A stretch of 62,523 bases of DNA. Origin: a virus. The translations under genes and the position numbers were made by a program. Shown piece after piece: positions 1-62,523 of the stretch (positions within the stretch are counted from its first letter, which is position 1; the number at the start of each line of letters is the position of its first letter). Where the stretch lies: IMG/VR virus record IMGVR_UViG_3300027969_000104, positions 1 through 62,523 of that record. One strand, given 5' to 3'. The notes under the pieces were generated by a model. It ran no database searches. It was not told where the DNA came from and saw only the letters and a list, made by a program, of their open reading frames with translations.

Positions 1-3000
1 GCTGATATTAATCCTGCTGTTAAAATATTACCACCAGTTACATTACCAACAGCACTTGATGATCCGGCATTTACAATATTACCAGCATAAACATTACCAG
101 TTGCTGTTACAAATCCAGCTGTAGTAATATTACCACCAATAATGTTAGCTGCTGATGTAATAGAACCAGTGGCTGATATCAACCCTGCTGTTAATAAATT
201 TCCACCAGTTATGTTACCAGTTGCTGTTACAAATCCAGCCGTTGATAAATTACCACCAATTACATTGCCATTAGCAGAAACGTTGCCAATTACGTCTACA
301 CCAGAACTAGTAACTACTACGACATTGCTTGATCCGTTAATTGTAATATTTGCGTTACCGTTTAATGCTGTAGTTATATTGGTATTACCATTGGTCAATG
401 CAGTTCCTGCAGTTGAACTAATACCAGTTAATTGACTACCATTACCAATAAAGTAATTACCAGTTACGTTTCCTGTAGCAGTAATTAATCCCGCTGTAGA
501 AATATTACCACCAGTTACGTTACCAGTAGCAGTAACTGCTCCAGCAGTTGTAATATTACCACCAGTTACGTTACCAACGGCACTTACTGTAAGTGCAGCA
601 TTGAAAACGTTGGCTAATACATAGTTAGCACCAGTAATATTACCACCAGAACCAGTACTAGTAACAAATCCAGCAGCATAAACGTTACCAGAAGAGCTAA
701 CAAATCCAGCTGTTACAATATTTCCGCCAGTTACGTCACCAGCAGAACTTGATGATCCAGCATTTATAATGTTACCTGCGTAAACATTGCCTGTAGCTGA
801 TACTAGTCCAGCTGTCAATAAATTGCCACCAGTTATATTACCCGCAGTACTTGCCGATCCGGCATTTATAATGTTACCTGCAAAAACATTACCAGTAGCC
901 GATACTAATCCCACTGTAGTAATATTACCACCAATAATGTTAGCTGCTGATGTAATTGTGCCAGTAGCTGATACTAAACCAGCTGTTCTGACATTACCAC
1001 CTTGAATATTTCCAGTAACACTTAAATTAGCACCTGTGTTAACATTACCTGTGCCATTTGGCGTTAATACAATGTTAGAGTTAGACGCACTAGTCTGAAT
1101 ATCTAATTGTCCTGAGTCAGTAATTGCTCCGCTTAATATTAAGTTACCAGCTGTAATATTACCTGTTGATACTGTTAAACTTGTTCCAGTGAGTGCCGCG
1201 CCAGTTATGGCACCAGTGGCACTGATTAATCCAGCTGTTAATAAGTTACCACCAGTTATATTACCTGTAGTACTTGCCGAACCAGCATTTATAATGTTAC
1301 CTGCAAAAACATTACCAGTTGCTGATACTAATCCAGCTGTTAGGATATTAGCACCGACTACATTGCCAGTTACACTTAAAATATTACCAACAGTATTGAA
1401 TGTTAGTCCTGAAGTAGCCGCTAAATTACCGCTACTGTTAAACTGAACTTGCGTATTAGAACCAGCTGCTGTAACGTTACCACTAATACTACCAGCAAAA
1501 GTACCAACAAAAAACCCGGCTGTTGTAATGTTACCAGTAGCACTTACTTGTCCAGCTGTTAGAATATTACCTGCGATAACATTACCAGTAGATGTAATTA
1601 AACCAACTGTAACTAAGTTTCCACCCGTTACATTACCGGTAGCAGTTACAAAACCAGCAGTAACTAAATTTCCGCTTGTTATTGTTGCTGTGGCACTAAT
1701 ACCTACATTAGTTGACCATGCATTTGACGAATTTTGATATTGCCAATATGTTAATGGAGCTGTATTAGGACCTACTGAAAATCCTGCATTATTAACGTTG
1801 GCATATGTGTTTTGATTATTAGCTAATTGGATCCATAAATCGTTCGTAGTAATTACATTACTACCAATAAACGTTACATTACCTTGTACATCTAAACTAC
1901 CAACAATAACAGCATTGCCTGCAATACTCAAATTACCATTTGTTAATAAACTACCTGTGGCGCTTACTAGTCCGGCTGTTAAAATGTTACCACCAGTTAC
2001 ATTACCAGTAGCAGTAACTAAACCAGCTGTAGAAATATTGCCACCAATTACATTGGCCGCTGAAGTAATAGTTGAAGTAGCTGATATTAATCCAGCTGTT
2101 AATAAGTTACCACCAGAAATATTTGCTGCTGATGTAATTGTTGACGTAGCTGATATCAATCCAGCTGTTATTAAGTTACCACCAGTTACATTACCACTGG
2201 CACTTAACAAACCAGTAATATATTCACCAGTAGGAGCAAATACAGCAACGTCACCTACACCACTTACTGATATAGTTACATTGGCCGCTGCAGTGGCAAT
2301 GTTAACATTACTATTACCGTTTATTACATTTGAAACTGAAGTAATGATACCAGTTAATTGACTACCATTACCTAAAATATAGCTACCGGTTATATTACCA
2401 GTAGCTGAAATTAAACCAGCAGTGGTTACATTACCACCAATTACATTTCCGCTAGCACTTAATACGGTACCTAATACACTTGAACCTGTTACAGTACCAG
2501 TTGATGATACTAAACCAGCTGTTAATAAATTACCGCCAATAACATTACCCACTGAGCTTGATGTACCAGCATTAATAATATTACCAGAATAAACGTCACC
2601 AGTGGCACTAACAATACCAGTAGAAAATACATTACCTAATGAAATATTACCGTTAGAATTAGTGGTAGGAATAGCGTTACCAGCATAAGTCAGTTGAGTA
2701 GCATTTCCAGTTAACTGAACTCCGCCAATATAAATTGAAGTATTACTTACATAAAGATGTTGCCATTGATTAGTTACATTTCCTAAACTGTAGTTGGAAT
2801 CAGTACTAGGGATAATATTTCCATTAAAACCTGTGCTCAAATAAGCTAATACGTTACTATTACTATAAGAACCAACAATACTATTAGCTGTAATTCCAGT
2901 TAATTGGCTACCATTACCAAAGAAATAGTTACCAGTAATATTTCCCAATGCGCTTACATAGCCATTGGTAAGTATGTTACCACCAACAACATTTCCTCCT

Positions 3001-3140
3001 GCTATAATGTTTGAAGAAACAGAAAGATTTACAAATCCTGTTGCTGTTCTAGTCCATGCGTTTGACGCAGAAGAATAAACATATGTTATATTATTAACTA
3101 CTGCGGTTTGGCCATCTGAAGGCGAGGTTGGAAATGCCAT
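1..3140 (-). CDS. Giant Gly-Asn repeat tail fibre (3' end outside window)
   Basis: Open minus-strand frame from ATG at 3140 to the window edge without a stop, so at least 1046 residues with the C-terminus missing. The first ~30 residues (MAFPTSPSDGQTAVVNN...) look like a virion-attachment end. After that nearly everything is a 17-residue repeat of the form TGNVTGGNLLTAGLISA, with occasional GNGSQLTGI motifs and short non-repeat spacers. Such Gly/Asn/Thr/Ala repeats are typical of beta-structured fibres of aquatic T4-like phages; a fibre or whisker role is inferred from that and from the neighbouring fibre genes. The start is fixed by AAGGAT about 7 nt upstream and a perfect TATAAATA late promoter at 3170-3177. 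The frame is so poor in stops that several long antisense open frames exist; these are shadows. Confidence 0.85.
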   Translation of the reverse strand, partial: MAFPTSPSDGQTAVVNNITYVYSSASNAWTRTATGFVNLSVSSNIIAGGNVVGGNILTNGYVSALGNITGNYFFGNGSQLTGITANSIVGSYSNSNVLAYLSTGFNGNIIPSTDSNYSLGNVTNQWQHLYVSNTSIYIGGVQLTGNATQLTYAGNAIPTTNSNGNISLGNVFSTGIVSATGDVYSGNIINAGTSSSVGNVIGGNLLTAGLVSSTGTVTGSSVLGTVLSASGNVIGGNVTTAGLISATGNITGSYILGNGSQLTGIITSVSNVINGNSNVNIATAAANVTISVSGVGDVAVFAPTGEYITGLLSASGNVTGGNLITAGLISATSTITSAANISGGNLLTAGLISATSTITSAANVIGGNISTAGLVTATGNVTGGNILTAGLVSATGSLLTNGNLSIAGNAVIVGSLDVQGNVTFIGSNVITTNDLWIQLANNQNTYANVNNAGFSVGPNTAPLTYWQYQNSSNAWSTNVGISATATITSGNLVTAGFVTATGNVTGGNLVTVGLITSTGNVIAGNILTAGQVSATGNITTAGFFVGTFAGSISGNVTAAGSNTQVQFNSSGNLAATSGLTFNTVGNILSVTGNVVGANILTAGLVSATGNVFAGNIINAGSASTTGNITGGNLLTAGLISATGAITGAALTGTSLTVSTGNITAGNLILSGAITDSGQLDIQTSASNSNIVLTPNGTGNVNTGANLSVTGNIQGGNVRTAGLVSATGTITSAANIIGGNITTVGLVSATGNVFAGNIINAGSASTAGNITGGNLLTAGLVSATGNVYAGNIINAGSSSSAGDVTGGNIVTAGFVSSSGNVYAAGFVTSTGSGGNITGANYVLANVFNAALTVSAVGNVTGGNITTAGAVTATGNVTGGNISTAGLITATGNVTGNYFIGNGSQLTGISSTAGTALTNGNTNITTALNGNANITINGSSNVVVVTSSGVDVIGNVSANGNVIGGNLSTAGFVTATGNITGGNLLTAGLISATGSITSAANIIGGNITTAGFVTATGNVYAGNIVNAGSSSAVGNVTGGNILTAGLIS

Positions 3141-3169
3141 TTTTTATCCTTATGAATTAATGTACAGTT

Positions 3170-3177
3170 TATTTATA
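3170..3177 (-). promoter_or_regulatory. T4-type late promoter TATAAATA before the giant fibre gene
   Basis: The minus strand reads TATAAATA, an exact match to the T4 late promoter box, 29 nt before the ATG at 3140. The leader contains AAGGAT as ribosome-binding site. gp55, the sigma factor for this box, is encoded at 33253-34176. Confidence 0.75.
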
Positions 3178-3197
3178 ATAAATTACAATAGATTGCG

Positions 3198-3896
3198 TTA
3201 CCATGTATTTATTAGAGATCTTTTCCATGTGTTTGTAGCTACACAAACGTACACATAATCAGAATCCCATGTTATTTGTCCTGCTACTCCGTCAGCTGAA
3301 CTAGATGCTGGAGTGAAACTTGTTGTTAGATTTAATGCTGTAGTATAAAATCCTGTGTTGGCAAAAACTGCTACATTGCTAGTGCCATTAATGTTAACGG
3401 TTGCGTTGGAATTTGTATTAGTAATGACAATATTACTATTTCCATTTGTAACTGCGTTAAATGATCCATCAATTCCCACAGTTGAACCATAATCATCTAA
3501 CCAAAAATAATCAGTTCCATCAAATGTATAGCGATATTGAGCATTTGTTGTGCTATCATACCAAAAATCACCAACACTGGGATTACTTGGAGGAGTTGAG
3601 CTGGTGGTTGAACGTATACCACCGCCAAAAATATTACCTGAAGCACTGATAACATTACCAGAAATTAATCCATTTGCTGTAATATTTCCCGAAACTGAAA
3701 CAGAAGATAAAGATACAGAGTTTGCCCAAACTCTTGTATTATCTGTTGATATTGTCAAAATGCTATCATCAGCACCGGGCCCAAGGTTAGGTTCGGCTTG
3801 ACCCAATGCTAAAAATTGATATCTAGATGAATCAAGATTAGCATACGGTACTACCGGAGCCTTACCACTAAGAAGTTTCGTTGTGTTTATTGACAT
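3198..3896 (-). CDS. Virion surface/fibre-like protein
   Basis: 232 residues. The N-terminus (MSINTTKLLSGKAPVVPYANLD) is followed by a segment containing ISASGNIFGGG-type Gly-Asn repeats like those of the giant fibre next door, then a segment with PSNPSVGDFWYDSTTNAQYR, a pattern common in phage fibre proteins that bind or pack against other fibre parts. The C-terminus (VYVCVATNTWKR) also resembles fibre tips. It lies 1 nt after the 110-residue gene and is probably co-transcribed with it. Exact role unknown; structural protein inferred from repeats and context. Confidence 0.7.
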   Translation of the reverse strand: MSINTTKLLSGKAPVVPYANLDSSRYQFLALGQAEPNLGPGADDSILTISTDNTRVWANSVSLSSVSVSGNITANGLISGNVISASGNIFGGGIRSTTSSTPPSNPSVGDFWYDSTTNAQYRYTFDGTDYFWLDDYGSTVGIDGSFNAVTNGNSNIVITNTNSNATVNINGTSNVAVFANTGFYTTALNLTTSFTPASSSADGVAGQITWDSDYVYVCVATNTWKRSLINTW

Positions 3897-3897
3897 A

Positions 3898-4230
3898 TTA
3901 TGCGGTTAATGTTTCTAAGTAACTTAAAACTAATTGTCCACTAGTGTCATCACTTGACGAAAGCTGTAATTGATCTCCATATTGTAAAATTAATCGGCCA
4001 GTTAAAATACTTGCAGCATCGTCAGCAGGAATACTATAATTATTAATCAATGATGTAGATGCACTTGCCCTAAGTACACTGGCAGAAATTTGAATAGTTC
4101 CATTACCTGTATTACTAACCTGTGCTAATAACACGACAGTAGCATATCCTAACGGAGGAGTATATACAGTTGTAGTAGTAGTGGTAATATCTGCTAAGTT
4201 TGTTTTAAATAAATTTAGTGCGCCTGCCAT
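3898..4230 (-). CDS. Small virion-associated protein of unknown function
   Basis: 110 residues, starting MAGALNLFKTNLADITTTTT. It has a central beta-rich part (YATVVLLAQVSNTGNGTIQISASV) and ends SGQLVLSYLETLTA. No enzyme motif, signal peptide or membrane segment is visible. The minus-strand leader carries AAGGAAAAATT just before the ATG, a good ribosome-binding site. It sits between two fibre-type genes with short gaps on the same strand. Small beta proteins in this position are often fibre caps or structural adaptors, but that is inference. Confidence 0.65.
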   Translation of the reverse strand: MAGALNLFKTNLADITTTTTTVYTPPLGYATVVLLAQVSNTGNGTIQISASVLRASASTSLINNYSIPADDAASILTGRLILQYGDQLQLSSSDDTSGQLVLSYLETLTA

Positions 4231-4253
4231 AATTTTTCCTTGTTCTTTGCCGA

Positions 4254-5897
4254 TTAATCGCCCGCTAAAGCTAAAATGTACGGTGTCATTTGAGCAAATA
4301 AACTTTTATAAAATGCATCACCTGTAATAGTTGCAGTTGCTTGATTAACAATAAATCCGTCACCTACTTTAAAATTACCTTTTTGATCTGTACTTGTGTA
4401 TGTTATAACAGCACCATTGGTTGCCAGCACTTCATTAGCTTCAATTGGAATACCACCATATTGTGGCAATGCTGTGGCAGGATTAGTTCCCGCACCCACG
4501 TACTCAAACGTGTGTGCAGAAGCAATAATACTACTGCGAGTATAAAATGACATTCCTGTACCAGGAGCAGCATTACCTAAATATGTTTGTTGTACTAGTA
4601 CTGTACTATTACCTACACCCGGAACGTTAGGAAGTATAGTATCAATAGTATAATATTGAGGATCCCCATCTATTAGAACCACAGTATTAACGTGAGGTTG
4701 ACCATTAGATAAGTTATCAATAATAAATGATCCTTGAAATTGACTTACAATATTTCCAGAAGTTTGAAGTGGACCTACACCGTCAGCTACCAATCCGTAG
4801 TTACCTATTGAACAATCTGATCCGTTAAGAGTAATGAATGATCCTGATTCAACTTGAATTCCAATGTCACAAGCAATTGTATAAATGTTAACTGATTGAC
4901 TATATGATGAATTTACAAGATGTATACCTATACCACCTCTATTGATAATGGTAAAAAAACCTACAATCATTGCTTTAGTGCCAATACACACATCACCATC
5001 AACATACACGGCAGTTCCAGTGGTAGTACTTGAGGTAAGATTTTGAATATATGGACTAACAAAAGCTGTAGTTACTATGTTTGGATTATAACTAAATGCT
5101 TTACCAGTATAATCCTTTACTGTTATTCCCCATACATAAGTTCCACCAGACATGTAAAACATATCTCTAGTTGATATTTGTGGTTTTATGAATACATTTC
5201 TTAAATTGTCACCCATCAATGCCGTATTTGGTGGAATAGTAATAGGCATATTCTCAGTATATGTGCCAGGAGCAACATGAATTGATACGTTGCCACCCAA
5301 TGCGGTTGCACGACCCATGGCATTTTCAATTGTTAATACAGGAGAAGTTAATCCACCTGTATTCAGATCACTGCCATTTTTTGCTACATATATTATATTA
5401 GCACTGGCAGAAGTAATATTTATATTAGCGTTGATATCTTGTGCTGTGATGCTGCCAGAAACACTAAGATTGCCGCCTAATGCCAATAAACCTGTATTTG
5501 AATTAAATGTTAAATTAGAACTACCGCCAAATACGCCATTATCATTGAATTGGATAGCTGTGTCTGGACCTTCTGGAAGAGTATTAACATTAGCATAAGC
5601 AGTTATTGGCGCTCCATTTGAATAGACACTATTACTAGTTTGCCATGCGTTGACAGTTGTATCAAATCGTAATCCAGCAAATGTATTAGCACCCGTTTGG
5701 CCTAACAATCCCATATCAGTAAACACACCAGTATTGTTTGCTGCTACAGTTAGAAAAGGACTTACAGTAATTGCCGGAACATTATATGTAACATTTCCAG
5801 TAAATACCGTTTGGGCATTAATCGTAAAAATACCATTACCGGCAGGTGTTCCTACATTTAATGTATAATCTGTGTTTATATTTTTAAACGAAGCCAT
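4254..5897 (-). CDS. Fibre/tailspike-like protein with right-handed beta-helix domain
   Basis: 547 residues. Residues 1-110 form a Gly/Asn/Thr-rich N-terminal part; residues ~115-165 carry Gly-Asn fibre repeats (LALGGNLSVSGSIT). A parallel beta-helix (pectate-lyase-like) domain follows, starting at IYVAKNGSDLNTGG near residue 170 and continuing through APGTYTENMPITIPPNTAL and successive short turns. The motif 'vy-V-xx-xGsD-xxxG-xxxPfxTi-xxA' is the usual entry to such helices in phage tail proteins that bind or cleave surface glycans. No catalytic acids can be assigned by eye. ATG is preceded by AAGGAT and a CATAAATA box at 5917-5924. Confidence 0.78.
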   Translation of the reverse strand: MASFKNINTDYTLNVGTPAGNGIFTINAQTVFTGNVTYNVPAITVSPFLTVAANNTGVFTDMGLLGQTGANTFAGLRFDTTVNAWQTSNSVYSNGAPITAYANVNTLPEGPDTAIQFNDNGVFGGSSNLTFNSNTGLLALGGNLSVSGSITAQDINANINITSASANIIYVAKNGSDLNTGGLTSPVLTIENAMGRATALGGNVSIHVAPGTYTENMPITIPPNTALMGDNLRNVFIKPQISTRDMFYMSGGTYVWGITVKDYTGKAFSYNPNIVTTAFVSPYIQNLTSSTTTGTAVYVDGDVCIGTKAMIVGFFTIINRGGIGIHLVNSSYSQSVNIYTIACDIGIQVESGSFITLNGSDCSIGNYGLVADGVGPLQTSGNIVSQFQGSFIIDNLSNGQPHVNTVVLIDGDPQYYTIDTILPNVPGVGNSTVLVQQTYLGNAAPGTGMSFYTRSSIIASAHTFEYVGAGTNPATALPQYGGIPIEANEVLATNGAVITYTSTDQKGNFKVGDGFIVNQATATITGDAFYKSLFAQMTPYILALAGD

Positions 5898-5916
5898 TAG
5901 TATTAATCCTTTTTAT

Positions 5917-5924
5917 TATTTATG
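5917..5924 (-). promoter_or_regulatory. Late promoter variant CATAAATA
   Basis: The minus strand reads CATAAATA (7 of 8 to the T4 late box) 19 nt before the ATG at 5897, with AAGGAT in between. Spacing and leader resemble those at 34267 and 42950. Confidence 0.55.
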
Positions 5925-5948
5925 TGTAAACACAAATGCTTTAACCAC

Positions 5949-5975
5949 AAAAAATCCCCTATTTTAAAGGGGATT
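5949..5975 (-). terminator. Rho-independent terminator after the 305-residue structural gene
   Basis: On the minus strand AATCCCC and GGGGATT form a 7-bp stem around a 9-nt loop, followed by a run of six or more T. It lies about 60 nt downstream of the stop of the gene at 6036-6953, so that gene probably makes its own transcript. Confidence 0.8.
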
Positions 5976-6035
5976 AAAACTTAAACTAGGTTTAAGATTT
6001 ATGCTGTATCTACATAGGACTCAGCTGTTATAGTA

Positions 6036-6953
6036 TTACGGATTACTAGGAACTTGTGCCATTGTAATATTACCAACACTACTAGTAAATGTAACTGCTT
6101 CTGCACCCGATTTAACAACAGTTACAGGAGGAGTTCCAACACTAAATGTTAATCCACGAGTATTACCTGCTGTGGTAACAATGTTTGCTCCGCCAATTGT
6201 GGTTGATAGCGTAAATGTTGTTGTGCCATTAGTAGATGTAACAAAATACGTTGTTGGATCTGAGTAACCAGTAATAGTAGCATTACCAGTTAATGTTCCA
6301 GCAACAACAACAGCAGCGTTTGCTATAATAGTGGTAGCAGGAGTAGTACTAAATGTTCCTGCGTTGCCAGTAACAGTTGTAGTACTCAGTGTAACATTAG
6401 CTGCAGGCTCAAAGAAGTTTAAAAAGTACTGTTTGGTATTATTGTTAACAATAACTCCATCTACCTGTGCTGCTGTACTAAACCCAACACCATATTTGTT
6501 GTTAATACGGGACATATATGTTATATCAACGTTACCTGTGCCGTCAGGAGTACTAACACCAACACTCATTTGATTAACTGTTAACGCACCATTTGCCACG
6601 TTAGCTAGATAAGCAACCCCAGTTGCGCCAGAAGTTACTCCGGTAACTAAGAATTTACTAGCGCCTTTCTGTCGTGTAATAAATGCTGCTTCATTTTGTG
6701 TACCATCAATATTAGCTGAAACGGCAACTACTGGAAATGTAGCTGAGCCATCAGCCATTGTAGCATTGCCATTGTTCCAACCTGTTTGTGAATTTTGTAC
6801 ATTACCACCAACAATACCATAATAATTAGTACCTGTTAATCCTGGTGGAGTAACAGCATCTGTTAATGTATTGATTTGTGGATAACCTGCGTTGACTGCA
6901 TCACCTGGAGTGGCAGCATAACCTTGTTTTTGAATTTTTAATGGACGACCCAT
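6036..6953 (-). CDS. Virion structural protein, MGRPL family
   Basis: 305 residues beginning MGRPLKIQKQGYAATPGD. The MGRPL start followed by Thr/Gly/Asn-rich beta repeats is a pattern known from virion proteins of aquatic T4-like phages; their precise location in the particle is not settled. The C-terminal half (residues ~195-290) is a Thr/Ala/Val-rich repeat segment (TLTGNATITGYSDPTTYFVT) that looks like an Ig-like or decoration domain. It has its own strong AAGGAGA ribosome-binding site, a leader with two small hairpins (6977-7011) and its own terminator (5949-5975), suggesting an abundant, separately transcribed product. No homologous neighbour shares its operon. Confidence 0.72.
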   Translation of the reverse strand: MGRPLKIQKQGYAATPGDAVNAGYPQINTLTDAVTPPGLTGTNYYGIVGGNVQNSQTGWNNGNATMADGSATFPVVAVSANIDGTQNEAAFITRQKGASKFLVTGVTSGATGVAYLANVANGALTVNQMSVGVSTPDGTGNVDITYMSRINNKYGVGFSTAAQVDGVIVNNNTKQYFLNFFEPAANVTLSTTTVTGNAGTFSTTPATTIIANAAVVVAGTLTGNATITGYSDPTTYFVTSTNGTTTFTLSTTIGGANIVTTAGNTRGLTFSVGTPPVTVVKSGAEAVTFTSSVGNITMAQVPSNP

Positions 6954-6976
6954 GGAAATCTCCTTTGTTTTTAGTT

Positions 6977-7043
6977 GCGAGTTCTAGCTCGCTACGCGGG
7001 GATAAAACCGCATAAAGCATTATTGCCTGTACTAATATTTATT
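6977..7043 (-). promoter_or_regulatory. Leader with two hairpins and a weak late box
   Basis: On the minus strand, AATAAATA at 7036-7043 is a weak late-promoter match. Downstream lie two hairpins: GCGG/CCGC (6996-6999 with 7008-7011) and GCGAG/CTCGC (6977-6981 with 6988-6992). AAGGAGA then precedes the ATG at 6953. The hairpins could protect the mRNA or modulate translation of the structural protein; this is inference. Confidence 0.35.
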
Positions 7044-7078
7044 GATTGTTAACTTTTTTAAACAGCATACTAAATGAT

Positions 7079-7086
7079 AATAAATA
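7079..7086 (+). promoter_or_regulatory. Late-box-like AATAAATA directly before a start codon
   Basis: AATAAATA is followed by TTTCC and then ATG at 7092. If it works as a T4 late box (-13 to -6), transcription would begin at the A of the ATG, giving a leaderless mRNA. The same 5-nt spacing occurs at 12875 and 14374. Confidence 0.4.
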
Positions 7087-7091
7087 TTTCC

Positions 7092-8243
7092 ATGACTCCT
7101 CACGAACTATTAGCACTAGGTAACGATTATCGTTCACAAACTAAACCCGAACAAGCCTTAGCTTGTTATGCCCAAGCATTTGTACAAAATCCCGACATGG
7201 GAGCAGCTTATAATAATTATGGCAACGTAGTAAGAGAAATGGGCTATCCCGATCGTGCAATTGGATTTCTACTCAATGCAATTGCTATTGATGAACATGA
7301 TTCAGTCGCACAATTTAATCTTGCTGTGGCATATTTGCTATCAGGAGATCTTGAGCGCGGCTGGCGTCAATATGAAAAACGTTGGAATTTTGAACATTTA
7401 GATGGCATGTTACCAAAATTTTCTCAACCACGATGGGAAGGCCAGGATTTAAATGGAAAATCTATATTAATAACCGGAGAACAAGGGCATGGTGATAATA
7501 TACAGTTTTGTCGTTTTGCTGAACAACTAGTACATGCAGGAGCAAAAGTTTATATTAGTGTAGATAATAATTTACGACCTTTATTTTTAGCATCATTTTT
7601 AAATTCTGTGACTATCTTAGCACCAGAAGATTTACTCCCTGAATTTGACTACTGGACACCAATTATGAGTATACCAGGATTCCTAGGTATTACATATAAA
7701 AATTTGCCGTACAAGCTACAATATCTTAATCCCAGTGCTGCAACAGTACAAACCTGGGCTAAACGATTAGGTTTAAAAAAACGACTTCGTGTTGGATTTT
7801 GCTGGAGTGGTCGTAAAGACAGCTGGATCAATCAACACAAAGCAGTACCATTTGAAAAAATGCTAGCATTAATACAACGAAATCCTGATTATGAATGGCT
7901 TAATCTTCAGGCAGAATGTACTGCAGATGAACAACAACAATTAGTCTCAGCAGGAGTACAATCTTATCCTGCAAGCATCGGCAATTGGGATGATACAGCG
8001 GGATTAATGCAACACCTTGATGTTGTTGTAGCTGTAGATACCGCAGTTGGGCATCTAGCGGGTGCCATGGGACGACCTTTTTGGTTACCACTTAATAAAT
8101 TTGGTCAAGATTGGCGTTGGCTATTAGACAGGAATGATAGTCCTTGGTATGGATCATGCAGAATTTTCCGTCAACCTACAATTGGCAATTGGGACGATCC
8201 ACTTGAACAAATCCATAATAATTTAAAATTATTTAAGATTTAA
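7092..8243 (+). CDS. TPR protein with GT9-like glycosyltransferase domain
   Basis: 383 residues from the ATG at 7092; an ATG at 7074 is in frame but lies in the promoter-like box. Residues ~1-105 hold about three tetratricopeptide repeats (GNDYRSQTKPEQALACYAQA, then AAYNNYGNVVREMGYPDRAI, then AQFNLAVAYLLSGDLERGW). Residues ~115-383 resemble the C-terminal domain of bacterial TPR proteins related to heptosyltransferase-type (GT-B) enzymes: GEQGHGDNIQFCRF, GFCWSGRKDSW, and VDTAVGHLAGAMGRP near the end, the usual nucleotide-sugar site. The substrate is unknown. The gene lies between fibre genes, so it may glycosylate virion fibres or the host surface; both are inference. The family is common in bacteria and unusual in T4-like phages. 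Confidence 0.75.
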   Translation: MTPHELLALGNDYRSQTKPEQALACYAQAFVQNPDMGAAYNNYGNVVREMGYPDRAIGFLLNAIAIDEHDSVAQFNLAVAYLLSGDLERGWRQYEKRWNFEHLDGMLPKFSQPRWEGQDLNGKSILITGEQGHGDNIQFCRFAEQLVHAGAKVYISVDNNLRPLFLASFLNSVTILAPEDLLPEFDYWTPIMSIPGFLGITYKNLPYKLQYLNPSAATVQTWAKRLGLKKRLRVGFCWSGRKDSWINQHKAVPFEKMLALIQRNPDYEWLNLQAECTADEQQQLVSAGVQSYPASIGNWDDTAGLMQHLDVVVAVDTAVGHLAGAMGRPFWLPLNKFGQDWRWLLDRNDSPWYGSCRIFRQPTIGNWDDPLEQIHNNLKLFKI

Positions 8244-8266
8244 AACATTAAAATTACATTAATCCG

Positions 8267-8274
8267 ACTAAATA
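8267..8274 (+). promoter_or_regulatory. Possible late box ACTAAATA for the fibre operon
   Basis: ACTAAATA (6 of 8 to TATAAATA) lies 28 nt before the ATG at 8303, with AAGGAG in the leader. The same variant precedes the portal gene. Confidence 0.4.
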
Positions 8275-8302
8275 CTTCATAATAACAACAAGGAGTATTA
8301 AA

Positions 8303-11300
8303 ATGGCTGATGGTAATTTTGGTAATGTATCCGCAACAGGTAACATAGTAGCTGATGGCTACATTTCAGCAGCAGGAAATGTAACAGCAGCAAATTTATT
8401 GTTTGCTAGTCCAACTACTGCTAATATCAGTGTTGGTAATATTGGCTTATACAATAATTTAAATATGGTAGGCTCATTATCCACTAGCGGTAATGTCTTG
8501 GCAGATAGAATAACAGGTAATCTTGTCACAGCAAACCAACCTAACATTACTAGCGTAGGTACATTATCTAGCCTGGCAGTAACAGGTAATGCTACTTCTG
8601 GCAATGTATTAACATCAGGTATTATTAGCTCAACAGGCAATGCTACACATAGCAATGTAACAGCAGGAATTGTTTCCGCAAATGCTGTGTTAGCAAATAC
8701 AATAACATTTAACAGCCCAACTACCTCCAATATTGATGTTGGTAATCTTGCGTTATACAGTAATTTAAATATGACTGGCTCTATATCATCTGCTGGAAAT
8801 ATCACTGGCGCTAGATTAATTGGTAATTTATTCACAGCAAATCAACCTAATATTACTAGTATCGGCACATTAACCAGTTTATCAGTAAGTGGTAATGCTA
8901 CAGTCGGTAATGTATTAACATCAGGCATTGTTAGCTCAGCTGGTAACGCCACACATGGCAATGTAGCAGCAGGAATTATCTCCGCAAATGCCATACTAGC
9001 CAATACCATAACATTTAATAGTCCAACTACTGCCAATATTGATGTTGGCAATCTTGCGATATACAGTAATTTAAATATGACTGGCTCAATGTCTGCCGGT
9101 GGAAATATTAGAGGCAACTATTTTCTAGGAAATGGTTACTATTTGACAGGTATAAGTGGTGTAGCAAGTAACTATGGAAATAGTAATGTAGCAGCTTATT
9201 TGCCTACATATACAGGTAATTTAACAGCAAATATTATATCAACAACTGGTAATATAACTGGAAGTTACATTCTAGGCAATGGAAGTCAATTAACTGGCAT
9301 TACTTCTAGCTATGGAAATGCCAATACTGCTAATTTCTTAGCAAATTTCGGTTCCAACACAATTAGTACCACAGGATCAATCAGCGCCGGCGATGTTACT
9401 TTAAATAATCTTTACTCTCCTAATTATTTCGCTAATGCTGTAGCGTTCGCTAATGCTACCGGTTATATTACTACTTCTAGTTTATTCAAGTATAATTCCG
9501 GAACAGAAGTTCTTACAGTAGGCACTGTATCTGCTACAGGCAATATAACTGCTAATTATTTCGTTGGTAATGGAAGTCAATTAACTGATCTTCCAACCGG
9601 TTATTCAAATGCTGATGTTTCTACATATCTGGCAAATAGCAATGTAGTAATTTCAACAACTGGTAATATTACCGGAAGTTATATTCTAGGTAATGGAAGT
9701 CAATTAACTGGTATTGCCGCAAGTTATGGCAACGCCAATGTTGTTGCTAACTTGGCTGCATTAGGATCAAACCCAATCAGCACCACGGGCAATATCACAG
9801 CAGGCAATATCAGCACAGGCGTGATCACACTCACAAACGGTGCAACAATTCAAGACACTGTGGGTGACGCAGTGGCATTTGGTTCGGGTGCTGGACTAAC
9901 CAATCAAGGCCTGGTTGCAGTAGCCATTGGCAACTCGGCTGGTAATGTCAATCAAGGTAATATATCAGTGGCCATTGGTTATCAAGCTGGTAATACCAGT
10001 CAAGGTGACCAATCAGTAGCAATCGGTGATAGTGCTGGTAAAACCACACAAGGTGAATCGTCGGTGGCTGTGGGCCAAGGAGCTGGACAAACCACACAAG
10101 GTGGCTCGGCAATAGCAATTGGTTTTGGGGCTGGTGCAGCCACACAAGGAACCTCGGCAATAGCATTTGGAAGACTTGCTGGTCAAACCACACAAGGCAT
10201 CTCGGCCGTGGCCGTTGGTGATGGAGCCGGGCAAGACACACAGGGTCAATACGCAGTGGCCATTGGCTACGGAGCCGGCAACTCCAATCAAGCCAACAAC
10301 TCAATCATATTGAACGCCACAGGATCAGTCCTGGAGCAAACCACTGTCAACACATTCACAGTGAAACCAGTGCGACAAGCCAACACAGCAAATGCCATGT
10401 ATTATGATGCATCTACTGGTGAGATCACATATGACACGGCTGGTGGCGGCGGCAACACAGGCAATGTAACATTCAATGATATTAATATCATTGGTACAGG
10501 AAACTTAAAACTACAACCAGATTCTGCTAACGCTAGTGCTTATTTGGATATCTTTTTAACCGGAGGTCCAGACATTCACATTGCTGGCAACGGCGAAACT
10601 GTTATTCTTGGGACTGATGACTTTGCAAATGTCACTGTCAATATTGATGGTAATGTGTCTATACAATCCGGTGATGCCAATGGCACACATACTTGGAACT
10701 TTGACACTACTGGTAACTTGTCCTTGCCATTGAATAGTGTTGTCTATGAAACCAACATTCCGGACGGCGGACTTAGTGGCAGTGCCATTGCTTTAAAACC
10801 AACAGGTGGAACAAATGCTGATCAACAACTATTAATTTATCCAACCACTAATGATGCCAATCACCTACACTTGACTTCGGGCAACTTATACAGCACCGAA
10901 TTGTTCTTTGGCAATGATAACTTATATGTTAAGTTAGCAAATACAGGTAATGTTGTTATCAATAGTAATAATGGTATTGGCAATAGTGCTCAATGGACAT
11001 TTGATACCACTGGTAACTTGACCACGCCAGGTGGCATGATCATCAACGGCAACACCAACACGATAGGCACACAGACAGCATTGTTACAAGCCGCTAATGA
11101 TCTACCCTTATCATTTATAGCATCTGGTGCCAACGGGTCAGTAACATCATTCTGGGCAGAAGATTTTGCCAACTTGATGACCAGCAACATAGCGGCCATA
11201 TACACGCCGTTGCAAAACACGCAGACCGTGCGTATTGTCACTGGTAGCAATGGCGGCAATATAGCCATCTACGACTTTGACGATCAAGGAATGTTTACTG

Positions 11301-12058
11301 CGGCTGCTGTTTGCGCTACTGGCAACGTGTACGCCGGCAATGTCGCAGCCTCTGGCAATGTATCCGGCGTTTATATTTTAGGTAACGGCAGTGGATTAAC
11401 TAGTTTACCAGCTCCAGTCGTTACACAAGATATTACCTCCAACGGTGCTATGAGTATAATGACGTATGATGGTAACATAAAATATGTAAACAATGCTACT
11501 ATTGAACCATCCTCCGGCAACATCGCTGGTGGCAATATCAGTGCTAGTGGCAATATCACAGGTAGCAATATTCTGTTTGGATCTGGTATTGTGAGTGGTA
11601 CTGGCAACATAAATGGTAACATTGGTACGTTTACTACCCATAACGGAACAACATTTAGTGCCTCTGGCAATATTACTGGTGGAAATATTAGTGCTAGTGG
11701 CAATATCTCAGGCAACACAAACGGTTTTGCAATCGGTTACTTGAGTATTCCACAAGTTGCGGCAGGTAACGCAACACTAGCTCTAACTGATGCAGGTAAA
11801 CATTACTACTCAACATCAGCAGGTGACTTTACATTAACTATTCCAACTAATGCTAACGTAGCATTTGATACTGGTACAGCAATAAGTATTGTTGTTCAAT
11901 CTGTAGGCAACATATTAGTTAATGCGGCATCAGGTGTAACATTGTATATGGCAGGCAACTCAACTGCTGGTAACAGAGTTGTAAGTACCTACGGTATGGC
12001 AACATTAATGAAAGTTGCAAGTGACACTTGGTTCATTAACGGTACAGGAGTAGCATAA
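8303..12058 (+). CDS. Long tail fibre with tandem repeats and YadA-head-like module
   Basis: 1251 residues. Residues ~30-270 contain a 102-residue unit repeated in tandem (two full copies and part of a third). Residues ~275-500 carry GNGSQLTGI modules. Residues ~525-665 contain eight 16-residue repeats of the type SVAIGYQAGNTSQG, matching the left-handed beta-roll of trimeric YadA-like adhesin heads. The C-terminus contains LALTDAGKHYYST and TLMKVASDTWFINGTG, a cap domain seen in other phage fibres. A trimeric receptor-binding fibre is inferred. Base composition jumps inside the gene near 9775 (32 GC in 60 bases at 9781-9840 against 17 in 60 at 9181-9240), a sign of module exchange. It has a good AAGGAG ribosome-binding site and overlaps the next gene as TAATG. 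Confidence 0.85.
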   Translation: MADGNFGNVSATGNIVADGYISAAGNVTAANLLFASPTTANISVGNIGLYNNLNMVGSLSTSGNVLADRITGNLVTANQPNITSVGTLSSLAVTGNATSGNVLTSGIISSTGNATHSNVTAGIVSANAVLANTITFNSPTTSNIDVGNLALYSNLNMTGSISSAGNITGARLIGNLFTANQPNITSIGTLTSLSVSGNATVGNVLTSGIVSSAGNATHGNVAAGIISANAILANTITFNSPTTANIDVGNLAIYSNLNMTGSMSAGGNIRGNYFLGNGYYLTGISGVASNYGNSNVAAYLPTYTGNLTANIISTTGNITGSYILGNGSQLTGITSSYGNANTANFLANFGSNTISTTGSISAGDVTLNNLYSPNYFANAVAFANATGYITTSSLFKYNSGTEVLTVGTVSATGNITANYFVGNGSQLTDLPTGYSNADVSTYLANSNVVISTTGNITGSYILGNGSQLTGIAASYGNANVVANLAALGSNPISTTGNITAGNISTGVITLTNGATIQDTVGDAVAFGSGAGLTNQGLVAVAIGNSAGNVNQGNISVAIGYQAGNTSQGDQSVAIGDSAGKTTQGESSVAVGQGAGQTTQGGSAIAIGFGAGAATQGTSAIAFGRLAGQTTQGISAVAVGDGAGQDTQGQYAVAIGYGAGNSNQANNSIILNATGSVLEQTTVNTFTVKPVRQANTANAMYYDASTGEITYDTAGGGGNTGNVTFNDINIIGTGNLKLQPDSANASAYLDIFLTGGPDIHIAGNGETVILGTDDFANVTVNIDGNVSIQSGDANGTHTWNFDTTGNLSLPLNSVVYETNIPDGGLSGSAIALKPTGGTNADQQLLIYPTTNDANHLHLTSGNLYSTELFFGNDNLYVKLANTGNVVINSNNGIGNSAQWTFDTTGNLTTPGGMIINGNTNTIGTQTALLQAANDLPLSFIASGANGSVTSFWAEDFANLMTSNIAAIYTPLQNTQTVRIVTGSNGGNIAIYDFDDQGMFTAAAVCATGNVYAGNVAASGNVSGVYILGNGSGLTSLPAPVVTQDITSNGAMSIMTYDGNIKYVNNATIEPSSGNIAGGNISASGNITGSNILFGSGIVSGTGNINGNIGTFTTHNGTTFSASGNITGGNISASGNISGNTNGFAIGYLSIPQVAAGNATLALTDAGKHYYSTSAGDFTLTIPTNANVAFDTGTAISIVVQSVGNILVNAASGVTLYMAGNSTAGNRVVSTYGMATLMKVASDTWFINGTGVA
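8399..9110 (+). repeat. 306-bp tandem repeat inside the fibre gene
   Basis: The segment around TTATACAATAATTTAAATATG at 8447 recurs at 8753 and 9059, a spacing of exactly 306 bp (102 codons). Copies run roughly 8399-8704 and 8705-9010, with part of a third to about 9110. The repeats differ mainly at third codon positions. Confidence 0.8.
9880..10300 (+). repeat. Eight 48-bp (16-residue) YadA-head-like repeats
   Basis: The translated units GLVAVAIGNSAGNVNQ, GNISVAIGYQAGNTSQ, GDQSVAIGDSAGKTTQ and five more are in register, with conserved A-I/V-G and A-G. This stretch is much more GC-rich than the flanks (39 GC in 60 bases at 10201-10260). Confidence 0.85.
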
Positions 12059-12798
12059 TGAGTGGCGCAATAATGGCCGTAATGTCTAACACTCCATCAC
12101 GGGTAAGTTATACTGCTCTTGCTGGTAGCCTACAGTTTAACGGAAGCAATCAGTATCTTAGTATAACTCCCGGCGCCGCACTAGGCACCGGTGCTTACAC
12201 TATAGAAGGTTGGTGTTACAACAACGGTACATATGCTAATCAAGCCGCATTGGTTGCCACAGATCAATCAGGTGCTCTAAGCCTATTCAACACTGACGCA
12301 CAGTCATTTACACTAGACAAATACGGTGGTGGTGGTGCAAGAACTTATACTTTTCCCAGTAACACCTTGCAAGTCAATAAGTGGCAGTATATCATACTCA
12401 ATCGCAATGCTAGTACACAGGTAGAAACTATGTGGGTGGGTACTTTTGTCAATACTAGTGCTTATGTAACTTGTAACCGTGCTACCGGTGCCGCAGGCGG
12501 AACCAGTATCAGCGGCGGAACACAGGTAAACAATCTTGATTACACAGGTGTTTGTAACTGGATAGGCAGATTCTACGGTGGCTATTGGCCTGGTTTTATT
12601 ACCAACCTTAGAATCACTGTTGGAACAGCTGTGTATAACAGCACTAGTAGCACAGTCATAGCACCTTCAGCACCGTTAGCAAGTTTGGCTAATACCAAAT
12701 ATCTGATGTTGGGTGCGGTAGTTACTGCAGACACCTCAGGTACACAAACTGTGACTAACAACGGCACAGTGACACAAATTGCAACTAAACCGTTCTAA
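12058..12798 (+). CDS. LamG/concanavalin-like lectin domain virion protein
   Basis: 246 residues. SLQFNGSNQYLSITPGAALG near residue 25, YTIEGWCYNNGTY, a central NKWQYIILNR and FITNLRITVGTAVY near the end form the standard sequence of the jelly-roll LamG/concanavalin A-like fold that binds glycans. It overlaps the fibre stop by one base (TAATG), implying translational coupling, and is followed by a strong terminator, so it is the last gene of the fibre operon. Like the YadA-head-like part of the fibre, it is GC-richer than the genome around it, consistent with acquisition together with that module. Probably a fibre tip or receptor-binding accessory; role inferred. Confidence 0.75.
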   Translation: MSGAIMAVMSNTPSRVSYTALAGSLQFNGSNQYLSITPGAALGTGAYTIEGWCYNNGTYANQAALVATDQSGALSLFNTDAQSFTLDKYGGGGARTYTFPSNTLQVNKWQYIILNRNASTQVETMWVGTFVNTSAYVTCNRATGAAGGTSISGGTQVNNLDYTGVCNWIGRFYGGYWPGFITNLRITVGTAVYNSTSSTVIAPSAPLASLANTKYLMLGAVVTADTSGTQTVTNNGTVTQIATKPF

Positions 12799-12803
12799 AA
12801 ATT

Positions 12804-12830
12804 AAAAAGCACCGTTTGGTGCTTTTTTTT
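12804..12830 (+). terminator. Rho-independent terminator of the fibre operon
   Basis: AAAAAGCACC and GGTGCTTTTT form a 10-bp stem around GTTT, with the T run continuing to 12830. It lies 6 nt after the lectin-domain gene. It also shows that an in-frame ATG at 12816 cannot be the start of the next gene. Confidence 0.9.
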
Positions 12831-12874
12831 ACAGTTCTCACCCGGCCAACCGAAACGTGTGCCAAGCTAATTCT

Positions 12875-12882
12875 TATAAATA
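12875..12882 (+). promoter_or_regulatory. Exact late promoter TATAAATA 5 nt before a start codon
   Basis: TATAAATA is followed by TTTAC and ATG (12888). With the box at -13 to -6, the predicted first transcribed base is the A of the ATG. No ribosome-binding site can fit in the message, so a leaderless mRNA is predicted. Confidence 0.65.
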
Positions 12883-12887
12883 TTTAC

Positions 12888-13565
12888 ATGAAAATTACTG
12901 AAATCCTCAACGAATTTAAAACATACCATGGCTCTTCACGAATGTTTGATAAATTTTCACTGGATAAAGTACTAAGCGGAGAAGGGAATGTAAGCTACGG
13001 ATACGGAATATATGTAGCAGGCAATCCGGGAACAGGCAAACATTATGCCATGGTAGCGCATGAAGCAAATAAAGCTAGAATATTTGATAAAAAATCTCAA
13101 ATAAGTGCCATCAAACACAAGTTAGCAAGAGTTTCATATCGCGGACAAATATCAATAAGTCCACAGGAACGACAAGAATTAATTAAAACTCAAAAAATTC
13201 TAGAAAAAGAAGTTATTGATTTTGAAAAAGGTCTTGGAAAAAAGTTTTATGAATTAAATGTAAATGATGATATTGTTCCATATTTGTTTGATTTAGATAA
13301 AAAATTATCAGAACAAACACCTCAAGTAAAAAAATCATTAGTGAAACTAGGTGTTGATTTATCTCAATCAATCACTGGATTTAGATTATTAAAACAAATG
13401 GAAGAACAAAATGATGTTAAAACAACATCTGAACAACTCCATGCTGCTGGAATATCTGGAACAAAATATTTTGATCGCGGAAGTCGTGATTCATCAAGTA
13501 GTACATTTAACTACGTGATATTTGATCCTGCAAATATTACAATAACAAAAGTTATTGAATTATAG
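12888..13565 (+). CDS. Probable ADP-ribosyltransferase (ART-PolyVal-like)
   Basis: 225 residues from the ATG at 12888, chosen because the upstream in-frame ATG lies inside the terminator. Motifs match ADP-ribosyltransferases of the polyvalent-protein type: YHGSSRMFDKF at 13-23 (conserved His), GEGNVSYGYGIYVA at 31-44 (conserved Tyr), YELNVNDD...LDKKLSEQ at 121-143, GISGTKYFDRGSR at 188-200 and NYVIFDP at 208-214. In related domains the SEQ-type element carries the catalytic acidic residue. Residues ~60-115 are a helical insertion. T4 modifies host RNA polymerase with ARTs (Alt, ModA, ModB); this protein is of a different type, and its target is unknown. It is driven by a late box, so it may be packaged in the virion. 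It ends overlapping the convergent HNH gene by 14 bases. Confidence 0.7.
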   Translation: MKITEILNEFKTYHGSSRMFDKFSLDKVLSGEGNVSYGYGIYVAGNPGTGKHYAMVAHEANKARIFDKKSQISAIKHKLARVSYRGQISISPQERQELIKTQKILEKEVIDFEKGLGKKFYELNVNDDIVPYLFDLDKKLSEQTPQVKKSLVKLGVDLSQSITGFRLLKQMEEQNDVKTTSEQLHAAGISGTKYFDRGSRDSSSSTFNYVIFDPANITITKVIEL

Positions 13566-14361
13566 CCTTTTTACAGTTATCACCGTGCCAACGAGCGTAC
13601 CCGTTCACTGCTACATGTTGATCACAATGTGGGCATAGTTTCTTTTCACGCTTGCTACCCCTAACTGCGTCTGCTTTCTTTTGTTTTGTTTCTTCTGATT
13701 GCTTACGTCCAGTTGCTTTCTCAGACATTTTAGCAATCGTTTCTGCTGAATGTGACTTGCCGTAATTTGGATTACCTTCACCTGAATACATTTTACTTCT
13801 TTCTAATTTGTATTCTTCGCTATATGGCTTTCTTTCAATCCCATCATTCTTTCTTTTTATCCAAGCTGCTTTTTGTTTTTCTTTTTCATGCACAGGTTGT
13901 TTTCTTCCAGTAATTTTCTTACTATGCTCTTCTTTTTGTTCAGCAGTCCGACTAATTCCGTAATTAGGATTACCTTCTCCTTTCATTGACTCACTTTGTA
14001 ATCTTGCCCGCTCAGCTCTTACACCAGCAAGTCTACGAGATGAAAAATATCGTTTACCTTCTTGTCTTGTGTTTACCATGCTACGCATTTCATATGCTTT
14101 AAGCACTTTAAAGTATGCTTGTTTATTATCTTTATGTATCTTCGTTAATAGATAATGTACTAACTCATGTTCCCTATCAGTTAAGTGGGTTATATTTTCT
14201 ATGGCATCACTGTCACCAATTATCCAACCACTCGGACCTTTTCTTTTGCGAATTGAGTAAAATGACTCAGGGATAATATGATGTTTTTCAGTATATCCTT
14301 CAATTACCCGAGTTTGTCCTCGTTTACAGATGTTGTTGTACCATTTTGTGTATTTGTTCAT
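13552..14361 (-). CDS. HNH homing endonuclease with NUMOD3 repeats
   Basis: 269 residues from the ATG at 14361. A longer frame runs to 14481, but that extension covers a terminator and a promoter-like box. EKHHIIPESF near residue 25 is the HNH-type catalytic core (His-His pair). Two GEGNPNYGxSxxxE segments near residues 130 and 200 are NUMOD3 DNA-binding elements, and the C-terminus has a CPHC...HGDNC zinc-finger-like cluster. Free-standing endonucleases of this type spread by cutting phage genomes that lack them. It sits just downstream of the capsid gene and its terminator, a classic landing site in T4-like genomes, with its own late-box-like element. Confidence 0.85.
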   Translation of the reverse strand: MNKYTKWYNNICKRGQTRVIEGYTEKHHIIPESFYSIRKRKGPSGWIIGDSDAIENITHLTDREHELVHYLLTKIHKDNKQAYFKVLKAYEMRSMVNTRQEGKRYFSSRRLAGVRAERARLQSESMKGEGNPNYGISRTAEQKEEHSKKITGRKQPVHEKEKQKAAWIKRKNDGIERKPYSEEYKLERSKMYSGEGNPNYGKSHSAETIAKMSEKATGRKQSEETKQKKADAVRGSKREKKLCPHCDQHVAVNGYARWHGDNCKKAIIQ

Positions 14362-14366
14362 GTGTT

Positions 14367-14374
14367 TATTTATG
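14367..14374 (-). promoter_or_regulatory. Late box variant CATAAATA 5 nt before the HNH gene start
   Basis: The minus strand reads CATAAATA, then AACAC, then ATG at 14361. No Shine-Dalgarno sequence is present. The geometry is identical to that at 12875 on the other strand. Confidence 0.5.
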
Positions 14375-14413
14375 TTTGTTAATTCAATAGTAACATTTTT
14401 ATAAACAACAGTC

Positions 14414-14440
14414 AACAAAAAAGACACATTTCTGTGTCTT
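14414..14440 (-). terminator. Rho-independent terminator after the major capsid gene
   Basis: The minus strand has AAGACACA, a GAAA tetraloop, then TGTGTCTT running into T6. It lies about 65 nt downstream of the gp23 stop and ends the head operon before the endonuclease gene. Confidence 0.85.
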
Positions 14441-14506
14441 CCTTGTCTTCCCATCCCTAGGAAATTTTTTCTGTATAACAATTTCTTGCTGTACAGAATC
14501 TTTCTT

Positions 14507-15703
14507 TTAGCTAAAGCTGAGATTTTGGACCGCTATCTCGCCTACATAATCGGCAGCGTTACCAAAACTCGAGGCCGTGTTAGTGAGCTCCACAAACCCG
14601 TACCTTGTCATAAATGATACGACTGGTTCGAATGTGCTTGGATCCAACACAACGCCAGAACTCATCAGAGGAATGTATGGGCAATAGAACGCAGCGGCAT
14701 CAGCCTCTGACGAACCTTTGTAACCAACTAGAACTGATTGTGTATCTGGAGCATAGCTGTTTACGAATACACGTAATGAACCGTTTAGTGTACCGACAAA
14801 CTTAGTGTTTGTAGGTGCTTCAAAAGTTCCTTCTGTTGTACGAGCAAAAGCTGATGTTGTTGCAGATTGCAGTACTGTTAATGCAGCACTTGAAACAACG
14901 GCCCAGTTACCAGCGCCACGACGAGTACGTTGGGCGATTAGGTTGGCAACACGGTTGATCAGAACGGCTAATGCAGCGTGTTCATCACCAACGAATGTAG
15001 CAGTACCTGATACTGTAGCTTGGTTGTATGTGTACTCTGTAGCAGCCAATGAGCTTAACGATAAGAGGATCTCTTGATCGATTTCAGCTGTGATTTCTTG
15101 AGCTAAAGCAGCCATAATTTCTGCTTCAACGTCAATACCGTGCATAGCTTGGGCGTCTTGTGCTGATTCAAATGTCCAACGAGCTTGTAACTTACGTGTC
15201 TTTGCTTCGACGGCTTGTTTCAAGATTTGGATACTGATTTGCTTACCGCCAGTACCTTCCATAGTAGCAGTATTGTTACCGGTATAAGCGGTAGCAGTAG
15301 TAGTACCTTGTGGAACTGTTGAGTATGCTGTAGCGATGGTGAATGGGCTTAAAGCTTCTTGACCAGCTGTTACACTTGTAGCGGCTAAGCTATTGTCAGT
15401 CAATGACTGAGCATAACGTACACGTAGAGTATGGATCTGGGATACAGGTCCTGTCATTGGTTGTACACCAACCAACTCGTTAGCGATAACGGTTGGCATT
15501 ACACGTCGGATAACTGGCAGAATTACACGGTTTAATGTAGCAATGTTGCCTGACGCGGTTGAACCCGATGTTGCATTTTCTTTCAAATACTTACGGGTGT
15601 TTTCTAGGATTACAGACATTGAGCTACGCTTTGAGCCGCCTAGGCCTTCTAGCAATGCATCTTTTGTCTCGCCCCAACGGCTTTCTAATAACGCTTGTGA
15701 CAT
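14507..15703 (-). CDS. 23: Major capsid protein gp23
   Basis: 398 residues. The N-terminus (MSQALLESRWGETKDALLEG) and RVILPVIRRVMPTVIANELV, followed by VQPMTGPVSQIHTLRVRY, are the conserved gp23 signature of T4-like phages. The C-terminal part SSGVVLDPSTFEPVVSFMTR also fits. The T4 protein has 521 residues, so this one is short, probably lacking the insertion domain. The gp21 protease cuts after (L/I)xE; LKE at residues 40-42, just before NATSGSTASGN, is the best candidate site. AAGGAGAC precedes the ATG. The gene follows gp22 in the same direction by 20 nt, as in T4, and is closed by a strong terminator. Confidence 0.95.
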   Translation of the reverse strand: MSQALLESRWGETKDALLEGLGGSKRSSMSVILENTRKYLKENATSGSTASGNIATLNRVILPVIRRVMPTVIANELVGVQPMTGPVSQIHTLRVRYAQSLTDNSLAATSVTAGQEALSPFTIATAYSTVPQGTTTATAYTGNNTATMEGTGGKQISIQILKQAVEAKTRKLQARWTFESAQDAQAMHGIDVEAEIMAALAQEITAEIDQEILLSLSSLAATEYTYNQATVSGTATFVGDEHAALAVLINRVANLIAQRTRRGAGNWAVVSSAALTVLQSATTSAFARTTEGTFEAPTNTKFVGTLNGSLRVFVNSYAPDTQSVLVGYKGSSEADAAAFYCPYIPLMSSGVVLDPSTFEPVVSFMTRYGFVELTNTASSFGNAADYVGEIAVQNLSFS

Positions 15704-15723
15704 TTAAGTCTCCTTTTTTCTTT

Positions 15724-16833
15724 TTACAGCCCTGCCAACCGCTTAAGATCAATGACGTTACTTTCGGTATCGTCTTCTTGTTCTTGGACACGGGCAGATT
15801 TATCGCCAGTTGCTTCGGTTAATGTTTCTGTAAAGACTTTTTTAGCTTTCACAGAGCGATTTTCTAAAACTGCTGGTAGATACTTTTCAAAAGCACCTTT
15901 CAAACGTGGAGTTTGAACGCTTTCAAGTAAATTACGCATTACTTCTGCTTTCTCTTCATTTAGAGGAGATAACAATTCTTCCATTGTACGGTTACGTACA
16001 TTAGATTCTTTTAGGATGCGTACTTCACGTTCTTTGGATTCGACTAAGACAGTTGCTTTCTTAGCGAATTTGATGGCTTCAGCAATTTTTTGATCTTTGT
16101 AAGCAATCATATCGTGCAGTTTACGGACTTCAGCTTTCTCATTGAGGTGAGTAGCTCCGAATTCTGTACTATATGCTTCAAAAATACGACGACCAAAATT
16201 GTTCTCACGAGCAATTTGGATGTCTTCTTTCAATTGGCTGAGTTCAGACTTAAGATGCTTGGATACGGCTTGTGACATTTTTTGTGCAGATTCTTTTACG
16301 AAACGGCTTTTTAGTGATTCTAATTGGCCACGTGCATTTTGAACCAGGCGAACCTTAGTTTCAACTACATCACGTTTATCTTCTTGGAATTCACGAATTT
16401 CACGAGCTAACGCATGAACGATAAAACCTTCTAACTTTTGAAGGCCCTCATTATGTGTTTTACGATCTCGACGCAATTCGCCAATTTCTTCTGCTAATTT
16501 AGATACCATGAAGTTGTTAAACTTGTTTGTATCTTCTTTAATTTTGCGTTGGAATTTGACACGATCTTCAGCAAGTGCGGCTTTTTCGGCCTTAATTTGC
16601 TGAACTTCTGCGACAAGACTTTCTGTTACCATGCGATCTAAGGCTTCCACCATCACTGATTTGTCATGCTCGTAGCGTTGAGCAAACTCTTCTCGGAGTT
16701 CTGCTCGTGCTTGTTCTTTGGCTTCAACAATCTTGGCTTCCCAAGCTTCATTGATTTCAGCTCTTGCTTCCTCAGTAACAAACTCGCTATCTAGTAACGG
16801 TTTCAATGCGTCTAGCATATTATTTTCCTTCAA
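15724..16833 (-). CDS. 22: Prohead core scaffolding protein gp22
   Basis: 369 residues, almost entirely charged helix and coiled coil (for example KAALAEDRVKFQRKIKEDTN and GELRRDRKTHNEGLQ). MLDALKPLLDSEFVTEEARA at residues 6-25 is the typical gp22 start. Near residues 285-320, MEELLSPLNEEKAEVMRNLL and LKGAFEKYLPAVLE match the conserved C-terminal region. It forms the core on which gp23 assembles and is then cut by gp21. It is longer than T4 gp22 (269). The start overlaps the stop of the gp21 gene by 14 bases, and the ribosome-binding site AAGGAAAA lies within that gene. A later in-frame ATG (MLDALK) could be the true start. Confidence 0.9.
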   Translation of the reverse strand: MKENNMLDALKPLLDSEFVTEEARAEINEAWEAKIVEAKEQARAELREEFAQRYEHDKSVMVEALDRMVTESLVAEVQQIKAEKAALAEDRVKFQRKIKEDTNKFNNFMVSKLAEEIGELRRDRKTHNEGLQKLEGFIVHALAREIREFQEDKRDVVETKVRLVQNARGQLESLKSRFVKESAQKMSQAVSKHLKSELSQLKEDIQIARENNFGRRIFEAYSTEFGATHLNEKAEVRKLHDMIAYKDQKIAEAIKFAKKATVLVESKEREVRILKESNVRNRTMEELLSPLNEEKAEVMRNLLESVQTPRLKGAFEKYLPAVLENRSVKAKKVFTETLTEATGDKSARVQEQEDDTESNVIDLKRLAGL

Positions 16834-17470
16834 TCTTCAGACCACGTATTAAACGAATTACTTCATTTGATACGTACTTCTGTGCTTTGTTGCTGTTAGC
16901 CGGATTCTTAAACATTTCCAATAACTTTTGTCCGCCGGCATGGTTTAATAAGCCTTCGTAAATTGCTGTTGGATATGCGTTTGGAGCACTTGGCTGAGCA
17001 ACTACATCGACAGTGACGATTTCAAAGTCACTGACATGTCCGTTGGAGTCGTTGACATTTCCTGATCCACGACTACTAACCCCTAATTTCACACCTTGAT
17101 CTAACATTGTTTTCACAAGTAAACCCATTGGTGTTCCTAATATTTTTAATTTGCCATAACCACAATGTCCTTCCATCCACATTTTTTCAATCATATGTGA
17201 AACACGATCTAAATTAATCTTAAGATCATCGGGATGGTCAACTTCACCTAATACAGAATGACCTGTTTTAAGTTGTTCATTAACTGTGTCTACTGCTTTG
17301 GCAATTTCATTTACTGGATATATACGCTCATTGGCATTTCGTATGCCACCCTCAATACAAATACCCTTCATATAAAGAGTTTTGCCGCCATCTTTGGCTT
17401 CCTCAGTTAAAAGTTCGACTTTTGCCTGAGTGAAGCTTAGATGTTCTTTGAGATATGTGTTGCGAGCCAT
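16820..17470 (-). CDS. 21: Prohead core protease gp21
   Basis: 216 residues. GEVDHPDDLKINLDRVSHMI with His79 and GVKLGVSSRGSGNV with Ser132/133 form the catalytic motifs of the gp21 family (herpesvirus-type maturation serine protease). GICIEGGIRNANERIYP near residues 36-52 is the conserved N-terminal element. It cleaves gp22, gp23 and the core proteins after (L/I)xE. It lies between the acidic core protein gene and gp22, matching the T4 head gene order. Confidence 0.95.
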   Translation of the reverse strand: MARNTYLKEHLSFTQAKVELLTEEAKDGGKTLYMKGICIEGGIRNANERIYPVNEIAKAVDTVNEQLKTGHSVLGEVDHPDDLKINLDRVSHMIEKMWMEGHCGYGKLKILGTPMGLLVKTMLDQGVKLGVSSRGSGNVNDSNGHVSDFEIVTVDVVAQPSAPNAYPTAIYEGLLNHAGGQKLLEMFKNPANSNKAQKYVSNEVIRLIRGLKIEGK

Positions 17471-17479
17471 ATCAGTCTA

Positions 17480-18379
17480 TTAACCTTTTGGAAAAGGTGT
17501 TTTTGTATTAACGCCAGATGCTTGCGCTAAATGTGGCTTTGGAGCTGGTGCTAATTTAGCATTTGCGCCGCCTTTTGCTGGAACATTTTTGAATGAACCT
17601 GCACCTGGAAGATCGCCACGGCCTTTGTCAGCATAGCTTGTTGGAGCTTTGTATGCAGCTGTACCATCTGGATTTGATTCAGATGCTACATTGCGCACTG
17701 GCTTACCTTGCATACCGGCCGCGCCCGAGTTAAATGTTGTTGGTGATTTAGTATTAACACCGTTGTCACCCATTTTTGCAGGAGCAACTTTCTCTAAACT
17801 AACACCTTCCATCATACCCTGCTGGTCATCAAATTCTGATGTGTCATCATCGGTGTAAGCATCGCCGCCAACATCGCCATCAACTGGTTCCATGTCAAAG
17901 TCGTCGCCTTCTTCGTCGCCCATTTCAGCTTCTTCGTCGCCCATTAAAGCTTCAAATTCAGCCATTAATTCGTCAAGTTTGTCTTCAAGATCAACTACAC
18001 GGTCTTCAAGATCTTCTTCGCCGCCAAATTCTTCGCCGTCATCTTCGCCATCATCATGATCATGTTCCATATCTTTGGTAAGATCTTCGCCGTCTTCTTC
18101 AGCTTCGTCATCAAATTCAGAATCTTCTTCATCTTCTGCATCATCTTCTTCTTCGTTCATGCCTTGTTGATCAGTTTCAACTTCTCGTGTCATGTCCTGA
18201 CTAGCAGAGCCAGAAGTATCGTTCATATCTTCATCGATATCTTCGTCTTCTTCTTCATTCATTAAATTTTCATAAATTTCGCGTGATTTCTCAACTACGA
18301 TGTTATGGAAAAGCTCGCGGGCTTTTTGTTCGTCATCGTTAATCACATACTCGATTAACTGTTCAAATTTCGATGTCAT
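17480..18379 (-). CDS. Acidic prohead core protein (gp68-like position)
   Basis: 299 residues. The N-terminus FEQLIEYVINDDEQKARELF plus FHNIVVEKSREIYENLM resembles the start of head core proteins found before gp21 in aquatic T4-like phages. Residues ~42-195 are an extreme acidic tract (runs such as EEEDEDIDEDMND and EEEDDAEDEEDSEFDDE). Residues ~205-299 are a low-complexity Gly/Ala/Pro/Lys tail with repeated NTKSP/NTKTPF motifs. The acidic tract suggests a scaffold or DNA-mimic-like core component that may be cut by gp21. It has a strong AAGGAGA ribosome-binding site. Assignment rests on position and charge, not on a clear domain. Confidence 0.7.
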   Translation of the reverse strand: MTSKFEQLIEYVINDDEQKARELFHNIVVEKSREIYENLMNEEEDEDIDEDMNDTSGSASQDMTREVETDQQGMNEEEDDAEDEEDSEFDDEAEEDGEDLTKDMEHDHDDGEDDGEEFGGEEDLEDRVVDLEDKLDELMAEFEALMGDEEAEMGDEEGDDFDMEPVDGDVGGDAYTDDDTSEFDDQQGMMEGVSLEKVAPAKMGDNGVNTKSPTTFNSGAAGMQGKPVRNVASESNPDGTAAYKAPTSYADKGRGDLPGAGSFKNVPAKGGANAKLAPAPKPHLAQASGVNTKTPFPKG

Positions 18380-18467
18380 ATTATCTCCTTGGATGATGGC
18401 TCGTGCTAATACTTAGCACTAACTAATAATATTATCAATTTAAGACGAAAAAAATGACTATTTTATG

Positions 18468-18695
18468 TTACATCTGTGGACCAGCAGGCTCAACTGGAGG
18501 AGAATATTGCGCCTTGACATATTTTAATTTGCTTTTATGTTCTATTTTACGAATATCATTCATCTGACGTAATTTACGAATTTGGGTTAATGTCAACCTA
18601 GTCTTACGTAATTGACCCATTTGAGGTTGAGAATTATCGTTTTCTAAATCTTGATAAGATTCAGGACTTTTTTCGTAGATTTCGTTTAGTATCAT
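18468..18695 (-). CDS. Small basic prohead core protein (gp67-like position)
   Basis: 75 residues. LTLTQIRKLRQMNDIRKIEH is a basic helix seen in the small protein encoded between portal and protease genes of cyanophage-type T4 relatives. The length is like T4 gp67 (about 80), but the sequence resemblance is only by position and charge. The ATG is preceded by GATAAATA at 18703-18710 with 7 nt between and no ribosome-binding site. Confidence 0.6.
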   Translation of the reverse strand: MILNEIYEKSPESYQDLENDNSQPQMGQLRKTRLTLTQIRKLRQMNDIRKIEHKSKLKYVKAQYSPPVEPAGPQM

Positions 18696-18702
18696 GATTT
18701 AT

Positions 18703-18710
18703 TATTTATC
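18703..18710 (-). promoter_or_regulatory. Late-box-like GATAAATA 7 nt before a start codon
   Basis: The minus strand reads GATAAATA, ATAAATC, ATG (18695). No Shine-Dalgarno sequence is visible. It may give a leaderless or nearly leaderless transcript of the small core gene. Confidence 0.4.
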
Positions 18711-18722
18711 TTTTTACTTTAG

Positions 18723-20561
18723 TTAAACACCCGCTGTATTACCAGCTGGACTACCTACGCTACCTGCTCCGGCTGACGCTCCTGGGGCTGAGGTTGGACC
18801 AGCGCCAGTATCAACTTCCGCTGTACCAACACCAGTGTCTGCTAAATCATCACCCATGTCAATATCAGCATCCATGCCAGCAGGTGTAACTCCAACTGAA
18901 CGTAAATCTTGACCAGAAACATTAAGAACTTCAGAAAGATCACGCTCTTCTTTCCATAATTTTTCATTTTCAAGAATTTCTTCTTCAGTAAGACCAAGAT
19001 ATCTCTTTAATAAAAAACGTTTTGAGAGATATGGCAGTGGTTCAATAGCAGTAAATGTACTAACTCTAGCAGTATCAAGTTCAGATTGACGATAACTAGC
19101 AAAGTTTTGTGGCTGAGTTAATTTTAATGTAAAGATACTGCTATCAATACTAAAACCTCTCCAGTGTAAAAACATTTTAAATTCATCATCTAACTTTTGC
19201 ATAATCAACTTTTGCAAACGTTCGCAATACTTGTTAAAACGGAATTCTTGAATTAATGCTGTTCCTACTTTACCATCATTTGTTGTTGCTGCACTATCAT
19301 CTGGACCTGTTGGAAGATAACTGCTAGGAACACGTAATCCACGAGCCATTTTATTATTAAAATATTTTAAATCGTCAATTTCGCCTAGATTTTGTCCACC
19401 TGGCATTACTTCAACAGAACTACCTCGTCCATCTGACGTTTGTGGAAAGAAATAATCTTCATTTATCGATAGTGGATTATAACTAGCATCCATCATATTA
19501 TTTCCGCCTCCTGTGATTGTAGGAATACGGCGTTGATGCATTTCATTTTTAACACGTTCCACAAATGCCATTGCCATGTGACTAGGCATATTACCTACGT
19601 CAATTTTAAATAAACGGCGTTCCGGAGCACGTTGAACACGATAAATCAATACTGAATCTTCTAAAAGTTCTTTTTGTTTGTAAACTTTATAGATATTTTC
19701 TAAAATACTTTGCCCGAATGGCCAAAAATAATCTAAACCTTCATTTAAACTTAGATGTACAACGTGTTTAGCATCTATGCATGACTCATTCATAGCTTGC
19801 GTAAAGCGACTATTGCCTGTTCCGCCACCACCACCGCCACCACCGCCACCATTTGGCGCATTGTAGTTATTGCCCGTTGTAACTGAACCAGTTGATCTGC
19901 TTACATAATAATCAGATGTGGTTTTAGCCGCCATACTCATATTTTGAAAGTTAGGATTGATATCACGAATGATATATTGCTCAGGACGTTTGCCTTCCGA
20001 CTCGTTAACAATAATACGAGCCACTTTAATCATGTCAATCCAATACATTTCAAATGTTTCTGGATCACGGACAAATACTTGATCGCCATACTTGATAGCG
20101 TTTCTGAACAATTTAAAAATACGCTGGTCTAATTTGTTTAACTTAGTCCATTGTTGTAATTGTTTTTTAATAATTTCAATTTCATGATCAGTTGGATTTT
20201 CACCAAAATCAATATCAAACGGAGTGCCATTATCACTATTAGCTTGTGTACTAAACTCAGCAATAATGTCTAAGCAAGCGTTTACTTCGCTATCACAATC
20301 CATATTTTCATATTGATTGTAACGTTCTAATCTGTTTGGATGTCCGGAATAAACTTCGGGCAATCTACTTGCGTAATTGCGAAATGCAAATTCATTTCGT
20401 GTTCCACTTTCAAAATCAGAGCCTGGTCTGTTATATCCAGGTAATCCAAAATTGTTTTTACCAGATATAGGACTAAGTTGCCCCATCTGATTTGTATCAG
20501 CTAGTTTGAAATATTTACGCCAAGAACCGTTGCGTCCGTTAGTACCGTTTGAAGTTGCCAT
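18723..20561 (-). CDS. 20: Portal vertex protein gp20
   Basis: 612 residues. SRLPEVYSGHPNRLERYNQY, MDCDSEVNACLDIIAEFST, APERRLFKIDVGNMP and MARGLRVPSSYLPTGPDDS are hallmark segments of T4-type gp20, the dodecameric ring through which DNA is packaged and to which the tail joins. A ten-glycine run near residues 235-245 (coded by 19831-19855) forms a flexible insert not typical of T4. The C-terminal ~50 residues are Gly/Ala/Thr-rich. No ribosome-binding site is seen; ACTAAATA at 20569-20576 lies 7 nt before the ATG. Confidence 0.95.
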   Translation of the reverse strand: MATSNGTNGRNGSWRKYFKLADTNQMGQLSPISGKNNFGLPGYNRPGSDFESGTRNEFAFRNYASRLPEVYSGHPNRLERYNQYENMDCDSEVNACLDIIAEFSTQANSDNGTPFDIDFGENPTDHEIEIIKKQLQQWTKLNKLDQRIFKLFRNAIKYGDQVFVRDPETFEMYWIDMIKVARIIVNESEGKRPEQYIIRDINPNFQNMSMAAKTTSDYYVSRSTGSVTTGNNYNAPNGGGGGGGGGGTGNSRFTQAMNESCIDAKHVVHLSLNEGLDYFWPFGQSILENIYKVYKQKELLEDSVLIYRVQRAPERRLFKIDVGNMPSHMAMAFVERVKNEMHQRRIPTITGGGNNMMDASYNPLSINEDYFFPQTSDGRGSSVEVMPGGQNLGEIDDLKYFNNKMARGLRVPSSYLPTGPDDSAATTNDGKVGTALIQEFRFNKYCERLQKLIMQKLDDEFKMFLHWRGFSIDSSIFTLKLTQPQNFASYRQSELDTARVSTFTAIEPLPYLSKRFLLKRYLGLTEEEILENEKLWKEERDLSEVLNVSGQDLRSVGVTPAGMDADIDMGDDLADTGVGTAEVDTGAGPTSAPGASAGAGSVGSPAGNTAGV

Positions 20562-20568
20562 AGTCAGT

Positions 20569-20576
20569 TATTTAGT
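20569..20576 (-). promoter_or_regulatory. Possible late box ACTAAATA 7 nt before the portal gene
   Basis: The minus strand reads ACTAAATA, ACTGACT, ATG (20561). It matches the late box at 6 of 8 positions and is the same variant as at 8267. No ribosome-binding site is present. Confidence 0.3.
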
Positions 20577-20579
20577 TTA

Positions 20580-23500
20580 TTAACTCTGTAGTTGTAATAA
20601 CTGTTTTGACATTTCCATATGTTTAGACATACCATCAACTAATAGGGTTAATTTTTGAACTTTTGCTGATAAAAGTGAAACAAGAATAGCAGAGTCATTG
20701 TTTTGCTTAGGCATGTTAACAGGAATTGATTTACCATCAGGCAATGGAACAACAGCTTCAGTTCCATGTAGCATTGCTTCATAACCGCTCATGTCACCAT
20801 ATAAAATTCCACCCAGTTGAGCAGTTTGCATTGTTTTACCATCTGTTCCTGTCGTGGGAGTTGCTGCGACAGATGCAGCAGGAATTTCAGCGGCAGCTGT
20901 TCCTACAGGAGCTGTTGTAGAAGCAGTTTGAGTAGCTGCTTTTCCGCCTTTACTCATAAATGATAAATCAGCTACTTTTTCTGCGTTAAATTGGCCTGTT
21001 TCCAAATTTCTTGCATATGCGTCTTTTTTTCTTTGCTCAGTTACCGCATTTGAATTACCAATACTTCGTGCTACTTGTGTATATGGATCAGCATTTGGAT
21101 TTCGCTTCATTCCATCTAACATCATCATAACTGCAATCTTAGCTGCAATTTTTGGATCATTTGCTAAATCTGGATTTCCAACTAAATCTATGCCTAATTT
21201 TTCACCATATTTTTTATAATTGGTTTTAAAAGTAATACCAATAAATCCACGCCCTCGATATTTGTATCCATCACCTGGTTGGTCATTACCGTAACCTTTA
21301 AATGCCGGATTTTTATCACCATAAACATAGTCAAAGAATTTTACAGGGTCTGCTTTTAATTTAGTCAACTCATCATCTGGCATTTTGCCAAAAATAGATC
21401 CTGCTCCGAATGATTTTCTAATATTTTCATTACTGGTATTTTGATAGCCAATTTCTGTTTGCATTTTAAAACCAGACTCGCCCTCAGCAGCAGCAGCCAT
21501 GGATGCTCGTATTTTAGGATCGGTAACACCTAAATCAGTCATAGCTTGTTGGAATAATTGTTGATTTTGTCCAACCGTGGTAGGCCCAGTGCCTTCAGCT
21601 AATCCACCTGCTTTTTCTGTTTCTGCTGTGCCGCCCGCAACACTTCCAGCGCCGCTGGCATTAAGTGTTGCTGCATTCGCAGCATTGCCAATTGATGGGC
21701 CAGACGATCCACTAGGTGTTCCACCTGATGTTCCGCCTGATGTTCCACCTGGCGCTCCACCTGATGTTCCACCTGGCGCTCCACCTGATGTTCCACCTGG
21801 CGCTCCACCAGATGAGCCGCCTGATGTTCCACCAGATGATCCCGTTAGCGTGCCTCCTACTAATTGTGGAGTTGCAGGAGGTGGACCACGAGTAGCTAGT
21901 GATGCTCCTTTAGCTATTAATGCGGTAACTTCTTTTACTTTATCTTTAATATTTTCTTTAATTTTAATTGATAAAGATCCAGAACTTAATAAATCACTAA
22001 AAGTTTTAAATGATTTTTCAACAGGCACAATACCTTTTTTAACTGAACTATCTACAGTATTACCAATAGTTTTTTGATCAGTGCCTATTTCTTCTTTGTC
22101 TTTTGTAGCAGAATTTTCTGATAAAAATAACATAGTTTGTTGATTTTTAACAAATTTTTCACTAGCATTTGTATAATCTTTCTGTGATTCAGTGGCTTTG
22201 TCAAGTAATACTGTTAAATTTTCAATTGACTTGTCTGTTTTATTGCTAACAATAGAAGTTGTGCCTAATCCGCTAGATTTTTTACTTGACGGACCATCTA
22301 CATATCCTCCTATTGCATATCCACCTGTGCCATAAGGATTTTTTATATCTTTGACAGGTAATCCACTAGATGAAAAATCTGTACCCTTGAATTTTTTAGA
22401 CCCAAGATAATCTACTTCATTTTTCTCGTTGTTTCCTGAAAGTCCTAGGCCAAGTGGCATATATGGACTTATTAACGTATTTACCACTGTTTTAAACAAC
22501 GAATTGTCTTTACTACGATTATTACTACCAATTCCTGTTTTAACTTGATCATGAATGGAAAGTTTGCCTAATGTTGAATCTTTATTGACTTTGATTCCTA
22601 CTTTCTTAGCCACTGTTTGTAATTGAGTTGGAGTATCGTTGGCTAATCCTCGTTTCATTAATTCAGTTTTGTTAATTGGTTTATTAGTTTCAAATGTGTT
22701 TTTATTTAATTCGTTAATTTTTCCAGATCCCGCGAAATCATGTCCAACTAATCCACCATCAGCATATCCTCCTAAGGAAAATCCACCTGTGCCATAAAGA
22801 TTTGCTGGTTTTTTAACACCCAAATCATCAGCTGTCTTACGAAAATCTCCTTCTTTATATTTGGAATTTTTATTTCCAAGATAATCTTGACTTGGATCGT
22901 AAGTATATGAACTTTTATTAACTTTTATACCTATTTTTTTGGCTGCTGTTTGTAATTGAGTTGGAGTATCGTTGGCCAATCCTCGTTTCATTAATTCAGT
23001 TTTGTTAATTGGTTTTGTAACACTTTCAAATCCATTTCTAACTAATTCAGCATATTCTTTACTGTTAACCATGCCCGCTTGCGCTACTTGTGAGAATGCA
23101 GATCTGCCGCCAAATTCCTTACTATTACCTGTGCCACCTACAAGACCACCATCAGCAAATCCTTCTGTTCTTCTGCCTGTTCCTGAATTGCCAAACAATC
23201 CCCCAAACATTGTGCCGCCTTGCTGACCTTTTTTACCTAAGGCAATAAAATTTGCAGCCTCTGCCGCAGCGGTTGACATTAATTTTACAGCACTAGTTGC
23301 TGGACCTAACCCTTCGTTAATTACATGATCAAACGATTTTGCTATATCACGATTTGACTGTTTAATTTTAGTCATATCAGAAGTTTTTGATTTGAAAAAC
23401 CAGTTATCATGTTTACCGCTTTTCTGATCTTCTTGTTCTTTTTTAGTTTTTTCTAATTCTTTAGTATTATCCTTAATAACCGTGTTAGCTAACGCAACTG

Positions 23501-24659
23501 TAGCTCCAAAATCTCCAAAATTTTTCTCAAATATTCCAACTTTAGCAGAATCAATATTGCCAGCTACTGTATTCCTAGCATCTTGTGCTGCCTGATTCAT
23601 TATTTTACCAGTATCAGTTTCACCTTTCTCTAACATCTTAGCTACATTTGGCAATGATCTCACCGCTTTAATGTAATTTGGATCGTTTACTGCGCCAGAC
23701 AATAGCATAGCTATTGAGTCAGACATAGGTGCAAGTTCAGGCGATGCAAAAATTTTTATCATCTCCTCGTTGCGCTTTAATTTTGCGGCTGCGTCTTTAT
23801 CTCCTGCATCTGCTTGTTGTTTAAGTTGATTTTGCGTATAATTAAACTGCTCCATACGCAAAGCTTTTTCATATGCTTTATTTTGTTCAGCAGCATTGAT
23901 GCCAGTTAATTTAGTAAGACGATCTTGTTGCTCAATATATGCTTTAGCACCATCTCGCATTTCTCTGGTTGATTTTATTTTAGATGAACCAGTTAATTGT
24001 TGAAATTTAGTATATTCAAGAATGCCAACATTAACATCTTCAACAGACAAGCCCATGTTTCCAAATTCTTCTATTAATCCTGAACTATTGATAGATTTTG
24101 AAACATCGGTTATCTTATTCATTCCATCAGCTGCTGTACCACCCAATAATGCCAACGTATTGGCATTAGTTTTCATTAATGTTGTGAAATTGCCTATTTC
24201 AGATACAGTATAGCCAGCTGCTTGTAAATTTTTAAAAGTAGAATCCATACCAACTACGAGTCCCGAACGACTCATACTTTGATAATTTTTAAATAACGCA
24301 TCTCCTTGTTTTAATGACGCAGCAATTAATTTTCCTGTAGCATTTGCTGCTTTTCCAAGCATATTTCCAGCAGATGGAAATATTCTGAACATGGAATCAA
24401 AAGATACTCCAGCTTTATCCATTATGTCACTAAAAACTTCAAGACCTTCTGCCCCTTCGGACATTCGATTAGCTGCGTTAAATACAGCTTCTTTTAAGTT
24501 CTTAGAATTAAATGTTAAAGTATCGGAAAAATTCTTAATGCCAATAGTGGCATCTCGCATTTCTTTTGCGAGTTCAGAGGATACAGGTATTCCCCTAGCA
24601 ACAGTATCGTTGAATCTGCGTATTATTTCTGCTGTTTCTTGTGGTGTATAACGTTCCAT
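20580..24659 (-). CDS. Tape-measure-like protein with GH19 hydrolase domain
   Basis: 1359 residues. Residues 1-450 are helical and clearly paralogous to the upstream neighbour (SRSGLVVGMDSTFKNLQAAG against SRSGLAKGMDDAFKNLQAAG). The middle has ADGGLVGG-type turns and a duplicated KPINKTELMKRGLANDTPTQ segment, then a GGTSGGAPGG collagen-like linker (coded near 21700-21840). Residues ~1065-1230 form a GH19 chitinase/lysozyme-like domain: AEGESGFK (catalytic Glu), GDGYKYRGRGFIGITFKTNY, LGIDLVGNPDLA. The end, HGTEAVVPLPDGKSIPV, is a tape-measure C-terminal motif. It probably spans the tail lumen and digests peptidoglycan on injection. CAAGG precedes the ATG; the gene follows its paralogue by 3 nt. 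Confidence 0.75.
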   Translation of the reverse strand: MERYTPQETAEIIRRFNDTVARGIPVSSELAKEMRDATIGIKNFSDTLTFNSKNLKEAVFNAANRMSEGAEGLEVFSDIMDKAGVSFDSMFRIFPSAGNMLGKAANATGKLIAASLKQGDALFKNYQSMSRSGLVVGMDSTFKNLQAAGYTVSEIGNFTTLMKTNANTLALLGGTAADGMNKITDVSKSINSSGLIEEFGNMGLSVEDVNVGILEYTKFQQLTGSSKIKSTREMRDGAKAYIEQQDRLTKLTGINAAEQNKAYEKALRMEQFNYTQNQLKQQADAGDKDAAAKLKRNEEMIKIFASPELAPMSDSIAMLLSGAVNDPNYIKAVRSLPNVAKMLEKGETDTGKIMNQAAQDARNTVAGNIDSAKVGIFEKNFGDFGATVALANTVIKDNTKELEKTKKEQEDQKSGKHDNWFFKSKTSDMTKIKQSNRDIAKSFDHVINEGLGPATSAVKLMSTAAAEAANFIALGKKGQQGGTMFGGLFGNSGTGRRTEGFADGGLVGGTGNSKEFGGRSAFSQVAQAGMVNSKEYAELVRNGFESVTKPINKTELMKRGLANDTPTQLQTAAKKIGIKVNKSSYTYDPSQDYLGNKNSKYKEGDFRKTADDLGVKKPANLYGTGGFSLGGYADGGLVGHDFAGSGKINELNKNTFETNKPINKTELMKRGLANDTPTQLQTVAKKVGIKVNKDSTLGKLSIHDQVKTGIGSNNRSKDNSLFKTVVNTLISPYMPLGLGLSGNNEKNEVDYLGSKKFKGTDFSSSGLPVKDIKNPYGTGGYAIGGYVDGPSSKKSSGLGTTSIVSNKTDKSIENLTVLLDKATESQKDYTNASEKFVKNQQTMLFLSENSATKDKEEIGTDQKTIGNTVDSSVKKGIVPVEKSFKTFSDLLSSGSLSIKIKENIKDKVKEVTALIAKGASLATRGPPPATPQLVGGTLTGSSGGTSGGSSGGAPGGTSGGAPGGTSGGAPGGTSGGTSGGTPSGSSGPSIGNAANAATLNASGAGSVAGGTAETEKAGGLAEGTGPTTVGQNQQLFQQAMTDLGVTDPKIRASMAAAAEGESGFKMQTEIGYQNTSNENIRKSFGAGSIFGKMPDDELTKLKADPVKFFDYVYGDKNPAFKGYGNDQPGDGYKYRGRGFIGITFKTNYKKYGEKLGIDLVGNPDLANDPKIAAKIAVMMMLDGMKRNPNADPYTQVARSIGNSNAVTEQRKKDAYARNLETGQFNAEKVADLSFMSKGGKAATQTASTTAPVGTAAAEIPAASVAATPTTGTDGKTMQTAQLGGILYGDMSGYEAMLHGTEAVVPLPDGKSIPVNMPKQNNDSAILVSLLSAKVQKLTLLVDGMSKHMEMSKQLLQLQS

Positions 24660-24662
24660 ATC

Positions 24663-27600
24663 TTAACCTTGTTGCATTAACATTCGTTTAGTGATATCGT
24701 TTTGTCTAGACATAACACCTAATAATGAATCTAACTTTTCTAACTCTTGTGTTAATAGTGCGATCTGTTCCTCAGATCCACCACCACCACCGCCACTACT
24801 GCTGCTATTAGTTTGAACCGGGATTGTTCTTCCATCAGGCAGAGGAACTACTGCATCTGTACTAGATAATGCAGATTCGTATCCGCTAGATGGCGCACTA
24901 ATGTCAGGATTAGATGCTATACCACCCTTTTCTAAAGATTGTGTTGGTTTACTTGTTTTTCCTGATCTACGATTATTAATTTCTTGTGCTAAAAATGGAG
25001 AATCTTTAGGTAAACTAGCAGAAGTATAATCACTTCCCCATCCAACTAAACTTGAATGAGACGTATCTAAGTGAATATGTGCTCCACCTGGAGCTGAAAA
25101 TTCTGCACCTATTCCATTAAATCCTAAATCCATTGCTGTTGTGAAAACTTTATTTCTTTCTTCTTCACTTAATTGGTTAGCGCCAAATCCTAAATCAATC
25201 GCATCACCTGTTCCATGATTTGCTGCTCCAGCTCTAAATCCACTAGTAACTGTTAACTTTTTACCTATAGCTGATTCTATAGAAGCTTTCTTAGCTAATA
25301 CTGAATCTTTAACACCTGCTTCTTTTCCTACTCCAGAAGAAGCCGGCATACCTGCGCCACCAGAAGCTTCAGACGTAGATGAAGCAGAAGTTGGGCCAGC
25401 TGGATGAGTTGGTGCTTGTTCCGCTGATTTTGATGGCGTTTCCTTAGGAGGTGCTCCTCCAGCTGGAGCCGCTTCCGCGGGAGTTTCAGTTTTACCACCA
25501 GCAGCTTCACTAGTACCAGAACCAAAACTAAAAATATTTTTAACTTTATCAAACGTTGATAACAATAAATTTTTAGTACTATCAAGTATTGAACTAGAAG
25601 GATCATCTTTATTTTCTTTTGATTTACTCTGCAATGATTCAATCAATTCAGATAGTTGATTAGTTGTAGTAGATAAAGAAGAAAAACTTCTTACAACGGT
25701 TGGCATTGAACCAGATAAGCTGTTAGATAACAATTCCGAATTGTCTTTTTGTTCAGATAAAATACTAGAATATGATTGTGCCATATTAGATGTTTCATTG
25801 CTTGCAATTTTTGTCTGCGAAGTTGCTTGCGACATGCCAAGTTGAAAACTAGTAAGACTATTAGTTAATTTTCTCATCTGCTCAGCATTAAATTGCTCAG
25901 ATGATGGAGGAGAAATGATAGGAAAATTTTGATTAGCTGTTTGAATAGCAGGAGTACTTGTTAACAATTTTGTTGCTGATGTACTAGGCGCAGCAACTTT
26001 TCCACCGTCTGCATATTGTATACTTGAACTACCTGGTTTATTTAATCCCAATGCCTTAGTAGTTTCAGCATCAATAACATATTCACCCTTATGAACTATA
26101 CCAGCCGGTTCATATTTACCACCATGTCCCGTGTATCCGCCATCAGCAAAACCCAATTGAATTATTTGTTTGATCGCTTGTTTAGCTTCATCTTGTGCTT
26201 TGTCTGGATTTCCAGGGTACTTCTTATGCATAGCTTGAGATGTTTCTAACCACTTAGGATGTCCATATATCTGAGAAGGTCTAATTTCACCTGCCGCAAA
26301 TTCCTGCGGTTTCATTTGACCAGATTGTGTAATTGCCTGTGTGTCCTTGGCTATTTTTTCACTTATTTGAGCGCCATCGCCTGTATATCCGCCACCAGAA
26401 AATCCAGGAATATTTTTATTAAGACCCAATGATTTAGTAGTTTCTGCATCAATTACATATTCACCTGTGTGTACAATTCCAGCAGGTTCATATTTACCGC
26501 CATCTCCTGTATATCCACCTTTTGAAAATTCAGGAACTGTTTTGTTTAATCCTAATGCTTTAGTAGTTTCTGCATCAATAACATATTCGCCCTTATGAAC
26601 TATGCCAGCTGGTTCATATTTACCTCCAGAACCTGTATATCCTCCGTCTGAAAATAACCTACCAGTTAAAAATTTCACAGGAAGCATTGCAGCTGAGCCA
26701 ACTTTACCTAATAGAGTTGATCCGCCGCCTTGTTGTCCTTCTTTGCCTGCTAGTTGTCCTAATACTCCTGCTGCTTGTTGCACTACTCCTGAAAATGTTA
26801 CTAGCGATGAGGTAACAACGCCCATTCCAAGATCAAGTATTTTTTCTGTTGACTGAGCATAATCACGAATATTTTGATAGGTTTCAACAGTATTAGCAGT
26901 AACGCCTTGAAAAAATGTATTACCTTCCTTGCCATCAACTTGTTCCCTCTGTTGTGCTGTTGCTCCTTTCACACTCTTAGTGTGATCCATCATTGCAAGA
27001 TTTGTACCCCGTGCTATCTCTGACATAGGTCCAAAGTTTTTATCAAAAGCACCAACACGAGCCAAACCACCAAACTGTTTTATGGTTTCTGTGGTATCTT
27101 TACCAACTCTATTTTGAAATTCTCCTATATCTCTGCCGCCTTGTTGGATATAAGTAGCAGACCTGCCCAAAGATCGTTGAAATGTATGATAACCTTCGCT
27201 ATTAACAGCCCCTGCCAGGAACATAGTGGCATTTTTTTGCATAGCTGGTCCCATTGAGGACTTAGCCACTGCTAATACTTGTTCGTTAAATCTTAATTCT
27301 TCTTGAGCTTTTTTACCTTCTTCGCCGCCTCTTGCTGCTATTTGCTGTAATTCATAGGTCCTAGCAGCATATTGCTCAGTTGCCATTGCTTCCATGCGAA
27401 TATTATTCTGCTCATCCGCACTTAAGCCAGTTAATTTTGTTAATTTGTCCTGCTGAACCATAAATTCAGCAGCTGCTTTGACTGTCTCAGAGCTATCTTT
27501 CTCAATAGCTCGTCCTCCCATCTGCTGGAATTTTATATAATTTGCTATGCCAGAATTAATATCAGGAATAGTCATGCCCATACGCATAAATTGCGTACCT

Positions 27601-28187
27601 AATCCTGAATTTGTGATTTCTTTAGATATTTTTGAAAATTTAGTAAGACCTTCTTGGGCAGTTCCACTCATAACAGCTAATACAGTGGAATTTTGTTTCA
27701 TTAGGGAACCATAATCCCCTATTTCCTTTGCTGTATAGCCTGCCGCCTGTAGATTTTTAAAGGCATCATCCATGCCCTTAGCTAGTCCTGATCTACTTAA
27801 ATCCTGAAAAAGTTTGTACTGTTGATCTGCTAATACAGCTATTTTATTTTCTAAAAAAGCCAGTCCTTCTACAAATTTACCCAGTATATTACTGCCATCC
27901 TTAGCATTTTTGTTCCAATCTGAGAATGTTTTAGCTCCGGCAGCCACAACTTTATTGTAAGTAGCAGCTCCACCTTGACCATCTTGTAAATTTGTTGCAA
28001 GATCTAGAAAATTTGCGGTTAATGCCTTTTGACTAGCCCGTAATTGAGCAGAGTATCCTTTAATACCAACAGAAGCATCTTTTAACGAATCCCTAAGTGC
28101 CTGGGTTATAGGTGTTCCTTCGGCCAACGCCCTATTGTACTCGTCCACATAGTGTTGAATTTCTTCTGGTGTCATTTGATCTTGCAT
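24663..28187 (-). CDS. Tape-measure-like protein with M15 peptidase domain
   Basis: 1174 residues. The N-terminal ~450 residues are shared with the next gene. Four copies of KYEPAGIVHxGEYVIDAE lie between residues ~515 and 720, the motif found near the C-termini of lambda-type tape measures. Residues ~1000-1090 are a D-Ala-D-Ala carboxypeptidase-like M15 domain: TSGFRAGAANHGTGDAIDLG and GAHIHLDTS supply the zinc-binding His, Asp and His. It ends with STDAVVPLPDGRTIPV and a short helix, as in the paralogue. The function inferred is tail-length determination plus wall peptide cleavage. It is transcribed from a TATAAATA box whose end is 6 nt before the ATG. Confidence 0.78.
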   Translation of the reverse strand: MQDQMTPEEIQHYVDEYNRALAEGTPITQALRDSLKDASVGIKGYSAQLRASQKALTANFLDLATNLQDGQGGAATYNKVVAAGAKTFSDWNKNAKDGSNILGKFVEGLAFLENKIAVLADQQYKLFQDLSRSGLAKGMDDAFKNLQAAGYTAKEIGDYGSLMKQNSTVLAVMSGTAQEGLTKFSKISKEITNSGLGTQFMRMGMTIPDINSGIANYIKFQQMGGRAIEKDSSETVKAAAEFMVQQDKLTKLTGLSADEQNNIRMEAMATEQYAARTYELQQIAARGGEEGKKAQEELRFNEQVLAVAKSSMGPAMQKNATMFLAGAVNSEGYHTFQRSLGRSATYIQQGGRDIGEFQNRVGKDTTETIKQFGGLARVGAFDKNFGPMSEIARGTNLAMMDHTKSVKGATAQQREQVDGKEGNTFFQGVTANTVETYQNIRDYAQSTEKILDLGMGVVTSSLVTFSGVVQQAAGVLGQLAGKEGQQGGGSTLLGKVGSAAMLPVKFLTGRLFSDGGYTGSGGKYEPAGIVHKGEYVIDAETTKALGLNKTVPEFSKGGYTGDGGKYEPAGIVHTGEYVIDAETTKSLGLNKNIPGFSGGGYTGDGAQISEKIAKDTQAITQSGQMKPQEFAAGEIRPSQIYGHPKWLETSQAMHKKYPGNPDKAQDEAKQAIKQIIQLGFADGGYTGHGGKYEPAGIVHKGEYVIDAETTKALGLNKPGSSSIQYADGGKVAAPSTSATKLLTSTPAIQTANQNFPIISPPSSEQFNAEQMRKLTNSLTSFQLGMSQATSQTKIASNETSNMAQSYSSILSEQKDNSELLSNSLSGSMPTVVRSFSSLSTTTNQLSELIESLQSKSKENKDDPSSSILDSTKNLLLSTFDKVKNIFSFGSGTSEAAGGKTETPAEAAPAGGAPPKETPSKSAEQAPTHPAGPTSASSTSEASGGAGMPASSGVGKEAGVKDSVLAKKASIESAIGKKLTVTSGFRAGAANHGTGDAIDLGFGANQLSEEERNKVFTTAMDLGFNGIGAEFSAPGGAHIHLDTSHSSLVGWGSDYTSASLPKDSPFLAQEINNRRSGKTSKPTQSLEKGGIASNPDISAPSSGYESALSSTDAVVPLPDGRTIPVQTNSSSSGGGGGGSEEQIALLTQELEKLDSLLGVMSRQNDITKRMLMQQG

Positions 28188-28193
28188 AACTAA

Positions 28194-28201
28194 TATTTAT
28201 A
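28194..28201 (-). promoter_or_regulatory. Exact late promoter TATAAATA 6 nt before the tape-measure gene
   Basis: The minus strand reads TATAAATA, TTAGTT, ATG (28187). No ribosome-binding site is present. It lies in the 26-bp gap between the divergent tape-measure and gp26 genes. Confidence 0.6.
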
Positions 28202-28213
28202 CAAGGAAAAAAC

Positions 28214-29044
28214 ATGAATCCTCTAAGCCAATACTTTAGACAACCATCAATTTACATTAAATTGCCTAGCCAGGGAAATTATTATCCAGAGGGAGCAATT
28301 GAAATGCCACAAAATGGCGAAGTTCCTGTGCTGCCCATGACGGCTATAGATGAAATTACATACCGCACACCCGATGCCTTATTCAGTGGACAGGCTGTTA
28401 TCAATGTAATCCAAAGTTGTGTGCCAGCAATCAAAGATGCCTGGGCAATTCCTTCAATTGACATTGATTCAATACTAGTAGCTATTCGTATTGCTAGTTA
28501 CGGTCATGAAATGACATTCTCAACAACATGTCCTAGTTGTCAGAATGAAGATGAATACGGTGTTGACCTACGCACAGTACTTGATAGAATGAAAAAGCCA
28601 GATTACGCAGTTCCTATCAAACAAGGAGACATTGAGATTTACTTTAGACCAATGACTTACAAGAATCTGTCTGATAATAATAAAATTCAATTTGATGAGC
28701 AGCGTATTTTTCAATCATTATCATCGGAAGGTGAGGTTGATAAAACTCAGCTAACAGCTATGTCTGATGCACTAAAGCGCATGACCGAAATGACGGTATC
28801 TGCATTAAGCCAAAGCATTTTAACTATTAAAACTCCATCAGCTATGGTTACAGAACAAGAATATATCTCAGAATTCATGAAAAACTGTGATAGTAAGTTG
28901 TTTAATCTTATTCAAAATTATGTGGTTGAACATAAAGCCGAAGCAGAGATGCAACCTGTTACTATTAAATGTAATGCATGTGAGAATCAATATTCACAAA
29001 GTATTACATTGGACATGACAACTTTTTTCGGGCGCGCCTCCTAG
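28214..29044 (+). CDS. 26: Baseplate hub/tail assembly protein gp26
   Basis: 276 residues. YIKLPSQGNYYPEGAIEMP, PVLPMTAIDEITYRTPDAL and IDSILVAIRIASYGHEM are the T4-type gp26 family core. Two CxxC pairs (CPSC near residue 112, CNAC near residue 255) suggest a zinc site. T4 gp26 is required for hub assembly but is not a major virion part. AAGGA lies 8 nt before the ATG. The last codons run over T_TTT_TTC at 29023-29029, a textbook -1 slippery site, 13 nt before the stop; the -1 frame continues into the gp51-like sequence. The normal product is 276 residues; the frameshift product would be 348. Confidence 0.9.
   Translation: MNPLSQYFRQPSIYIKLPSQGNYYPEGAIEMPQNGEVPVLPMTAIDEITYRTPDALFSGQAVINVIQSCVPAIKDAWAIPSIDIDSILVAIRIASYGHEMTFSTTCPSCQNEDEYGVDLRTVLDRMKKPDYAVPIKQGDIEIYFRPMTYKNLSDNNKIQFDEQRIFQSLSSEGEVDKTQLTAMSDALKRMTEMTVSALSQSILTIKTPSAMVTEQEYISEFMKNCDSKLFNLIQNYVVEHKAEAEMQPVTIKCNACENQYSQSITLDMTTFFGRAS
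29023..29029 (+). promoter_or_regulatory. -1 ribosomal frameshift site T_TTT_TTC
   Basis: In the gp26 frame the codons are ACT TTT TTC GGG; slipping back one base at TTT TTC gives CGG GCG CGC CTC CTA and an open frame to 29259. A small hairpin, GATGCT-GAA-AGCGTC, lies at 29050-29064, and a GGCGCGCC palindrome starts 2 nt after the site. Confidence 0.7.
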
Positions 29045-29259
29045 TATTAGATGCTGAAAGCGTCTCCAAATACATTGATAAAATGGATAAGGAGATAAAT
29101 GATATTAGACTTGAGGCGTTACGCATGTCCTGGTACATGAGAGGTGGATTGCCATATGATCAAGCCTTGCAACTAAGTGTGTCAGAGAGAAAACTAATTA
29201 GTGGTATTATCAAAGATAACATGGAGACCACAAAAAAAAGTGGCTTGCCATTTTTTTAA
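29029..29259 (+). CDS. 51: gp51-like baseplate hub assembly extension (-1 frame of gp26)
   Basis: 76 codons read in the -1 frame after the slippery site, ending IIKDNMETTKKSGLPFF. EINDIRLEALRMSWYMRGGL and YDQALQLSVSERKLISGII match the small gp51-like protein encoded after gp26 in aquatic T4-like phages. The only useful in-frame ATG (29083) has no ribosome-binding site, and the frame is open back to the slippery site, so a fusion made by -1 frameshifting is favoured; a separate 58-residue product from 29083 is the alternative. By analogy with lambda G/GT, the short and long forms may be chaperones of the tape-measure protein encoded next door on the other strand. Confidence 0.7.
   Translation, partial: RARLLVLDAESVSKYIDKMDKEINDIRLEALRMSWYMRGGLPYDQALQLSVSERKLISGIIKDNMETTKKSGLPFF
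29232..29257 (+). terminator. Possible terminator overlapping the end of gp51
   Basis: An A-run, then TGG CTTG CCA, then a T7 run form a short stem with A-T extensions. It lies inside the last codons of the gp51-like frame. The GC part is only three pairs, so strength is uncertain, and the A/T runs could act in both directions. Confidence 0.4.
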
Positions 29260-29776
29260 GCTCCTTTTTCTGTTTTCTCCAGGCATGACTCCCATAATGT
29301 CAAGGATATCTTAAATTTCTTTTACCTTTAAGAGATTAGCTTCGCTAATCTAAGACTCGCTTACGCTCGTCTTATTTCTTTCCATTATTATTAGTAGTTG
29401 CAGTTGATACTATTCGTCTAGAACTAGGACATAATTCACCGTAAGCACGGTGAAAAAAATGTTCTCTTCGTCTGAGACTGAGGACACCTATTATAAAGAG
29501 ATTGTGCTTTCACACGCGGAGGCGGTTGACCGGTACCCCCTACTCTAGCTTCACAAATCAACGGAACCCTAGTGACCCTATAATAAATCAAAGTCCTATA
29601 AGCATGGGTCGTATCTTTTTCACGTTGCCCAAACCATTTGTTGCCTTAAGTTGGCTTTTGCCTTTGACACCCGAGTAAGCTTGCGCCTCTTCTATCCGAA
29701 TTGGGTTTTTCACCAATCCTCAACGGGGGTCGAGCCGCCTCGACCAAACGCTGTCAGTGTGATGCCTCCCAGGGTT
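29260..29776. other. ORF-free, GC-richer hairpin-rich region, possible structured RNA
   Basis: No coding frame of useful length on either strand. Composition differs from the genome: 33 GC in 60 bases at 29521-29580 and 34 in 60 at 29701-29760, against 20 in 60 at 29881-29940. Clear hairpins: AGATTAG/CTAATCT at 29333-29351, TTCACCG/CGGTGAA at 29435-29453, ATTGG/CCAAT at 29699-29717, and GGTCGAG/CTCGACC around a 4-nt loop at 29728-29745. This clustering suggests a large structured RNA, such as a degenerate intron or an ornate phage non-coding RNA. The strand is unknown, and no group I, group II, tRNA or tmRNA core could be identified with confidence. Confidence 0.4.
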
Positions 29777-29940
29777 TCACTGGTTCCGACAATAGTTTCG
29801 GGCTTCCCCTAACTTTGCTTGTTGATGCCTGTCTAATGATTTGTGTGATGCTTTATATAATGATTTAATAGTTTCGCAGTAAACATAACTACTTTCCGAG
29901 TTGGTGCGGTAGTAATATTTCACTGAAAAATTTTTGATGC
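29777..29940 (-). pseudogene. Remnant of a second GIY-YIG endonuclease C-terminus
   Basis: The minus strand reads KFFSEIL in one frame and then YYRTNSESSYVYCETIKSLY in the next, aligning with ENFTREILYYCKTKSECSYVEV of the intact GIY-YIG protein at 29966-30394. A frameshift near 29917 and a stop at 29777-29779 break it. At the DNA level 29882-29940 matches 30071-30137. The copy lies between 19-nt direct repeats, so it seems to be a decayed duplicate. Confidence 0.6.
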
Positions 29941-29967
29941 CTTACTGAGATGCCTATCTAATGATTT
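29824..29967. repeat. 19-nt direct repeats around the GIY-YIG remnant
   Basis: GATGCCTGTCTAATGATTT at 29824-29842 and GATGCCTATCTAATGATTT at 29949-29967 differ at one base and are 125 bp apart. The second copy overlaps the 3' end of the intact GIY-YIG gene. Confidence 0.75.
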
Positions 29968-30394
29968 AAATTTTGTTTTTAATATGACTACCATGTATAC
30001 GACAAACTATTTGTCCGTTATAGTAATCATCACTTTCTAATACACGATGCTTAAACTGTTCCCTAACCTCAACATAACTGCATTCCGATTTGGTTTTGCA
30101 ATAATATAATATTTCCCTAGTGAAGTTTTCGATGCCTAACTTTTCGATGTCTTTATTTAATTCTATGCTGCTGCCGGTGTACTGTTGCCAGTCTGAATCC
30201 ACTTTGCTTCTGATTTTCTTTCGTTTTTTGGTGCCGTTCTTAAGTTTTACTACTTTGTATGTTGTCTTACTAAATTTTGCTAATTTTTTTCCAATATATT
30301 TTCTGCCTGATATGTTATTGGTAATACAATAAACAAATCCGACACAATCTTCTGGTAGTATCTCAACATGGGTGTTTTCAAAAAGCCATAACAT
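29966..30394 (-). CDS. GIY-YIG homing endonuclease
   Basis: 142 residues. GFVYCITNNISGRKYIGKK at residues 19-37 contains the two GIY and YIG strands. RSKVDSDWQQYTGSS and KDIEKLGIENFTREIL follow as in the T4 Seg-like family, and the Glu in SYVEVREQF is the likely metal-binding residue. The enzyme cuts DNA at specific sites and promotes spread of its own gene. It follows gp46 on the same strand with 36 nt between. No clear promoter or ribosome-binding site is seen. The decayed second copy just downstream suggests repeated invasion. Confidence 0.85.
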   Translation of the reverse strand: MLWLFENTHVEILPEDCVGFVYCITNNISGRKYIGKKLAKFSKTTYKVVKLKNGTKKRKKIRSKVDSDWQQYTGSSIELNKDIEKLGIENFTREILYYCKTKSECSYVEVREQFKHRVLESDDYYNGQIVCRIHGSHIKNKI

Positions 30395-30430
30395 CTACTA
30401 GTTATAGTCTTTATAATAACACTCATATTT

Positions 30431-32194
30431 TTATGATACATCCACATCTGTATTATAACTGGTAAAGCCTCCATCCTTTATTACTTTGAGAATATTCTCT
30501 ACTCTTCCTGTCAATTCATCTCTATGACTTACTAACCATATTGATTTATTTCTCTCTCGTGCCATTTGTTTTAATAAACCCAATGCAGACTCAACGCCCT
30601 GTGAATCAAGTCCGTTATCTATCATTTCGTCTACGAACAGAAGATTAATCGGAGTATATAATGATTCAAACACATCCCTGAATGCCCATGCCATTGATAA
30701 GATCAAGCGATTTCTTTCGCCCCTTGATAGATTATCAAAGTCAAGCTCACGACCTAGCTCTTCGATATTGACTGACAGATCATTTTGAAATATAACAGTA
30801 TGTGGTAGTCCAATACGATCTAAGTAATTAGTTAATCTTGTATTAAGATATGATAAGTTTTGTTCAATAATCTTTTTTCTTATGAAACTATCCTTGCTTG
30901 TAAGCAATTTTAATAAGAATTCTTGATGTTCTTGTACTTTAGTCAAATCATTCAACGCATCATATGTAACTTCTGCCAGTGCTTGCTCAGTCATTTCAGT
31001 AATTTGATCAGCATACGGATCTATTTCTGTTCGTTTATTTTCTAATTGAACTTGTAGACCAGCTATAGTAGCACGATGTTGAATTGCATCTTCTTCTTTA
31101 TCGTAAAACATCTTAGGTGGTTTGCCTAATATGCCAAGTGATAGCTGTGCATCGTTTAAATCTATTAGTAATTCGTTGTATTCTTTATTTGCTGCTTGTG
31201 AGACTTCTAGTTCTTTCTGTTTTGTAGATAACACCTGTTCATACTTACTATCGTGGAACTCTTGGCCGCACGTGTGACACTCATGATTTGCAAGCGTTTT
31301 GATTTCAGAAAGTAGCCTACTGATTGATTTTTCTTCTCTAGCAATATCTAATTTAACTCTGCTGATTTGTGTAGTTAGTTCATTGATGTCCTTACGCTTT
31401 TGATCCCATGATGAGTGATCTTTGTGCGCTTGAATTTCTAAATCTATGTTAATTTCCTGTAATGAAGCTAATGCTGCTTCAAGTTTTGTTGTATCTTCGG
31501 TGTTTTTAGTAGTCCAAAGTGTCTGTCTACGTTTTAGTGAGACAATTTGTTCTTCTATTCGTTTGTTTGCGTCTTGTACAGCACGAATTCTAACTTCTTC
31601 AGCTTGAATACTGTCTTTCGTAGTGCGATTTAGCTCTTTGATACGATCAGCACGTTCACTCAGTAACGTAATACCAAGTAATTGTTCAATAATAGTGCGT
31701 TGATCGTTGGCTTTTAGTGATAAAAACGGTTCAGTGTATGTATTAAGCGCCATAATATGCTTAAACATGTCATGACTCATGCCTAACATATCTTCAATTT
31801 CACTCTGGGTTTCTCTACTATCACCCTGTGCGTTGTCTTTGGCTTCGGTTTCTTTGTCATTGACATAAAACTTAAGCAAATTAGGCTTACGACCACGTTC
31901 AATACGATATTGTTGATCACCTATAGCAAAATCCAAGGATACTATCATGTTTTTGCCATTAGTTTTGTTAACTAGGTTATCACGCTTGATATTGCTTAGA
32001 GCAACACCATATAAAGCATATGATAATGCATTGATGATGGTAGTTTTGCCTGTTCCATTGCGAGATCCGTCTCCGCCTAGGTCTAAATTCTCTCCTAGTA
32101 CTAAAGTTAGGTCTCTGCGATCAAAATTTATTGCTTGAGTAGCATTTCCGACACTCATGAAGTTTTTTACTGTCAAATTCTGTATATTAATCAT
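30431..32194 (-). CDS. 46: Recombination endonuclease subunit gp46 (SbcC/Rad50-like)
   Basis: 587 residues. The Walker A motif GSRNGTGKTTIINALSYALYG lies near residues 42-62, and coiled-coil arms flank a zinc hook, CHTCGQEF, near residue 300. The C-terminal ATPase half has LSRGERNRLILSMAWAF (signature), LLFVDEMID (Walker B), DNGLDSQG and LVSHRDEL. With gp47 it resects DNA ends for recombination-dependent replication. It starts inside the gp47 stop (4-base overlap), so translation is coupled. Length is close to T4 gp46 (560). Confidence 0.95.
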   Translation of the reverse strand: MINIQNLTVKNFMSVGNATQAINFDRRDLTLVLGENLDLGGDGSRNGTGKTTIINALSYALYGVALSNIKRDNLVNKTNGKNMIVSLDFAIGDQQYRIERGRKPNLLKFYVNDKETEAKDNAQGDSRETQSEIEDMLGMSHDMFKHIMALNTYTEPFLSLKANDQRTIIEQLLGITLLSERADRIKELNRTTKDSIQAEEVRIRAVQDANKRIEEQIVSLKRRQTLWTTKNTEDTTKLEAALASLQEINIDLEIQAHKDHSSWDQKRKDINELTTQISRVKLDIAREEKSISRLLSEIKTLANHECHTCGQEFHDSKYEQVLSTKQKELEVSQAANKEYNELLIDLNDAQLSLGILGKPPKMFYDKEEDAIQHRATIAGLQVQLENKRTEIDPYADQITEMTEQALAEVTYDALNDLTKVQEHQEFLLKLLTSKDSFIRKKIIEQNLSYLNTRLTNYLDRIGLPHTVIFQNDLSVNIEELGRELDFDNLSRGERNRLILSMAWAFRDVFESLYTPINLLFVDEMIDNGLDSQGVESALGLLKQMARERNKSIWLVSHRDELTGRVENILKVIKDGGFTSYNTDVDVS

Positions 32195-33207
32195 AGACTC
32201 TGGTAAATTTTTAGTAATAACTTAGGATCATAGAATTCTGATTCAATATTTGTAATTTGATCAGTGACAATTTGATCTACTGACTCAAATTTTATCTCTC
32301 CCGGAGCTAAATCAGTATCAACTGAGTTAGTTTTAACTGGAATTAACGCCATTTCGCGCAATTTATAGTCTTTGATGAATGTTTCTTTAATGAAATTAGC
32401 TTCTTCATAACTAATACCAATGTCCAACTCAACACGAACATACATGTTGGGTTGAAAGATGCTTGCTCCGTTGTCAATTGCATCACTTAACTTAAGTACA
32501 CGATATAATGGTTGTCCCGGCCATGAAAAATACTTGTCTTCCATGCCCCATTCTTTGACCATCATGCCACGAGCACTATCTCCTGCATCAGCAAAGTTAT
32601 GAGGAAAGCAATTACCAATATAAGTGACATTTTCTTTCTTTTGACGCATATGAAAGTGGCCACTATACACGCTTTCAAAGCCGGTGAAGTGATCTACCTT
32701 AATTTCACCTGTGTCTGGCATTTCTACCATGGCATTCATCTTAAAATGAGGTAATTCAAAGTGGCCAAACATATATTGACCACTTAGTTTCTGAATTTTT
32801 TTATGATCATCACCTACTAGCCATGGAGCAATTGTAACATTGCCTTCTGTGAACCAATCGTTTACAATAATGATGTTTGGAATGTGTTTAGCCCATTCTG
32901 CGCCATGAATATCACGTTTATCACGATAATATAAGTCATGGTTGCCAGGAATGAAGTAAAATTTATCAAATGCCTTAGATAATTTTTCTAATGCACGTAC
33001 ACTAAACTGAAGTGTTTGTAAATTGATTGAAGCACGATGATTATGCCAATCACCAAGGAACATACCGGTTTCACAGCCTTCTTCCTTGGCTTTATCAATA
33101 AACCAGTCAATAAATGCTTCGCAATCACGGTTATGTACTAAACTATTGGATTTTAAACCCCAATGAATATCGGTACATACCGCTGCTTTCTTAAATAGAT
33201 TTGTCAT
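32191..33207 (-). CDS. 47: Recombination nuclease subunit gp47 (SbcD/Mre11-like)
   Basis: 338 residues. Metallophosphoesterase motifs in order: CTDIHWG (residues 10-16), FLGDWHNHRAS, IPGNHDLYYRD, FGHFELPH and YSGHFHMRQKKEN, which together hold two Mn ions. It is the nuclease partner of gp46, of the same length as the T4 protein (339). The ATG has no good ribosome-binding site; TATACT on the minus strand at 33215-33220 ends 7 nt before it, with only a weak -35. It is more likely co-transcribed with gp55, whose stop is 45 nt upstream. Confidence 0.95.
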   Translation of the reverse strand: MTNLFKKAAVCTDIHWGLKSNSLVHNRDCEAFIDWFIDKAKEEGCETGMFLGDWHNHRASINLQTLQFSVRALEKLSKAFDKFYFIPGNHDLYYRDKRDIHGAEWAKHIPNIIIVNDWFTEGNVTIAPWLVGDDHKKIQKLSGQYMFGHFELPHFKMNAMVEMPDTGEIKVDHFTGFESVYSGHFHMRQKKENVTYIGNCFPHNFADAGDSARGMMVKEWGMEDKYFSWPGQPLYRVLKLSDAIDNGASIFQPNMYVRVELDIGISYEEANFIKETFIKDYKLREMALIPVKTNSVDTDLAPGEIKFESVDQIVTDQITNIESEFYDPKLLLKIYQSL

Positions 33208-33252
33208 AATGCCAAGTATAAACTAATGCTTAGTAGAATACAATTAAAATGG

Positions 33253-34176
33253 TTAATCTTGATTATATTCGTCAACTGGAATGTTAATTACTGGTCCATG
33301 TGCATGTGCCTCTCGTCTACCTGAGTTCTGTCTTGACCATGATGGTGTTAATCCGTGTTGTTCAAGCAAATCATCACGAATATTTTGATTTTTCTTCTCA
33401 GAGTTCAAAATATGTGTAAATGAGTTAGTAATTGTTGCTGTGTAATATGCAAATGGATTTTGAGACTTACTTTCGTCAAATCGTAAACCAATTTGTGACA
33501 ATTGTACTAGAGCAGCACCACGCATTTCTTCATTATAGGTATAACCTCGCCAATTTGATCTTGTCGCATAACGGTCACATAGTTTAATAAACATAGTTGC
33601 TAGGGTATGAGTCATAGTTCCATGATCTTTGCAGAATTCACCTGTTTCTAGATCACCTTTCCAATGACTTTTGCCAACTAGATAAGGTTTTTTATTTTCA
33701 TCTAGTCTATAATGATAAAATGGCGGAAATGGAAGTCTAAGATATTTTTTTGCTGTGTCATCAATTGGATCTGGCAAAATTAAATCTAAAATATCTTCTT
33801 CGTCTACTATTTCAATATCAAATATATCTTCAATTTTTTTCTTTTTGGTTGCGCTCTTTGGTATCTTTTTAGGAGCTATTGGTATATGTTCCCAGCAAGA
33901 TACACGGAATACTACATCAGTGTTTGGTATTTTAGTAGGATCAACTATTACTTTTGTTTCTTTTTTGATACGATCAGCCCGATTTCGTCTGGCTTCTGCT
34001 ACTGTTCGTTGATTAATTTTACTCAAACTAGGCAAAATCATGTCATATTGATGATCGTTTTTAGGATCTAAGAATGAACAATATGTATTTTTGCTTAAAT
34101 GAATTTGTTTTAACAAATCTCTATTATTGAGATAAATGACTTTTTTTACTGGTGCTACTACGGGTTTTGTGGCCAC
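33253..34176 (-). CDS. 55: Late transcription sigma factor gp55
   Basis: 307 residues, GTG start at 34176 with GGAG 9 nt upstream. Residues ~200-285 are the gp55 core: LCDRYATRSNWRGYTYNEEM, then QNPFAYYTATITNSFTHILN and NSEKKNQNIRDDLLEQHG. It binds host core RNA polymerase and recognises TATAAATA boxes. T4 gp55 has 185 residues; here residues 1-190 are a Lys-rich extension with a conserved-looking YLRLPFPPFYHYRLDENKKP block of unknown role. It has a near-consensus sigma70 promoter, as expected for a gene needed before late transcription. It heads a minus-strand operon with gp47, gp46 and the GIY-YIG gene. Confidence 0.88.
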   Translation of the reverse strand: MATKPVVAPVKKVIYLNNRDLLKQIHLSKNTYCSFLDPKNDHQYDMILPSLSKINQRTVAEARRNRADRIKKETKVIVDPTKIPNTDVVFRVSCWEHIPIAPKKIPKSATKKKKIEDIFDIEIVDEEDILDLILPDPIDDTAKKYLRLPFPPFYHYRLDENKKPYLVGKSHWKGDLETGEFCKDHGTMTHTLATMFIKLCDRYATRSNWRGYTYNEEMRGAALVQLSQIGLRFDESKSQNPFAYYTATITNSFTHILNSEKKNQNIRDDLLEQHGLTPSWSRQNSGRREAHAHGPVINIPVDEYNQD

Positions 34177-34204
34177 TAGTTATGTCTCCTACTAAGTTAA
34201 TTTT

Positions 34205-34232
34205 AGTATAACACAATTTAATCAATTGTCAA
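34205..34232 (-). promoter_or_regulatory. Host-type sigma70 promoter for gp55
   Basis: The minus strand has TTGACA (34227-34232), a 16-nt spacer and TATACT (34205-34210). Transcription would start about 20 nt before the GTG of gp55, leaving room for GGAG. Confidence 0.75.
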
Positions 34233-34266
34233 GTTATTTAGTATAATATCTGTACATTATTTAACA

Positions 34267-34274
34267 TATAAATA
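34267..34274 (+). promoter_or_regulatory. Late promoter TATAAATA of the baseplate operon
   Basis: An exact TATAAATA, 18 nt before the ATG at 34293, with TAGGAAAA as ribosome-binding site in the leader. It is divergent from the sigma70 promoter 35 bp away. Confidence 0.75.
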
Positions 34275-34292
34275 ACAATATAGGAAAATACA

Positions 34293-35567
34293 ATGGCAAC
34301 AGCCGCAATAATACTAATAGCCGGACAACCGTGGACTCCGGGATCGCAATTGTCGCCTGCACAAATGGCAGCAGTTTCCGCTGCAATAGCAACGGGTAGT
34401 CCAGTTAACCCTGCGGCACGATCACAATTTTTTGCTCAAGGTGGGTCTGCTCCTGCAGTAAACTCATCTGCGCCTCCTGTAAATCCAACAACAAATCCAC
34501 AAGTTCCAGCTAGAACTGCGGTGGATCCAGCTAGACCCGCACTAGATCCTACCAGCCTAAGAGGACAAGCAAGAGCAAATGCAGCAAGATCAGTAGTAAA
34601 TCCAACAGTAGATCCAGCTGCTGCTGCCGCTATAGCACCCGCTGCAGCTAATTCGCCAGATGAATTTAAAAATACTCAGGGTGGAGCAACTTATGCTAAG
34701 CAGCTTGCCACTCAAAGTCCAAGAGCAAATGAAATACAGGCAAGCGTTGAAAATGCTAGAAGTCAACCTGCACAGGCAATAATTCTAGGTGATAATTCTA
34801 GTAATTATGACTGGCGTGTTAGATTGAGTTTAGGTAAAAACGCAGGCTATTTGTACAATGATCCTGATCCAGGTATATTACAGCCATTGAAGGCAACTAA
34901 TGGTATAGTATTTCCATATACACCTAAAATTGACATGTCATATAAAACAACTTATCAGCCATATGATGTAACACATTCTAATTTTCGTGGATATTACTAT
35001 CAAAATAGCCAAGTTGGTGATGTGCAAATTTCAGCAAAATTTACAGCACAAAATACTGCAGAAGCAAATTATTTACTTGCAGTGATACACTTTTTTCGTT
35101 CAGCAGGAAAAATGTTTTACGGCCAAGATGCTCAACGAGGAACTCCGCCACCATTATTATTTTTAACTGGTCTAGGACAATTTCAATTTAATAATCATCC
35201 ATGTTTGCTTACTAGTTTTACATATAATTTACCAGAAGATGTTGATTATATTAGAGCACACATTACTAATCAAATGTTAACTAATTTAACAGAACGAAAT
35301 AATAGAAAAGAGTCTACTTATACTGTTAATGCAACACCATCACAGCGATTAGCAAATGCTAGGTTAGCAAAGGGCGCACTTTCTAGTATGCCGTTTGGTA
35401 GTCCTCCTACTGTGCCATATGCTGCATTAGCTAATCCTACATATGTTCCTACTAAAATAGATTTAAGTATCGTGTTACATCCTGTAAATACTAGAGAACA
35501 AGTTAGTAAACAGTTTAGTCTTAAGCAATATGCTAACGGAAATCAACTTAGAGGAGGATTCTGGTAA
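34293..35567 (+). CDS. Baseplate/tail structural protein
   Basis: 424 residues. Residues 1-160 are Ala/Pro/Asn-rich and of low complexity. Residues ~165-330 are the folded part: DWRVRLSLGKNAGYLYNDP, NGIVFPYTPKIDMSYKTTY, FFRSAGKMFYGQDA and PCLLTSFTYNLPEDVDYIR. This pattern (a beta domain with 'F-x-YTP' and 'NLP-x-DVDY') occurs in tail-tube-like or baseplate proteins of large myoviruses. Given its place just before gp53, it may be the tube initiator or a hub ring protein in the role of T4 gp54/gp48; the exact assignment is uncertain. Its stop overlaps the next start (TAATG). Confidence 0.65.
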   Translation: MATAAIILIAGQPWTPGSQLSPAQMAAVSAAIATGSPVNPAARSQFFAQGGSAPAVNSSAPPVNPTTNPQVPARTAVDPARPALDPTSLRGQARANAARSVVNPTVDPAAAAAIAPAAANSPDEFKNTQGGATYAKQLATQSPRANEIQASVENARSQPAQAIILGDNSSNYDWRVRLSLGKNAGYLYNDPDPGILQPLKATNGIVFPYTPKIDMSYKTTYQPYDVTHSNFRGYYYQNSQVGDVQISAKFTAQNTAEANYLLAVIHFFRSAGKMFYGQDAQRGTPPPLLFLTGLGQFQFNNHPCLLTSFTYNLPEDVDYIRAHITNQMLTNLTERNNRKESTYTVNATPSQRLANARLAKGALSSMPFGSPPTVPYAALANPTYVPTKIDLSIVLHPVNTREQVSKQFSLKQYANGNQLRGGFW

Positions 35568-35869
35568 TGCCAGCAAACTACGATCAAACCAGCCCGTACT
35601 ATGAGACGCAATATAGTCAATATTTTTTAGATGTAATGATTAATCGTTCTATACCAAAATTGCCGGACGATCAATATTTCATGATAAATTTAACATATCA
35701 ATATAGACCAGATTTGCTTGCATACGATTTGTATGATAATAGCAATCTGTGGTGGGTATTTTATCAACGCAATCCAAATACATTAATGGCACCGCCACTT
35801 GATTTTACTTCTGGAACGCAAATTTATCTTCCTAAAATCAACACTCTTAAATCAACGTTGGGATTTTAA
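35567..35869 (+). CDS. 53: Baseplate wedge protein gp53
   Basis: 100 residues. YQYRPDLLAYDLYDNSNLWW followed by VFYQRNPNTLMAPPLDFTSG and TQIYLPKINTLK is the LysM-like gp53 signature of T4-type baseplates. It holds wedge units together around the hub. It overlaps the upstream gene by one base and is followed after one base by the next start, a tightly coupled arrangement. Shorter than T4 gp53 (196), as in cyanophage relatives. Confidence 0.88.
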   Translation: MPANYDQTSPYYETQYSQYFLDVMINRSIPKLPDDQYFMINLTYQYRPDLLAYDLYDNSNLWWVFYQRNPNTLMAPPLDFTSGTQIYLPKINTLKSTLGF

Positions 35870-35870
35870 T

Positions 35871-37514
35871 ATGGCGTCTGTTGGTGTTGGTACTAAAGAT
35901 GGAAAAAATGTTCCTCCGGTAACGGTAAATGGTACATTAATTACAGATCCAAAAGATGTAGCAAGAATTATAAAAGGAAAAGATGAAGCTGACGCAATTA
36001 TTGCTGCTCTTCCTCCTGCTACGTCACAAACTAACGAGGTTTTCAGAAGAGCAGAAATAAATGCAATTAAAAATACTAAGTATTTGGATGCTGCAGAAGC
36101 AGCATATAGTAAGGTAAGAGAAGCAAATACAACGGTTGAAATAGATGCTAATGGAAACAAAAGAACTATTTTTCGTGATCCAACTGTAAGAACTCCGACA
36201 AAAACTCCTGTTAGCAATCAACCAGCACCTGGAACAACTGCCACCCCGCCAAAAGGATTAAAAGCACAGGCAACACAAATTGATGATACCGGCACAAATG
36301 ATCCAAAAAGAACAACAAATGATACCCAACGCGGCCTACCTAGCACTGGCCCATACATTCATCGTGAACAATTTGTAACTCTTGTGCCAGGTGGAGCAGC
36401 ATATGGTAATCCAAATGCTACAATTAGGGGGCAAGATCGTGGAGCCACGCAAGCACCTGCGCCTGCCTGGCCAAATGATGACAATCCTAATTTACCACCT
36501 AGACAGTCTCAACGAGAAGTTATAATAAATTCAGATAGCAACAAAAGTAATTTTGTTAGGCCGCGTGCTAATATTTTGGATCAATTTGCTAGTTATACAT
36601 ACAATATTGCCTGGTACATGTTATCACCCGCTCAATATGCAGCACTTAATGGTAGTGCCAATAGAAAAGTTGGATTTTTTAGGGGACTTGCAAATTATGT
36701 TAGGGGAATAACAGAAAAAGATCCAGCAACCGCAACGTCAAGAGTTGGAGTTGGCAATTGGTCTTTGTTAATGCAAAGTGGAGGAGCATCTCAGCAGAAA
36801 CACGCGGTTGTTAAAACTGGTGTTGCTTTTTCTAATAATAATGTAATTTCCCAACCTGATATTGATACATCTATTCCAAATAGAAATAAATATTTTACCC
36901 TAGATTATTACCTAGATGATTTGGTAATAAAAACAGTAGTTACTAATGCCAGTGCTTCACAAGTAGCAGAACTTTCATTTAAGGTATCTGAGCCTAACGG
37001 ATTAACATTAATTCCAAATCTCAATTATGCTATTAGAGATGGTATTTCTGGCGCGGCACCAGTAAACACTGATTATTGTTTAGTTGTATCATTTTATGGA
37101 TGGGATATTGATGGAAATTTAATAACTGATCCTAGCAGAGATACCGGACTTCCCGGGGCAGTCCCTAACATAGAAAATGCTATACTAACTAGATATTATC
37201 CATTTAAAATAACAAATATTGATTTTTCAGTTGAAAGTAGGTCAGTTATATATCAAATAACTGGCGCTCCACAACAATATACTACAGCAGCATCATCTGC
37301 GTTGGGAAGTGTGCCGATGAATGTTGATCTTACTGGAGAAACAGTAAGTCAAATATTGTCAGGTAAAAATTCTATTCTTGCTACCTTATCTGAACAACAA
37401 GGAAATTTAGTTGATGGTAGAGAAAATTCAGCTGCATCATCGCCACCTGGCCCAAAAGATAGTCCAACTAATACTGACGCCGGATCATTTGACCCAAATA
37501 CCCAGGTAATATAA
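35871..37514 (+). CDS. Baseplate-associated structural protein, unrecognised
   Basis: 547 residues from the ATG at 35871 (one base after the gp53 stop); a longer frame from 35799 would overlap gp53 extensively and is not favoured. Residues 1-200 are polar and repetitive (TTNDTQRGLPSTGPYIHREQ). Residues ~205-480 look folded: PRANILDQFASYTYNIAWYM, FTLDYYLDDLVIKTVV and YPFKITNIDFSVESRSVIYQ. The 'DQFASYTYNI-WYML' start resembles hub or tail-completion proteins of large phages. No enzyme motif is seen. Its role in the hub is inferred from operon position only. Confidence 0.62.
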   Translation: MASVGVGTKDGKNVPPVTVNGTLITDPKDVARIIKGKDEADAIIAALPPATSQTNEVFRRAEINAIKNTKYLDAAEAAYSKVREANTTVEIDANGNKRTIFRDPTVRTPTKTPVSNQPAPGTTATPPKGLKAQATQIDDTGTNDPKRTTNDTQRGLPSTGPYIHREQFVTLVPGGAAYGNPNATIRGQDRGATQAPAPAWPNDDNPNLPPRQSQREVIINSDSNKSNFVRPRANILDQFASYTYNIAWYMLSPAQYAALNGSANRKVGFFRGLANYVRGITEKDPATATSRVGVGNWSLLMQSGGASQQKHAVVKTGVAFSNNNVISQPDIDTSIPNRNKYFTLDYYLDDLVIKTVVTNASASQVAELSFKVSEPNGLTLIPNLNYAIRDGISGAAPVNTDYCLVVSFYGWDIDGNLITDPSRDTGLPGAVPNIENAILTRYYPFKITNIDFSVESRSVIYQITGAPQQYTTAASSALGSVPMNVDLTGETVSQILSGKNSILATLSEQQGNLVDGRENSAASSPPGPKDSPTNTDAGSFDPNTQVI

Positions 37515-37524
37515 GGAACTTATT

Positions 37525-39474
37525 ATGGCAACACAACTAGGTAGAGTAGGAATAAACAGACCTCCTACAATTTTAGAAGCTGCAGTTAACGCAGTTAATC
37601 CTTTTTATCAAATACGAAGTGCATATAAGGGGGCAGTTGCTATTGGTTCATTGATAACAACAGGCTCTTTACCTGGACCAGAAACTAAAGGTTTATGTGA
37701 TATGTTAAATGCTCATGAACAGCAATTAGTAAAAGACAAAACATATGAAATTGCCAATGTTTATGAAATAAAATTTGCATCTAGTATTATAGCTTCTGCT
37801 AAAGTAAAAAATCCTGGTTCTATTGATTTCAAAACAACTTCAATGAATTCAAGTGATACAGCAGCAGCAAAGACTGGTGCAAATTCTGGCACAGCTAAAA
37901 CTAATTCTCATAATAAAGGAGTCTCTCAGGGTACTCAAATATTACAGGTTATTGAGCAAGTGGTTCGTAATAGTTCTTATATTACTGATCAGCAAACATC
38001 TATTGCCAATACCCTTGATGTAGCTGCTCCTAATATAACCAATACTTCTTCTAAGAAAAATAAACCCACAGCTTGGTTTAAGATATTAGTTAATTCTGTG
38101 CCTATTAGTGATGTAATAGATAAAAAAAGAAATGATTATGCATACCGTATTACATATATTGTAACTCCATATGCAATTAATGAAATGGATAGTAGTTATT
38201 TTCCAGAATCTCAGTTTCGTGGTGTACATAAGCTATATGATTATTGGTTTACAGGATTGAATACACAAGTGTTAAGCTATTCACAAAAATTTCCAACTTT
38301 GTACCGAACAATAGCTGGAAATGGCGGTAGTATAGCTGACGGAATATCTAGGTTACAAGGTGGACAAGGTGATGCACTTGCCAATAATACAGGTGATCTA
38401 AACAATATAGGTGTAATAAAAACTGCTCAACCATCAACGAAGAGTAACCAAGGTTCACCTAGTGATGCTAATGAACCTGCCGCAACTGCAGCAGATTTTT
38501 TATATAGTTTTGCTGATATGAAAATGGTTAATATTAAAATTGTAGGAGATCCTGCGTGGTTATTACAGGGTGAAATTTTAGGAATGAACGAGAAAGATAT
38601 GTGTTATGATGGATTTTATCCTAACGGAACAGTATGTCCTGAAACTCAAGAAGTGGTGTTTGCTATTAATTTTAATAGCCCTGCTGATTATAATAATGGA
38701 GGAGCTCCTGAATTAGGAACAGGATTGGTAGATATAAATTCTTCAGCAACACAGGGTAATTCTAACAATTTGTCAAAAACTCCTCCACAGGCAAGCGCAG
38801 CGTATAGGGCAATGACAGTTACATCAACATTTAGTAAAGGACGATTTGAACAAGAGTTAGAAGGATCAGCCCTTAAAAATCTAAGTGCTCTTCAAATTAA
38901 AAAATTCATTGTTGAAGAAAAATCATTGATATCAAGAATTATAGATGGTGTTACCAATTGGTTTACCCCTTCTCCAGCAAGAACACCAGCTTCTCAGACA
39001 CCACCGCCTGGTAGTTCAAATTCATCGGTTGCAACAGCTCCTATTGCAAATATTCCTGGCACAAAAGTCAATCCTCCAGTTAATAATCTTACGCAATCTA
39101 GGGATATAGCTCCTCCTGTAGTAAATCGTGGTACTCAACCAGTTACTCCTGCTAAACCGCCAACATCTAGCGGAGTTACAGTAGGTACAAGAACAGAGAC
39201 TACTACTAATAGTAGCGTAAGTTACTTTGTTTTTAGACAAAATGATCCTAAGGGTGCAAAAGATTACCTAGATTATATTAACGAACAAGCAAGAAAATTA
39301 GAGGCAAAAGGAGTTTCTCCGGACTGGGTGGCAAGGGCAGAAGCACAACAATTAGCATTAACAAAATTTGATGCCCAATTACGGGCAGCAGGTGCTCTTA
39401 CTAGCAATACAACAACAACAACCACACCAATAAACGGAGCCAATCCACAACAAATGGCTTCAAAGGACGAATAA
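37525..39474 (+). CDS. Putative baseplate hub protein (gp27-like position)
   Basis: 649 residues. YAYRITYIVTPYAINEMDSS, SQFRGVHKLYDYWFTGLNTQ and VLSYSQKF form a segment conserved in hub/tail proteins of large myoviruses. ADMKMVNIKIVGDPAWLLQG near residues 335-355 and VFAINFNSPADYN are typical of gp27/gpD-like hub folds. The C-terminal 170 residues are Pro/Ser/Thr-rich and end in a charged helix (AKDYLDYINEQARKLEAKG). It lies directly before the gp5-like spike, where T4-type hubs are expected. The start follows AAGGAACTTATT; the stop overlaps the spike start (TAATG). Confidence 0.62.
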   Translation: MATQLGRVGINRPPTILEAAVNAVNPFYQIRSAYKGAVAIGSLITTGSLPGPETKGLCDMLNAHEQQLVKDKTYEIANVYEIKFASSIIASAKVKNPGSIDFKTTSMNSSDTAAAKTGANSGTAKTNSHNKGVSQGTQILQVIEQVVRNSSYITDQQTSIANTLDVAAPNITNTSSKKNKPTAWFKILVNSVPISDVIDKKRNDYAYRITYIVTPYAINEMDSSYFPESQFRGVHKLYDYWFTGLNTQVLSYSQKFPTLYRTIAGNGGSIADGISRLQGGQGDALANNTGDLNNIGVIKTAQPSTKSNQGSPSDANEPAATAADFLYSFADMKMVNIKIVGDPAWLLQGEILGMNEKDMCYDGFYPNGTVCPETQEVVFAINFNSPADYNNGGAPELGTGLVDINSSATQGNSNNLSKTPPQASAAYRAMTVTSTFSKGRFEQELEGSALKNLSALQIKKFIVEEKSLISRIIDGVTNWFTPSPARTPASQTPPPGSSNSSVATAPIANIPGTKVNPPVNNLTQSRDIAPPVVNRGTQPVTPAKPPTSSGVTVGTRTETTTNSSVSYFVFRQNDPKGAKDYLDYINEQARKLEAKGVSPDWVARAEAQQLALTKFDAQLRAAGALTSNTTTTTTPINGANPQQMASKDE

Positions 39475-40988
39475 TGGCAGTTAATGTACAACGATCAACC
39501 GGCAGATCATCATCATATAAATTTGATAAGGGTGGCACACCTGCTGATTTTGGCCCTTTTATAGGCGAAATCATGAATAATGTTGACCCTACTAGAGGAG
39601 GAAGAGTTCAAGTTTATATTGAACAATTTGGCGGCGGTGATAAAAATGATGAAACATTATGGCGAACTGTATCTCCTGTGCGTCAACAAGGTGGATCAAC
39701 ACCAAAAACAAGCACATCATCTGGGGTAGGAACTTACGGTTCAACAAGTAATCAACAAAGCTATGGTTCAGCAGTTGGTTCTCCTGATATTGGCACACAA
39801 TTAATGTGTTTTTTCGTTGCTGGTGATCCTACACAAGGATATTTTATAGGTGTTGTTCCCGAACAAAGTATTAATCAGATGGTACCTGCAATTGGCGCAG
39901 TTAAAAATGCGGTCAAACAAAATGAAGATCAAAAAAAATATTTTTCTAATAGTCCACAGTTACCAACAACTGAAATTAATAATGCAGAATCTAATACAGA
40001 AATATCAGACAGTCCAGAATTTTATAACAAAGAAAAGCCAGTACATAGTTATCAGGCAGCAACTATGTTTCAACAGGGCACAGTCAGTGATCCTATCCGT
40101 GGACCAATAGATTCATCTAGTCAACGAGAAAGTCCAAGTAACACATATGGCACAAGTACGCCAGGTAGACCAATATATCAGGGTGGCATGCAAGACGCAA
40201 CAATTAAACAAAAAGTAGAATCAGGAGAAGTAACCTCTGATGATGCTAACATTGTTGGTCGTACTGGTGGACATAGTGTAGTAATGGATGACGGCGCAAC
40301 TGATGGCAAAACCGCAGTAGTTCGCATTCGTACAGCTAAAGGTCATCAAATTACAATGAGTGACGATGGAAACAATCTTTATATTGCTCATGCTAATGGA
40401 CAAGTATGGTTAGAATTTGGATTAGAAGGTACACTTGATGTTTACACAACAAATTCTATTAATTTACGCACAGAAGGTACAATGAATTTACATGCTGATA
40501 AAGATTTTAATGTCTGGGCTGGCGGAAATATCAATATGATGAGTAATGTATCTACAACAATGCAAAGTCAAGGCAAATTTACTTGTGCGACTAAGGAAGA
40601 ATTACTATTGTTCAGTCAATCAACAATAGGAGTTAAAAGTAACGGACAATTGACACTTGATAGTAAATCTGGAGCTTGGCAAGGTGGTGGTAGTTTGGCA
40701 TTACAAGGTGGAACAATAGATTTAAATTCAGGATCATCGGCAAGTGTATCTGCTCCTACTGGTTTAGTAAAATATACAATGCCAGCTAGCAGTTTTAACA
40801 CTGCATCTGGGTTTAAGGTTGAATCAGCGGGAACTGAAAGTATTGTTACTAGAGCACCAGCACATGAACCATGGCCGTATCATAACCAAGGAGTTCAAGT
40901 TAATGTTAATCTTGGAGATGGAACTAACTCAAGTCCTCCTAGTGCTCCAACTATTCCAGCTGGTACTTCTATAACTAAGACAAATTAA
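39474..40988 (+). CDS. Baseplate spike protein, gp5/VgrG-like, without lysozyme domain
   Basis: 504 residues. Residues ~20-130 contain an OB-fold-like part: FGPFIGEIMNNVDPTRGGRV, QVYIEQFGG and YGSAVGSPDIGTQLMCFFVA. Residues ~290-430 are a triple beta-helix: GHQITMSDDGNNLYIAHANG, NINMMSNVSTTMQSQGKFTC and repeated short strands, like the C-terminus of T4 gp5 and VgrG. T4 gp5 carries a lysozyme domain between these parts; here the linker (~160-290) is Ser/Gln/Thr-rich and shows no lysozyme motif. The protein likely pierces the outer membrane. The tape-measure-like proteins carry wall hydrolases instead. Confidence 0.8.
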   Translation: MAVNVQRSTGRSSSYKFDKGGTPADFGPFIGEIMNNVDPTRGGRVQVYIEQFGGGDKNDETLWRTVSPVRQQGGSTPKTSTSSGVGTYGSTSNQQSYGSAVGSPDIGTQLMCFFVAGDPTQGYFIGVVPEQSINQMVPAIGAVKNAVKQNEDQKKYFSNSPQLPTTEINNAESNTEISDSPEFYNKEKPVHSYQAATMFQQGTVSDPIRGPIDSSSQRESPSNTYGTSTPGRPIYQGGMQDATIKQKVESGEVTSDDANIVGRTGGHSVVMDDGATDGKTAVVRIRTAKGHQITMSDDGNNLYIAHANGQVWLEFGLEGTLDVYTTNSINLRTEGTMNLHADKDFNVWAGGNINMMSNVSTTMQSQGKFTCATKEELLLFSQSTIGVKSNGQLTLDSKSGAWQGGGSLALQGGTIDLNSGSSASVSAPTGLVKYTMPASSFNTASGFKVESAGTESIVTRAPAHEPWPYHNQGVQVNVNLGDGTNSSPPSAPTIPAGTSITKTN

Positions 40989-40989
40989 T

Positions 40990-42540
40990 ATGGCAATTTT
41001 TAAATATACTCTACCGTCTGGATCAAAATATCAACTAAATGCTCCAAATGATACCACACAAGCACAAGCGGATAAAATTTTTTATTCACAAGTGGCAGCA
41101 GGTACATTTGTTGGATACAATAAAGGTGATACCCTATTACATCCTACCGAGGCATTAAGTAATTTTGGACTTACAAGACTACAGCGAGGCACAGCTGGTG
41201 TAGATGATAAAACTTTAATGGCGGTTATTGCCAATATGCCAGTGGTAATTGAATTACCACAATTAACGACAGTATCAGTAAGTAATCCTGTAACATCAGC
41301 AAACTATATACAAGTGGTTAGTACTCCTAATGGAAGAACTAACATGACATTGCAAGCAGGACAGTTATCATCTCAAGAAACACAAGCTTTGATGGCGCAA
41401 TTAGCTAATCTTGCTCAAAATGATGTTAATACTTTTACACAAGCTGATGGAATTGGCATTTATGGATTTAATTGTAGTCAACTTGAACAGGCTGGAATAG
41501 TAAAGCCTGGCATGAGTCAGTTATATTGTCCTCTTAATGAAACTACCGGAGATAATCCTGATAATTTTGTTGATTTCATGAGTTCACCTACCCCGTGGTC
41601 AGGAAAATTTAATATTACAAGCGTTTATGACATATTAGGAGATTTAGCAATACAAAATCAGATACAAGAGCTGTTACTTGATCAAAGTTACAATCAATTA
41701 GTTGCAAATGGCTCTATTATACCACCTACTCCTAGAGTTACTACACCTAGCATCAGTACGGGTCATGTTTATACAGCAGATGGCACGTTAGCTACTGCAT
41801 CAGCGGTTACTTTGCTTACTGCCACTCCTAGATTGACAAATGGAGTAGTTGATCCTAATATAATACCAGTTGGAACAGTTCCACCGGAAGTACAAAGTTT
41901 TGGATCTGATTCTAGTGCAATTTATAGCTATGGAATGTCAGCATTGGCCACAGGGGCAGTTGGGTTTAATACAGGAGCAGGCCAAGTAGCAGGATTATCC
42001 ACTGGATTAAATAACGGAACAGCGGTAGGAATGGCAGCTGTTTTAGGTTCATCGGTAAACGGTGATGTTGGTGCGTTAATGGCTATAGGAAGCAGATATG
42101 GAGTTGGTATTGCAACTAGTTGGGCGGCAGGATCCACTAGTGGCTTTATATCAAACGCTGCCGGAATTGGTGCGTTGGTAGGAAGTTTAGTTCCAATACC
42201 TCCAGCACTAGCAAAAGTAAGTGCTAAGATCAATACAGTAGTTAACACTATTGCTAAAGCAGCACAATTTGCTTCAAGTTTTAGTAATTTTTCATTGAGT
42301 GGATTAATATCTAGAATACAACCAGCAGCTGCATTCAGTAATACAGTTAATAGATCTACTCTTGATGCTGCTGTGACTCGTGTTATTGGATCAGCACTTA
42401 TTGCTTCTCCTATGTATGCTCTTCCATCAATAAAAAGTTTAGGAATTTCCGCTGACATTAGTGCTGCAACTAGAATTCTAGCACAAGCACAATCAGCAAC
42501 TCAAGTTATTGGCAATAGACCAGTTAATATTCTAAGATAA
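40990..42540 (+). CDS. Baseplate operon protein of unknown function
   Basis: 516 residues. The first 55 residues (FKYTLPSGSKYQLNAPNDTT, AQADKIFYSQVAAGTFVGYN) form a small domain seen at the start of several phage structural proteins. Residues ~150-245 contain GIYGFNCSQLEQAGIVKPGM and SGKFNITSVYDILGDLAIQN, recalling peptidoglycan-binding-like helical modules. The C-terminal 200 residues are Ala/Gly-rich and fairly hydrophobic (GIGALVGSLVPIPPALAKVS), which could enter a membrane. It follows the spike gene by one base. A role at the tail tip is possible but not shown. Confidence 0.6.
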   Translation: MAIFKYTLPSGSKYQLNAPNDTTQAQADKIFYSQVAAGTFVGYNKGDTLLHPTEALSNFGLTRLQRGTAGVDDKTLMAVIANMPVVIELPQLTTVSVSNPVTSANYIQVVSTPNGRTNMTLQAGQLSSQETQALMAQLANLAQNDVNTFTQADGIGIYGFNCSQLEQAGIVKPGMSQLYCPLNETTGDNPDNFVDFMSSPTPWSGKFNITSVYDILGDLAIQNQIQELLLDQSYNQLVANGSIIPPTPRVTTPSISTGHVYTADGTLATASAVTLLTATPRLTNGVVDPNIIPVGTVPPEVQSFGSDSSAIYSYGMSALATGAVGFNTGAGQVAGLSTGLNNGTAVGMAAVLGSSVNGDVGALMAIGSRYGVGIATSWAAGSTSGFISNAAGIGALVGSLVPIPPALAKVSAKINTVVNTIAKAAQFASSFSNFSLSGLISRIQPAAAFSNTVNRSTLDAAVTRVIGSALIASPMYALPSIKSLGISADISAATRILAQAQSATQVIGNRPVNILR

Positions 42541-42543
42541 ATA
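42536..42543 (+). promoter_or_regulatory. Late-box-like GATAAATA 6 nt before gp25
   Basis: GATAAATA overlaps the stop of the preceding gene, then CACATT, then ATG at 42550. No ribosome-binding site is present. The spacing is the same as for the tape-measure gene. Confidence 0.45.
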
Positions 42544-42549
42544 CACATT

Positions 42550-42924
42550 ATGGCTACATTTGTTGGATTTTCTACTGTTAACCAAAACAAAAATTTTGTA
42601 TTAGTTGATTATGAACTAATAAAACAAGATTTACTTAACGCATTTAACATCAGACAAGGTGAACTGGTGGGTAGACCTGGATACGGTACAATTTTATGGA
42701 CATTTTTATTTGAAAATCAAAGCGTAGATTTGCAAACAGCAATTTATGACGAAGTTCAGCGAGTAATTGCTGGAGATCCTAGATTATATCTTAACAATAT
42801 TGTCATGTATCCACAAGCTAATGGCATATTACTTGAGCTTAATCTACAAACAGTAGCAACCACTTCGGTAGAGATATTATCTATTTTCTTTGACGAAAAT
42901 TCACGATCTGCCAGTTACGTCTAA
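42550..42924 (+). CDS. 25: Baseplate wedge protein gp25
   Basis: 124 residues. LLNAFNIRQGELVGRPGYGT and ILWTFLFENQSVDLQTAIYD are the conserved gp25/GpW family motifs; DEVQRVIAGDPRLYLNNI completes the fold. gp25 links the sheath to the wedge and is universal in contractile tails. No ribosome-binding site is seen, but the GATAAATA box is close. Followed by gp6, its partner in the wedge core. Confidence 0.92.
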   Translation: MATFVGFSTVNQNKNFVLVDYELIKQDLLNAFNIRQGELVGRPGYGTILWTFLFENQSVDLQTAIYDEVQRVIAGDPRLYLNNIVMYPQANGILLELNLQTVATTSVEILSIFFDENSRSASYV

Positions 42925-42949
42925 CATAATGTACACACATTATTAGAAG

Positions 42950-42957
42950 TATAAATA
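42950..42957 (+). promoter_or_regulatory. Late promoter TATAAATA for gp6
   Basis: An exact TATAAATA 19 nt before the ATG at 42977, with GGAAAGG in the leader as ribosome-binding site. Confidence 0.75.
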
Positions 42958-42976
42958 CTGTAACATTGGAAAGGCT

Positions 42977-45900
42977 ATGGCAAAGACTACAAGACAAACC
43001 GTATTATTTGGAGTTGAAGATTGGAAAAAAATCTATCAAACCTACAGTGAAGGAAATTTCCAAAGCTACGATTTTGAGACCTTACGAAAGAGTTTTATAG
43101 ATTACTTGCGTCAATACTATCCTGAGACATTCAACGACTACATTGAATCTTCAGAATTCATAGCATTACTGGATGTAATGGCGTTTATGGGCCAATCATT
43201 AGCATTCCGTACAGATTTAAATACTCGTGAAAATTACATTGATACAGCAGAGCGCAGAGATAGCGTTATTAAACTTGCAAATTTAGTTTCTTATAATCCT
43301 GAACGTAATACAGAGGCTAACGGTTATCTTAAGGTATTTTCAATTCAAACTACTGAAAATGTAACAGATTACAATGGATTAAATTTAGCTAATGTAAACG
43401 TTAACTGGGCTGACCCTAGTAATTTTGATTGGCAAGAACAATTTACGGCTATTCTTAATGCATCATTACTTGACACTCAGTTTGTTGGTTCACCAGGCAA
43501 TGAGCAAGTTATACTAGGCGTAGATACAAGTGAATATACTATTAACTTAGTTCCCGGTTATCTACCAGTTGTGCCGTTCACTGCAACTGTTAATGGAGTT
43601 AATATGCCATTTGAGGTAGTTAATGCTACATCACTTGCTGAAACTTATATATATGAGCCGCCTCCATTGCCAAACGGGCAGTTTAATATTTTATATCGTA
43701 ATGATCAGATGGGATACCAGTCTGCTAATACCGGGTTTTTCTTTTATTTTAAACAAGGTACATTACAAAATCAAGATTTTAATTTACTAGAGCAAATATC
43801 AAATCGTACAGTTAATATTAATATTGAAGGTGTTAATCAAACTGACGTTTGGTTATATCAGCTTGATAACGTAGGTAGCGTTAACAAAATTTGGACAAAA
43901 GTTCCTTCAATTTATGAAGCTGCAGTTGAGCAAATGACTCCTAATCTTCGTGATGTATACTCTGTTACTAGTAGAACTAATGATCAAATTACGTTAGTAT
44001 TTGGTGATAATGTGTTTGCTACTATTCCTGTTGGTCAATTTCGTAACTATGTAAGATCATCAAACGGATTACAGTATATTATTAATACAGAAAATATGCA
44101 GTCTGTGCAAATTCCTATATCATACGTAAGTCGTAGTGGTCAGATTGAAACTCTTACATTTACATGTGGAATTACTTCACCTGTTACTAACGCTGCTGCT
44201 CGTGAAACTATAGATCAGATTAAGCAACGTGCTCCTGCCCGTTATTATACACAAAACCGTATGGTTAATGGAGAAGATTATACTAATTTTCCATTTACAA
44301 CAAACAATTCTATTATTAAAAGTGCTGCGCTTAATCGTAGTTCAATTGGAACTAGCAGATACTTAGATTTGGTTGATCCTACTGGTAAATATTCATCTAC
44401 AAATGTGTTTGGATCGGATGGAGCATTGTGGTATATTAATAGTACGCCTGCTTTTACATTTACGTTTCAAACTAATAATGACATTAATAATGTTATTTTG
44501 AATGATATTACTCCTGTATTGTCGCAGGAAACATTTAGACAATTTTATAATGCTTATTTTCCGCGACCAAGTTTAACAAATTTAAATTATAGTTGGTATG
44601 AAAGCACGACTATAGTAAATGAAACTACTGGCTATTTTCAAAATAGCAGTGGTGTTCCGGTACCAGTTGGCTCAACAGTAAGCAATAACGCATTTTTTAT
44701 TGATGAAACAGCGTTGATTAAATTTGTTCCACCATCTGGATATTACTTTGATTCTAAAAATGAATTGAAACCAGGTATTCCAACGGAAGCTGGTGATCAT
44801 CTAGTAATTTGGGCTAGTCCAACTGCAATTGATGGAGATGGAACTAACGATGGGCTAGGCAATTTAATAGATGGAACTGGGCCAGTTGTATTGAATACAT
44901 ATGTTCCAACTGGTGCAATTCCAGTAGATGTTATTCCAATGTTAATCACTAAGTTTAACTCAGAAACTCAGCAATCTATTCTTAATCAAATTTATCTAAA
45001 ACAAAATTTTGGATTAGGATATGATAGCACAGGCGCAATTACTGGAACGGCATACTCATGGTATATCATAACTTCTGCCAATTTGGCCATAGATGCCACA
45101 TGGAGCCAAGCATATGCTGGCAATACAACAAATGCCAATCTTGATGCTAGTTGGATGATTCAAGCGACTTATAATGGATCACAATATACTGTACAATCAC
45201 GAAGTCTCAACTATTATTTTGGCAGCGTATTAGAGGTAAGATTTTTCTTTGGTACTGATCAGGCAATTTACGACAGTAGATCTGGTACTGTTATTTCTGA
45301 TTTTGCTAAAGTATTACGTTCTAACAGTCAACCTGATAATAATTCACCGTTAATGACAGATGTGACACTTAAGATTATTGGTCAACCAGTATTAAGTGAT
45401 GGACTAGTTGATGATTATCAAGTATTAGTTAGTTACCAAGATTACAATAACAATGGTATTCCATTAGATCCAGATTTTTTCCAACAAATTGTTGGAGTAT
45501 CTCCTTCAAGCACAACTATTCCACAGCCGTATGTGTATTTTCAATTAACTGTTGATTTTGATAATTTAGAAAGATATATATTACAACCAAATGGTATTGT
45601 AAATGATGATTATGCTACTGTATCTCAGATTCAACTGGTTAAAGAACAATATTCAACCGGACAAGTATTTTATGCTTATCAAGAAAATAATTTTTACACA
45701 TTAACGCTGGCATTGTCTGGAGTTAGAACTTTAACATTGACTCAAGGATGGGTAGCGCAAGTTGGAAGACAAGATTTGTATTTTCAATATCGCCATAACT
45801 CAGCATTAAGCAATTTAATTGACCCTGGTAGCACAAATATTATTGATTTATATCTAGTAACACTATCATATTATACAGCATATTCATCATGGGTGCGTGA

Positions 45901-46408
45901 TACAACTAATACTATTACTCAACCTTTGCCACCTACAATTAATGAGTTAACTACATCGTATGCTGCGTTACAAGATTACAAAATGATCAGTGATAACATG
46001 ATTCTTAACAGTGTGGAATTTTTGCCACTATTTGGAAGTAAAGCTCCAGAAGCATTACGGGCTATTATTAGAGTTGTGCCAGCTGCAAATACTAATGCTA
46101 GCAATAATCAAATTCAAAATCTTGTACTATCAACTATGAATGCGTATTTTGACATTGCTAATTGGAATTTTGGACAGACTTTTTATTTTTCTGAACTAGC
46201 ATCATATATTCATGCTCAAATTGGAACTTATGTGGCTTCTGTTGTATTAGTTCCACTTAACCCACAAAAATCATTTGGTGATTTGTATGAAATACAATGT
46301 GCTCCATATCAAATTTTTGTTAACGGTGCCACAATTAACAACATTGAAATTATTCAATCATTGACTAGCACTAACTTACAAACTGCCCCTGGTAGTGGAG
46401 CAATTTAA
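42977..46408 (+). CDS. 6: Baseplate wedge protein gp6 (J-like), long form
   Basis: 1143 residues. FETLRKSFIDYLRQYYPETF, SEFIALLDVMAFMGQSLAFR and TDLNTRENYIDTAERRDSVI at residues 30-100 are the gp6 signature. Residues ~400-430 (INQIKQRAPARYYTQNRMVN-like segment: QIKQRAPARYYTQNRMVNGE) are the J-like domain. The C-terminal part IRAIIRVVPAANT...STMNAYFDIANWNFGQT resembles the ring-forming end. T4 gp6 has 660 residues, so about 480 residues are extra, mainly between residues ~530 and 1010. gp6 forms the inner ring of the baseplate wedges with gp25 and gp53. Its stop overlaps the giant gene start (TAATG). Confidence 0.88.
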   Translation: MAKTTRQTVLFGVEDWKKIYQTYSEGNFQSYDFETLRKSFIDYLRQYYPETFNDYIESSEFIALLDVMAFMGQSLAFRTDLNTRENYIDTAERRDSVIKLANLVSYNPERNTEANGYLKVFSIQTTENVTDYNGLNLANVNVNWADPSNFDWQEQFTAILNASLLDTQFVGSPGNEQVILGVDTSEYTINLVPGYLPVVPFTATVNGVNMPFEVVNATSLAETYIYEPPPLPNGQFNILYRNDQMGYQSANTGFFFYFKQGTLQNQDFNLLEQISNRTVNINIEGVNQTDVWLYQLDNVGSVNKIWTKVPSIYEAAVEQMTPNLRDVYSVTSRTNDQITLVFGDNVFATIPVGQFRNYVRSSNGLQYIINTENMQSVQIPISYVSRSGQIETLTFTCGITSPVTNAAARETIDQIKQRAPARYYTQNRMVNGEDYTNFPFTTNNSIIKSAALNRSSIGTSRYLDLVDPTGKYSSTNVFGSDGALWYINSTPAFTFTFQTNNDINNVILNDITPVLSQETFRQFYNAYFPRPSLTNLNYSWYESTTIVNETTGYFQNSSGVPVPVGSTVSNNAFFIDETALIKFVPPSGYYFDSKNELKPGIPTEAGDHLVIWASPTAIDGDGTNDGLGNLIDGTGPVVLNTYVPTGAIPVDVIPMLITKFNSETQQSILNQIYLKQNFGLGYDSTGAITGTAYSWYIITSANLAIDATWSQAYAGNTTNANLDASWMIQATYNGSQYTVQSRSLNYYFGSVLEVRFFFGTDQAIYDSRSGTVISDFAKVLRSNSQPDNNSPLMTDVTLKIIGQPVLSDGLVDDYQVLVSYQDYNNNGIPLDPDFFQQIVGVSPSSTTIPQPYVYFQLTVDFDNLERYILQPNGIVNDDYATVSQIQLVKEQYSTGQVFYAYQENNFYTLTLALSGVRTLTLTQGWVAQVGRQDLYFQYRHNSALSNLIDPGSTNIIDLYLVTLSYYTAYSSWVRDTTNTITQPLPPTINELTTSYAALQDYKMISDNMILNSVEFLPLFGSKAPEALRAIIRVVPAANTNASNNQIQNLVLSTMNAYFDIANWNFGQTFYFSELASYIHAQIGTYVASVVLVPLNPQKSFGDLYEIQCAPYQIFVNGATINNIEIIQSLTSTNLQTAPGSGAI

Positions 46409-49400
46409 TGGCCGCAAAAATTCGTTCTGTTGATTTTTTACCTGAAATATTCCAAACACCGGTAAACACTCAGTTTTTAACAGCTACACTTGATCAATTA
46501 ATCCAAGAACCAAAATACAAACAGACTCAAGGTTTTATCGGACGAAAAGTCGGGCCTGGTGTAATACCATCTGACGGCTATGTCATTGAGCCAAATGCTA
46601 CTCGTAACAATTACCAATTAGAACCGGGTGTGGTAAGTATTGATCCTATCACATTAAAAATTAATGATGCTATTACATACCCTGGAATTATTAATGCTCT
46701 TAATACACAAGGTGGCATTACTGAGCAGGCAGATAGATTATTTGAAAGCGAATATTACACCTGGGATCCTTTTGTAGATTTTGACAAGTATAATAACTAT
46801 TCTCAGTATTATTGGTTGCCTGACGGACCAGACTTAGTTACTGTTGCACCTACTTCAATACCCACTGAACAAACTTTTAATGTTACTCGTAGTAACGGAG
46901 CGTACACATTTACTGATTATTCTGGAAATAACCCAGCATTGACTTTAGTACGTAATGGCAAATATAAGTTTGTTATAGCACAAAATACACCTGCTACTAT
47001 AGAATATCGTGTTACTAACAGAGGGACTAGTAGTTGGACTATAAATTCCGTTGCCAATCCTACATTAACCCTTATTCGCGGCAACACATATGTGTTTAAT
47101 TTAGTACAAACTGTTAATCTTGCGTTTTATATCAAAACTCAACCAAGTTTTGGCACTACAAATTTATGGTCGGATGGAGTTACTAATAATGGAGCAGGCG
47201 AAGGGTTAGTTACATTTACTGTGCCTCAAAATGCACCAGATACTTTATATTACAGTAATGATTTAGAATTTAATCTCCGTGGACAGTTTGATATTATTAG
47301 TGCTGAGCCAGGCACTGGTCCAGATTTTTGGATTCAATCTGCGCCTGGCGTTGATGGTAAATTGCCATCGTCAAGGAATATCAGCAGCCGTGATGTGCTT
47401 GGTGTGTCAAACAACGGCACGGATTTAGGCACAGTTACATTTAATGTTCCTGATGTCAGCGCACAGAATTTCTACTATTCTATGCCATATATTGGTTACC
47501 CTACCGCAACAACAGGAGTAGTAGATTTAATTTGTGATAATATACAATTTGACCAAATAAACGGTATTACTGTTGAACAATTTTTAGCTACTTATCCTGA
47601 TGGTATTGACGGCATCACTAATCTAAATGGTAGGACACTTGTATTTCCTACTCAATCGTCAGACCCTGCCCCTGGCGGATGGTATAACGTGCAACCATTT
47701 GATCCACTTTTAACAGGTCAGAATTTTCAAGTAGGATCATATGATACTACTGGATTTGCAGAAGCTATTCCTATTACTGATCCTGCGGTACAAGCAAGTT
47801 TATGGCAAATTCAATATGTAAACAAAGGCGGTGTAGATTTTATTCAGCTTAATAGCATTTTTTCTATTGCTGATTTAACACAATTTATTGTTTCTTTTGG
47901 ATCTCAATATGTTAATACACAGTGGTATAAGAATTCGTCTGGATTCTTTACACAAATGCCATTACTTACTGCAGCATTGCCACGGTTATACTATCAAGAT
48001 AGTGAAGATCCAAGTATTTTTGGTGTAATCAATCTTATTGATGGCAATATTAATCCAAGTATTCCTGCATTGGCTATTAGCGGGCTTTCAGCATCTGGAA
48101 CAGAAGTGACATTATCTTTTTCAGAACAGACATCAGCTCCTTACTCTATTGGAAGTACAATTATTGTATCGGAAATTACTCCAACCGGATATAATGGAAA
48201 TTATACAGTATTAGATTGTACTACAACATCAGTAACTTACGCAAGTACATATACTGGAACGTATAGTACTGGTGGTGTAATAAATTCTGTTAGTATCAAC
48301 TCATATATCAATGTTGAAACTGATATTTTAGGTCAACTAAATTATACTAGCCCAAACGGCATAACATTTACCAATGGACTTAAGATTATATTTAAAGGCA
48401 ATGTATTCCCTACATCATATGTAAACAATACTTACTATGTACAGGGCGTTGGGTCTGGAATAAAACTAATACTTGCTTCTAACTTAATTGCAGTGGAACC
48501 TTATGCTAATGATGATAGTGGACAACCTGTAGTTCCTGATTATATTACAATCAGCATAGCTAGTCTTGATTTAAATCCATGGACTCGCAGTAACAGGTGG
48601 TTTCATGTTGATGTTATTGATGCTGCTGCTGCCTATAATAATGTAACTCCTAGTTATACTGGTTTACAACGTGCAGCCCGTCCTATTTTAGAGTTTAGAG
48701 CTGGTACAAAATTATTTAACTTTGGCACAGAAGGATTGCCAGCTGTTAACGTCATTGATTTTACCCAAACTAACGCATTATTAAATGTAAATGGTCAATT
48801 GGGATATGGTGTTAATGGATACGAATTTGTACAAGGCAGTTTAGTTATATTTGCTGCTGATTCTAATGCAGATGTGCGTAATCAAATTTTCACTGTGAAC
48901 TTTATTGTTCCTGATCCTGAAACTACAACTGTCCCTATCATTGATTTGGTACCAACAAGTTATAGTCCAGTTTCATTTAATCAAACAACGGTATGTCTTA
49001 ACGGTCTTACATTGCCAGTTACATCAGCGTCTGGAACAGGCACTAGCGTTACTCTAAACTTTACCCCACGATCAAGCATTCCTTATGTAGTTGGACAATC
49101 TATTTCGGTATCAGAAATATTACCAGCTTCTTATAATGGAAATTATATTGTAACTGCATGTACGACTTTTTCAGTTAGCTTTGCTAGTAATACTACTGCA
49201 ACTTATATTTCTGGGGGTACTATTGGTGTTCAGGGTCAAAGTTTTTACTATAATGGCACGACATGGGTAGATTCTCAGCAAAAAAATTCTGTTAATCAAG
49301 CTCCATTGTTTGATGTATTTGATAGTAGTGGATATAGTTTTAGTGATTCAACAATATATCCAAGTTCTAACTTTACAGGATGTAAACTTCTAAGTTATGC

Positions 49401-52400
49401 AGAAAATCCAAATAACCCCGTTGATTCAGTATTAGGAATTCCATTAGATTTCTATGGTATCAATAATATTGGTGATATTTTGTTCACTAATAATTTATAT
49501 ACTGATACATTTATATACACGCCTGCTGAAACATCGGGAGTAACAGTGGATGTCAGTAGTGGATTTGTATATCAATATTCCGATAGAGTTACATTCAGTC
49601 TTGAGATTGGCTGGCAAATTGCTGCTATTCCATCATTGCCCAGACAACAATTTCAGTTTACATATGATGGTCAACCGCTACAACTAGATATTGTGATTGA
49701 AACTACGTTAGATGTGCCGCCTGTTCAAGTTTTTATCAATGACGTATATCAACTTCCATCATCATACACTTTATTAATTGATACTACAACTAATGTATCA
49801 ACTATTACATTAAATGGCACTGGATATGTTGATGGTGATATCATTGAAGTACTTGCGTATAGTCAGCAAGTAAGCGAATATGGTTTTTATGAAGTTCCAG
49901 TAAACTTAGAAAATAATCCATTTAATGGTAATAGCAAACAATTTAGTTTAGGTACAGTGCGTCAGCATTATGCCACAATATGCCAAAATTTAGTTGATCT
50001 TAATGGTCCTATTAATGGACGTAATAATACCCGTGATCTGGGTAACATTAGTCCTTATGGTCAGTTAATATTACAACAATCATCGCCATTGACGCTTGCT
50101 GGATTTTTCTTACGAAATATTAACTATGATATATTTGCTTCTTTAGAGTATAATAGCAGAGAATATATTAAGTACAAAAATAAATTATTGACCGAAGTCA
50201 CTAGACTAGATCTTAATGGATCCGAGACTGTGCCTCAAATTCTTGATTTGGTTATTTATAGAATTACAAAAAGCTTAACAAGCTCTGATTCATTTTATTG
50301 GTCAGATATGTTGCCAGTTGGAACAAATTACACAACAACTACAACTACAGTTAATCCAATTACGACTCAAACTTTTAATACAACTCAAGTTTATGATTTT
50401 AAATCTAGTAACTATCTTGGGTTATTGGTATATGTCAATAATGTACTTTTACTAAGAGGAACTGAGTATACAGTTTCAACTGATGCTGCTAAATTAACTA
50501 TACTGATTTCATTAAACATTGGTGATGTAGTTACTATTAACGAATATCCTACCACTGTTGCTAGTTGGTGCCCAAATACTCCTAGTAAAATGGGATTGTA
50601 CCCAAAATATACTCCAAGTATATATGTTGATGACACTTACTTAGAGCCAACAGTAGTAATTCAAGGACACGATGGATCAATTACCATTGCATTTGGTGAT
50701 ATTCGGGATCAAGTGCTATTTGAATTTGAAAAACGAATATATGACAACATTAAAGTTGATGATAATCCAATTCCGTTATCGACTGATCAAGTAAATCCAG
50801 ACTTTTATCCTGCTCAAACTACTGCGTTATTGCCCGGTTATTTCCGCAAAACTCCATATACATATCAAGAAATCAATCAAATAATGAATGAGGACTTTTT
50901 GTCTTGGGTTGGACAAAATAAATTGAATTACACAACGCAAGATTACATTGCTAGCAATCCATTTACATACAATTATAGTCAAGCGGCTAATCGTATTGAT
51001 CAAGCGGCATTTCTTCAAGGTAATTGGCGTGGTATCTATCGTTATTTCTATGATACAGAAACTCCTAACTCAACTCCATGGGAAATGCTTGGGTTTACTG
51101 AAGAGCCAGCATGGTGGATTATCAGATACGGTCCAGCGCCATATACATCAGGCAATACTGTGTTATGGGATGATTTAGAAGCAGGTATTGTTAGTAATCC
51201 AGCGGGTCCATACATCTTACCAGAGTATATTCGCCCTGGTTTAGCAAGTATTATACCAGCCGGTCCAGAGGGTGAACTATTATCTCCTATAGATTGTATA
51301 GTTGGATTGAATGATCCATACGGATTCAAGCAATCATGGGCAGCAGGAGATGGTGGGCCAGTTCAGGCATCATGGTGGAACAGTAGTTCTTATCCATTTG
51401 CTATAATGCGTTTATTAGCTCTTACTAAACCAGCACAATTCTTTTCGTTATTTGCTGATAGAGATTTATATCGTTATAATACTACATTAGGACAGTATCT
51501 ACTAAACAATCGCTATCGTTTAGATGCTGCAGGCGTACAAGTGTATGGTGACGGCGTAAGTAAAGCAAGTTATATTAACTGGATTGTTGATTATAATCAA
51601 CGATCTGGTGTTAACAGTACTAAAAAATTGACAGAAGCATTGGCAAATCTAGATGTTCGTCTATGCTATCGTATGGCATCATTTAGTGATCCAGCGTATG
51701 TGCGATTGTTCACCGAACGGAGCGGCCCAAATTCTACTAATAATAGTTTAGAAATTCCATCTTCGAGTTATGAATTATTGTTTTATAAAAATCAGCCATT
51801 TGGACAAATTACATATAGTTCTGTAATTGTTCAGGTAGAACAATTGGAAAATGGCGGTATTGGTTATGGAGTATATGGATACAGCAATGTTCAACCTTAT
51901 TTTGACATATTGGTTAGTAGTCCAGTTGGAGCGTATCAAACATTAACAGCAGGTAATACTACTGTTCAAATACCTTCGCAATATACTGACAATATTAGAC
52001 AAATTCCATATGGATATGTGTTTACCAGCCCATCTAGCGTGTGTGATTTTTTATTAAGCTATGGTGCTTATTTAGAAAGCCAGGGATTAATTTTTTCTGA
52101 TCGTTATAATGGTTATACATTAGATTGGAAACAGATGGCACAGGAATTCTTGTATTTTGGAGCCCAAGGATGGCAACCTAATACAATGATCAATCTAAAT
52201 CCTAGTGCGACTACTATTGTGGCCAGCCGTCCTGTATCTATTGTGGATACTATTGCTAGTGTAACGCCTGAAAACATGTTGTTAGATCAAAATCGTTTTG
52301 CATTAGATGTTAGCAACATGGTAGTTAATAGAATTAATAATTTATTCTCAGTTACTACAACAACAGGGCAAACGATTAATTTTCTCACGTTGAAATTTAC

Positions 52401-55400
52401 AAATTATGAAGATATGATTGTGTTGAATAACACGACACAGTTTAATGATTTGATTTATGATCCTATTACAGCTGCTAGACAAGTTCGTTTAACCTTGATT
52501 GCTTCAACTTCAACAGAATGGGATGGACAGCTTAATGCCCAGGGATTCATACTTAATTTAAACAATGTAAAAGAATGGCAGCCTTATACCAAATACACCA
52601 AGGGTGAAATGGTATTGTATAAAAATACATACTGGCAGGCACTAATTATAGTAGATCCATCAGAGGTATTTAACTACGCAAACTGGATTAAGAGTGATTA
52701 TCAAGCGATTGATAATGGATTATTACCTAACTTGGCTAATAAAGCTAATCAACTAGTTGATACATATAATGTATATCAAGCTAATTTAACAAGTGATAAC
52801 GATCTATTTGCGTTTGGGTTAATTGGATTTCGTCCTAGACCATACATGACAAATATGAATTTGAATGGCGTTACTCAAGTTCAGTTATATCAACAATTTA
52901 TTGGAACAAAAGGTACTGTTCGTGCTGCTGAAATATTTAATTTAGCTAATCTTAATGCAAAAGAAAGTGGCGATTACAACGTATATGAGAATTGGGGAAT
53001 ATTAGCAGGTACTTACGGAGCACAAGCAAATAAAAGTTTTGTTGAATTTCAGTTAAATGAAGCAAAATTATCGTATAATCCTTCAACAATACAAGTTATT
53101 AATCCTGGACAAACTAGTGATGCTAATCAAACTTTATACCTAGATAATTTATGGAAAGAAAGTTTTAACATTACTAGTACAGATATTCTACCTACTATCT
53201 ATGAAAACGGCAGTTTACCAGCTGCGTTGCCGTCAGCTGGCTTTGTGTGCCTAGAAGATGTTGATATTACGGTTTTTAGTCTGAAAGATCCAACTGACAT
53301 TGATAAAAATATTGATAATATTGGTATAGGCACTTATATATGGATTGCTAAGATAAACACACATGATTGGGGAGTTTACCGAGTAGCAGGAGTACCCGGT
53401 AATATTACTCAAATATCTAATAATCTTAATGATACTAGCATAGTACAATTTAATGCGTACCATGGGTTATCTGTTGCTGATTTGATAATTGTTAAATATT
53501 TTGATGATGAAGTTAACGGAGTATATCGTGTATTAGCAGTTCCTACTCCAACAACTATAATTGTTGCATTTTCATTCAATAATTATAATGTATCTACCAT
53601 AACAGGCAGTGGATTAGCATTTCAATTACAGAATGCCAGAGTAAAACAAGCGAGCGATATTTCAACATTGCCTTATGTAAACTCTCTGATTCCAGGAGAA
53701 AAGGCGTGGGTTGATAATGATGGCACTGGTCATTGGCAAACAGTAGAAAAACAAAATGTATTTGGCACTGATCTAGTAATTCGCCCTGGTTTTACTGCAA
53801 ATGCCAGATACGGAGCAAGTGTGGCACAAGCTGAGTCTGGAGTAGCTGCTCTTGTTGGAGCCCCCGGCACTAATAGAATATTAACATATTTTAGGGGTGT
53901 AATTTCATATTATCAGTATAATGATTCATTGGCGCTAGGCGCAATTGACACTGATAATTTTGGTAATACAATATCTTTTGGAAATTCTGACTGGGCAATA
54001 GCAGGTGCTAATACTAGTTTATCTAATATGGGATACGCTGCAGTAATTTATAGAAATCCTAACGTAAATTCTTTCAGCATCACTCAATTATTAGTTCCGC
54101 CAGATCAAAATTTTGATCCAATTGGATTTGGAACGTCTGGAGCAATTAGTAAAGATGAACAATGGATGTATATTGGTGCTCCCGGCGCAAATGTCGTGTA
54201 TGCGTATGAAAAAGTAGTAGTTGAAGATCAATCAGTATCATACTCTACTATTTTTAGTGTATTATCTTACAATTACTCAAGTGAAATACAAATAAATTAT
54301 TTGTATCCAAATCAATTACTGGTCACATTAAATAATGATGTATTGGCAGAAGGTATAGATTACATATTAGATCAAAATAATGTAATTTTAACATACATTC
54401 CTGGTAATGAGCAAACATTATTGATATCACGGAACACTTCTACAATACTAGATGTACAAAGATATGATGGAATTGAACAAGATTCATCTTCTGGCATTGG
54501 ATTTGGAGCTGTATTTACCATTTATAATTCTAGGGGAATATATACAGCAAATCTTACCGCTAATGGAGAAGGCTACAATGTTGGAGATACTTTATTAATT
54601 TATGGAACACAATTGGGAGGTACATCTCCTGCCAATGATTTGGAAATAACAGTTACCAGTGTCCTATCTAGCGGGCAATTGTTTGGATTTAATATTTCTG
54701 GTACAGGAGTATACTCAAATAGCGTATTTGCTCTTAATACGTCTTTATATAATGCAACATCTATTGAAACATTTGCTGTTACTGTGAATCAAGATTTTCA
54801 ACGACCATATTTTGACTATACTTTTGATCCAACAACAACTGAATTAACATTTATAACAATTCCTCCAGAGAATGCTGTAATTACTGTAACGACACCAACT
54901 TATTGGCAATATGTCACAAATATTACATCGCCTAGTTCATTAGAGGGTGATAATTTTGGATCAAGCGTATCAACTACAACAGATGGATCACAGATATTTA
55001 TAGGTGCTCCTAACGCTACTAGCAATGGAATAGATAACGCTGGAGTTGTGTATGCATTTGATAGAAGCGTTGTTCGTTTCATAGTATCAAATCCTGATCA
55101 AATGACATATGATATTCCAGGAACTATTAATTCTCCTATATCTGTCAATGTAAATGAAATATTTTTATTATCTACTTCTCAATCGCTTAATGGGCAATAT
55201 AGTATATCTGGTAATACAGTGACGTTTGTTAATATAACATTTAACTATGGTGATATAATTGAATTTGGAACAAATCAATTTGTTCAAATTCAAGAATTAG
55301 TTAGCAGCACAGAAAATGAATCAGCAAACTTTGGATCAGCAATGGATGTTTGTCCACTAAGCTGTAGTTTGTATATAGGAGCACCATTTGATAGTACTTA

Positions 55401-58400
55401 CATTGATGAAGCTGGTTCAGTTGATCGTTTAGCAAATCAATCTCGTTTATATGGTGTTACTACTACAACTATTGCTAATCCAATTTTAACACCGTATACT
55501 ACAATACGAATTAACAACAGTATTGTATCTGTGCCGCCATCGCCTAATGCTTCAATAAATGGACTTGTTGAGGCAATTAATCAAGCAGGAATACCAAACG
55601 TGGTGGCATTTCCTACTGTTGATTTATATTTTATTGGTGACGGAGTTACACAAACGTTCAACATTGGTTCTTTATATACTAATACTAGCTCTTATAATAC
55701 TGTTGTCTATGTAAATAATTTATTACAGTTAGTAGGAACAAATTATTCATATGATCCATCTACTGAAACTATTAATTTCTTAATTCCTCCGGCATCAAAT
55801 GAAACAATCACAGTTGTGTCTGGAAGATTAACAATATCAGTGCAAAATGCAACAGCTGGTACTAAAAATAATTTACTAACAGTATCTCCTGGGGTAACAT
55901 CTTCAGCTTTTGATACCTTAGGATTTGAAACGCTAGTGTTTACACAACAAATCTTAAGTCCTGCTCCTACATTCAATGCTCAATTTGGATCAAGTTTGAG
56001 TATTGACTCTAGTGCAATCAATTTGATTGTTGGTGCTCCTAACGGTAATGTGTATGAGCCAACAATTTTTGATGGCGGAAGAACTTACTTTGACGATAAT
56101 AGTACTATATTCTATAATCCAATTAATAACGGAGGAGTGGCATATACGTATGATTATTTCCTTAGTAGCACAAGTAATATTAACAATCCGGGAAAATTTG
56201 CGTTTGGGCAACAAATATACAATGATGTTATTGAAACTGGAAATTTTTTCGGCACATCTGTTGATTATACTAACAATACATTAATGGTGGGAGCAACTGG
56301 TGGAGTTCCTAGTAACACAACTAATTTAGGCTATGTTGTTGTGTATAATAATACTAATAATTCTCCAGCATGGGTGCCAATTCGTACACAACAACCTGTG
56401 GTTGATGTTTATGCAATTAACAATGTGTTTAGTTATAGCAGCAATCAAGCAATTGGTATTAATGATACAGTAAATGGCAGAAATCAAACTTATTTTGACT
56501 TCTTTGACCCATTACAAGGTAAAATTCTTGGCATAGCAAGAAGAAACATTGATTATATTGGAGCAGTAGATCCTGGTCAATATAATCAAGGAACTGTTCA
56601 TAATAATGGACAACCTTGGGGTGCTGAACACATAGGGCAAATTTGGTGGGATACTGACACAGTACGATTTATAGATCCTAATCAAGATGATATAGTGTAT
56701 GCTAGCCGTCGTTGGGGAACTACATTTCCTGGCAGTAGAGTAGACATATACCAATGGATTGAAAGTACAACACCACCAGCTAGTTATTCTGGTGCTGGTA
56801 CTCCATTAAGTCCTACGAGTTATACAATAGGATCAGTTCTAGGCGCAAATAACGTTTTTGTTACCCTTTATTATTTTTGGGTTAGAGATATTCCTACTGT
56901 GGCAGCAGGTTCAGGTAAAACATTGAGTACAATGGCAATATCAAGTTATATTCTTGATCCACGCAGTAGTGGATTGCCTTATATTGCTGGACTTAACTCA
57001 TCAACCATCGCTATATATAATGCTCAAAATTTATTAAATGCAACTAATACGATTTTGAATATTGGATACGATCAAAAATTAAATGATGACGTAGTACATC
57101 AAGAATATCAAATTGTTACAGATGGCATTGCTGATTCATTCCTTAATGGCAATTTATATCGTAAATTTCTAGACAGTTTATGTGGTATTGATACTATTGG
57201 TAATATAGTACCAGATCCAAGATTAAGTCCTGGCATGAAATACGGCGTTCAATTCCGTCCTCGTCAATCAATGTTTGATGATAGATTCACTGCGTTAGAA
57301 AATTATTTAACTCGTGCTAATAATGTCTTATCACAATATCCTATTACTGAAACATGTAGTTTCAATCTATTAAATGCGTCACAGCCAATTCCAGCAGCTG
57401 ATTCAGGATCATGGAATTTTCAAGTGGCTAATTTAGAAGTGCTCGGCTACCAAAATCTTGCCGGAATACCGGTGGGCTACAAGTATCTAGTACTTAATGA
57501 TAGCGATCAACAGGGCCGATGGACAATTTATACAGTTGGTGCTAATCAAACATTAACATTGACTCAAGTTCAAAGCTATGACACTTCGTTATACTGGTAT
57601 TATGTTAATTGGTATCTAACTGGTTATAATTCAAGTATTGCTCCTGTTGCTGCTGTGCAAAATTATGGTCAGTTATCTACCTTGTCTCTTACGACTGCTC
57701 CTGTTGGATCTTCTGTGCGTGTCGTTGCTAATGGTGCAGGCAAATGGGAAATTTATTTGCGTATTGGGGTTAGTCCTGCTACTGGATGGCAAAGGGTTGG
57801 TCTTGAGGATGGAACAATAGCATTTAAAGAAGAATTATGGAATTATTCTATTGGTGATTTTGGATTCGGTGCACAGACATTTGATTCTCAGTATTATGAT
57901 CAAGCACCGCAAGTTGAAACTCGTTTCATAATTCGTGCATTGAACGAAGAAATTTATATTGAAGAATTGTTACTTGAGCGTAATAGTAGTTTAATACTAA
58001 TGTTCAACTACATATATAGTGAATTTACTAATCCTTCATGGTTAATTAAAACAAGTTATGTTGATGTAAATCATAAAATACGTTCATTACTGCCGTATCA
58101 GAGTTATCTTGCTGATAATCAAGACTTTGTTCTAGATTATTTCCAAGAAGTTAAGCCATACCACGTTCAAGTGAGACAATTCAATCTAATATATACTGGT
58201 GATGATAATTTCCAAGGTGATATTACTGACTTTGATTTACCTGCGTATTGGAATACAGCATTGTCATCACCGCAATTTGTAAGTCCAATATTAACACCAT
58301 ATGATCAGGCAATAACTACTAATAGCTCATTAGCAAGTAACACAGCACCTAATGCTCAGATATGGTTAACGCCAAGCTTATATAGTCAATGGTTTAACAA

Positions 58401-61400
58401 TTATCAGTTAAATGTACAAGGAGTAACTGTTATTAATCCTGGAACTGGTTATACTTCAGTTCCTGTTATAACTTTTGGTACAATTTGGCAAGCCAATACA
58501 GCTTATTCACTTGGTCAACAAGTTTATTATGATAATAATTTGTATACTGTTACTGTTCCTGGCACCTCTGGATCAGTTGAACCGACATTTACATTTGGTT
58601 CATCGTTAGATGGTAGTGCCACTCTTACATATGCTGGATACCCTGCTACTGGCAGCTGTATTATTAATACTTATGGTGGTATTATTTCAATTACGATAAC
58701 AAATCCAGGTAAAGGTTATATCACTGATGCCACTGTGAACATTACAGGGGGTGGATTACCTAGTATTACTATATCATGGACTGCTAATTTATCAGTAGTT
58801 TCAAATAGTTATATCATTACTCCTACAAACAACATATTTCAAGTAACTGTTGCTGGAACATTAGGTGGTGTGGCCCCAGTTGGACAAGAAAATCAAACTA
58901 ATGGCACTGTACCTCTAGTATTTGTTGGTCAAATTGCCCAGGCTAAAGCAGTAATTGGTAATCCAGATGGTCATTCGTTGGTTCGTACATTTAATACTAC
59001 ATTAAAATATGATAGATATGAATATACGTCAAATATCGTTGAGTGGACAGCTAATACAACATATGAAACTGACACACAAGTACGATTTGATGATATAGTA
59101 TGGAGTGCTAATAGCACAGTAACTAGCACAGTATTTGATCCTGAGCAATGGACTCAGGTTGATGCTGGCACATTGAGTGGTGTTAATCGTACAATGGGTT
59201 ATTATGTCAGCACAGTCAATACTCCGGGATTATCTTTACCATTATTAGTAGATGGCGTTGAATATCCAGGTGTTCAAGTATCTGGATTGAATTTTAGTCA
59301 GGACACTGGATTTGATCGTGGTAACTTTGACATTAATCCTTTTGATAACTTCTCATTAGATGCTAATGGATTACCAACATATGATTTAAATGTACTTGAT
59401 ACAATTTTTGAAAGTAGTTATTTAGATCCATACTTAGGAACTCGCCCTAGCGATATTAATATTGATGGTGGTAAGTATATTGATGTGTTTGAAAGTCATG
59501 CTCCTGAAGAATTAGTGCCGGGAATAGAATTTGATACATTAGATATGCGTGTATATACCACACCCGGAGCAGATTGGGGTAGAAACGGCCATGGATTTAA
59601 CCAAGGAGTAGTTCAAGTTATATATGATAGTACTATTCCAACTATAAGTTTTGCTAATTTAGTAACTTATCCATTTGACTTAGAAATAACCAATGCTACT
59701 CAACGATATAACTTAGTTGAAGGTTTAGATTATACTGTTGATTGGCCAAATTTAACATTTACTGTGTTGTCAAGTTCTACTTTAGTAATCAACAGTGATC
59801 AACTTGGTGTTTATGTATATGAATTAGGTGGAGGCAATCAGTTATTTAAAGACACGTACTTAGGTGATGAATTCAGTGATGTATTAACAGTTCCTGTTGA
59901 GTATGATTTATTATTACCAGATGACAACGGTTTTGCTATTTTTGTTAATGGTAATTATTTGTCTAATGCTAATTATTCATATATTGCTGGAACATCATTT
60001 GGCACAACTACTATTACATTTGACAGTACCTACACTTCAATTGATTTTATTAGCCTAGTAGCAATTGGTCCCACTACGATAGATTCTGTGACTACTGAAT
60101 ACAGTTGGAGTTTGCCGATAGCACAAAGTTTTACTGTTACTACATCAGGTCAAACAGTATTTGATCTAGATCCATCAATTAGTTTGGAATATACTAATCC
60201 TGTTACTGCAATTGTTACTGTGGGCGGAGTTACCGCCCGGGGATCAGCTGGAATTCCTTATGTTGGTGATGGAAGCACTGTTGCCTACATATTGCCACAA
60301 CGTATTGGAGTTGATTCTGGAGATATACTTAAATCTAACGTAAGTGTATATATTGATGGCATATTACAAAATCCAACAACATACGATTTAGAAGTATCTG
60401 ACGGATTTAGTTCTGATAGCTCCGTTGATTATTTTTCTGCAGGCCCGTTTGATCTTGATGCTGGAGTATTATATGTATTATTAGATACTGCGCCAGCTAA
60501 TGGAGCACAAATTTACATTGCGGTTGATTCTACCGCACAATATATAATTGATCCTGATGCAATGACATTAACTTTCATTGAGAATACAGGCATAACGCCA
60601 TTTGTGGGACAAGTAATTTCAGTAACTACATTTAATGACACTCGTGAACAACGTCTATCAACTCAAATAATTGTTGGCCCAGTAGGAGAAGGTTTTGCTG
60701 TGCAAGAAGGATTTGATACTACTCTATTTGGTGATATATTTGATGGCACTATTGGTGTAGTAATACAAACTAATAATTTTGTATTATATCAAGCATATAC
60801 TGATATATCTCGTCCATGGGTTTCATTGAACGGAAGAACATTAACAGCACAATTAGATTATACTATTGAAGGCAATTTGTTAATATTGAATTCTGGAACA
60901 ATAGGTGTTGCCGATACATTAATAGTAACTAATGTGACTAATTCAGTAGTGCCATCAGCGATGGCATTTAGAATATTCCAAGATATGCGAGGAGTACAAG
61001 CAACTTATCGTATTACTCCTAATTCTACGACAGCAGTGGCACAAGAGGTAGATCAAAATGATGATATCATACATGTGGCTGATGCTAGCAGATTAAGTAT
61101 TCCTAACTTTGCTGCCAATATATGGGGTGTAGTTACTATCAATGGCGAACGAATCATGTATCGTGAAATTGATTTAATAAGCAATACTATTAGTAGTTTG
61201 CTTCGTGGAACAGCTGGAACAGCAGCGGCGTCACATAGCGTAAATGCATATGTATATGATATGGGTCGTGGTAATTTATTATCGCCTGAATTCCAGAATT
61301 ATGTTGAAAGTAGTTCTTTCTTAGGCAATGGCACAACAAGTACATATACAACAGATGTCAATGTTAACTATGCCAATTTCTGGGAAAATACAGAGCCGTT

Positions 61401-61716
61401 TGACAGTACTACGTTTGACGAGGGTGATGACACTGGAGAAACTTTATCATTTGATTATGGATTTGCTGGCAATCAAGAAGCAATTCAAGTATATGTTGCA
61501 GGAGAATTGCAAACTAGTGGATATTCTATAACAAATATAGATCCAGTTGTGGTATCGTTTAATACTCCACCAGCTGATGGATCAGAAATAACTATACTCG
61601 TGAAATTTGGGTCAACCTGGTATGCTCCCGGAGTTAATCCTCCAACCGCGTCAAATGGTGTTCCATTGCAAGAAACAAATACGGTTCCTGCTCTGTTTTT
61701 ACGGGGATTAAATTAA
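46408..61716 (+). CDS. Giant multidomain virion protein (5102 residues)
   Basis: 5102 residues, about a quarter of the window. Residues 1-150 (VDFLPEIFQTPVNTQFLTAT, DQLIQEPKYKQTQGFIGR) look like a baseplate anchor known from other T4-like phages. A cupredoxin-like part lies near 205-300 (PTLTLIRGNTYVFNL). Two Ig-like repeats lie near 560 and 870 (YNGNYTVLDCTTTSV and YNGNYIVTACTTFSV). Three CBM5/12-like modules lie near 2057, 4027 and 4211 (WQPYTKYTKGEMVLYKNTYW). FG-GAP propeller blades lie between ~2465 and 3300 (IFIGAPNATSNG, LIVGAPNG). At least eight 'VyVNg-xxL-xxG-xdY' beta modules are spread from 1107 to 5026. Probably a long baseplate-attached arm that binds glycans; gp7-like position inferred. 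The start overlaps the gp6 stop. Confidence 0.82.
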   Translation: MAAKIRSVDFLPEIFQTPVNTQFLTATLDQLIQEPKYKQTQGFIGRKVGPGVIPSDGYVIEPNATRNNYQLEPGVVSIDPITLKINDAITYPGIINALNTQGGITEQADRLFESEYYTWDPFVDFDKYNNYSQYYWLPDGPDLVTVAPTSIPTEQTFNVTRSNGAYTFTDYSGNNPALTLVRNGKYKFVIAQNTPATIEYRVTNRGTSSWTINSVANPTLTLIRGNTYVFNLVQTVNLAFYIKTQPSFGTTNLWSDGVTNNGAGEGLVTFTVPQNAPDTLYYSNDLEFNLRGQFDIISAEPGTGPDFWIQSAPGVDGKLPSSRNISSRDVLGVSNNGTDLGTVTFNVPDVSAQNFYYSMPYIGYPTATTGVVDLICDNIQFDQINGITVEQFLATYPDGIDGITNLNGRTLVFPTQSSDPAPGGWYNVQPFDPLLTGQNFQVGSYDTTGFAEAIPITDPAVQASLWQIQYVNKGGVDFIQLNSIFSIADLTQFIVSFGSQYVNTQWYKNSSGFFTQMPLLTAALPRLYYQDSEDPSIFGVINLIDGNINPSIPALAISGLSASGTEVTLSFSEQTSAPYSIGSTIIVSEITPTGYNGNYTVLDCTTTSVTYASTYTGTYSTGGVINSVSINSYINVETDILGQLNYTSPNGITFTNGLKIIFKGNVFPTSYVNNTYYVQGVGSGIKLILASNLIAVEPYANDDSGQPVVPDYITISIASLDLNPWTRSNRWFHVDVIDAAAAYNNVTPSYTGLQRAARPILEFRAGTKLFNFGTEGLPAVNVIDFTQTNALLNVNGQLGYGVNGYEFVQGSLVIFAADSNADVRNQIFTVNFIVPDPETTTVPIIDLVPTSYSPVSFNQTTVCLNGLTLPVTSASGTGTSVTLNFTPRSSIPYVVGQSISVSEILPASYNGNYIVTACTTFSVSFASNTTATYISGGTIGVQGQSFYYNGTTWVDSQQKNSVNQAPLFDVFDSSGYSFSDSTIYPSSNFTGCKLLSYAENPNNPVDSVLGIPLDFYGINNIGDILFTNNLYTDTFIYTPAETSGVTVDVSSGFVYQYSDRVTFSLEIGWQIAAIPSLPRQQFQFTYDGQPLQLDIVIETTLDVPPVQVFINDVYQLPSSYTLLIDTTTNVSTITLNGTGYVDGDIIEVLAYSQQVSEYGFYEVPVNLENNPFNGNSKQFSLGTVRQHYATICQNLVDLNGPINGRNNTRDLGNISPYGQLILQQSSPLTLAGFFLRNINYDIFASLEYNSREYIKYKNKLLTEVTRLDLNGSETVPQILDLVIYRITKSLTSSDSFYWSDMLPVGTNYTTTTTTVNPITTQTFNTTQVYDFKSSNYLGLLVYVNNVLLLRGTEYTVSTDAAKLTILISLNIGDVVTINEYPTTVASWCPNTPSKMGLYPKYTPSIYVDDTYLEPTVVIQGHDGSITIAFGDIRDQVLFEFEKRIYDNIKVDDNPIPLSTDQVNPDFYPAQTTALLPGYFRKTPYTYQEINQIMNEDFLSWVGQNKLNYTTQDYIASNPFTYNYSQAANRIDQAAFLQGNWRGIYRYFYDTETPNSTPWEMLGFTEEPAWWIIRYGPAPYTSGNTVLWDDLEAGIVSNPAGPYILPEYIRPGLASIIPAGPEGELLSPIDCIVGLNDPYGFKQSWAAGDGGPVQASWWNSSSYPFAIMRLLALTKPAQFFSLFADRDLYRYNTTLGQYLLNNRYRLDAAGVQVYGDGVSKASYINWIVDYNQRSGVNSTKKLTEALANLDVRLCYRMASFSDPAYVRLFTERSGPNSTNNSLEIPSSSYELLFYKNQPFGQITYSSVIVQVEQLENGGIGYGVYGYSNVQPYFDILVSSPVGAYQTLTAGNTTVQIPSQYTDNIRQIPYGYVFTSPSSVCDFLLSYGAYLESQGLIFSDRYNGYTLDWKQMAQEFLYFGAQGWQPNTMINLNPSATTIVASRPVSIVDTIASVTPENMLLDQNRFALDVSNMVVNRINNLFSVTTTTGQTINFLTLKFTNYEDMIVLNNTTQFNDLIYDPITAARQVRLTLIASTSTEWDGQLNAQGFILNLNNVKEWQPYTKYTKGEMVLYKNTYWQALIIVDPSEVFNYANWIKSDYQAIDNGLLPNLANKANQLVDTYNVYQANLTSDNDLFAFGLIGFRPRPYMTNMNLNGVTQVQLYQQFIGTKGTVRAAEIFNLANLNAKESGDYNVYENWGILAGTYGAQANKSFVEFQLNEAKLSYNPSTIQVINPGQTSDANQTLYLDNLWKESFNITSTDILPTIYENGSLPAALPSAGFVCLEDVDITVFSLKDPTDIDKNIDNIGIGTYIWIAKINTHDWGVYRVAGVPGNITQISNNLNDTSIVQFNAYHGLSVADLIIVKYFDDEVNGVYRVLAVPTPTTIIVAFSFNNYNVSTITGSGLAFQLQNARVKQASDISTLPYVNSLIPGEKAWVDNDGTGHWQTVEKQNVFGTDLVIRPGFTANARYGASVAQAESGVAALVGAPGTNRILTYFRGVISYYQYNDSLALGAIDTDNFGNTISFGNSDWAIAGANTSLSNMGYAAVIYRNPNVNSFSITQLLVPPDQNFDPIGFGTSGAISKDEQWMYIGAPGANVVYAYEKVVVEDQSVSYSTIFSVLSYNYSSEIQINYLYPNQLLVTLNNDVLAEGIDYILDQNNVILTYIPGNEQTLLISRNTSTILDVQRYDGIEQDSSSGIGFGAVFTIYNSRGIYTANLTANGEGYNVGDTLLIYGTQLGGTSPANDLEITVTSVLSSGQLFGFNISGTGVYSNSVFALNTSLYNATSIETFAVTVNQDFQRPYFDYTFDPTTTELTFITIPPENAVITVTTPTYWQYVTNITSPSSLEGDNFGSSVSTTTDGSQIFIGAPNATSNGIDNAGVVYAFDRSVVRFIVSNPDQMTYDIPGTINSPISVNVNEIFLLSTSQSLNGQYSISGNTVTFVNITFNYGDIIEFGTNQFVQIQELVSSTENESANFGSAMDVCPLSCSLYIGAPFDSTYIDEAGSVDRLANQSRLYGVTTTTIANPILTPYTTIRINNSIVSVPPSPNASINGLVEAINQAGIPNVVAFPTVDLYFIGDGVTQTFNIGSLYTNTSSYNTVVYVNNLLQLVGTNYSYDPSTETINFLIPPASNETITVVSGRLTISVQNATAGTKNNLLTVSPGVTSSAFDTLGFETLVFTQQILSPAPTFNAQFGSSLSIDSSAINLIVGAPNGNVYEPTIFDGGRTYFDDNSTIFYNPINNGGVAYTYDYFLSSTSNINNPGKFAFGQQIYNDVIETGNFFGTSVDYTNNTLMVGATGGVPSNTTNLGYVVVYNNTNNSPAWVPIRTQQPVVDVYAINNVFSYSSNQAIGINDTVNGRNQTYFDFFDPLQGKILGIARRNIDYIGAVDPGQYNQGTVHNNGQPWGAEHIGQIWWDTDTVRFIDPNQDDIVYASRRWGTTFPGSRVDIYQWIESTTPPASYSGAGTPLSPTSYTIGSVLGANNVFVTLYYFWVRDIPTVAAGSGKTLSTMAISSYILDPRSSGLPYIAGLNSSTIAIYNAQNLLNATNTILNIGYDQKLNDDVVHQEYQIVTDGIADSFLNGNLYRKFLDSLCGIDTIGNIVPDPRLSPGMKYGVQFRPRQSMFDDRFTALENYLTRANNVLSQYPITETCSFNLLNASQPIPAADSGSWNFQVANLEVLGYQNLAGIPVGYKYLVLNDSDQQGRWTIYTVGANQTLTLTQVQSYDTSLYWYYVNWYLTGYNSSIAPVAAVQNYGQLSTLSLTTAPVGSSVRVVANGAGKWEIYLRIGVSPATGWQRVGLEDGTIAFKEELWNYSIGDFGFGAQTFDSQYYDQAPQVETRFIIRALNEEIYIEELLLERNSSLILMFNYIYSEFTNPSWLIKTSYVDVNHKIRSLLPYQSYLADNQDFVLDYFQEVKPYHVQVRQFNLIYTGDDNFQGDITDFDLPAYWNTALSSPQFVSPILTPYDQAITTNSSLASNTAPNAQIWLTPSLYSQWFNNYQLNVQGVTVINPGTGYTSVPVITFGTIWQANTAYSLGQQVYYDNNLYTVTVPGTSGSVEPTFTFGSSLDGSATLTYAGYPATGSCIINTYGGIISITITNPGKGYITDATVNITGGGLPSITISWTANLSVVSNSYIITPTNNIFQVTVAGTLGGVAPVGQENQTNGTVPLVFVGQIAQAKAVIGNPDGHSLVRTFNTTLKYDRYEYTSNIVEWTANTTYETDTQVRFDDIVWSANSTVTSTVFDPEQWTQVDAGTLSGVNRTMGYYVSTVNTPGLSLPLLVDGVEYPGVQVSGLNFSQDTGFDRGNFDINPFDNFSLDANGLPTYDLNVLDTIFESSYLDPYLGTRPSDINIDGGKYIDVFESHAPEELVPGIEFDTLDMRVYTTPGADWGRNGHGFNQGVVQVIYDSTIPTISFANLVTYPFDLEITNATQRYNLVEGLDYTVDWPNLTFTVLSSSTLVINSDQLGVYVYELGGGNQLFKDTYLGDEFSDVLTVPVEYDLLLPDDNGFAIFVNGNYLSNANYSYIAGTSFGTTTITFDSTYTSIDFISLVAIGPTTIDSVTTEYSWSLPIAQSFTVTTSGQTVFDLDPSISLEYTNPVTAIVTVGGVTARGSAGIPYVGDGSTVAYILPQRIGVDSGDILKSNVSVYIDGILQNPTTYDLEVSDGFSSDSSVDYFSAGPFDLDAGVLYVLLDTAPANGAQIYIAVDSTAQYIIDPDAMTLTFIENTGITPFVGQVISVTTFNDTREQRLSTQIIVGPVGEGFAVQEGFDTTLFGDIFDGTIGVVIQTNNFVLYQAYTDISRPWVSLNGRTLTAQLDYTIEGNLLILNSGTIGVADTLIVTNVTNSVVPSAMAFRIFQDMRGVQATYRITPNSTTAVAQEVDQNDDIIHVADASRLSIPNFAANIWGVVTINGERIMYREIDLISNTISSLLRGTAGTAAASHSVNAYVYDMGRGNLLSPEFQNYVESSSFLGNGTTSTYTTDVNVNYANFWENTEPFDSTTFDEGDDTGETLSFDYGFAGNQEAIQVYVAGELQTSGYSITNIDPVVVSFNTPPADGSEITILVKFGSTWYAPGVNPPTASNGVPLQETNTVPALFLRGLN

Positions 61717-61753
61717 GATAAATAACTGTAAGTTTTTACTCAGTTATAAATTT

Positions 61754-61761
61754 AATAAATA
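61754..61761 (+). promoter_or_regulatory. Late-box-like AATAAATA before the distal genes
   Basis: AATAAATA, then AAGAACA, then ATG at 61769. TATAAATT (61745) and GATAAATA (61717) lie just upstream, so which of these, if any, is active is uncertain in this AT-rich gap. Confidence 0.3.
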
Positions 61762-61768
61762 AAGAACA

Positions 61769-61906
61769 ATGCAAAATACAACATCTAACCAGAAACAAAC
61801 TAATCCTAGTAAACAGCCTACCGATACTGGATCTGTTGCAGTGGAAGCTTTTGTAAAGATATTTGATCCAAAAACACGAAAAGTATTCGTAGAGCAAAAA
61901 TCATGA
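61769..61906 (+). CDS. Small protein, 45 residues, coupled to next gene
   Basis: ATG at 61769, stop TGA at 61904-61906, overlapping the next start as ATGA. The sequence begins MQNTTSNQKQTNPSKQPTDT (polar, disordered) and ends with a folded-looking VEAFVKIFDPKTRKVFVEQ. That end recalls the start of the next protein (GFIKITDAVTGEVLIDKKN), so the two may share a small beta motif. Unknown function. The tight overlap is the main support that it is translated. Confidence 0.55.
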   Translation: MQNTTSNQKQTNPSKQPTDTGSVAVEAFVKIFDPKTRKVFVEQKS

Positions 61907-62508
61907 TACAAACAGGTTTAGCAAAAATTGAAGGATTTATTAAAATTACAGATGCTGTAACAGGCGAAGTTTTAATTGATAAAAAGAACGCTATAAATTA
62001 CGAAAATATTTCAATTGCAATGGCAAACGCCTTAGCTGATCAAGGTACCGGCTGGATTTATACTATGGCTTTCGGCAATGGTGGCTCAGCAGTAGATCCC
62101 ACTGGTGTTATCACATATCTTCCACCTAATGTAGTAGGACAAAACGCTAGTTTGTATAACGAAACATATGCTCAGGTAGTAGATCAAAATTCATCTGATA
62201 ATTTAGATCCTGCTAATAATAACATGACAGTATTACATACTTCAGGCAATCCGTATACTGATATATTAGTATCATGTTTATTAGATTATGGTCAACCAGC
62301 CGGGCAACAAGCATTTGATAATAGTACCAATTTTAATGGTGAATATGTATTTGATGAATTAGGATTACAGTGCTGGAATGGTTCTTCCACTGATTTGTTT
62401 CTAATTACTCATGTTATTTTTCACCCAGTACAAAAGAGTTTGAACCGTCAAATACAAATTGATTATACTTTACGAATTCAAACTCTAACAAACTTAAGCG
62501 CCGCATAA
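61903..62508 (+). CDS. Virion protein of unknown function
   Basis: 201 residues, complete within the window. AKIEGFIKITDAVTGEVLID, NYENISIAMANALADQGTGW and IYTMAFGNGGSAVDPTG form an N-terminal part seen in structural proteins encoded near baseplate and fibre genes of large phages. The C-terminal LFLITHVIFHPVQKSLNRQI is beta-rich. No enzyme motif is visible. It begins inside the stop of the 45-residue gene and closes the plus-strand structural block in this window. Structural role inferred from context. Confidence 0.65.
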   Translation: MIQTGLAKIEGFIKITDAVTGEVLIDKKNAINYENISIAMANALADQGTGWIYTMAFGNGGSAVDPTGVITYLPPNVVGQNASLYNETYAQVVDQNSSDNLDPANNNMTVLHTSGNPYTDILVSCLLDYGQPAGQQAFDNSTNFNGEYVFDELGLQCWNGSSTDLFLITHVIFHPVQKSLNRQIQIDYTLRIQTLTNLSAA

Positions 62509-62523
62509 ATATGTATATATTAA

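What the first reader, a model, noticed from the sequence alone, without database searches (positions are those of the whole stretch)
12875..13565. Late-expressed ADP-ribosyltransferase of the polyvalent type
The 225-residue protein has the YHGS, YGYGIYVA, LSEQ and NYVIFDP motifs of ART-PolyVal domains, unlike T4 Alt/ModA. It is behind an exact late box between fibre and head genes, suggesting that it is packaged and acts at the start of infection on a host target, or acts against competing phages or host defence.
Basis: partly seen in the sequence, partly recalled or inferred. Interest (0 to 1): 0.7.

Follow-up and report, generated by a model that had tools for sequence, protein, structure and literature searches.

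The report
Head-packaged ADP-ribosyltransferase with T4-type leader
A giant T4-like freshwater phage carries a small ADP-ribosyltransferase-type enzyme whose first nine residues look like the address tag that sends proteins into the phage head, so it is probably injected with the DNA to alter host proteins; the same tag sits in front of many different enzymes of this type in related phages.

Summary
The gene is real (12888-13565, 225 aa). It belongs to a divergent subfamily of the ART-PolyVal ADP-ribosyltransferases: Pfam is weak for this protein alone (18.4 bits, cut-off 31.2), but 58 of 63 aligned members match ART-PolyVal, and an AlphaFold model (pLDDT 91.6) matches phage ART-PolyVal models. 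Most homologues carry the domain inside longer proteins of non-T4 phages; here it stands alone behind a nine-residue unstructured leader, MKITEILNE. That leader resembles T4 Alt's (MELITELFDE, known to be cut at ITE-6). The window encodes the T4-type prohead genes and the protease gp21. Such leaders are enriched at gene starts in this phage clade (11 of 136 M[K/R] starts; 1 of 470 internal M[K/R]; 0 of 82 in non-T4 contigs). Across IMG/VR, leader plus (Y/F)HG occurs at 47 gene starts (19 distinct proteins) against 0 for a Lys-for-Glu control. Best explanation: a late-made, prohead-targeted, gp21-trimmed, injected ART, working like T4 Alt with a different ART class. Shown: homology, predicted fold, leader, promoter layout. 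Inferred: packaging, cleavage, injection, target. Caution: an invariant Asn occupies the catalytic-Glu position, so the chemistry is untested. The gene is absent from close relatives: accessory cargo.

The parts
12804..12831 (+). intrinsic-terminator-like hairpin plus T run between the upstream fibre-type gene and the ART gene
   Evidence: hairpin 12804-12827, listed on the - strand; one search shows the + strand T run after the same hairpin
12875..12882 (+). TATAAATA late-promoter box, 5 nt before the ATG
   Evidence: clade-wide spacing histogram
12888..13565 (+). gene for the 225-aa ART-PolyVal-like protein
12888..12914 (+). codons 1-9, MKITEILNE: predicted capsid-targeting leader; (I/L)xE motifs ITE (residues 3-5) and LNE (residues 7-9), predicted gp21 cut after E9 (or E5)
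   Evidence: (T4 Alt MELITELFDE); pLDDT 64 for residues 1-10; Alt processed at ITE-6 (PMC5694885)
12927..12929 (+). His14, predicted strand-1 active-site residue, invariant in 63 aligned members
12981..12983 (+). Glu32 of the invariant GEG loop, candidate replacement carboxylate (inference)
13011..13013 (+). Tyr42, predicted strand-2 active-site residue, invariant
13509..13511 (+). Asn208, invariant, at the strand-5 position that is Glu in PARP/diphtheria-type ARTs (position by sequence pattern)
14507..15703 (-). gp23-type major capsid protein
   Evidence: 67% identity to Vibrio phage 2.275.O, 65% to PA5oct
15724..16818 (-). gp22-type scaffold protein
   Evidence: about 40% identity to the scaffold of MIJ3/PA5oct
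16820..17470 (-). gp21-type prohead protease (Peptidase_S77), the predicted processor of the leader
   Evidence: Pfam PF03420 E = 6.6e-26, over cut-off
17480..18379 (-). acidic prohead-core-type protein (gp67/68-like by position and N-terminus)
   Evidence: the PA5oct protein at the same place is flagged ESI-MS/MS
18468..18695 (-). small head-locus protein; the PA5oct counterpart gp333 starts MKINDIITE and is flagged ESI-MS/MS

Best explanation
The gene encodes an accessory, head-packaged ADP-ribosyltransferase that works like T4 Alt but uses an ART domain of the polyvalent (PARP/diphtheria-like) type. It is transcribed late from a TATAAATA promoter that sits against the start codon. Its first nine residues (MKITEILNE) bind it to the growing prohead core. 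The gp21 protease of the same phage cuts after ITE or LNE and frees the ART domain (from about F10) inside the head. The domain is then packed with the DNA, ejected into the next host, and there modifies a host macromolecule with ADP-ribose from NAD+. Shown here: homology and predicted fold, the leader and its statistical reality, the protease and head genes, the late-box layout, and accessory status. Inferred: packaging, cleavage, ejection, catalysis, target.
For: ART family: 58 of 63 aligned members match ART-PolyVal, best E 6e-10. AlphaFold model pLDDT 91.6, pTM 0.83, with the leader the poorest block. 25 BFVD matches at E<0.001, several named ART-PolyVal. Packaging tag: T4 Alt starts MELITELFDE and is cut at ITE-6 (PMC5694885); ten N-terminal residues suffice for targeting in T4 IPIII (PMC9026906). 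Such leaders stand at 11 of 136 M[K/R] starts in this clade, 1 of 470 internal M[K/R] (p 5e-7), 0 of 82 in contigs whose ARTs sit in longer, polyvalent-type proteins (p 0.008). Leader plus (Y/F)HG in IMG/VR: 47 gene starts, 19 distinct proteins, against 0 for the Lys-for-Glu control. One of these, in a jumbo phage with gp23 85% identical to this one, is a clear ART-PolyVal (MRAREFIAE leader; E 4.7e-14, 53.8 bits, over cut-off). Another is of the same subfamily (MKIKEIVIE directly before the domain). T4 head genes gp20, gp21 and gp23 are present in 6 of 16 leader-ART contigs, the same six each time; gp21 in 0 of 16 control contigs. PA5oct gp333, a head-locus protein starting MKINDIITE, is flagged ESI-MS/MS. 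Homologues lie beside or within virion structural genes.
Against: No virion proteomics exists for this uncultivated phage. The leader is short, and its motif was chosen after seeing this protein and T4's; the control scans address this only in part. LxE falls at residues 7-9 rather than 8-10 as in IPIII. The strand-5 catalytic Glu/Asp position is an invariant Asn, so an active transferase is not assured. No solved ART structure matched significantly. ESI-MS/MS flags in PA5oct also mark non-structural proteins, and another PA5oct protein with such a leader, gp213, is not flagged. Ten of the 16 leader-ART contigs tested showed no T4 head gene, though they are fragments.
Confidence: 0.66

Rival explanations
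1. Late-acting, non-packaged ART: the enzyme is made late and acts in the cell that makes it, as ModA/ModB-type enzymes do (though those are made earlier), or blocks superinfecting phages. The leader is an ordinary N-terminal extension.
For: Late promoter; some phage ARTs are not packaged (ModA, ModB; PMC5512222, PMC9503650).
Against: Leader enrichment at gene starts and its association with ART and other enzyme domains across unrelated families. R-S-E-like ART relatives 43-47% alike keep an (I/L)xE ending while the rest of the leader differs (MRIIEILTE, MKFLEFINE, MISFKSHLNE).
Confidence: 0.2
2. Packaged but not a transferase: the H-Y-N domain binds NAD+ or ADP-ribose, or works as an NADase or decoy, for example against NAD-based host defences, because it lacks the catalytic carboxylate.
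For: Invariant N208 at the expected catalytic-Glu position in 63 of 63 aligned members; D213 is not conserved.
Against: H14, Y42, E32 and R200 are invariant, as expected for a working active site; some PARP-type mono-ARTs lack the Glu and use the substrate's own acid (established knowledge, not tested here).
Confidence: 0.2
3. Structural or internal head protein without enzymatic role: the ART fold is a relic used as filler or a DNA-binding internal protein.
For: Accessory status; T4 internal proteins are dispensable and diverse (PMC3012670).
Against: Strict conservation of the active-site-like residues in a family otherwise about 30% identical.
Confidence: 0.06

Closest known systems
T4 gpAlt (NP_049811)
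   Same: ART-superfamily enzyme; leader MELITELFDE resembles MKITEILNE; (I/L)xE sites; phage with a gp21/22/23 prohead
   Different: Alt is R-S-E class, about 680 aa, beside gene 30 and the baseplate genes; the window protein is H-Y type, 225 aa, near gp23
ART-PolyVal domains (PF18760; Tox-ART-HYD2 clade, Iyer et al. 2017)
   Same: YHG(S/T) and YGxGxYxA motifs, H in strand 1, Y in strand 2; virion-locus genes
   Different: Prototypes sit inside large multidomain proteins and have an Asp in strand 5; here a stand-alone protein with a T4-type leader and Asn208
Sulfitobacter phage phiGT1 gp5 and Caudoviricetes vir555_00054
   Same: Homologues over nearly the whole domain (29-31% identity), beside portal/scaffold or tail/internal virion genes
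   Different: Domain preceded by about 120-550 other residues, no such leader, non-T4 phages
T4 internal proteins IPI-IPIII
   Same: Short N-terminal capsid-targeting propeptide cut by gp21 in front of an unrelated cargo; accessory and fast-changing
   Different: IPI cargo is a restriction inhibitor, not an ART

Membership tests
ART-PolyVal (PF18760) | score above the curated cut-off | tested here: not met
   18.4 bits against 31.2; but 58 of 63 aligned members match, best E 6e-10
ART-PolyVal (PF18760) | His in strand 1 and Tyr in strand 2 | tested here: met
   H14 and Y42 invariant in 63 of 63, in strands 10-16 and 41-44 of the model
ART-PolyVal (PF18760) | Asp in strand 5 (Iyer et al. 2017, PMC5512222) | tested here: inconclusive
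   strand 207-211 carries invariant N208; D213 just after it is present here but variable in the family (D 39, E 10, N 9 of 63)
ART superfamily fold | predicted structure matches ARTs | tested here: inconclusive
   strong matches to predicted phage ART-PolyVal proteins, none significant to solved structures; long inserted helices 47-83 and 92-115 are a likely reason
ART superfamily activity | NAD binding and transferase activity | not testable with these tools
   needs biochemistry
Alt/VIP2 (R-S-E) ARTs | Arg-Ser-Glu active site | tested here: not met
   H-Y motifs instead
T4-type capsid-targeting sequence cargo | N-terminal 7-20 residue leader ending in a gp21-type (I/L)xE site, outside the fold | tested here: met
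   MKITE/ILNE; pLDDT 64 over residues 1-10; enrichment tests
T4-type capsid-targeting sequence cargo | phage has a gp21-type protease and prohead core | tested here: met
   PF03420 E 6.6e-26 at 16967-17413; gp22, gp23
T4-type capsid-targeting sequence cargo | protein found trimmed inside virions | not testable with these tools
   uncultivated phage; needs proteomics
Known anti-phage defence proteins | match to PADLOC models | tested here: not met
   no match at E 1

The most novel reading that the evidence does not exclude
T4-superfamily phages far beyond T4 use a common, portable head-delivery cassette (a late promoter set against the start codon plus a nine- to ten-residue M[K/R]xxE[I/F][L/I]xE leader) to load a large, interchangeable set of injected effectors: several ART classes, protein-kinase-like and nucleotidyltransferase-like proteins. 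The leader alone would predict unknown injected effectors genome-wide. The H-Y-N ART of this window would be one of them.
Probability: 0.5. Interest if true: 0.82.

Novelty: new variant of a known kind. Interest (0 to 1): 0.64.

Why it matters
Head-packaged phage ARTs beyond T4 Alt have so far been predicted from gene neighbourhood and fusion. A recognisable delivery leader in front of unrelated ART classes gives a direct sequence criterion for injected effectors and a simple test (leader-reporter packaging, N-terminus of the virion form). It also suggests that ART cargo is swapped behind a common leader. The invariant Asn at the catalytic position raises a separate, testable question about ART chemistry.

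Tried and rejected
A TTG start at 12816 (249 aa) was rejected because it starts inside the terminator hairpin. Sequence searches of solved structures with the protein and with profile A2 gave only unrelated or coiled-coil matches, and Foldseek against the PDB gave no significant ART. ART copies were sought in relatives of this phage: none in 73 loci around gp22, including those with up to 8.8 kb beyond gp23, and none in nine longer records; nor in eight leader-bearing records. A conserved 5' cassette shared at DNA level with the small MKITEITDK gene found near this place in L096 was considered: the first six residues are alike, but upstream DNA and orientation differ. PA5oct as a proteomics test was only partly informative: three leader-like starts, of which one head-locus protein is MS-flagged and one (gp213) is not; the MS status of the third was not looked up. 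The Roseovarius podovirus prototype ART aligned to the profile only around YHG, so its strand-5 Asp could not be placed exactly. NCBIfam and PADLOC gave nothing.

Full report
WHAT IS THERE. The window is a 62.5-kb fragment of an uncultivated jumbo-type T4-like phage (virus record). Its gp23, gp22 and gp21 are closest to those of Vibrio phage 2.275.O, Pseudomonas phage PA5oct/MIJ3 and Sinorhizobium phage Phosso. Between a fibre-type gene (12058-12798) and a convergent endonuclease-like ORF next to gp23 lies the ORF 12888-13565, 225 aa. It is preceded by a terminator-like hairpin and by TATAAATA five bases before the ATG. No Shine-Dalgarno sequence is present.

IS THE LATE BOX REAL? By count TATAAATA is not over-represented in the window (8 against 11.7 expected). 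Its position is another matter. Over 1,060 genes of this clade the distance from the box to the ATG is bimodal: 4-7 nt (26 genes) or 18-31 nt (17 genes), with none at 8-17 nt and one at 50 nt. The first class leaves essentially no 5' leader if T4 late start sites apply (established knowledge), so these would be leaderless late genes. The ART gene is in this class. So are several other leader-bearing genes in L166, L173, L223, L269 and L258.

WHAT THE PROTEIN IS. Pfam ART-PolyVal matches weakly (18.4 bits, E 0.004, cut-off 31.2). Homologues over nearly the whole domain exist in phages phiGT1, vir555 and Tunturi_5 (26-31% identity) and in hundreds of viral contigs. Of 63 aligned members (this protein included) 58 match ART-PolyVal, best E 6e-10. 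The alignment has invariant H14, F23, G31-E32-G33, G38, G40, Y42, A44, Y53, G191, Y194, D196, R200, N208 and V210. AlphaFold2 gives pLDDT 91.6 and pTM 0.83.

ACTIVE SITE. The polyvalent ARTs were described with His in strand 1, Tyr in strand 2 and Asp in strand 5 (PMC5512222). H14 and Y42 fit. In the strand N208-Y-V-I-F the residue at the position of the PARP/diphtheria-type catalytic Glu is Asn in all 63 members; D213 is variable. This placement is by sequence pattern and model strand, not by superposition. The subfamily is best called H-Y-N. E32 of the invariant GEG loop is a candidate acid (inference). Transferase activity is therefore likely by homology but not assured.

THE LEADER. In nearly every homologue for which the position of the HG motif could be read, the ART domain follows 49 or more other residues of a longer protein; in three, the first ATG of the open frame lies within or after the motif. 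L014 and L015 have the shortest N-terminal stretch (about 16 residues), and it is not of this type. Here only MKITEILNE precedes the first strand, and it is the poorest block of the model (pLDDT 64 for residues 1-10). T4 Alt begins MELITELFDE and is processed by gp21 at ITE-6 (PMC5694885). In T4 IPIII the first ten residues suffice for targeting into the head, and gp21 then removes them (PMC9026906). MKITE/ILNE carries the same ITE and a second LNE. The window encodes the gp21-type protease (PF03420, E 6.6e-26).

IS THE LEADER MORE THAN CHANCE? Within the clade the motif M[K/R]x(2-4)[E/D/Q][hydrophobic][hydrophobic]xE stands at 11 of 136 M[K/R] gene starts, at 1 of 470 internal M[K/R] (p 5e-7), and at 0 of 82 starts in the non-T4 contigs that carry the ART inside longer proteins (p 0.008). 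A pattern for leader plus late box found 19 stretches in IMG/VR, mostly marine MRFTEFLTE... proteins. A pattern for leader plus (Y/F)HG found 74 stretches: 51 in frame and 47 at a gene start, 19 distinct proteins. The control pattern with Lys codons in place of the two Glu codons found 35 stretches, 2 in frame, 0 at a gene start. Among the hits is a clear ART-PolyVal (53.8 bits) with leader MRAREFIAE in a 264-kb phage contig whose gp23 is 85% identical to this one. Another is a same-subfamily protein, MKIKEIVIE directly followed by the domain. Where head genes are present on the contigs they are T4-type (gp20, gp21 and gp23 in the same 6 of 16); none of 16 control contigs has gp21.

A SECOND ART CLASS BEHIND SUCH LEADERS. 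In L166, 2.8 kb downstream of gp23, a 227-aa protein starts MRIIEILTE and has an R-S-E-like signature (LYRG, ESWTSD, KEFIV). Its best PDB fold neighbours, none significant, include many R-S-E ARTs. Relatives 43-47% alike start MKFLEFINE (L231) and MISFKSHLNE (Rhizobium phage RHph_I1_18), while phiM9's annotated start has no such leader. The gene before it in RHph_I1_18 is annotated as a protein kinase and starts, from a TTG codon, with KSFSEHIAE after the initiator.

MECHANISM. Late synthesis, docking in the prohead core through the leader, trimming by gp21, packaging, ejection, and ADP-ribosylation of a host target early in the next infection. Shown: sequence family, predicted fold, leader, protease, promoter layout. 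Inferred: every step after translation. The gene is absent from all close relatives examined, so it is accessory, as expected for an arms-race cargo.

KNOWN OR NEW. Head-packaged ARTs are known (Alt) and have been predicted for polyvalent proteins from neighbourhood and fusion (PMC5512222; PMC9503650). Variable CTS-borne internal proteins are known in T-even phages (PMC3012670, PMC9026906). I found no paper linking T4-type leaders to H-Y-type ARTs or to jumbo phages of this clade, within an open-access library only. I rate it a new variant of a known kind.

Noticed in passing
clade-wide; in window 12875-12888 and 28201-28187 (-): Distance from TATAAATA to ATG is bimodal (4-7 or 18-31 nt, none at 8-17) over 1,060 genes, suggesting a large class of leaderless late mRNAs in these phages.
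   Followed up: partly
L166:15010-15690; L231:3001-3699; L227:1866-2567: A family with an R-S-E-like ART signature whose members start with different leaders ending in (I/L)xE (MRIIEILTE, MKFLEFINE, MISFKSHLNE); no significant Pfam, NCBIfam or PDB sequence match for L166; phiM9_063 is a relative without the leader.
   Followed up: partly
L259:4513-11595: A run of consecutive genes starting MRISEIE, MRINEIE, MKITEITRP, MKIKEIVIE, MKIKEIILN and MKITEITRP; several carry YHG ART-type motifs and two look protein-kinase-like: a possible effector island.
   Followed up: no
L182:1612-3217, 8088-8699, 17751-18227 (-): Several proteins with MRAREFISE-type starts, three of them adjacent; one matches PHROG 14802 (virion structural protein, head and packaging) from residue 1.
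   Followed up: partly
L207-L214, L216-L220, L222, L224, L225: Marine T4-like phage proteins MRFTEFLTE... with a KYDGSP motif resembling a nucleotidyltransferase/ligase motif I, late box 5-6 nt before the ATG; PHROG 455, function unknown.
   Followed up: partly
window 13552-14481 (-) and the same place in L097, L104, L108, L117, L137, L140: Endonuclease-like ORFs of varying type directly downstream of gp23; T4 has segD at the same place.
   Followed up: no
L096:12293 and L145:13382: Small genes starting MKITEITDK and MKIFEITDK, about 1.1 kb downstream of gp23 in two close relatives that lack the ART.
   Followed up: partly
window 46408-61716 (+): A 5,102-aa open reading frame in the tail/baseplate region, not examined.
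   Followed up: no

Follow-up and report, generated by a model that had tools for sequence, protein, structure and literature searches.

The giant T4-like phage represented by the window, the whole 62,523-nucleotide stretch of DNA that was analysed (IMG/VR record IMGVR_UViG_3300027969_000104), very probably produces its tail assembly chaperone in two lengths by means of a one-base slip at the sequence TTTTTTC. As a preliminary description of the DNA had proposed, it is highly probable that gp26 and the gp51-like open reading frame in the -1 frame constitute one tail assembly chaperone gene expressed by -1 ribosomal frameshifting. The junction comprises the following features:

28203..28208, + strand: gp26 ribosome-binding site AAGGAA, 5 nt 5' of the gp26 ATG (sequence)
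28214..29044, + strand: gp26, predicted short tail assembly chaperone (TAC-N), 276 aa (PF12322, PHROG 150, alignment, AlphaFold2/BFVD)
29023..29029, + strand: -1 slippery heptamer T_TTT_TTC in the gp26 phase (sequence and comparison of relatives)
29042..29044, + strand: zero-frame TAG stop, end of the short product (sequence and list of open reading frames)
29029..29259, + strand: -1 extension (gp51-like, TAC-C), 76 codons and stop, predicted helical (conservation, pN/pS, hhalign, AlphaFold2)

The zero-frame codons at the site are ACT (29021), TTT (29024) and TTC (29027), and the heptamer lies 12 nt before the gp26 stop codon. The -1 frame starts with CGG (29029) and continues for 76 codons after the slip to a TAA at 29257-29259, so that both the phase of the heptamer and the openness of the second frame are as previously described. 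The extension begins with RARLLVLDAESV, and the computed gp26-gp51 fusion measures 348 aa compared to 276 aa for gp26 alone; the predicted tryptic junction peptide is CNACENQYSQSITLDMTTFFR for the fusion and CNACENQYSQSITLDMTTFFGR for the short product. The ATG at 29083, which the preliminary description had named as the only internal start, indeed lacks a Shine-Dalgarno sequence but is the first rather than the only in-frame ATG, and the program-made list of open reading frames shows no ATG, GTG or TTG in the -1 frame 5' of it. TTTTTTC is common in the window, with 26 copies compared to 20 for the reversed pattern, and the case must therefore rest on comparison. While the heptamer by itself is unremarkable, its phase and conservation lie far beyond chance.

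In order to compare junctions across T4-like phages, as had been suggested earlier, we searched three groups with gp26 itself as the query and without requiring the extension, and inspected the junctions of isolate phages. After removal of duplicates, the set covered the clade of the window, the RaK2, 121Q, PA5oct and Atu_ph07 types, cyanophages, Cr30 and phiM12. All 168 distinct gp26 junctions, which fall into 33 clusters at 60% protein identity, carry T_TTT_TTY in phase, as T_TTT_TTC in 166 cases and as T_TTT_TTT in two (Cr30 and phiM12). HTVC008M, left out of the 168 because it is located on the other strand, has T_TTT_TTT followed directly by a stop. A search based on the extension had found 80 viral contigs, with TTTTTTC at the expected place in 74 of the 79 examined; in the other five the match began further downstream, and the analysis based on gp26 later found the heptamer in those groups too. 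As a control, other Phe-Phe pairs in the same DNA of the two largest groups are written as T_TTT_TTC in only 14 of 390 cases (3.6%; 6/166 and 8/224 by group). Across 60 sequences of the window clade, third-base identity is 1.00 within the heptamer compared to about 0.5 nearby, and the two heptamer positions that could freely vary synonymously hold T without exception in the sequences compared. The final C may owe part of its conservation to the Arg codon begun there in the -1 frame. One group counts against the frameshift reading, namely the Ackermannviridae, where the -1 open reading frame is kept without a canonical heptamer. At these loci (L112:1226-2180, L247-L264) a conserved, unannotated -1 frame (FHLIFEIDLLSYFVMCDELKAHGYS...) follows gp26 and is conserved even 5' of its own first ATG, and the gp26 junction reads GARATTTTCATTTAAT, with no canonical heptamer. 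The comparison also bears on the possibility that one continuous gene was split by a homopolymer error in sequencing or assembly, since altering the T run by one base would bring the two frames together; as 168 distinct sequences share the junction, among them the isolate genomes of many phages, this explanation is already refuted and its probability negligible.

The -1 frame is a real protein-coding sequence under selection. It remains open in all relatives, with 60-80 codons in all junctions. Among window-clade sequences it has a pN/pS of 0.60 from the gp26 stop to the first ATG and 0.34 past the first ATG, compared to values above 1 in the other two frames, which contain stops. Between the window, RaK2, PA5oct and Atu_ph07 groups the extensions are homologous (hhalign E-values from 1e-7 to 1e-28), and that of the window is predicted to be helical (AlphaFold2 pLDDT 86.5). 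Could gp51 nevertheless be a separate small gene, started at the internal ATG (29083) or by reinitiation after the gp26 stop? It is annotated as such in S-PM2, P-SSM2, Cr30, phiM12 and 121Q, starting at or just past the gp26 stop, in some cases with a TAATG or TGATG overlap. However, a Shine-Dalgarno sequence is absent from nearly all such starts, and only one of the 60 window-clade sequences has one before the start. Within the first 25 codons of the -1 frame, the PA5oct types offer no start codon, and thirteen of those 60 have no ATG at all. Protein selection already acts 5' of the first ATG, which is predicted by a fusion and not by a separate gene, and a separate gene would leave the invariant synonymous bases of the heptamer unexplained. 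We therefore regard a separate gp51 as very improbable, and -1 frameshifting as the reading to be preferred.

Signals that might stimulate the slip differ between the groups. In E. coli dnaX, an internal Shine-Dalgarno sequence about 10 nt upstream is followed by the heptamer, a short spacer and a hairpin. The cyanophage junctions share this plan, with GGAG, GAGG or AGGA shortly 5' of the heptamer in 72 of 84 junctions. The Glu codon there is GAG rather than GAA in 71 of 83 cases compared to 27 of 80 elsewhere (Fisher p 7e-12, ignoring relatedness). An 11-bp hairpin lies 5 nt 3' of the heptamer; it was seen in single-sequence folds and then tested for covariation in an alignment omitting L148 and L149 (weak folds), and its covariation score was reached by none of 500 shuffles, with one pair occurring as UA 35, GC 11 and AU 8 times. 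The internal Shine-Dalgarno sequence and covarying hairpin are seen together as a dnaX-like cassette at L096:2196-2226 and other cyanophage loci. Single-sequence folds also gave strong hairpins in PA5oct and Atu_ph07, while RNAalifold, applied to ungapped clade alignments, yielded no consensus hairpin for the large clades as wholes. The dnaX cassette (PMC5009743) belongs to another gene and uses another heptamer, and the window clade has neither stimulator: an upstream Shine-Dalgarno sequence is absent and no downstream hairpin is consistent. The RaK2 types likewise show neither element consistently. For the window clade, a possible downstream CCTCC...AGGAG pairing was discarded, as AGGAG is missing or unplaced in most sequences.

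As the window clade lacks the stimulators, its slip efficiency could be low or set by an unseen factor. One tentative and rather unlikely reading is that the window clade and the RaK2-type jumbo phages use the same ancient site with an efficiency set by another signal, the candidates being distant RNA pairing, the nascent peptide, tRNA supply or a phage factor. The cyanophage elements also bear on a different origin of the fusion, in which slippage of RNA polymerase on the T run yields an edited mRNA that is then translated normally. A run of six T is present (seven in Cr30 and phiM12), and longer A/T runs are known sites of transcriptional slippage; however, T6 is short for such slippage, the run keeps exactly to the phase of two consecutive Phe codons, and a Shine-Dalgarno sequence and spaced hairpin act on ribosomes. 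We consider polymerase slippage very improbable, marginally more so than a separate gp51 gene, and return to ribosomal frameshifting below.

The assignment of gp26 rests on several comparisons. It matches PF12322 (T4_baseplate, gp26/gp51) with 58.3 bits against a gathering cut-off of 24.5 (E 1.1e-15) and PHROG 150 (baseplate hub) with 1.7e-18, and its alignment shows two invariant CxxC motifs (C106/C109, C253/C256) and an invariant final Phe-Phe. The AlphaFold2 model, built from an alignment of window and viral-contig sequences only, has a pLDDT of 84.9; its best BFVD match is "Baseplate hub assembly protein, bacteriophage T4-like" (E 6.7e-25), and a fold search of the PDB gave no significant match. 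The search of BFVD also matches uncharacterized proteins of other jumbo phages (Erwinia Special G, Ralstonia RSL1 and RSF1, Motura, PaBG), which, judging from the predicted model, are possibly unrecognised tail assembly chaperones.

Within T4 itself, gp26 and gp51 each match PF12322 over its whole length and are therefore paralogs, while the other reference phages examined hold one copy each. T4 gp51 exceeds T4 gp26 in length by a C-terminal tail, and its alignment with a virtual gp26-51 fusion of the P-SSM2 clade runs from end to end (E 6e-8; tail alone 1e-6). This, in combination with the paralogy, would indicate that gp26 corresponds to a short and gp26-gp51 to a long chaperone, and that T4 encodes the same two forms in two paralogous genes, the short one in gene 26 and the long one in gene 51, as judged from sequence. 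T4 gene 26 ends in GAG TTC TTT GAG, keeping the Phe-Phe in a form that is not slippery and with the -1 frame closed, and genes 26 and 51 look like a case of frameshifting replaced by gene duplication, with this direction being putative. PMC3004832 lists both T4 proteins as chaperones of hub assembly and gp51 as absent from the particle. The gp26/gp51 naming used in the preliminary description holds with one qualification: the window extension alone shows no significant similarity to the T4 gp51 C-terminal tail (hhalign probability 0.4%, compared to 91.3% for the cyanophage extension), and its gp51 label rests on position, architecture and the homology of the gp26 part.

Of the two neighbouring genes listed here, the first fits the earlier remark on tape-measure-like genes beside the junction:

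24663..28187, - strand: tape-measure protein, 1174 aa (PHROG 24, tail length tape measure, E 1.4e-33)
29966-30394, - strand: SegE-like GIY-YIG homing endonuclease, downstream of the gp26-gp51 gene (PF19835, E 3.4e-33)

The tape-measure protein contains repeated GGYTGxGGKYEPAGIVHKGEYVIDAETTKALGLN units at roughly 26000-26700. About 700 nt without long open reading frames (29260-29965) separate the -1 frame from the SegE-like gene; within this gap a short inverted repeat lies near 29330-29372. The gap holds no tRNA, and comparison with Rfam gave nothing credible, a 7SK match at 29908-30025 being below the gathering score and taken as chance.

With an in-phase heptamer close to the 3' end of gp26, an open and conserved second frame devoid of start signals of its own, and an adjacent tape-measure gene, the locus has these sequence features of a G/GT-type arrangement, and the earlier comparison with lambda stands. 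Like lambda gpG/gpGT (PMC5009743), it would give a short product and, through a slip shortly before the first gene ends, a rare -1 fusion. The heptamer is a different one, gp26 is divergent from the tape-measure gene rather than upstream of it, and the likeness involves no claim of sequence similarity. Most ribosomes would end at 29044 and release gp26 (TAC-N, 276 aa). At T_TTT_TTC, a minority would slip, with both tRNA-Phe moving back one base from TTT TTC to TTT TTT, and would translate through 29256 to yield the 348-aa gp26-gp51 fusion (TAC-NC). If the roles are as in lambda, the gp26 part would cover the tape-measure protein and the helical extension would bring in tail-tube subunits, and neither product need remain in the virion. 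The slip in cyanophages would be boosted by the internal Shine-Dalgarno sequence about 10 nt upstream and the hairpin 5 nt downstream.

Frameshifting is reportedly conserved in several T4-like groups, with T4 using genes 26 and 51. A frameshifted tail chaperone is already known, including in T4-like phages, to which the window clade and several jumbo-phage groups are added here. G-T frameshifting was described as conserved in long-tailed phages "except T4" (PMC5009743). As represented in later papers, Vladimirov, Gautam and Davidson (2022, Virology 566:9-15, doi 10.1016/j.virol.2021.11.003) identified the T4-like tail assembly chaperones in short and long forms, with a short chaperone gene and a long fused one (PMC10885494) and polyT -1 slippery sequences in the TAC-N genes (PMC12846349). 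To the extent that these papers convey it, the window gp26-gp51 belongs to the same family with the same two forms, and the novelty suggested earlier for such a frameshift pair in T4-like phages does not hold. That study may or may not extend to the jumbo-phage clades, the window clade and the stimulators of cyanophages. A polyT (GTTTTT) -1 slippery site also ends TAC-N in Vandenendeviridae and Andersonviridae (PMC12846349), which are different phage families likened to gp26 by the slippery site. A literature search in which subscription papers were thinly covered returned none joining tail assembly chaperone, frameshift and jumbo phages.

Annotations in jumbo phages and cyanophages would change accordingly, with gp26, labelled "baseplate hub", and the short "gp51" becoming the two ends of one tail assembly chaperone. 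Conservation of the junction spans very distant T4-like phage groups, and the old observations on T4 genes 26 and 51 gain a testable role, that of a short and a long chaperone.
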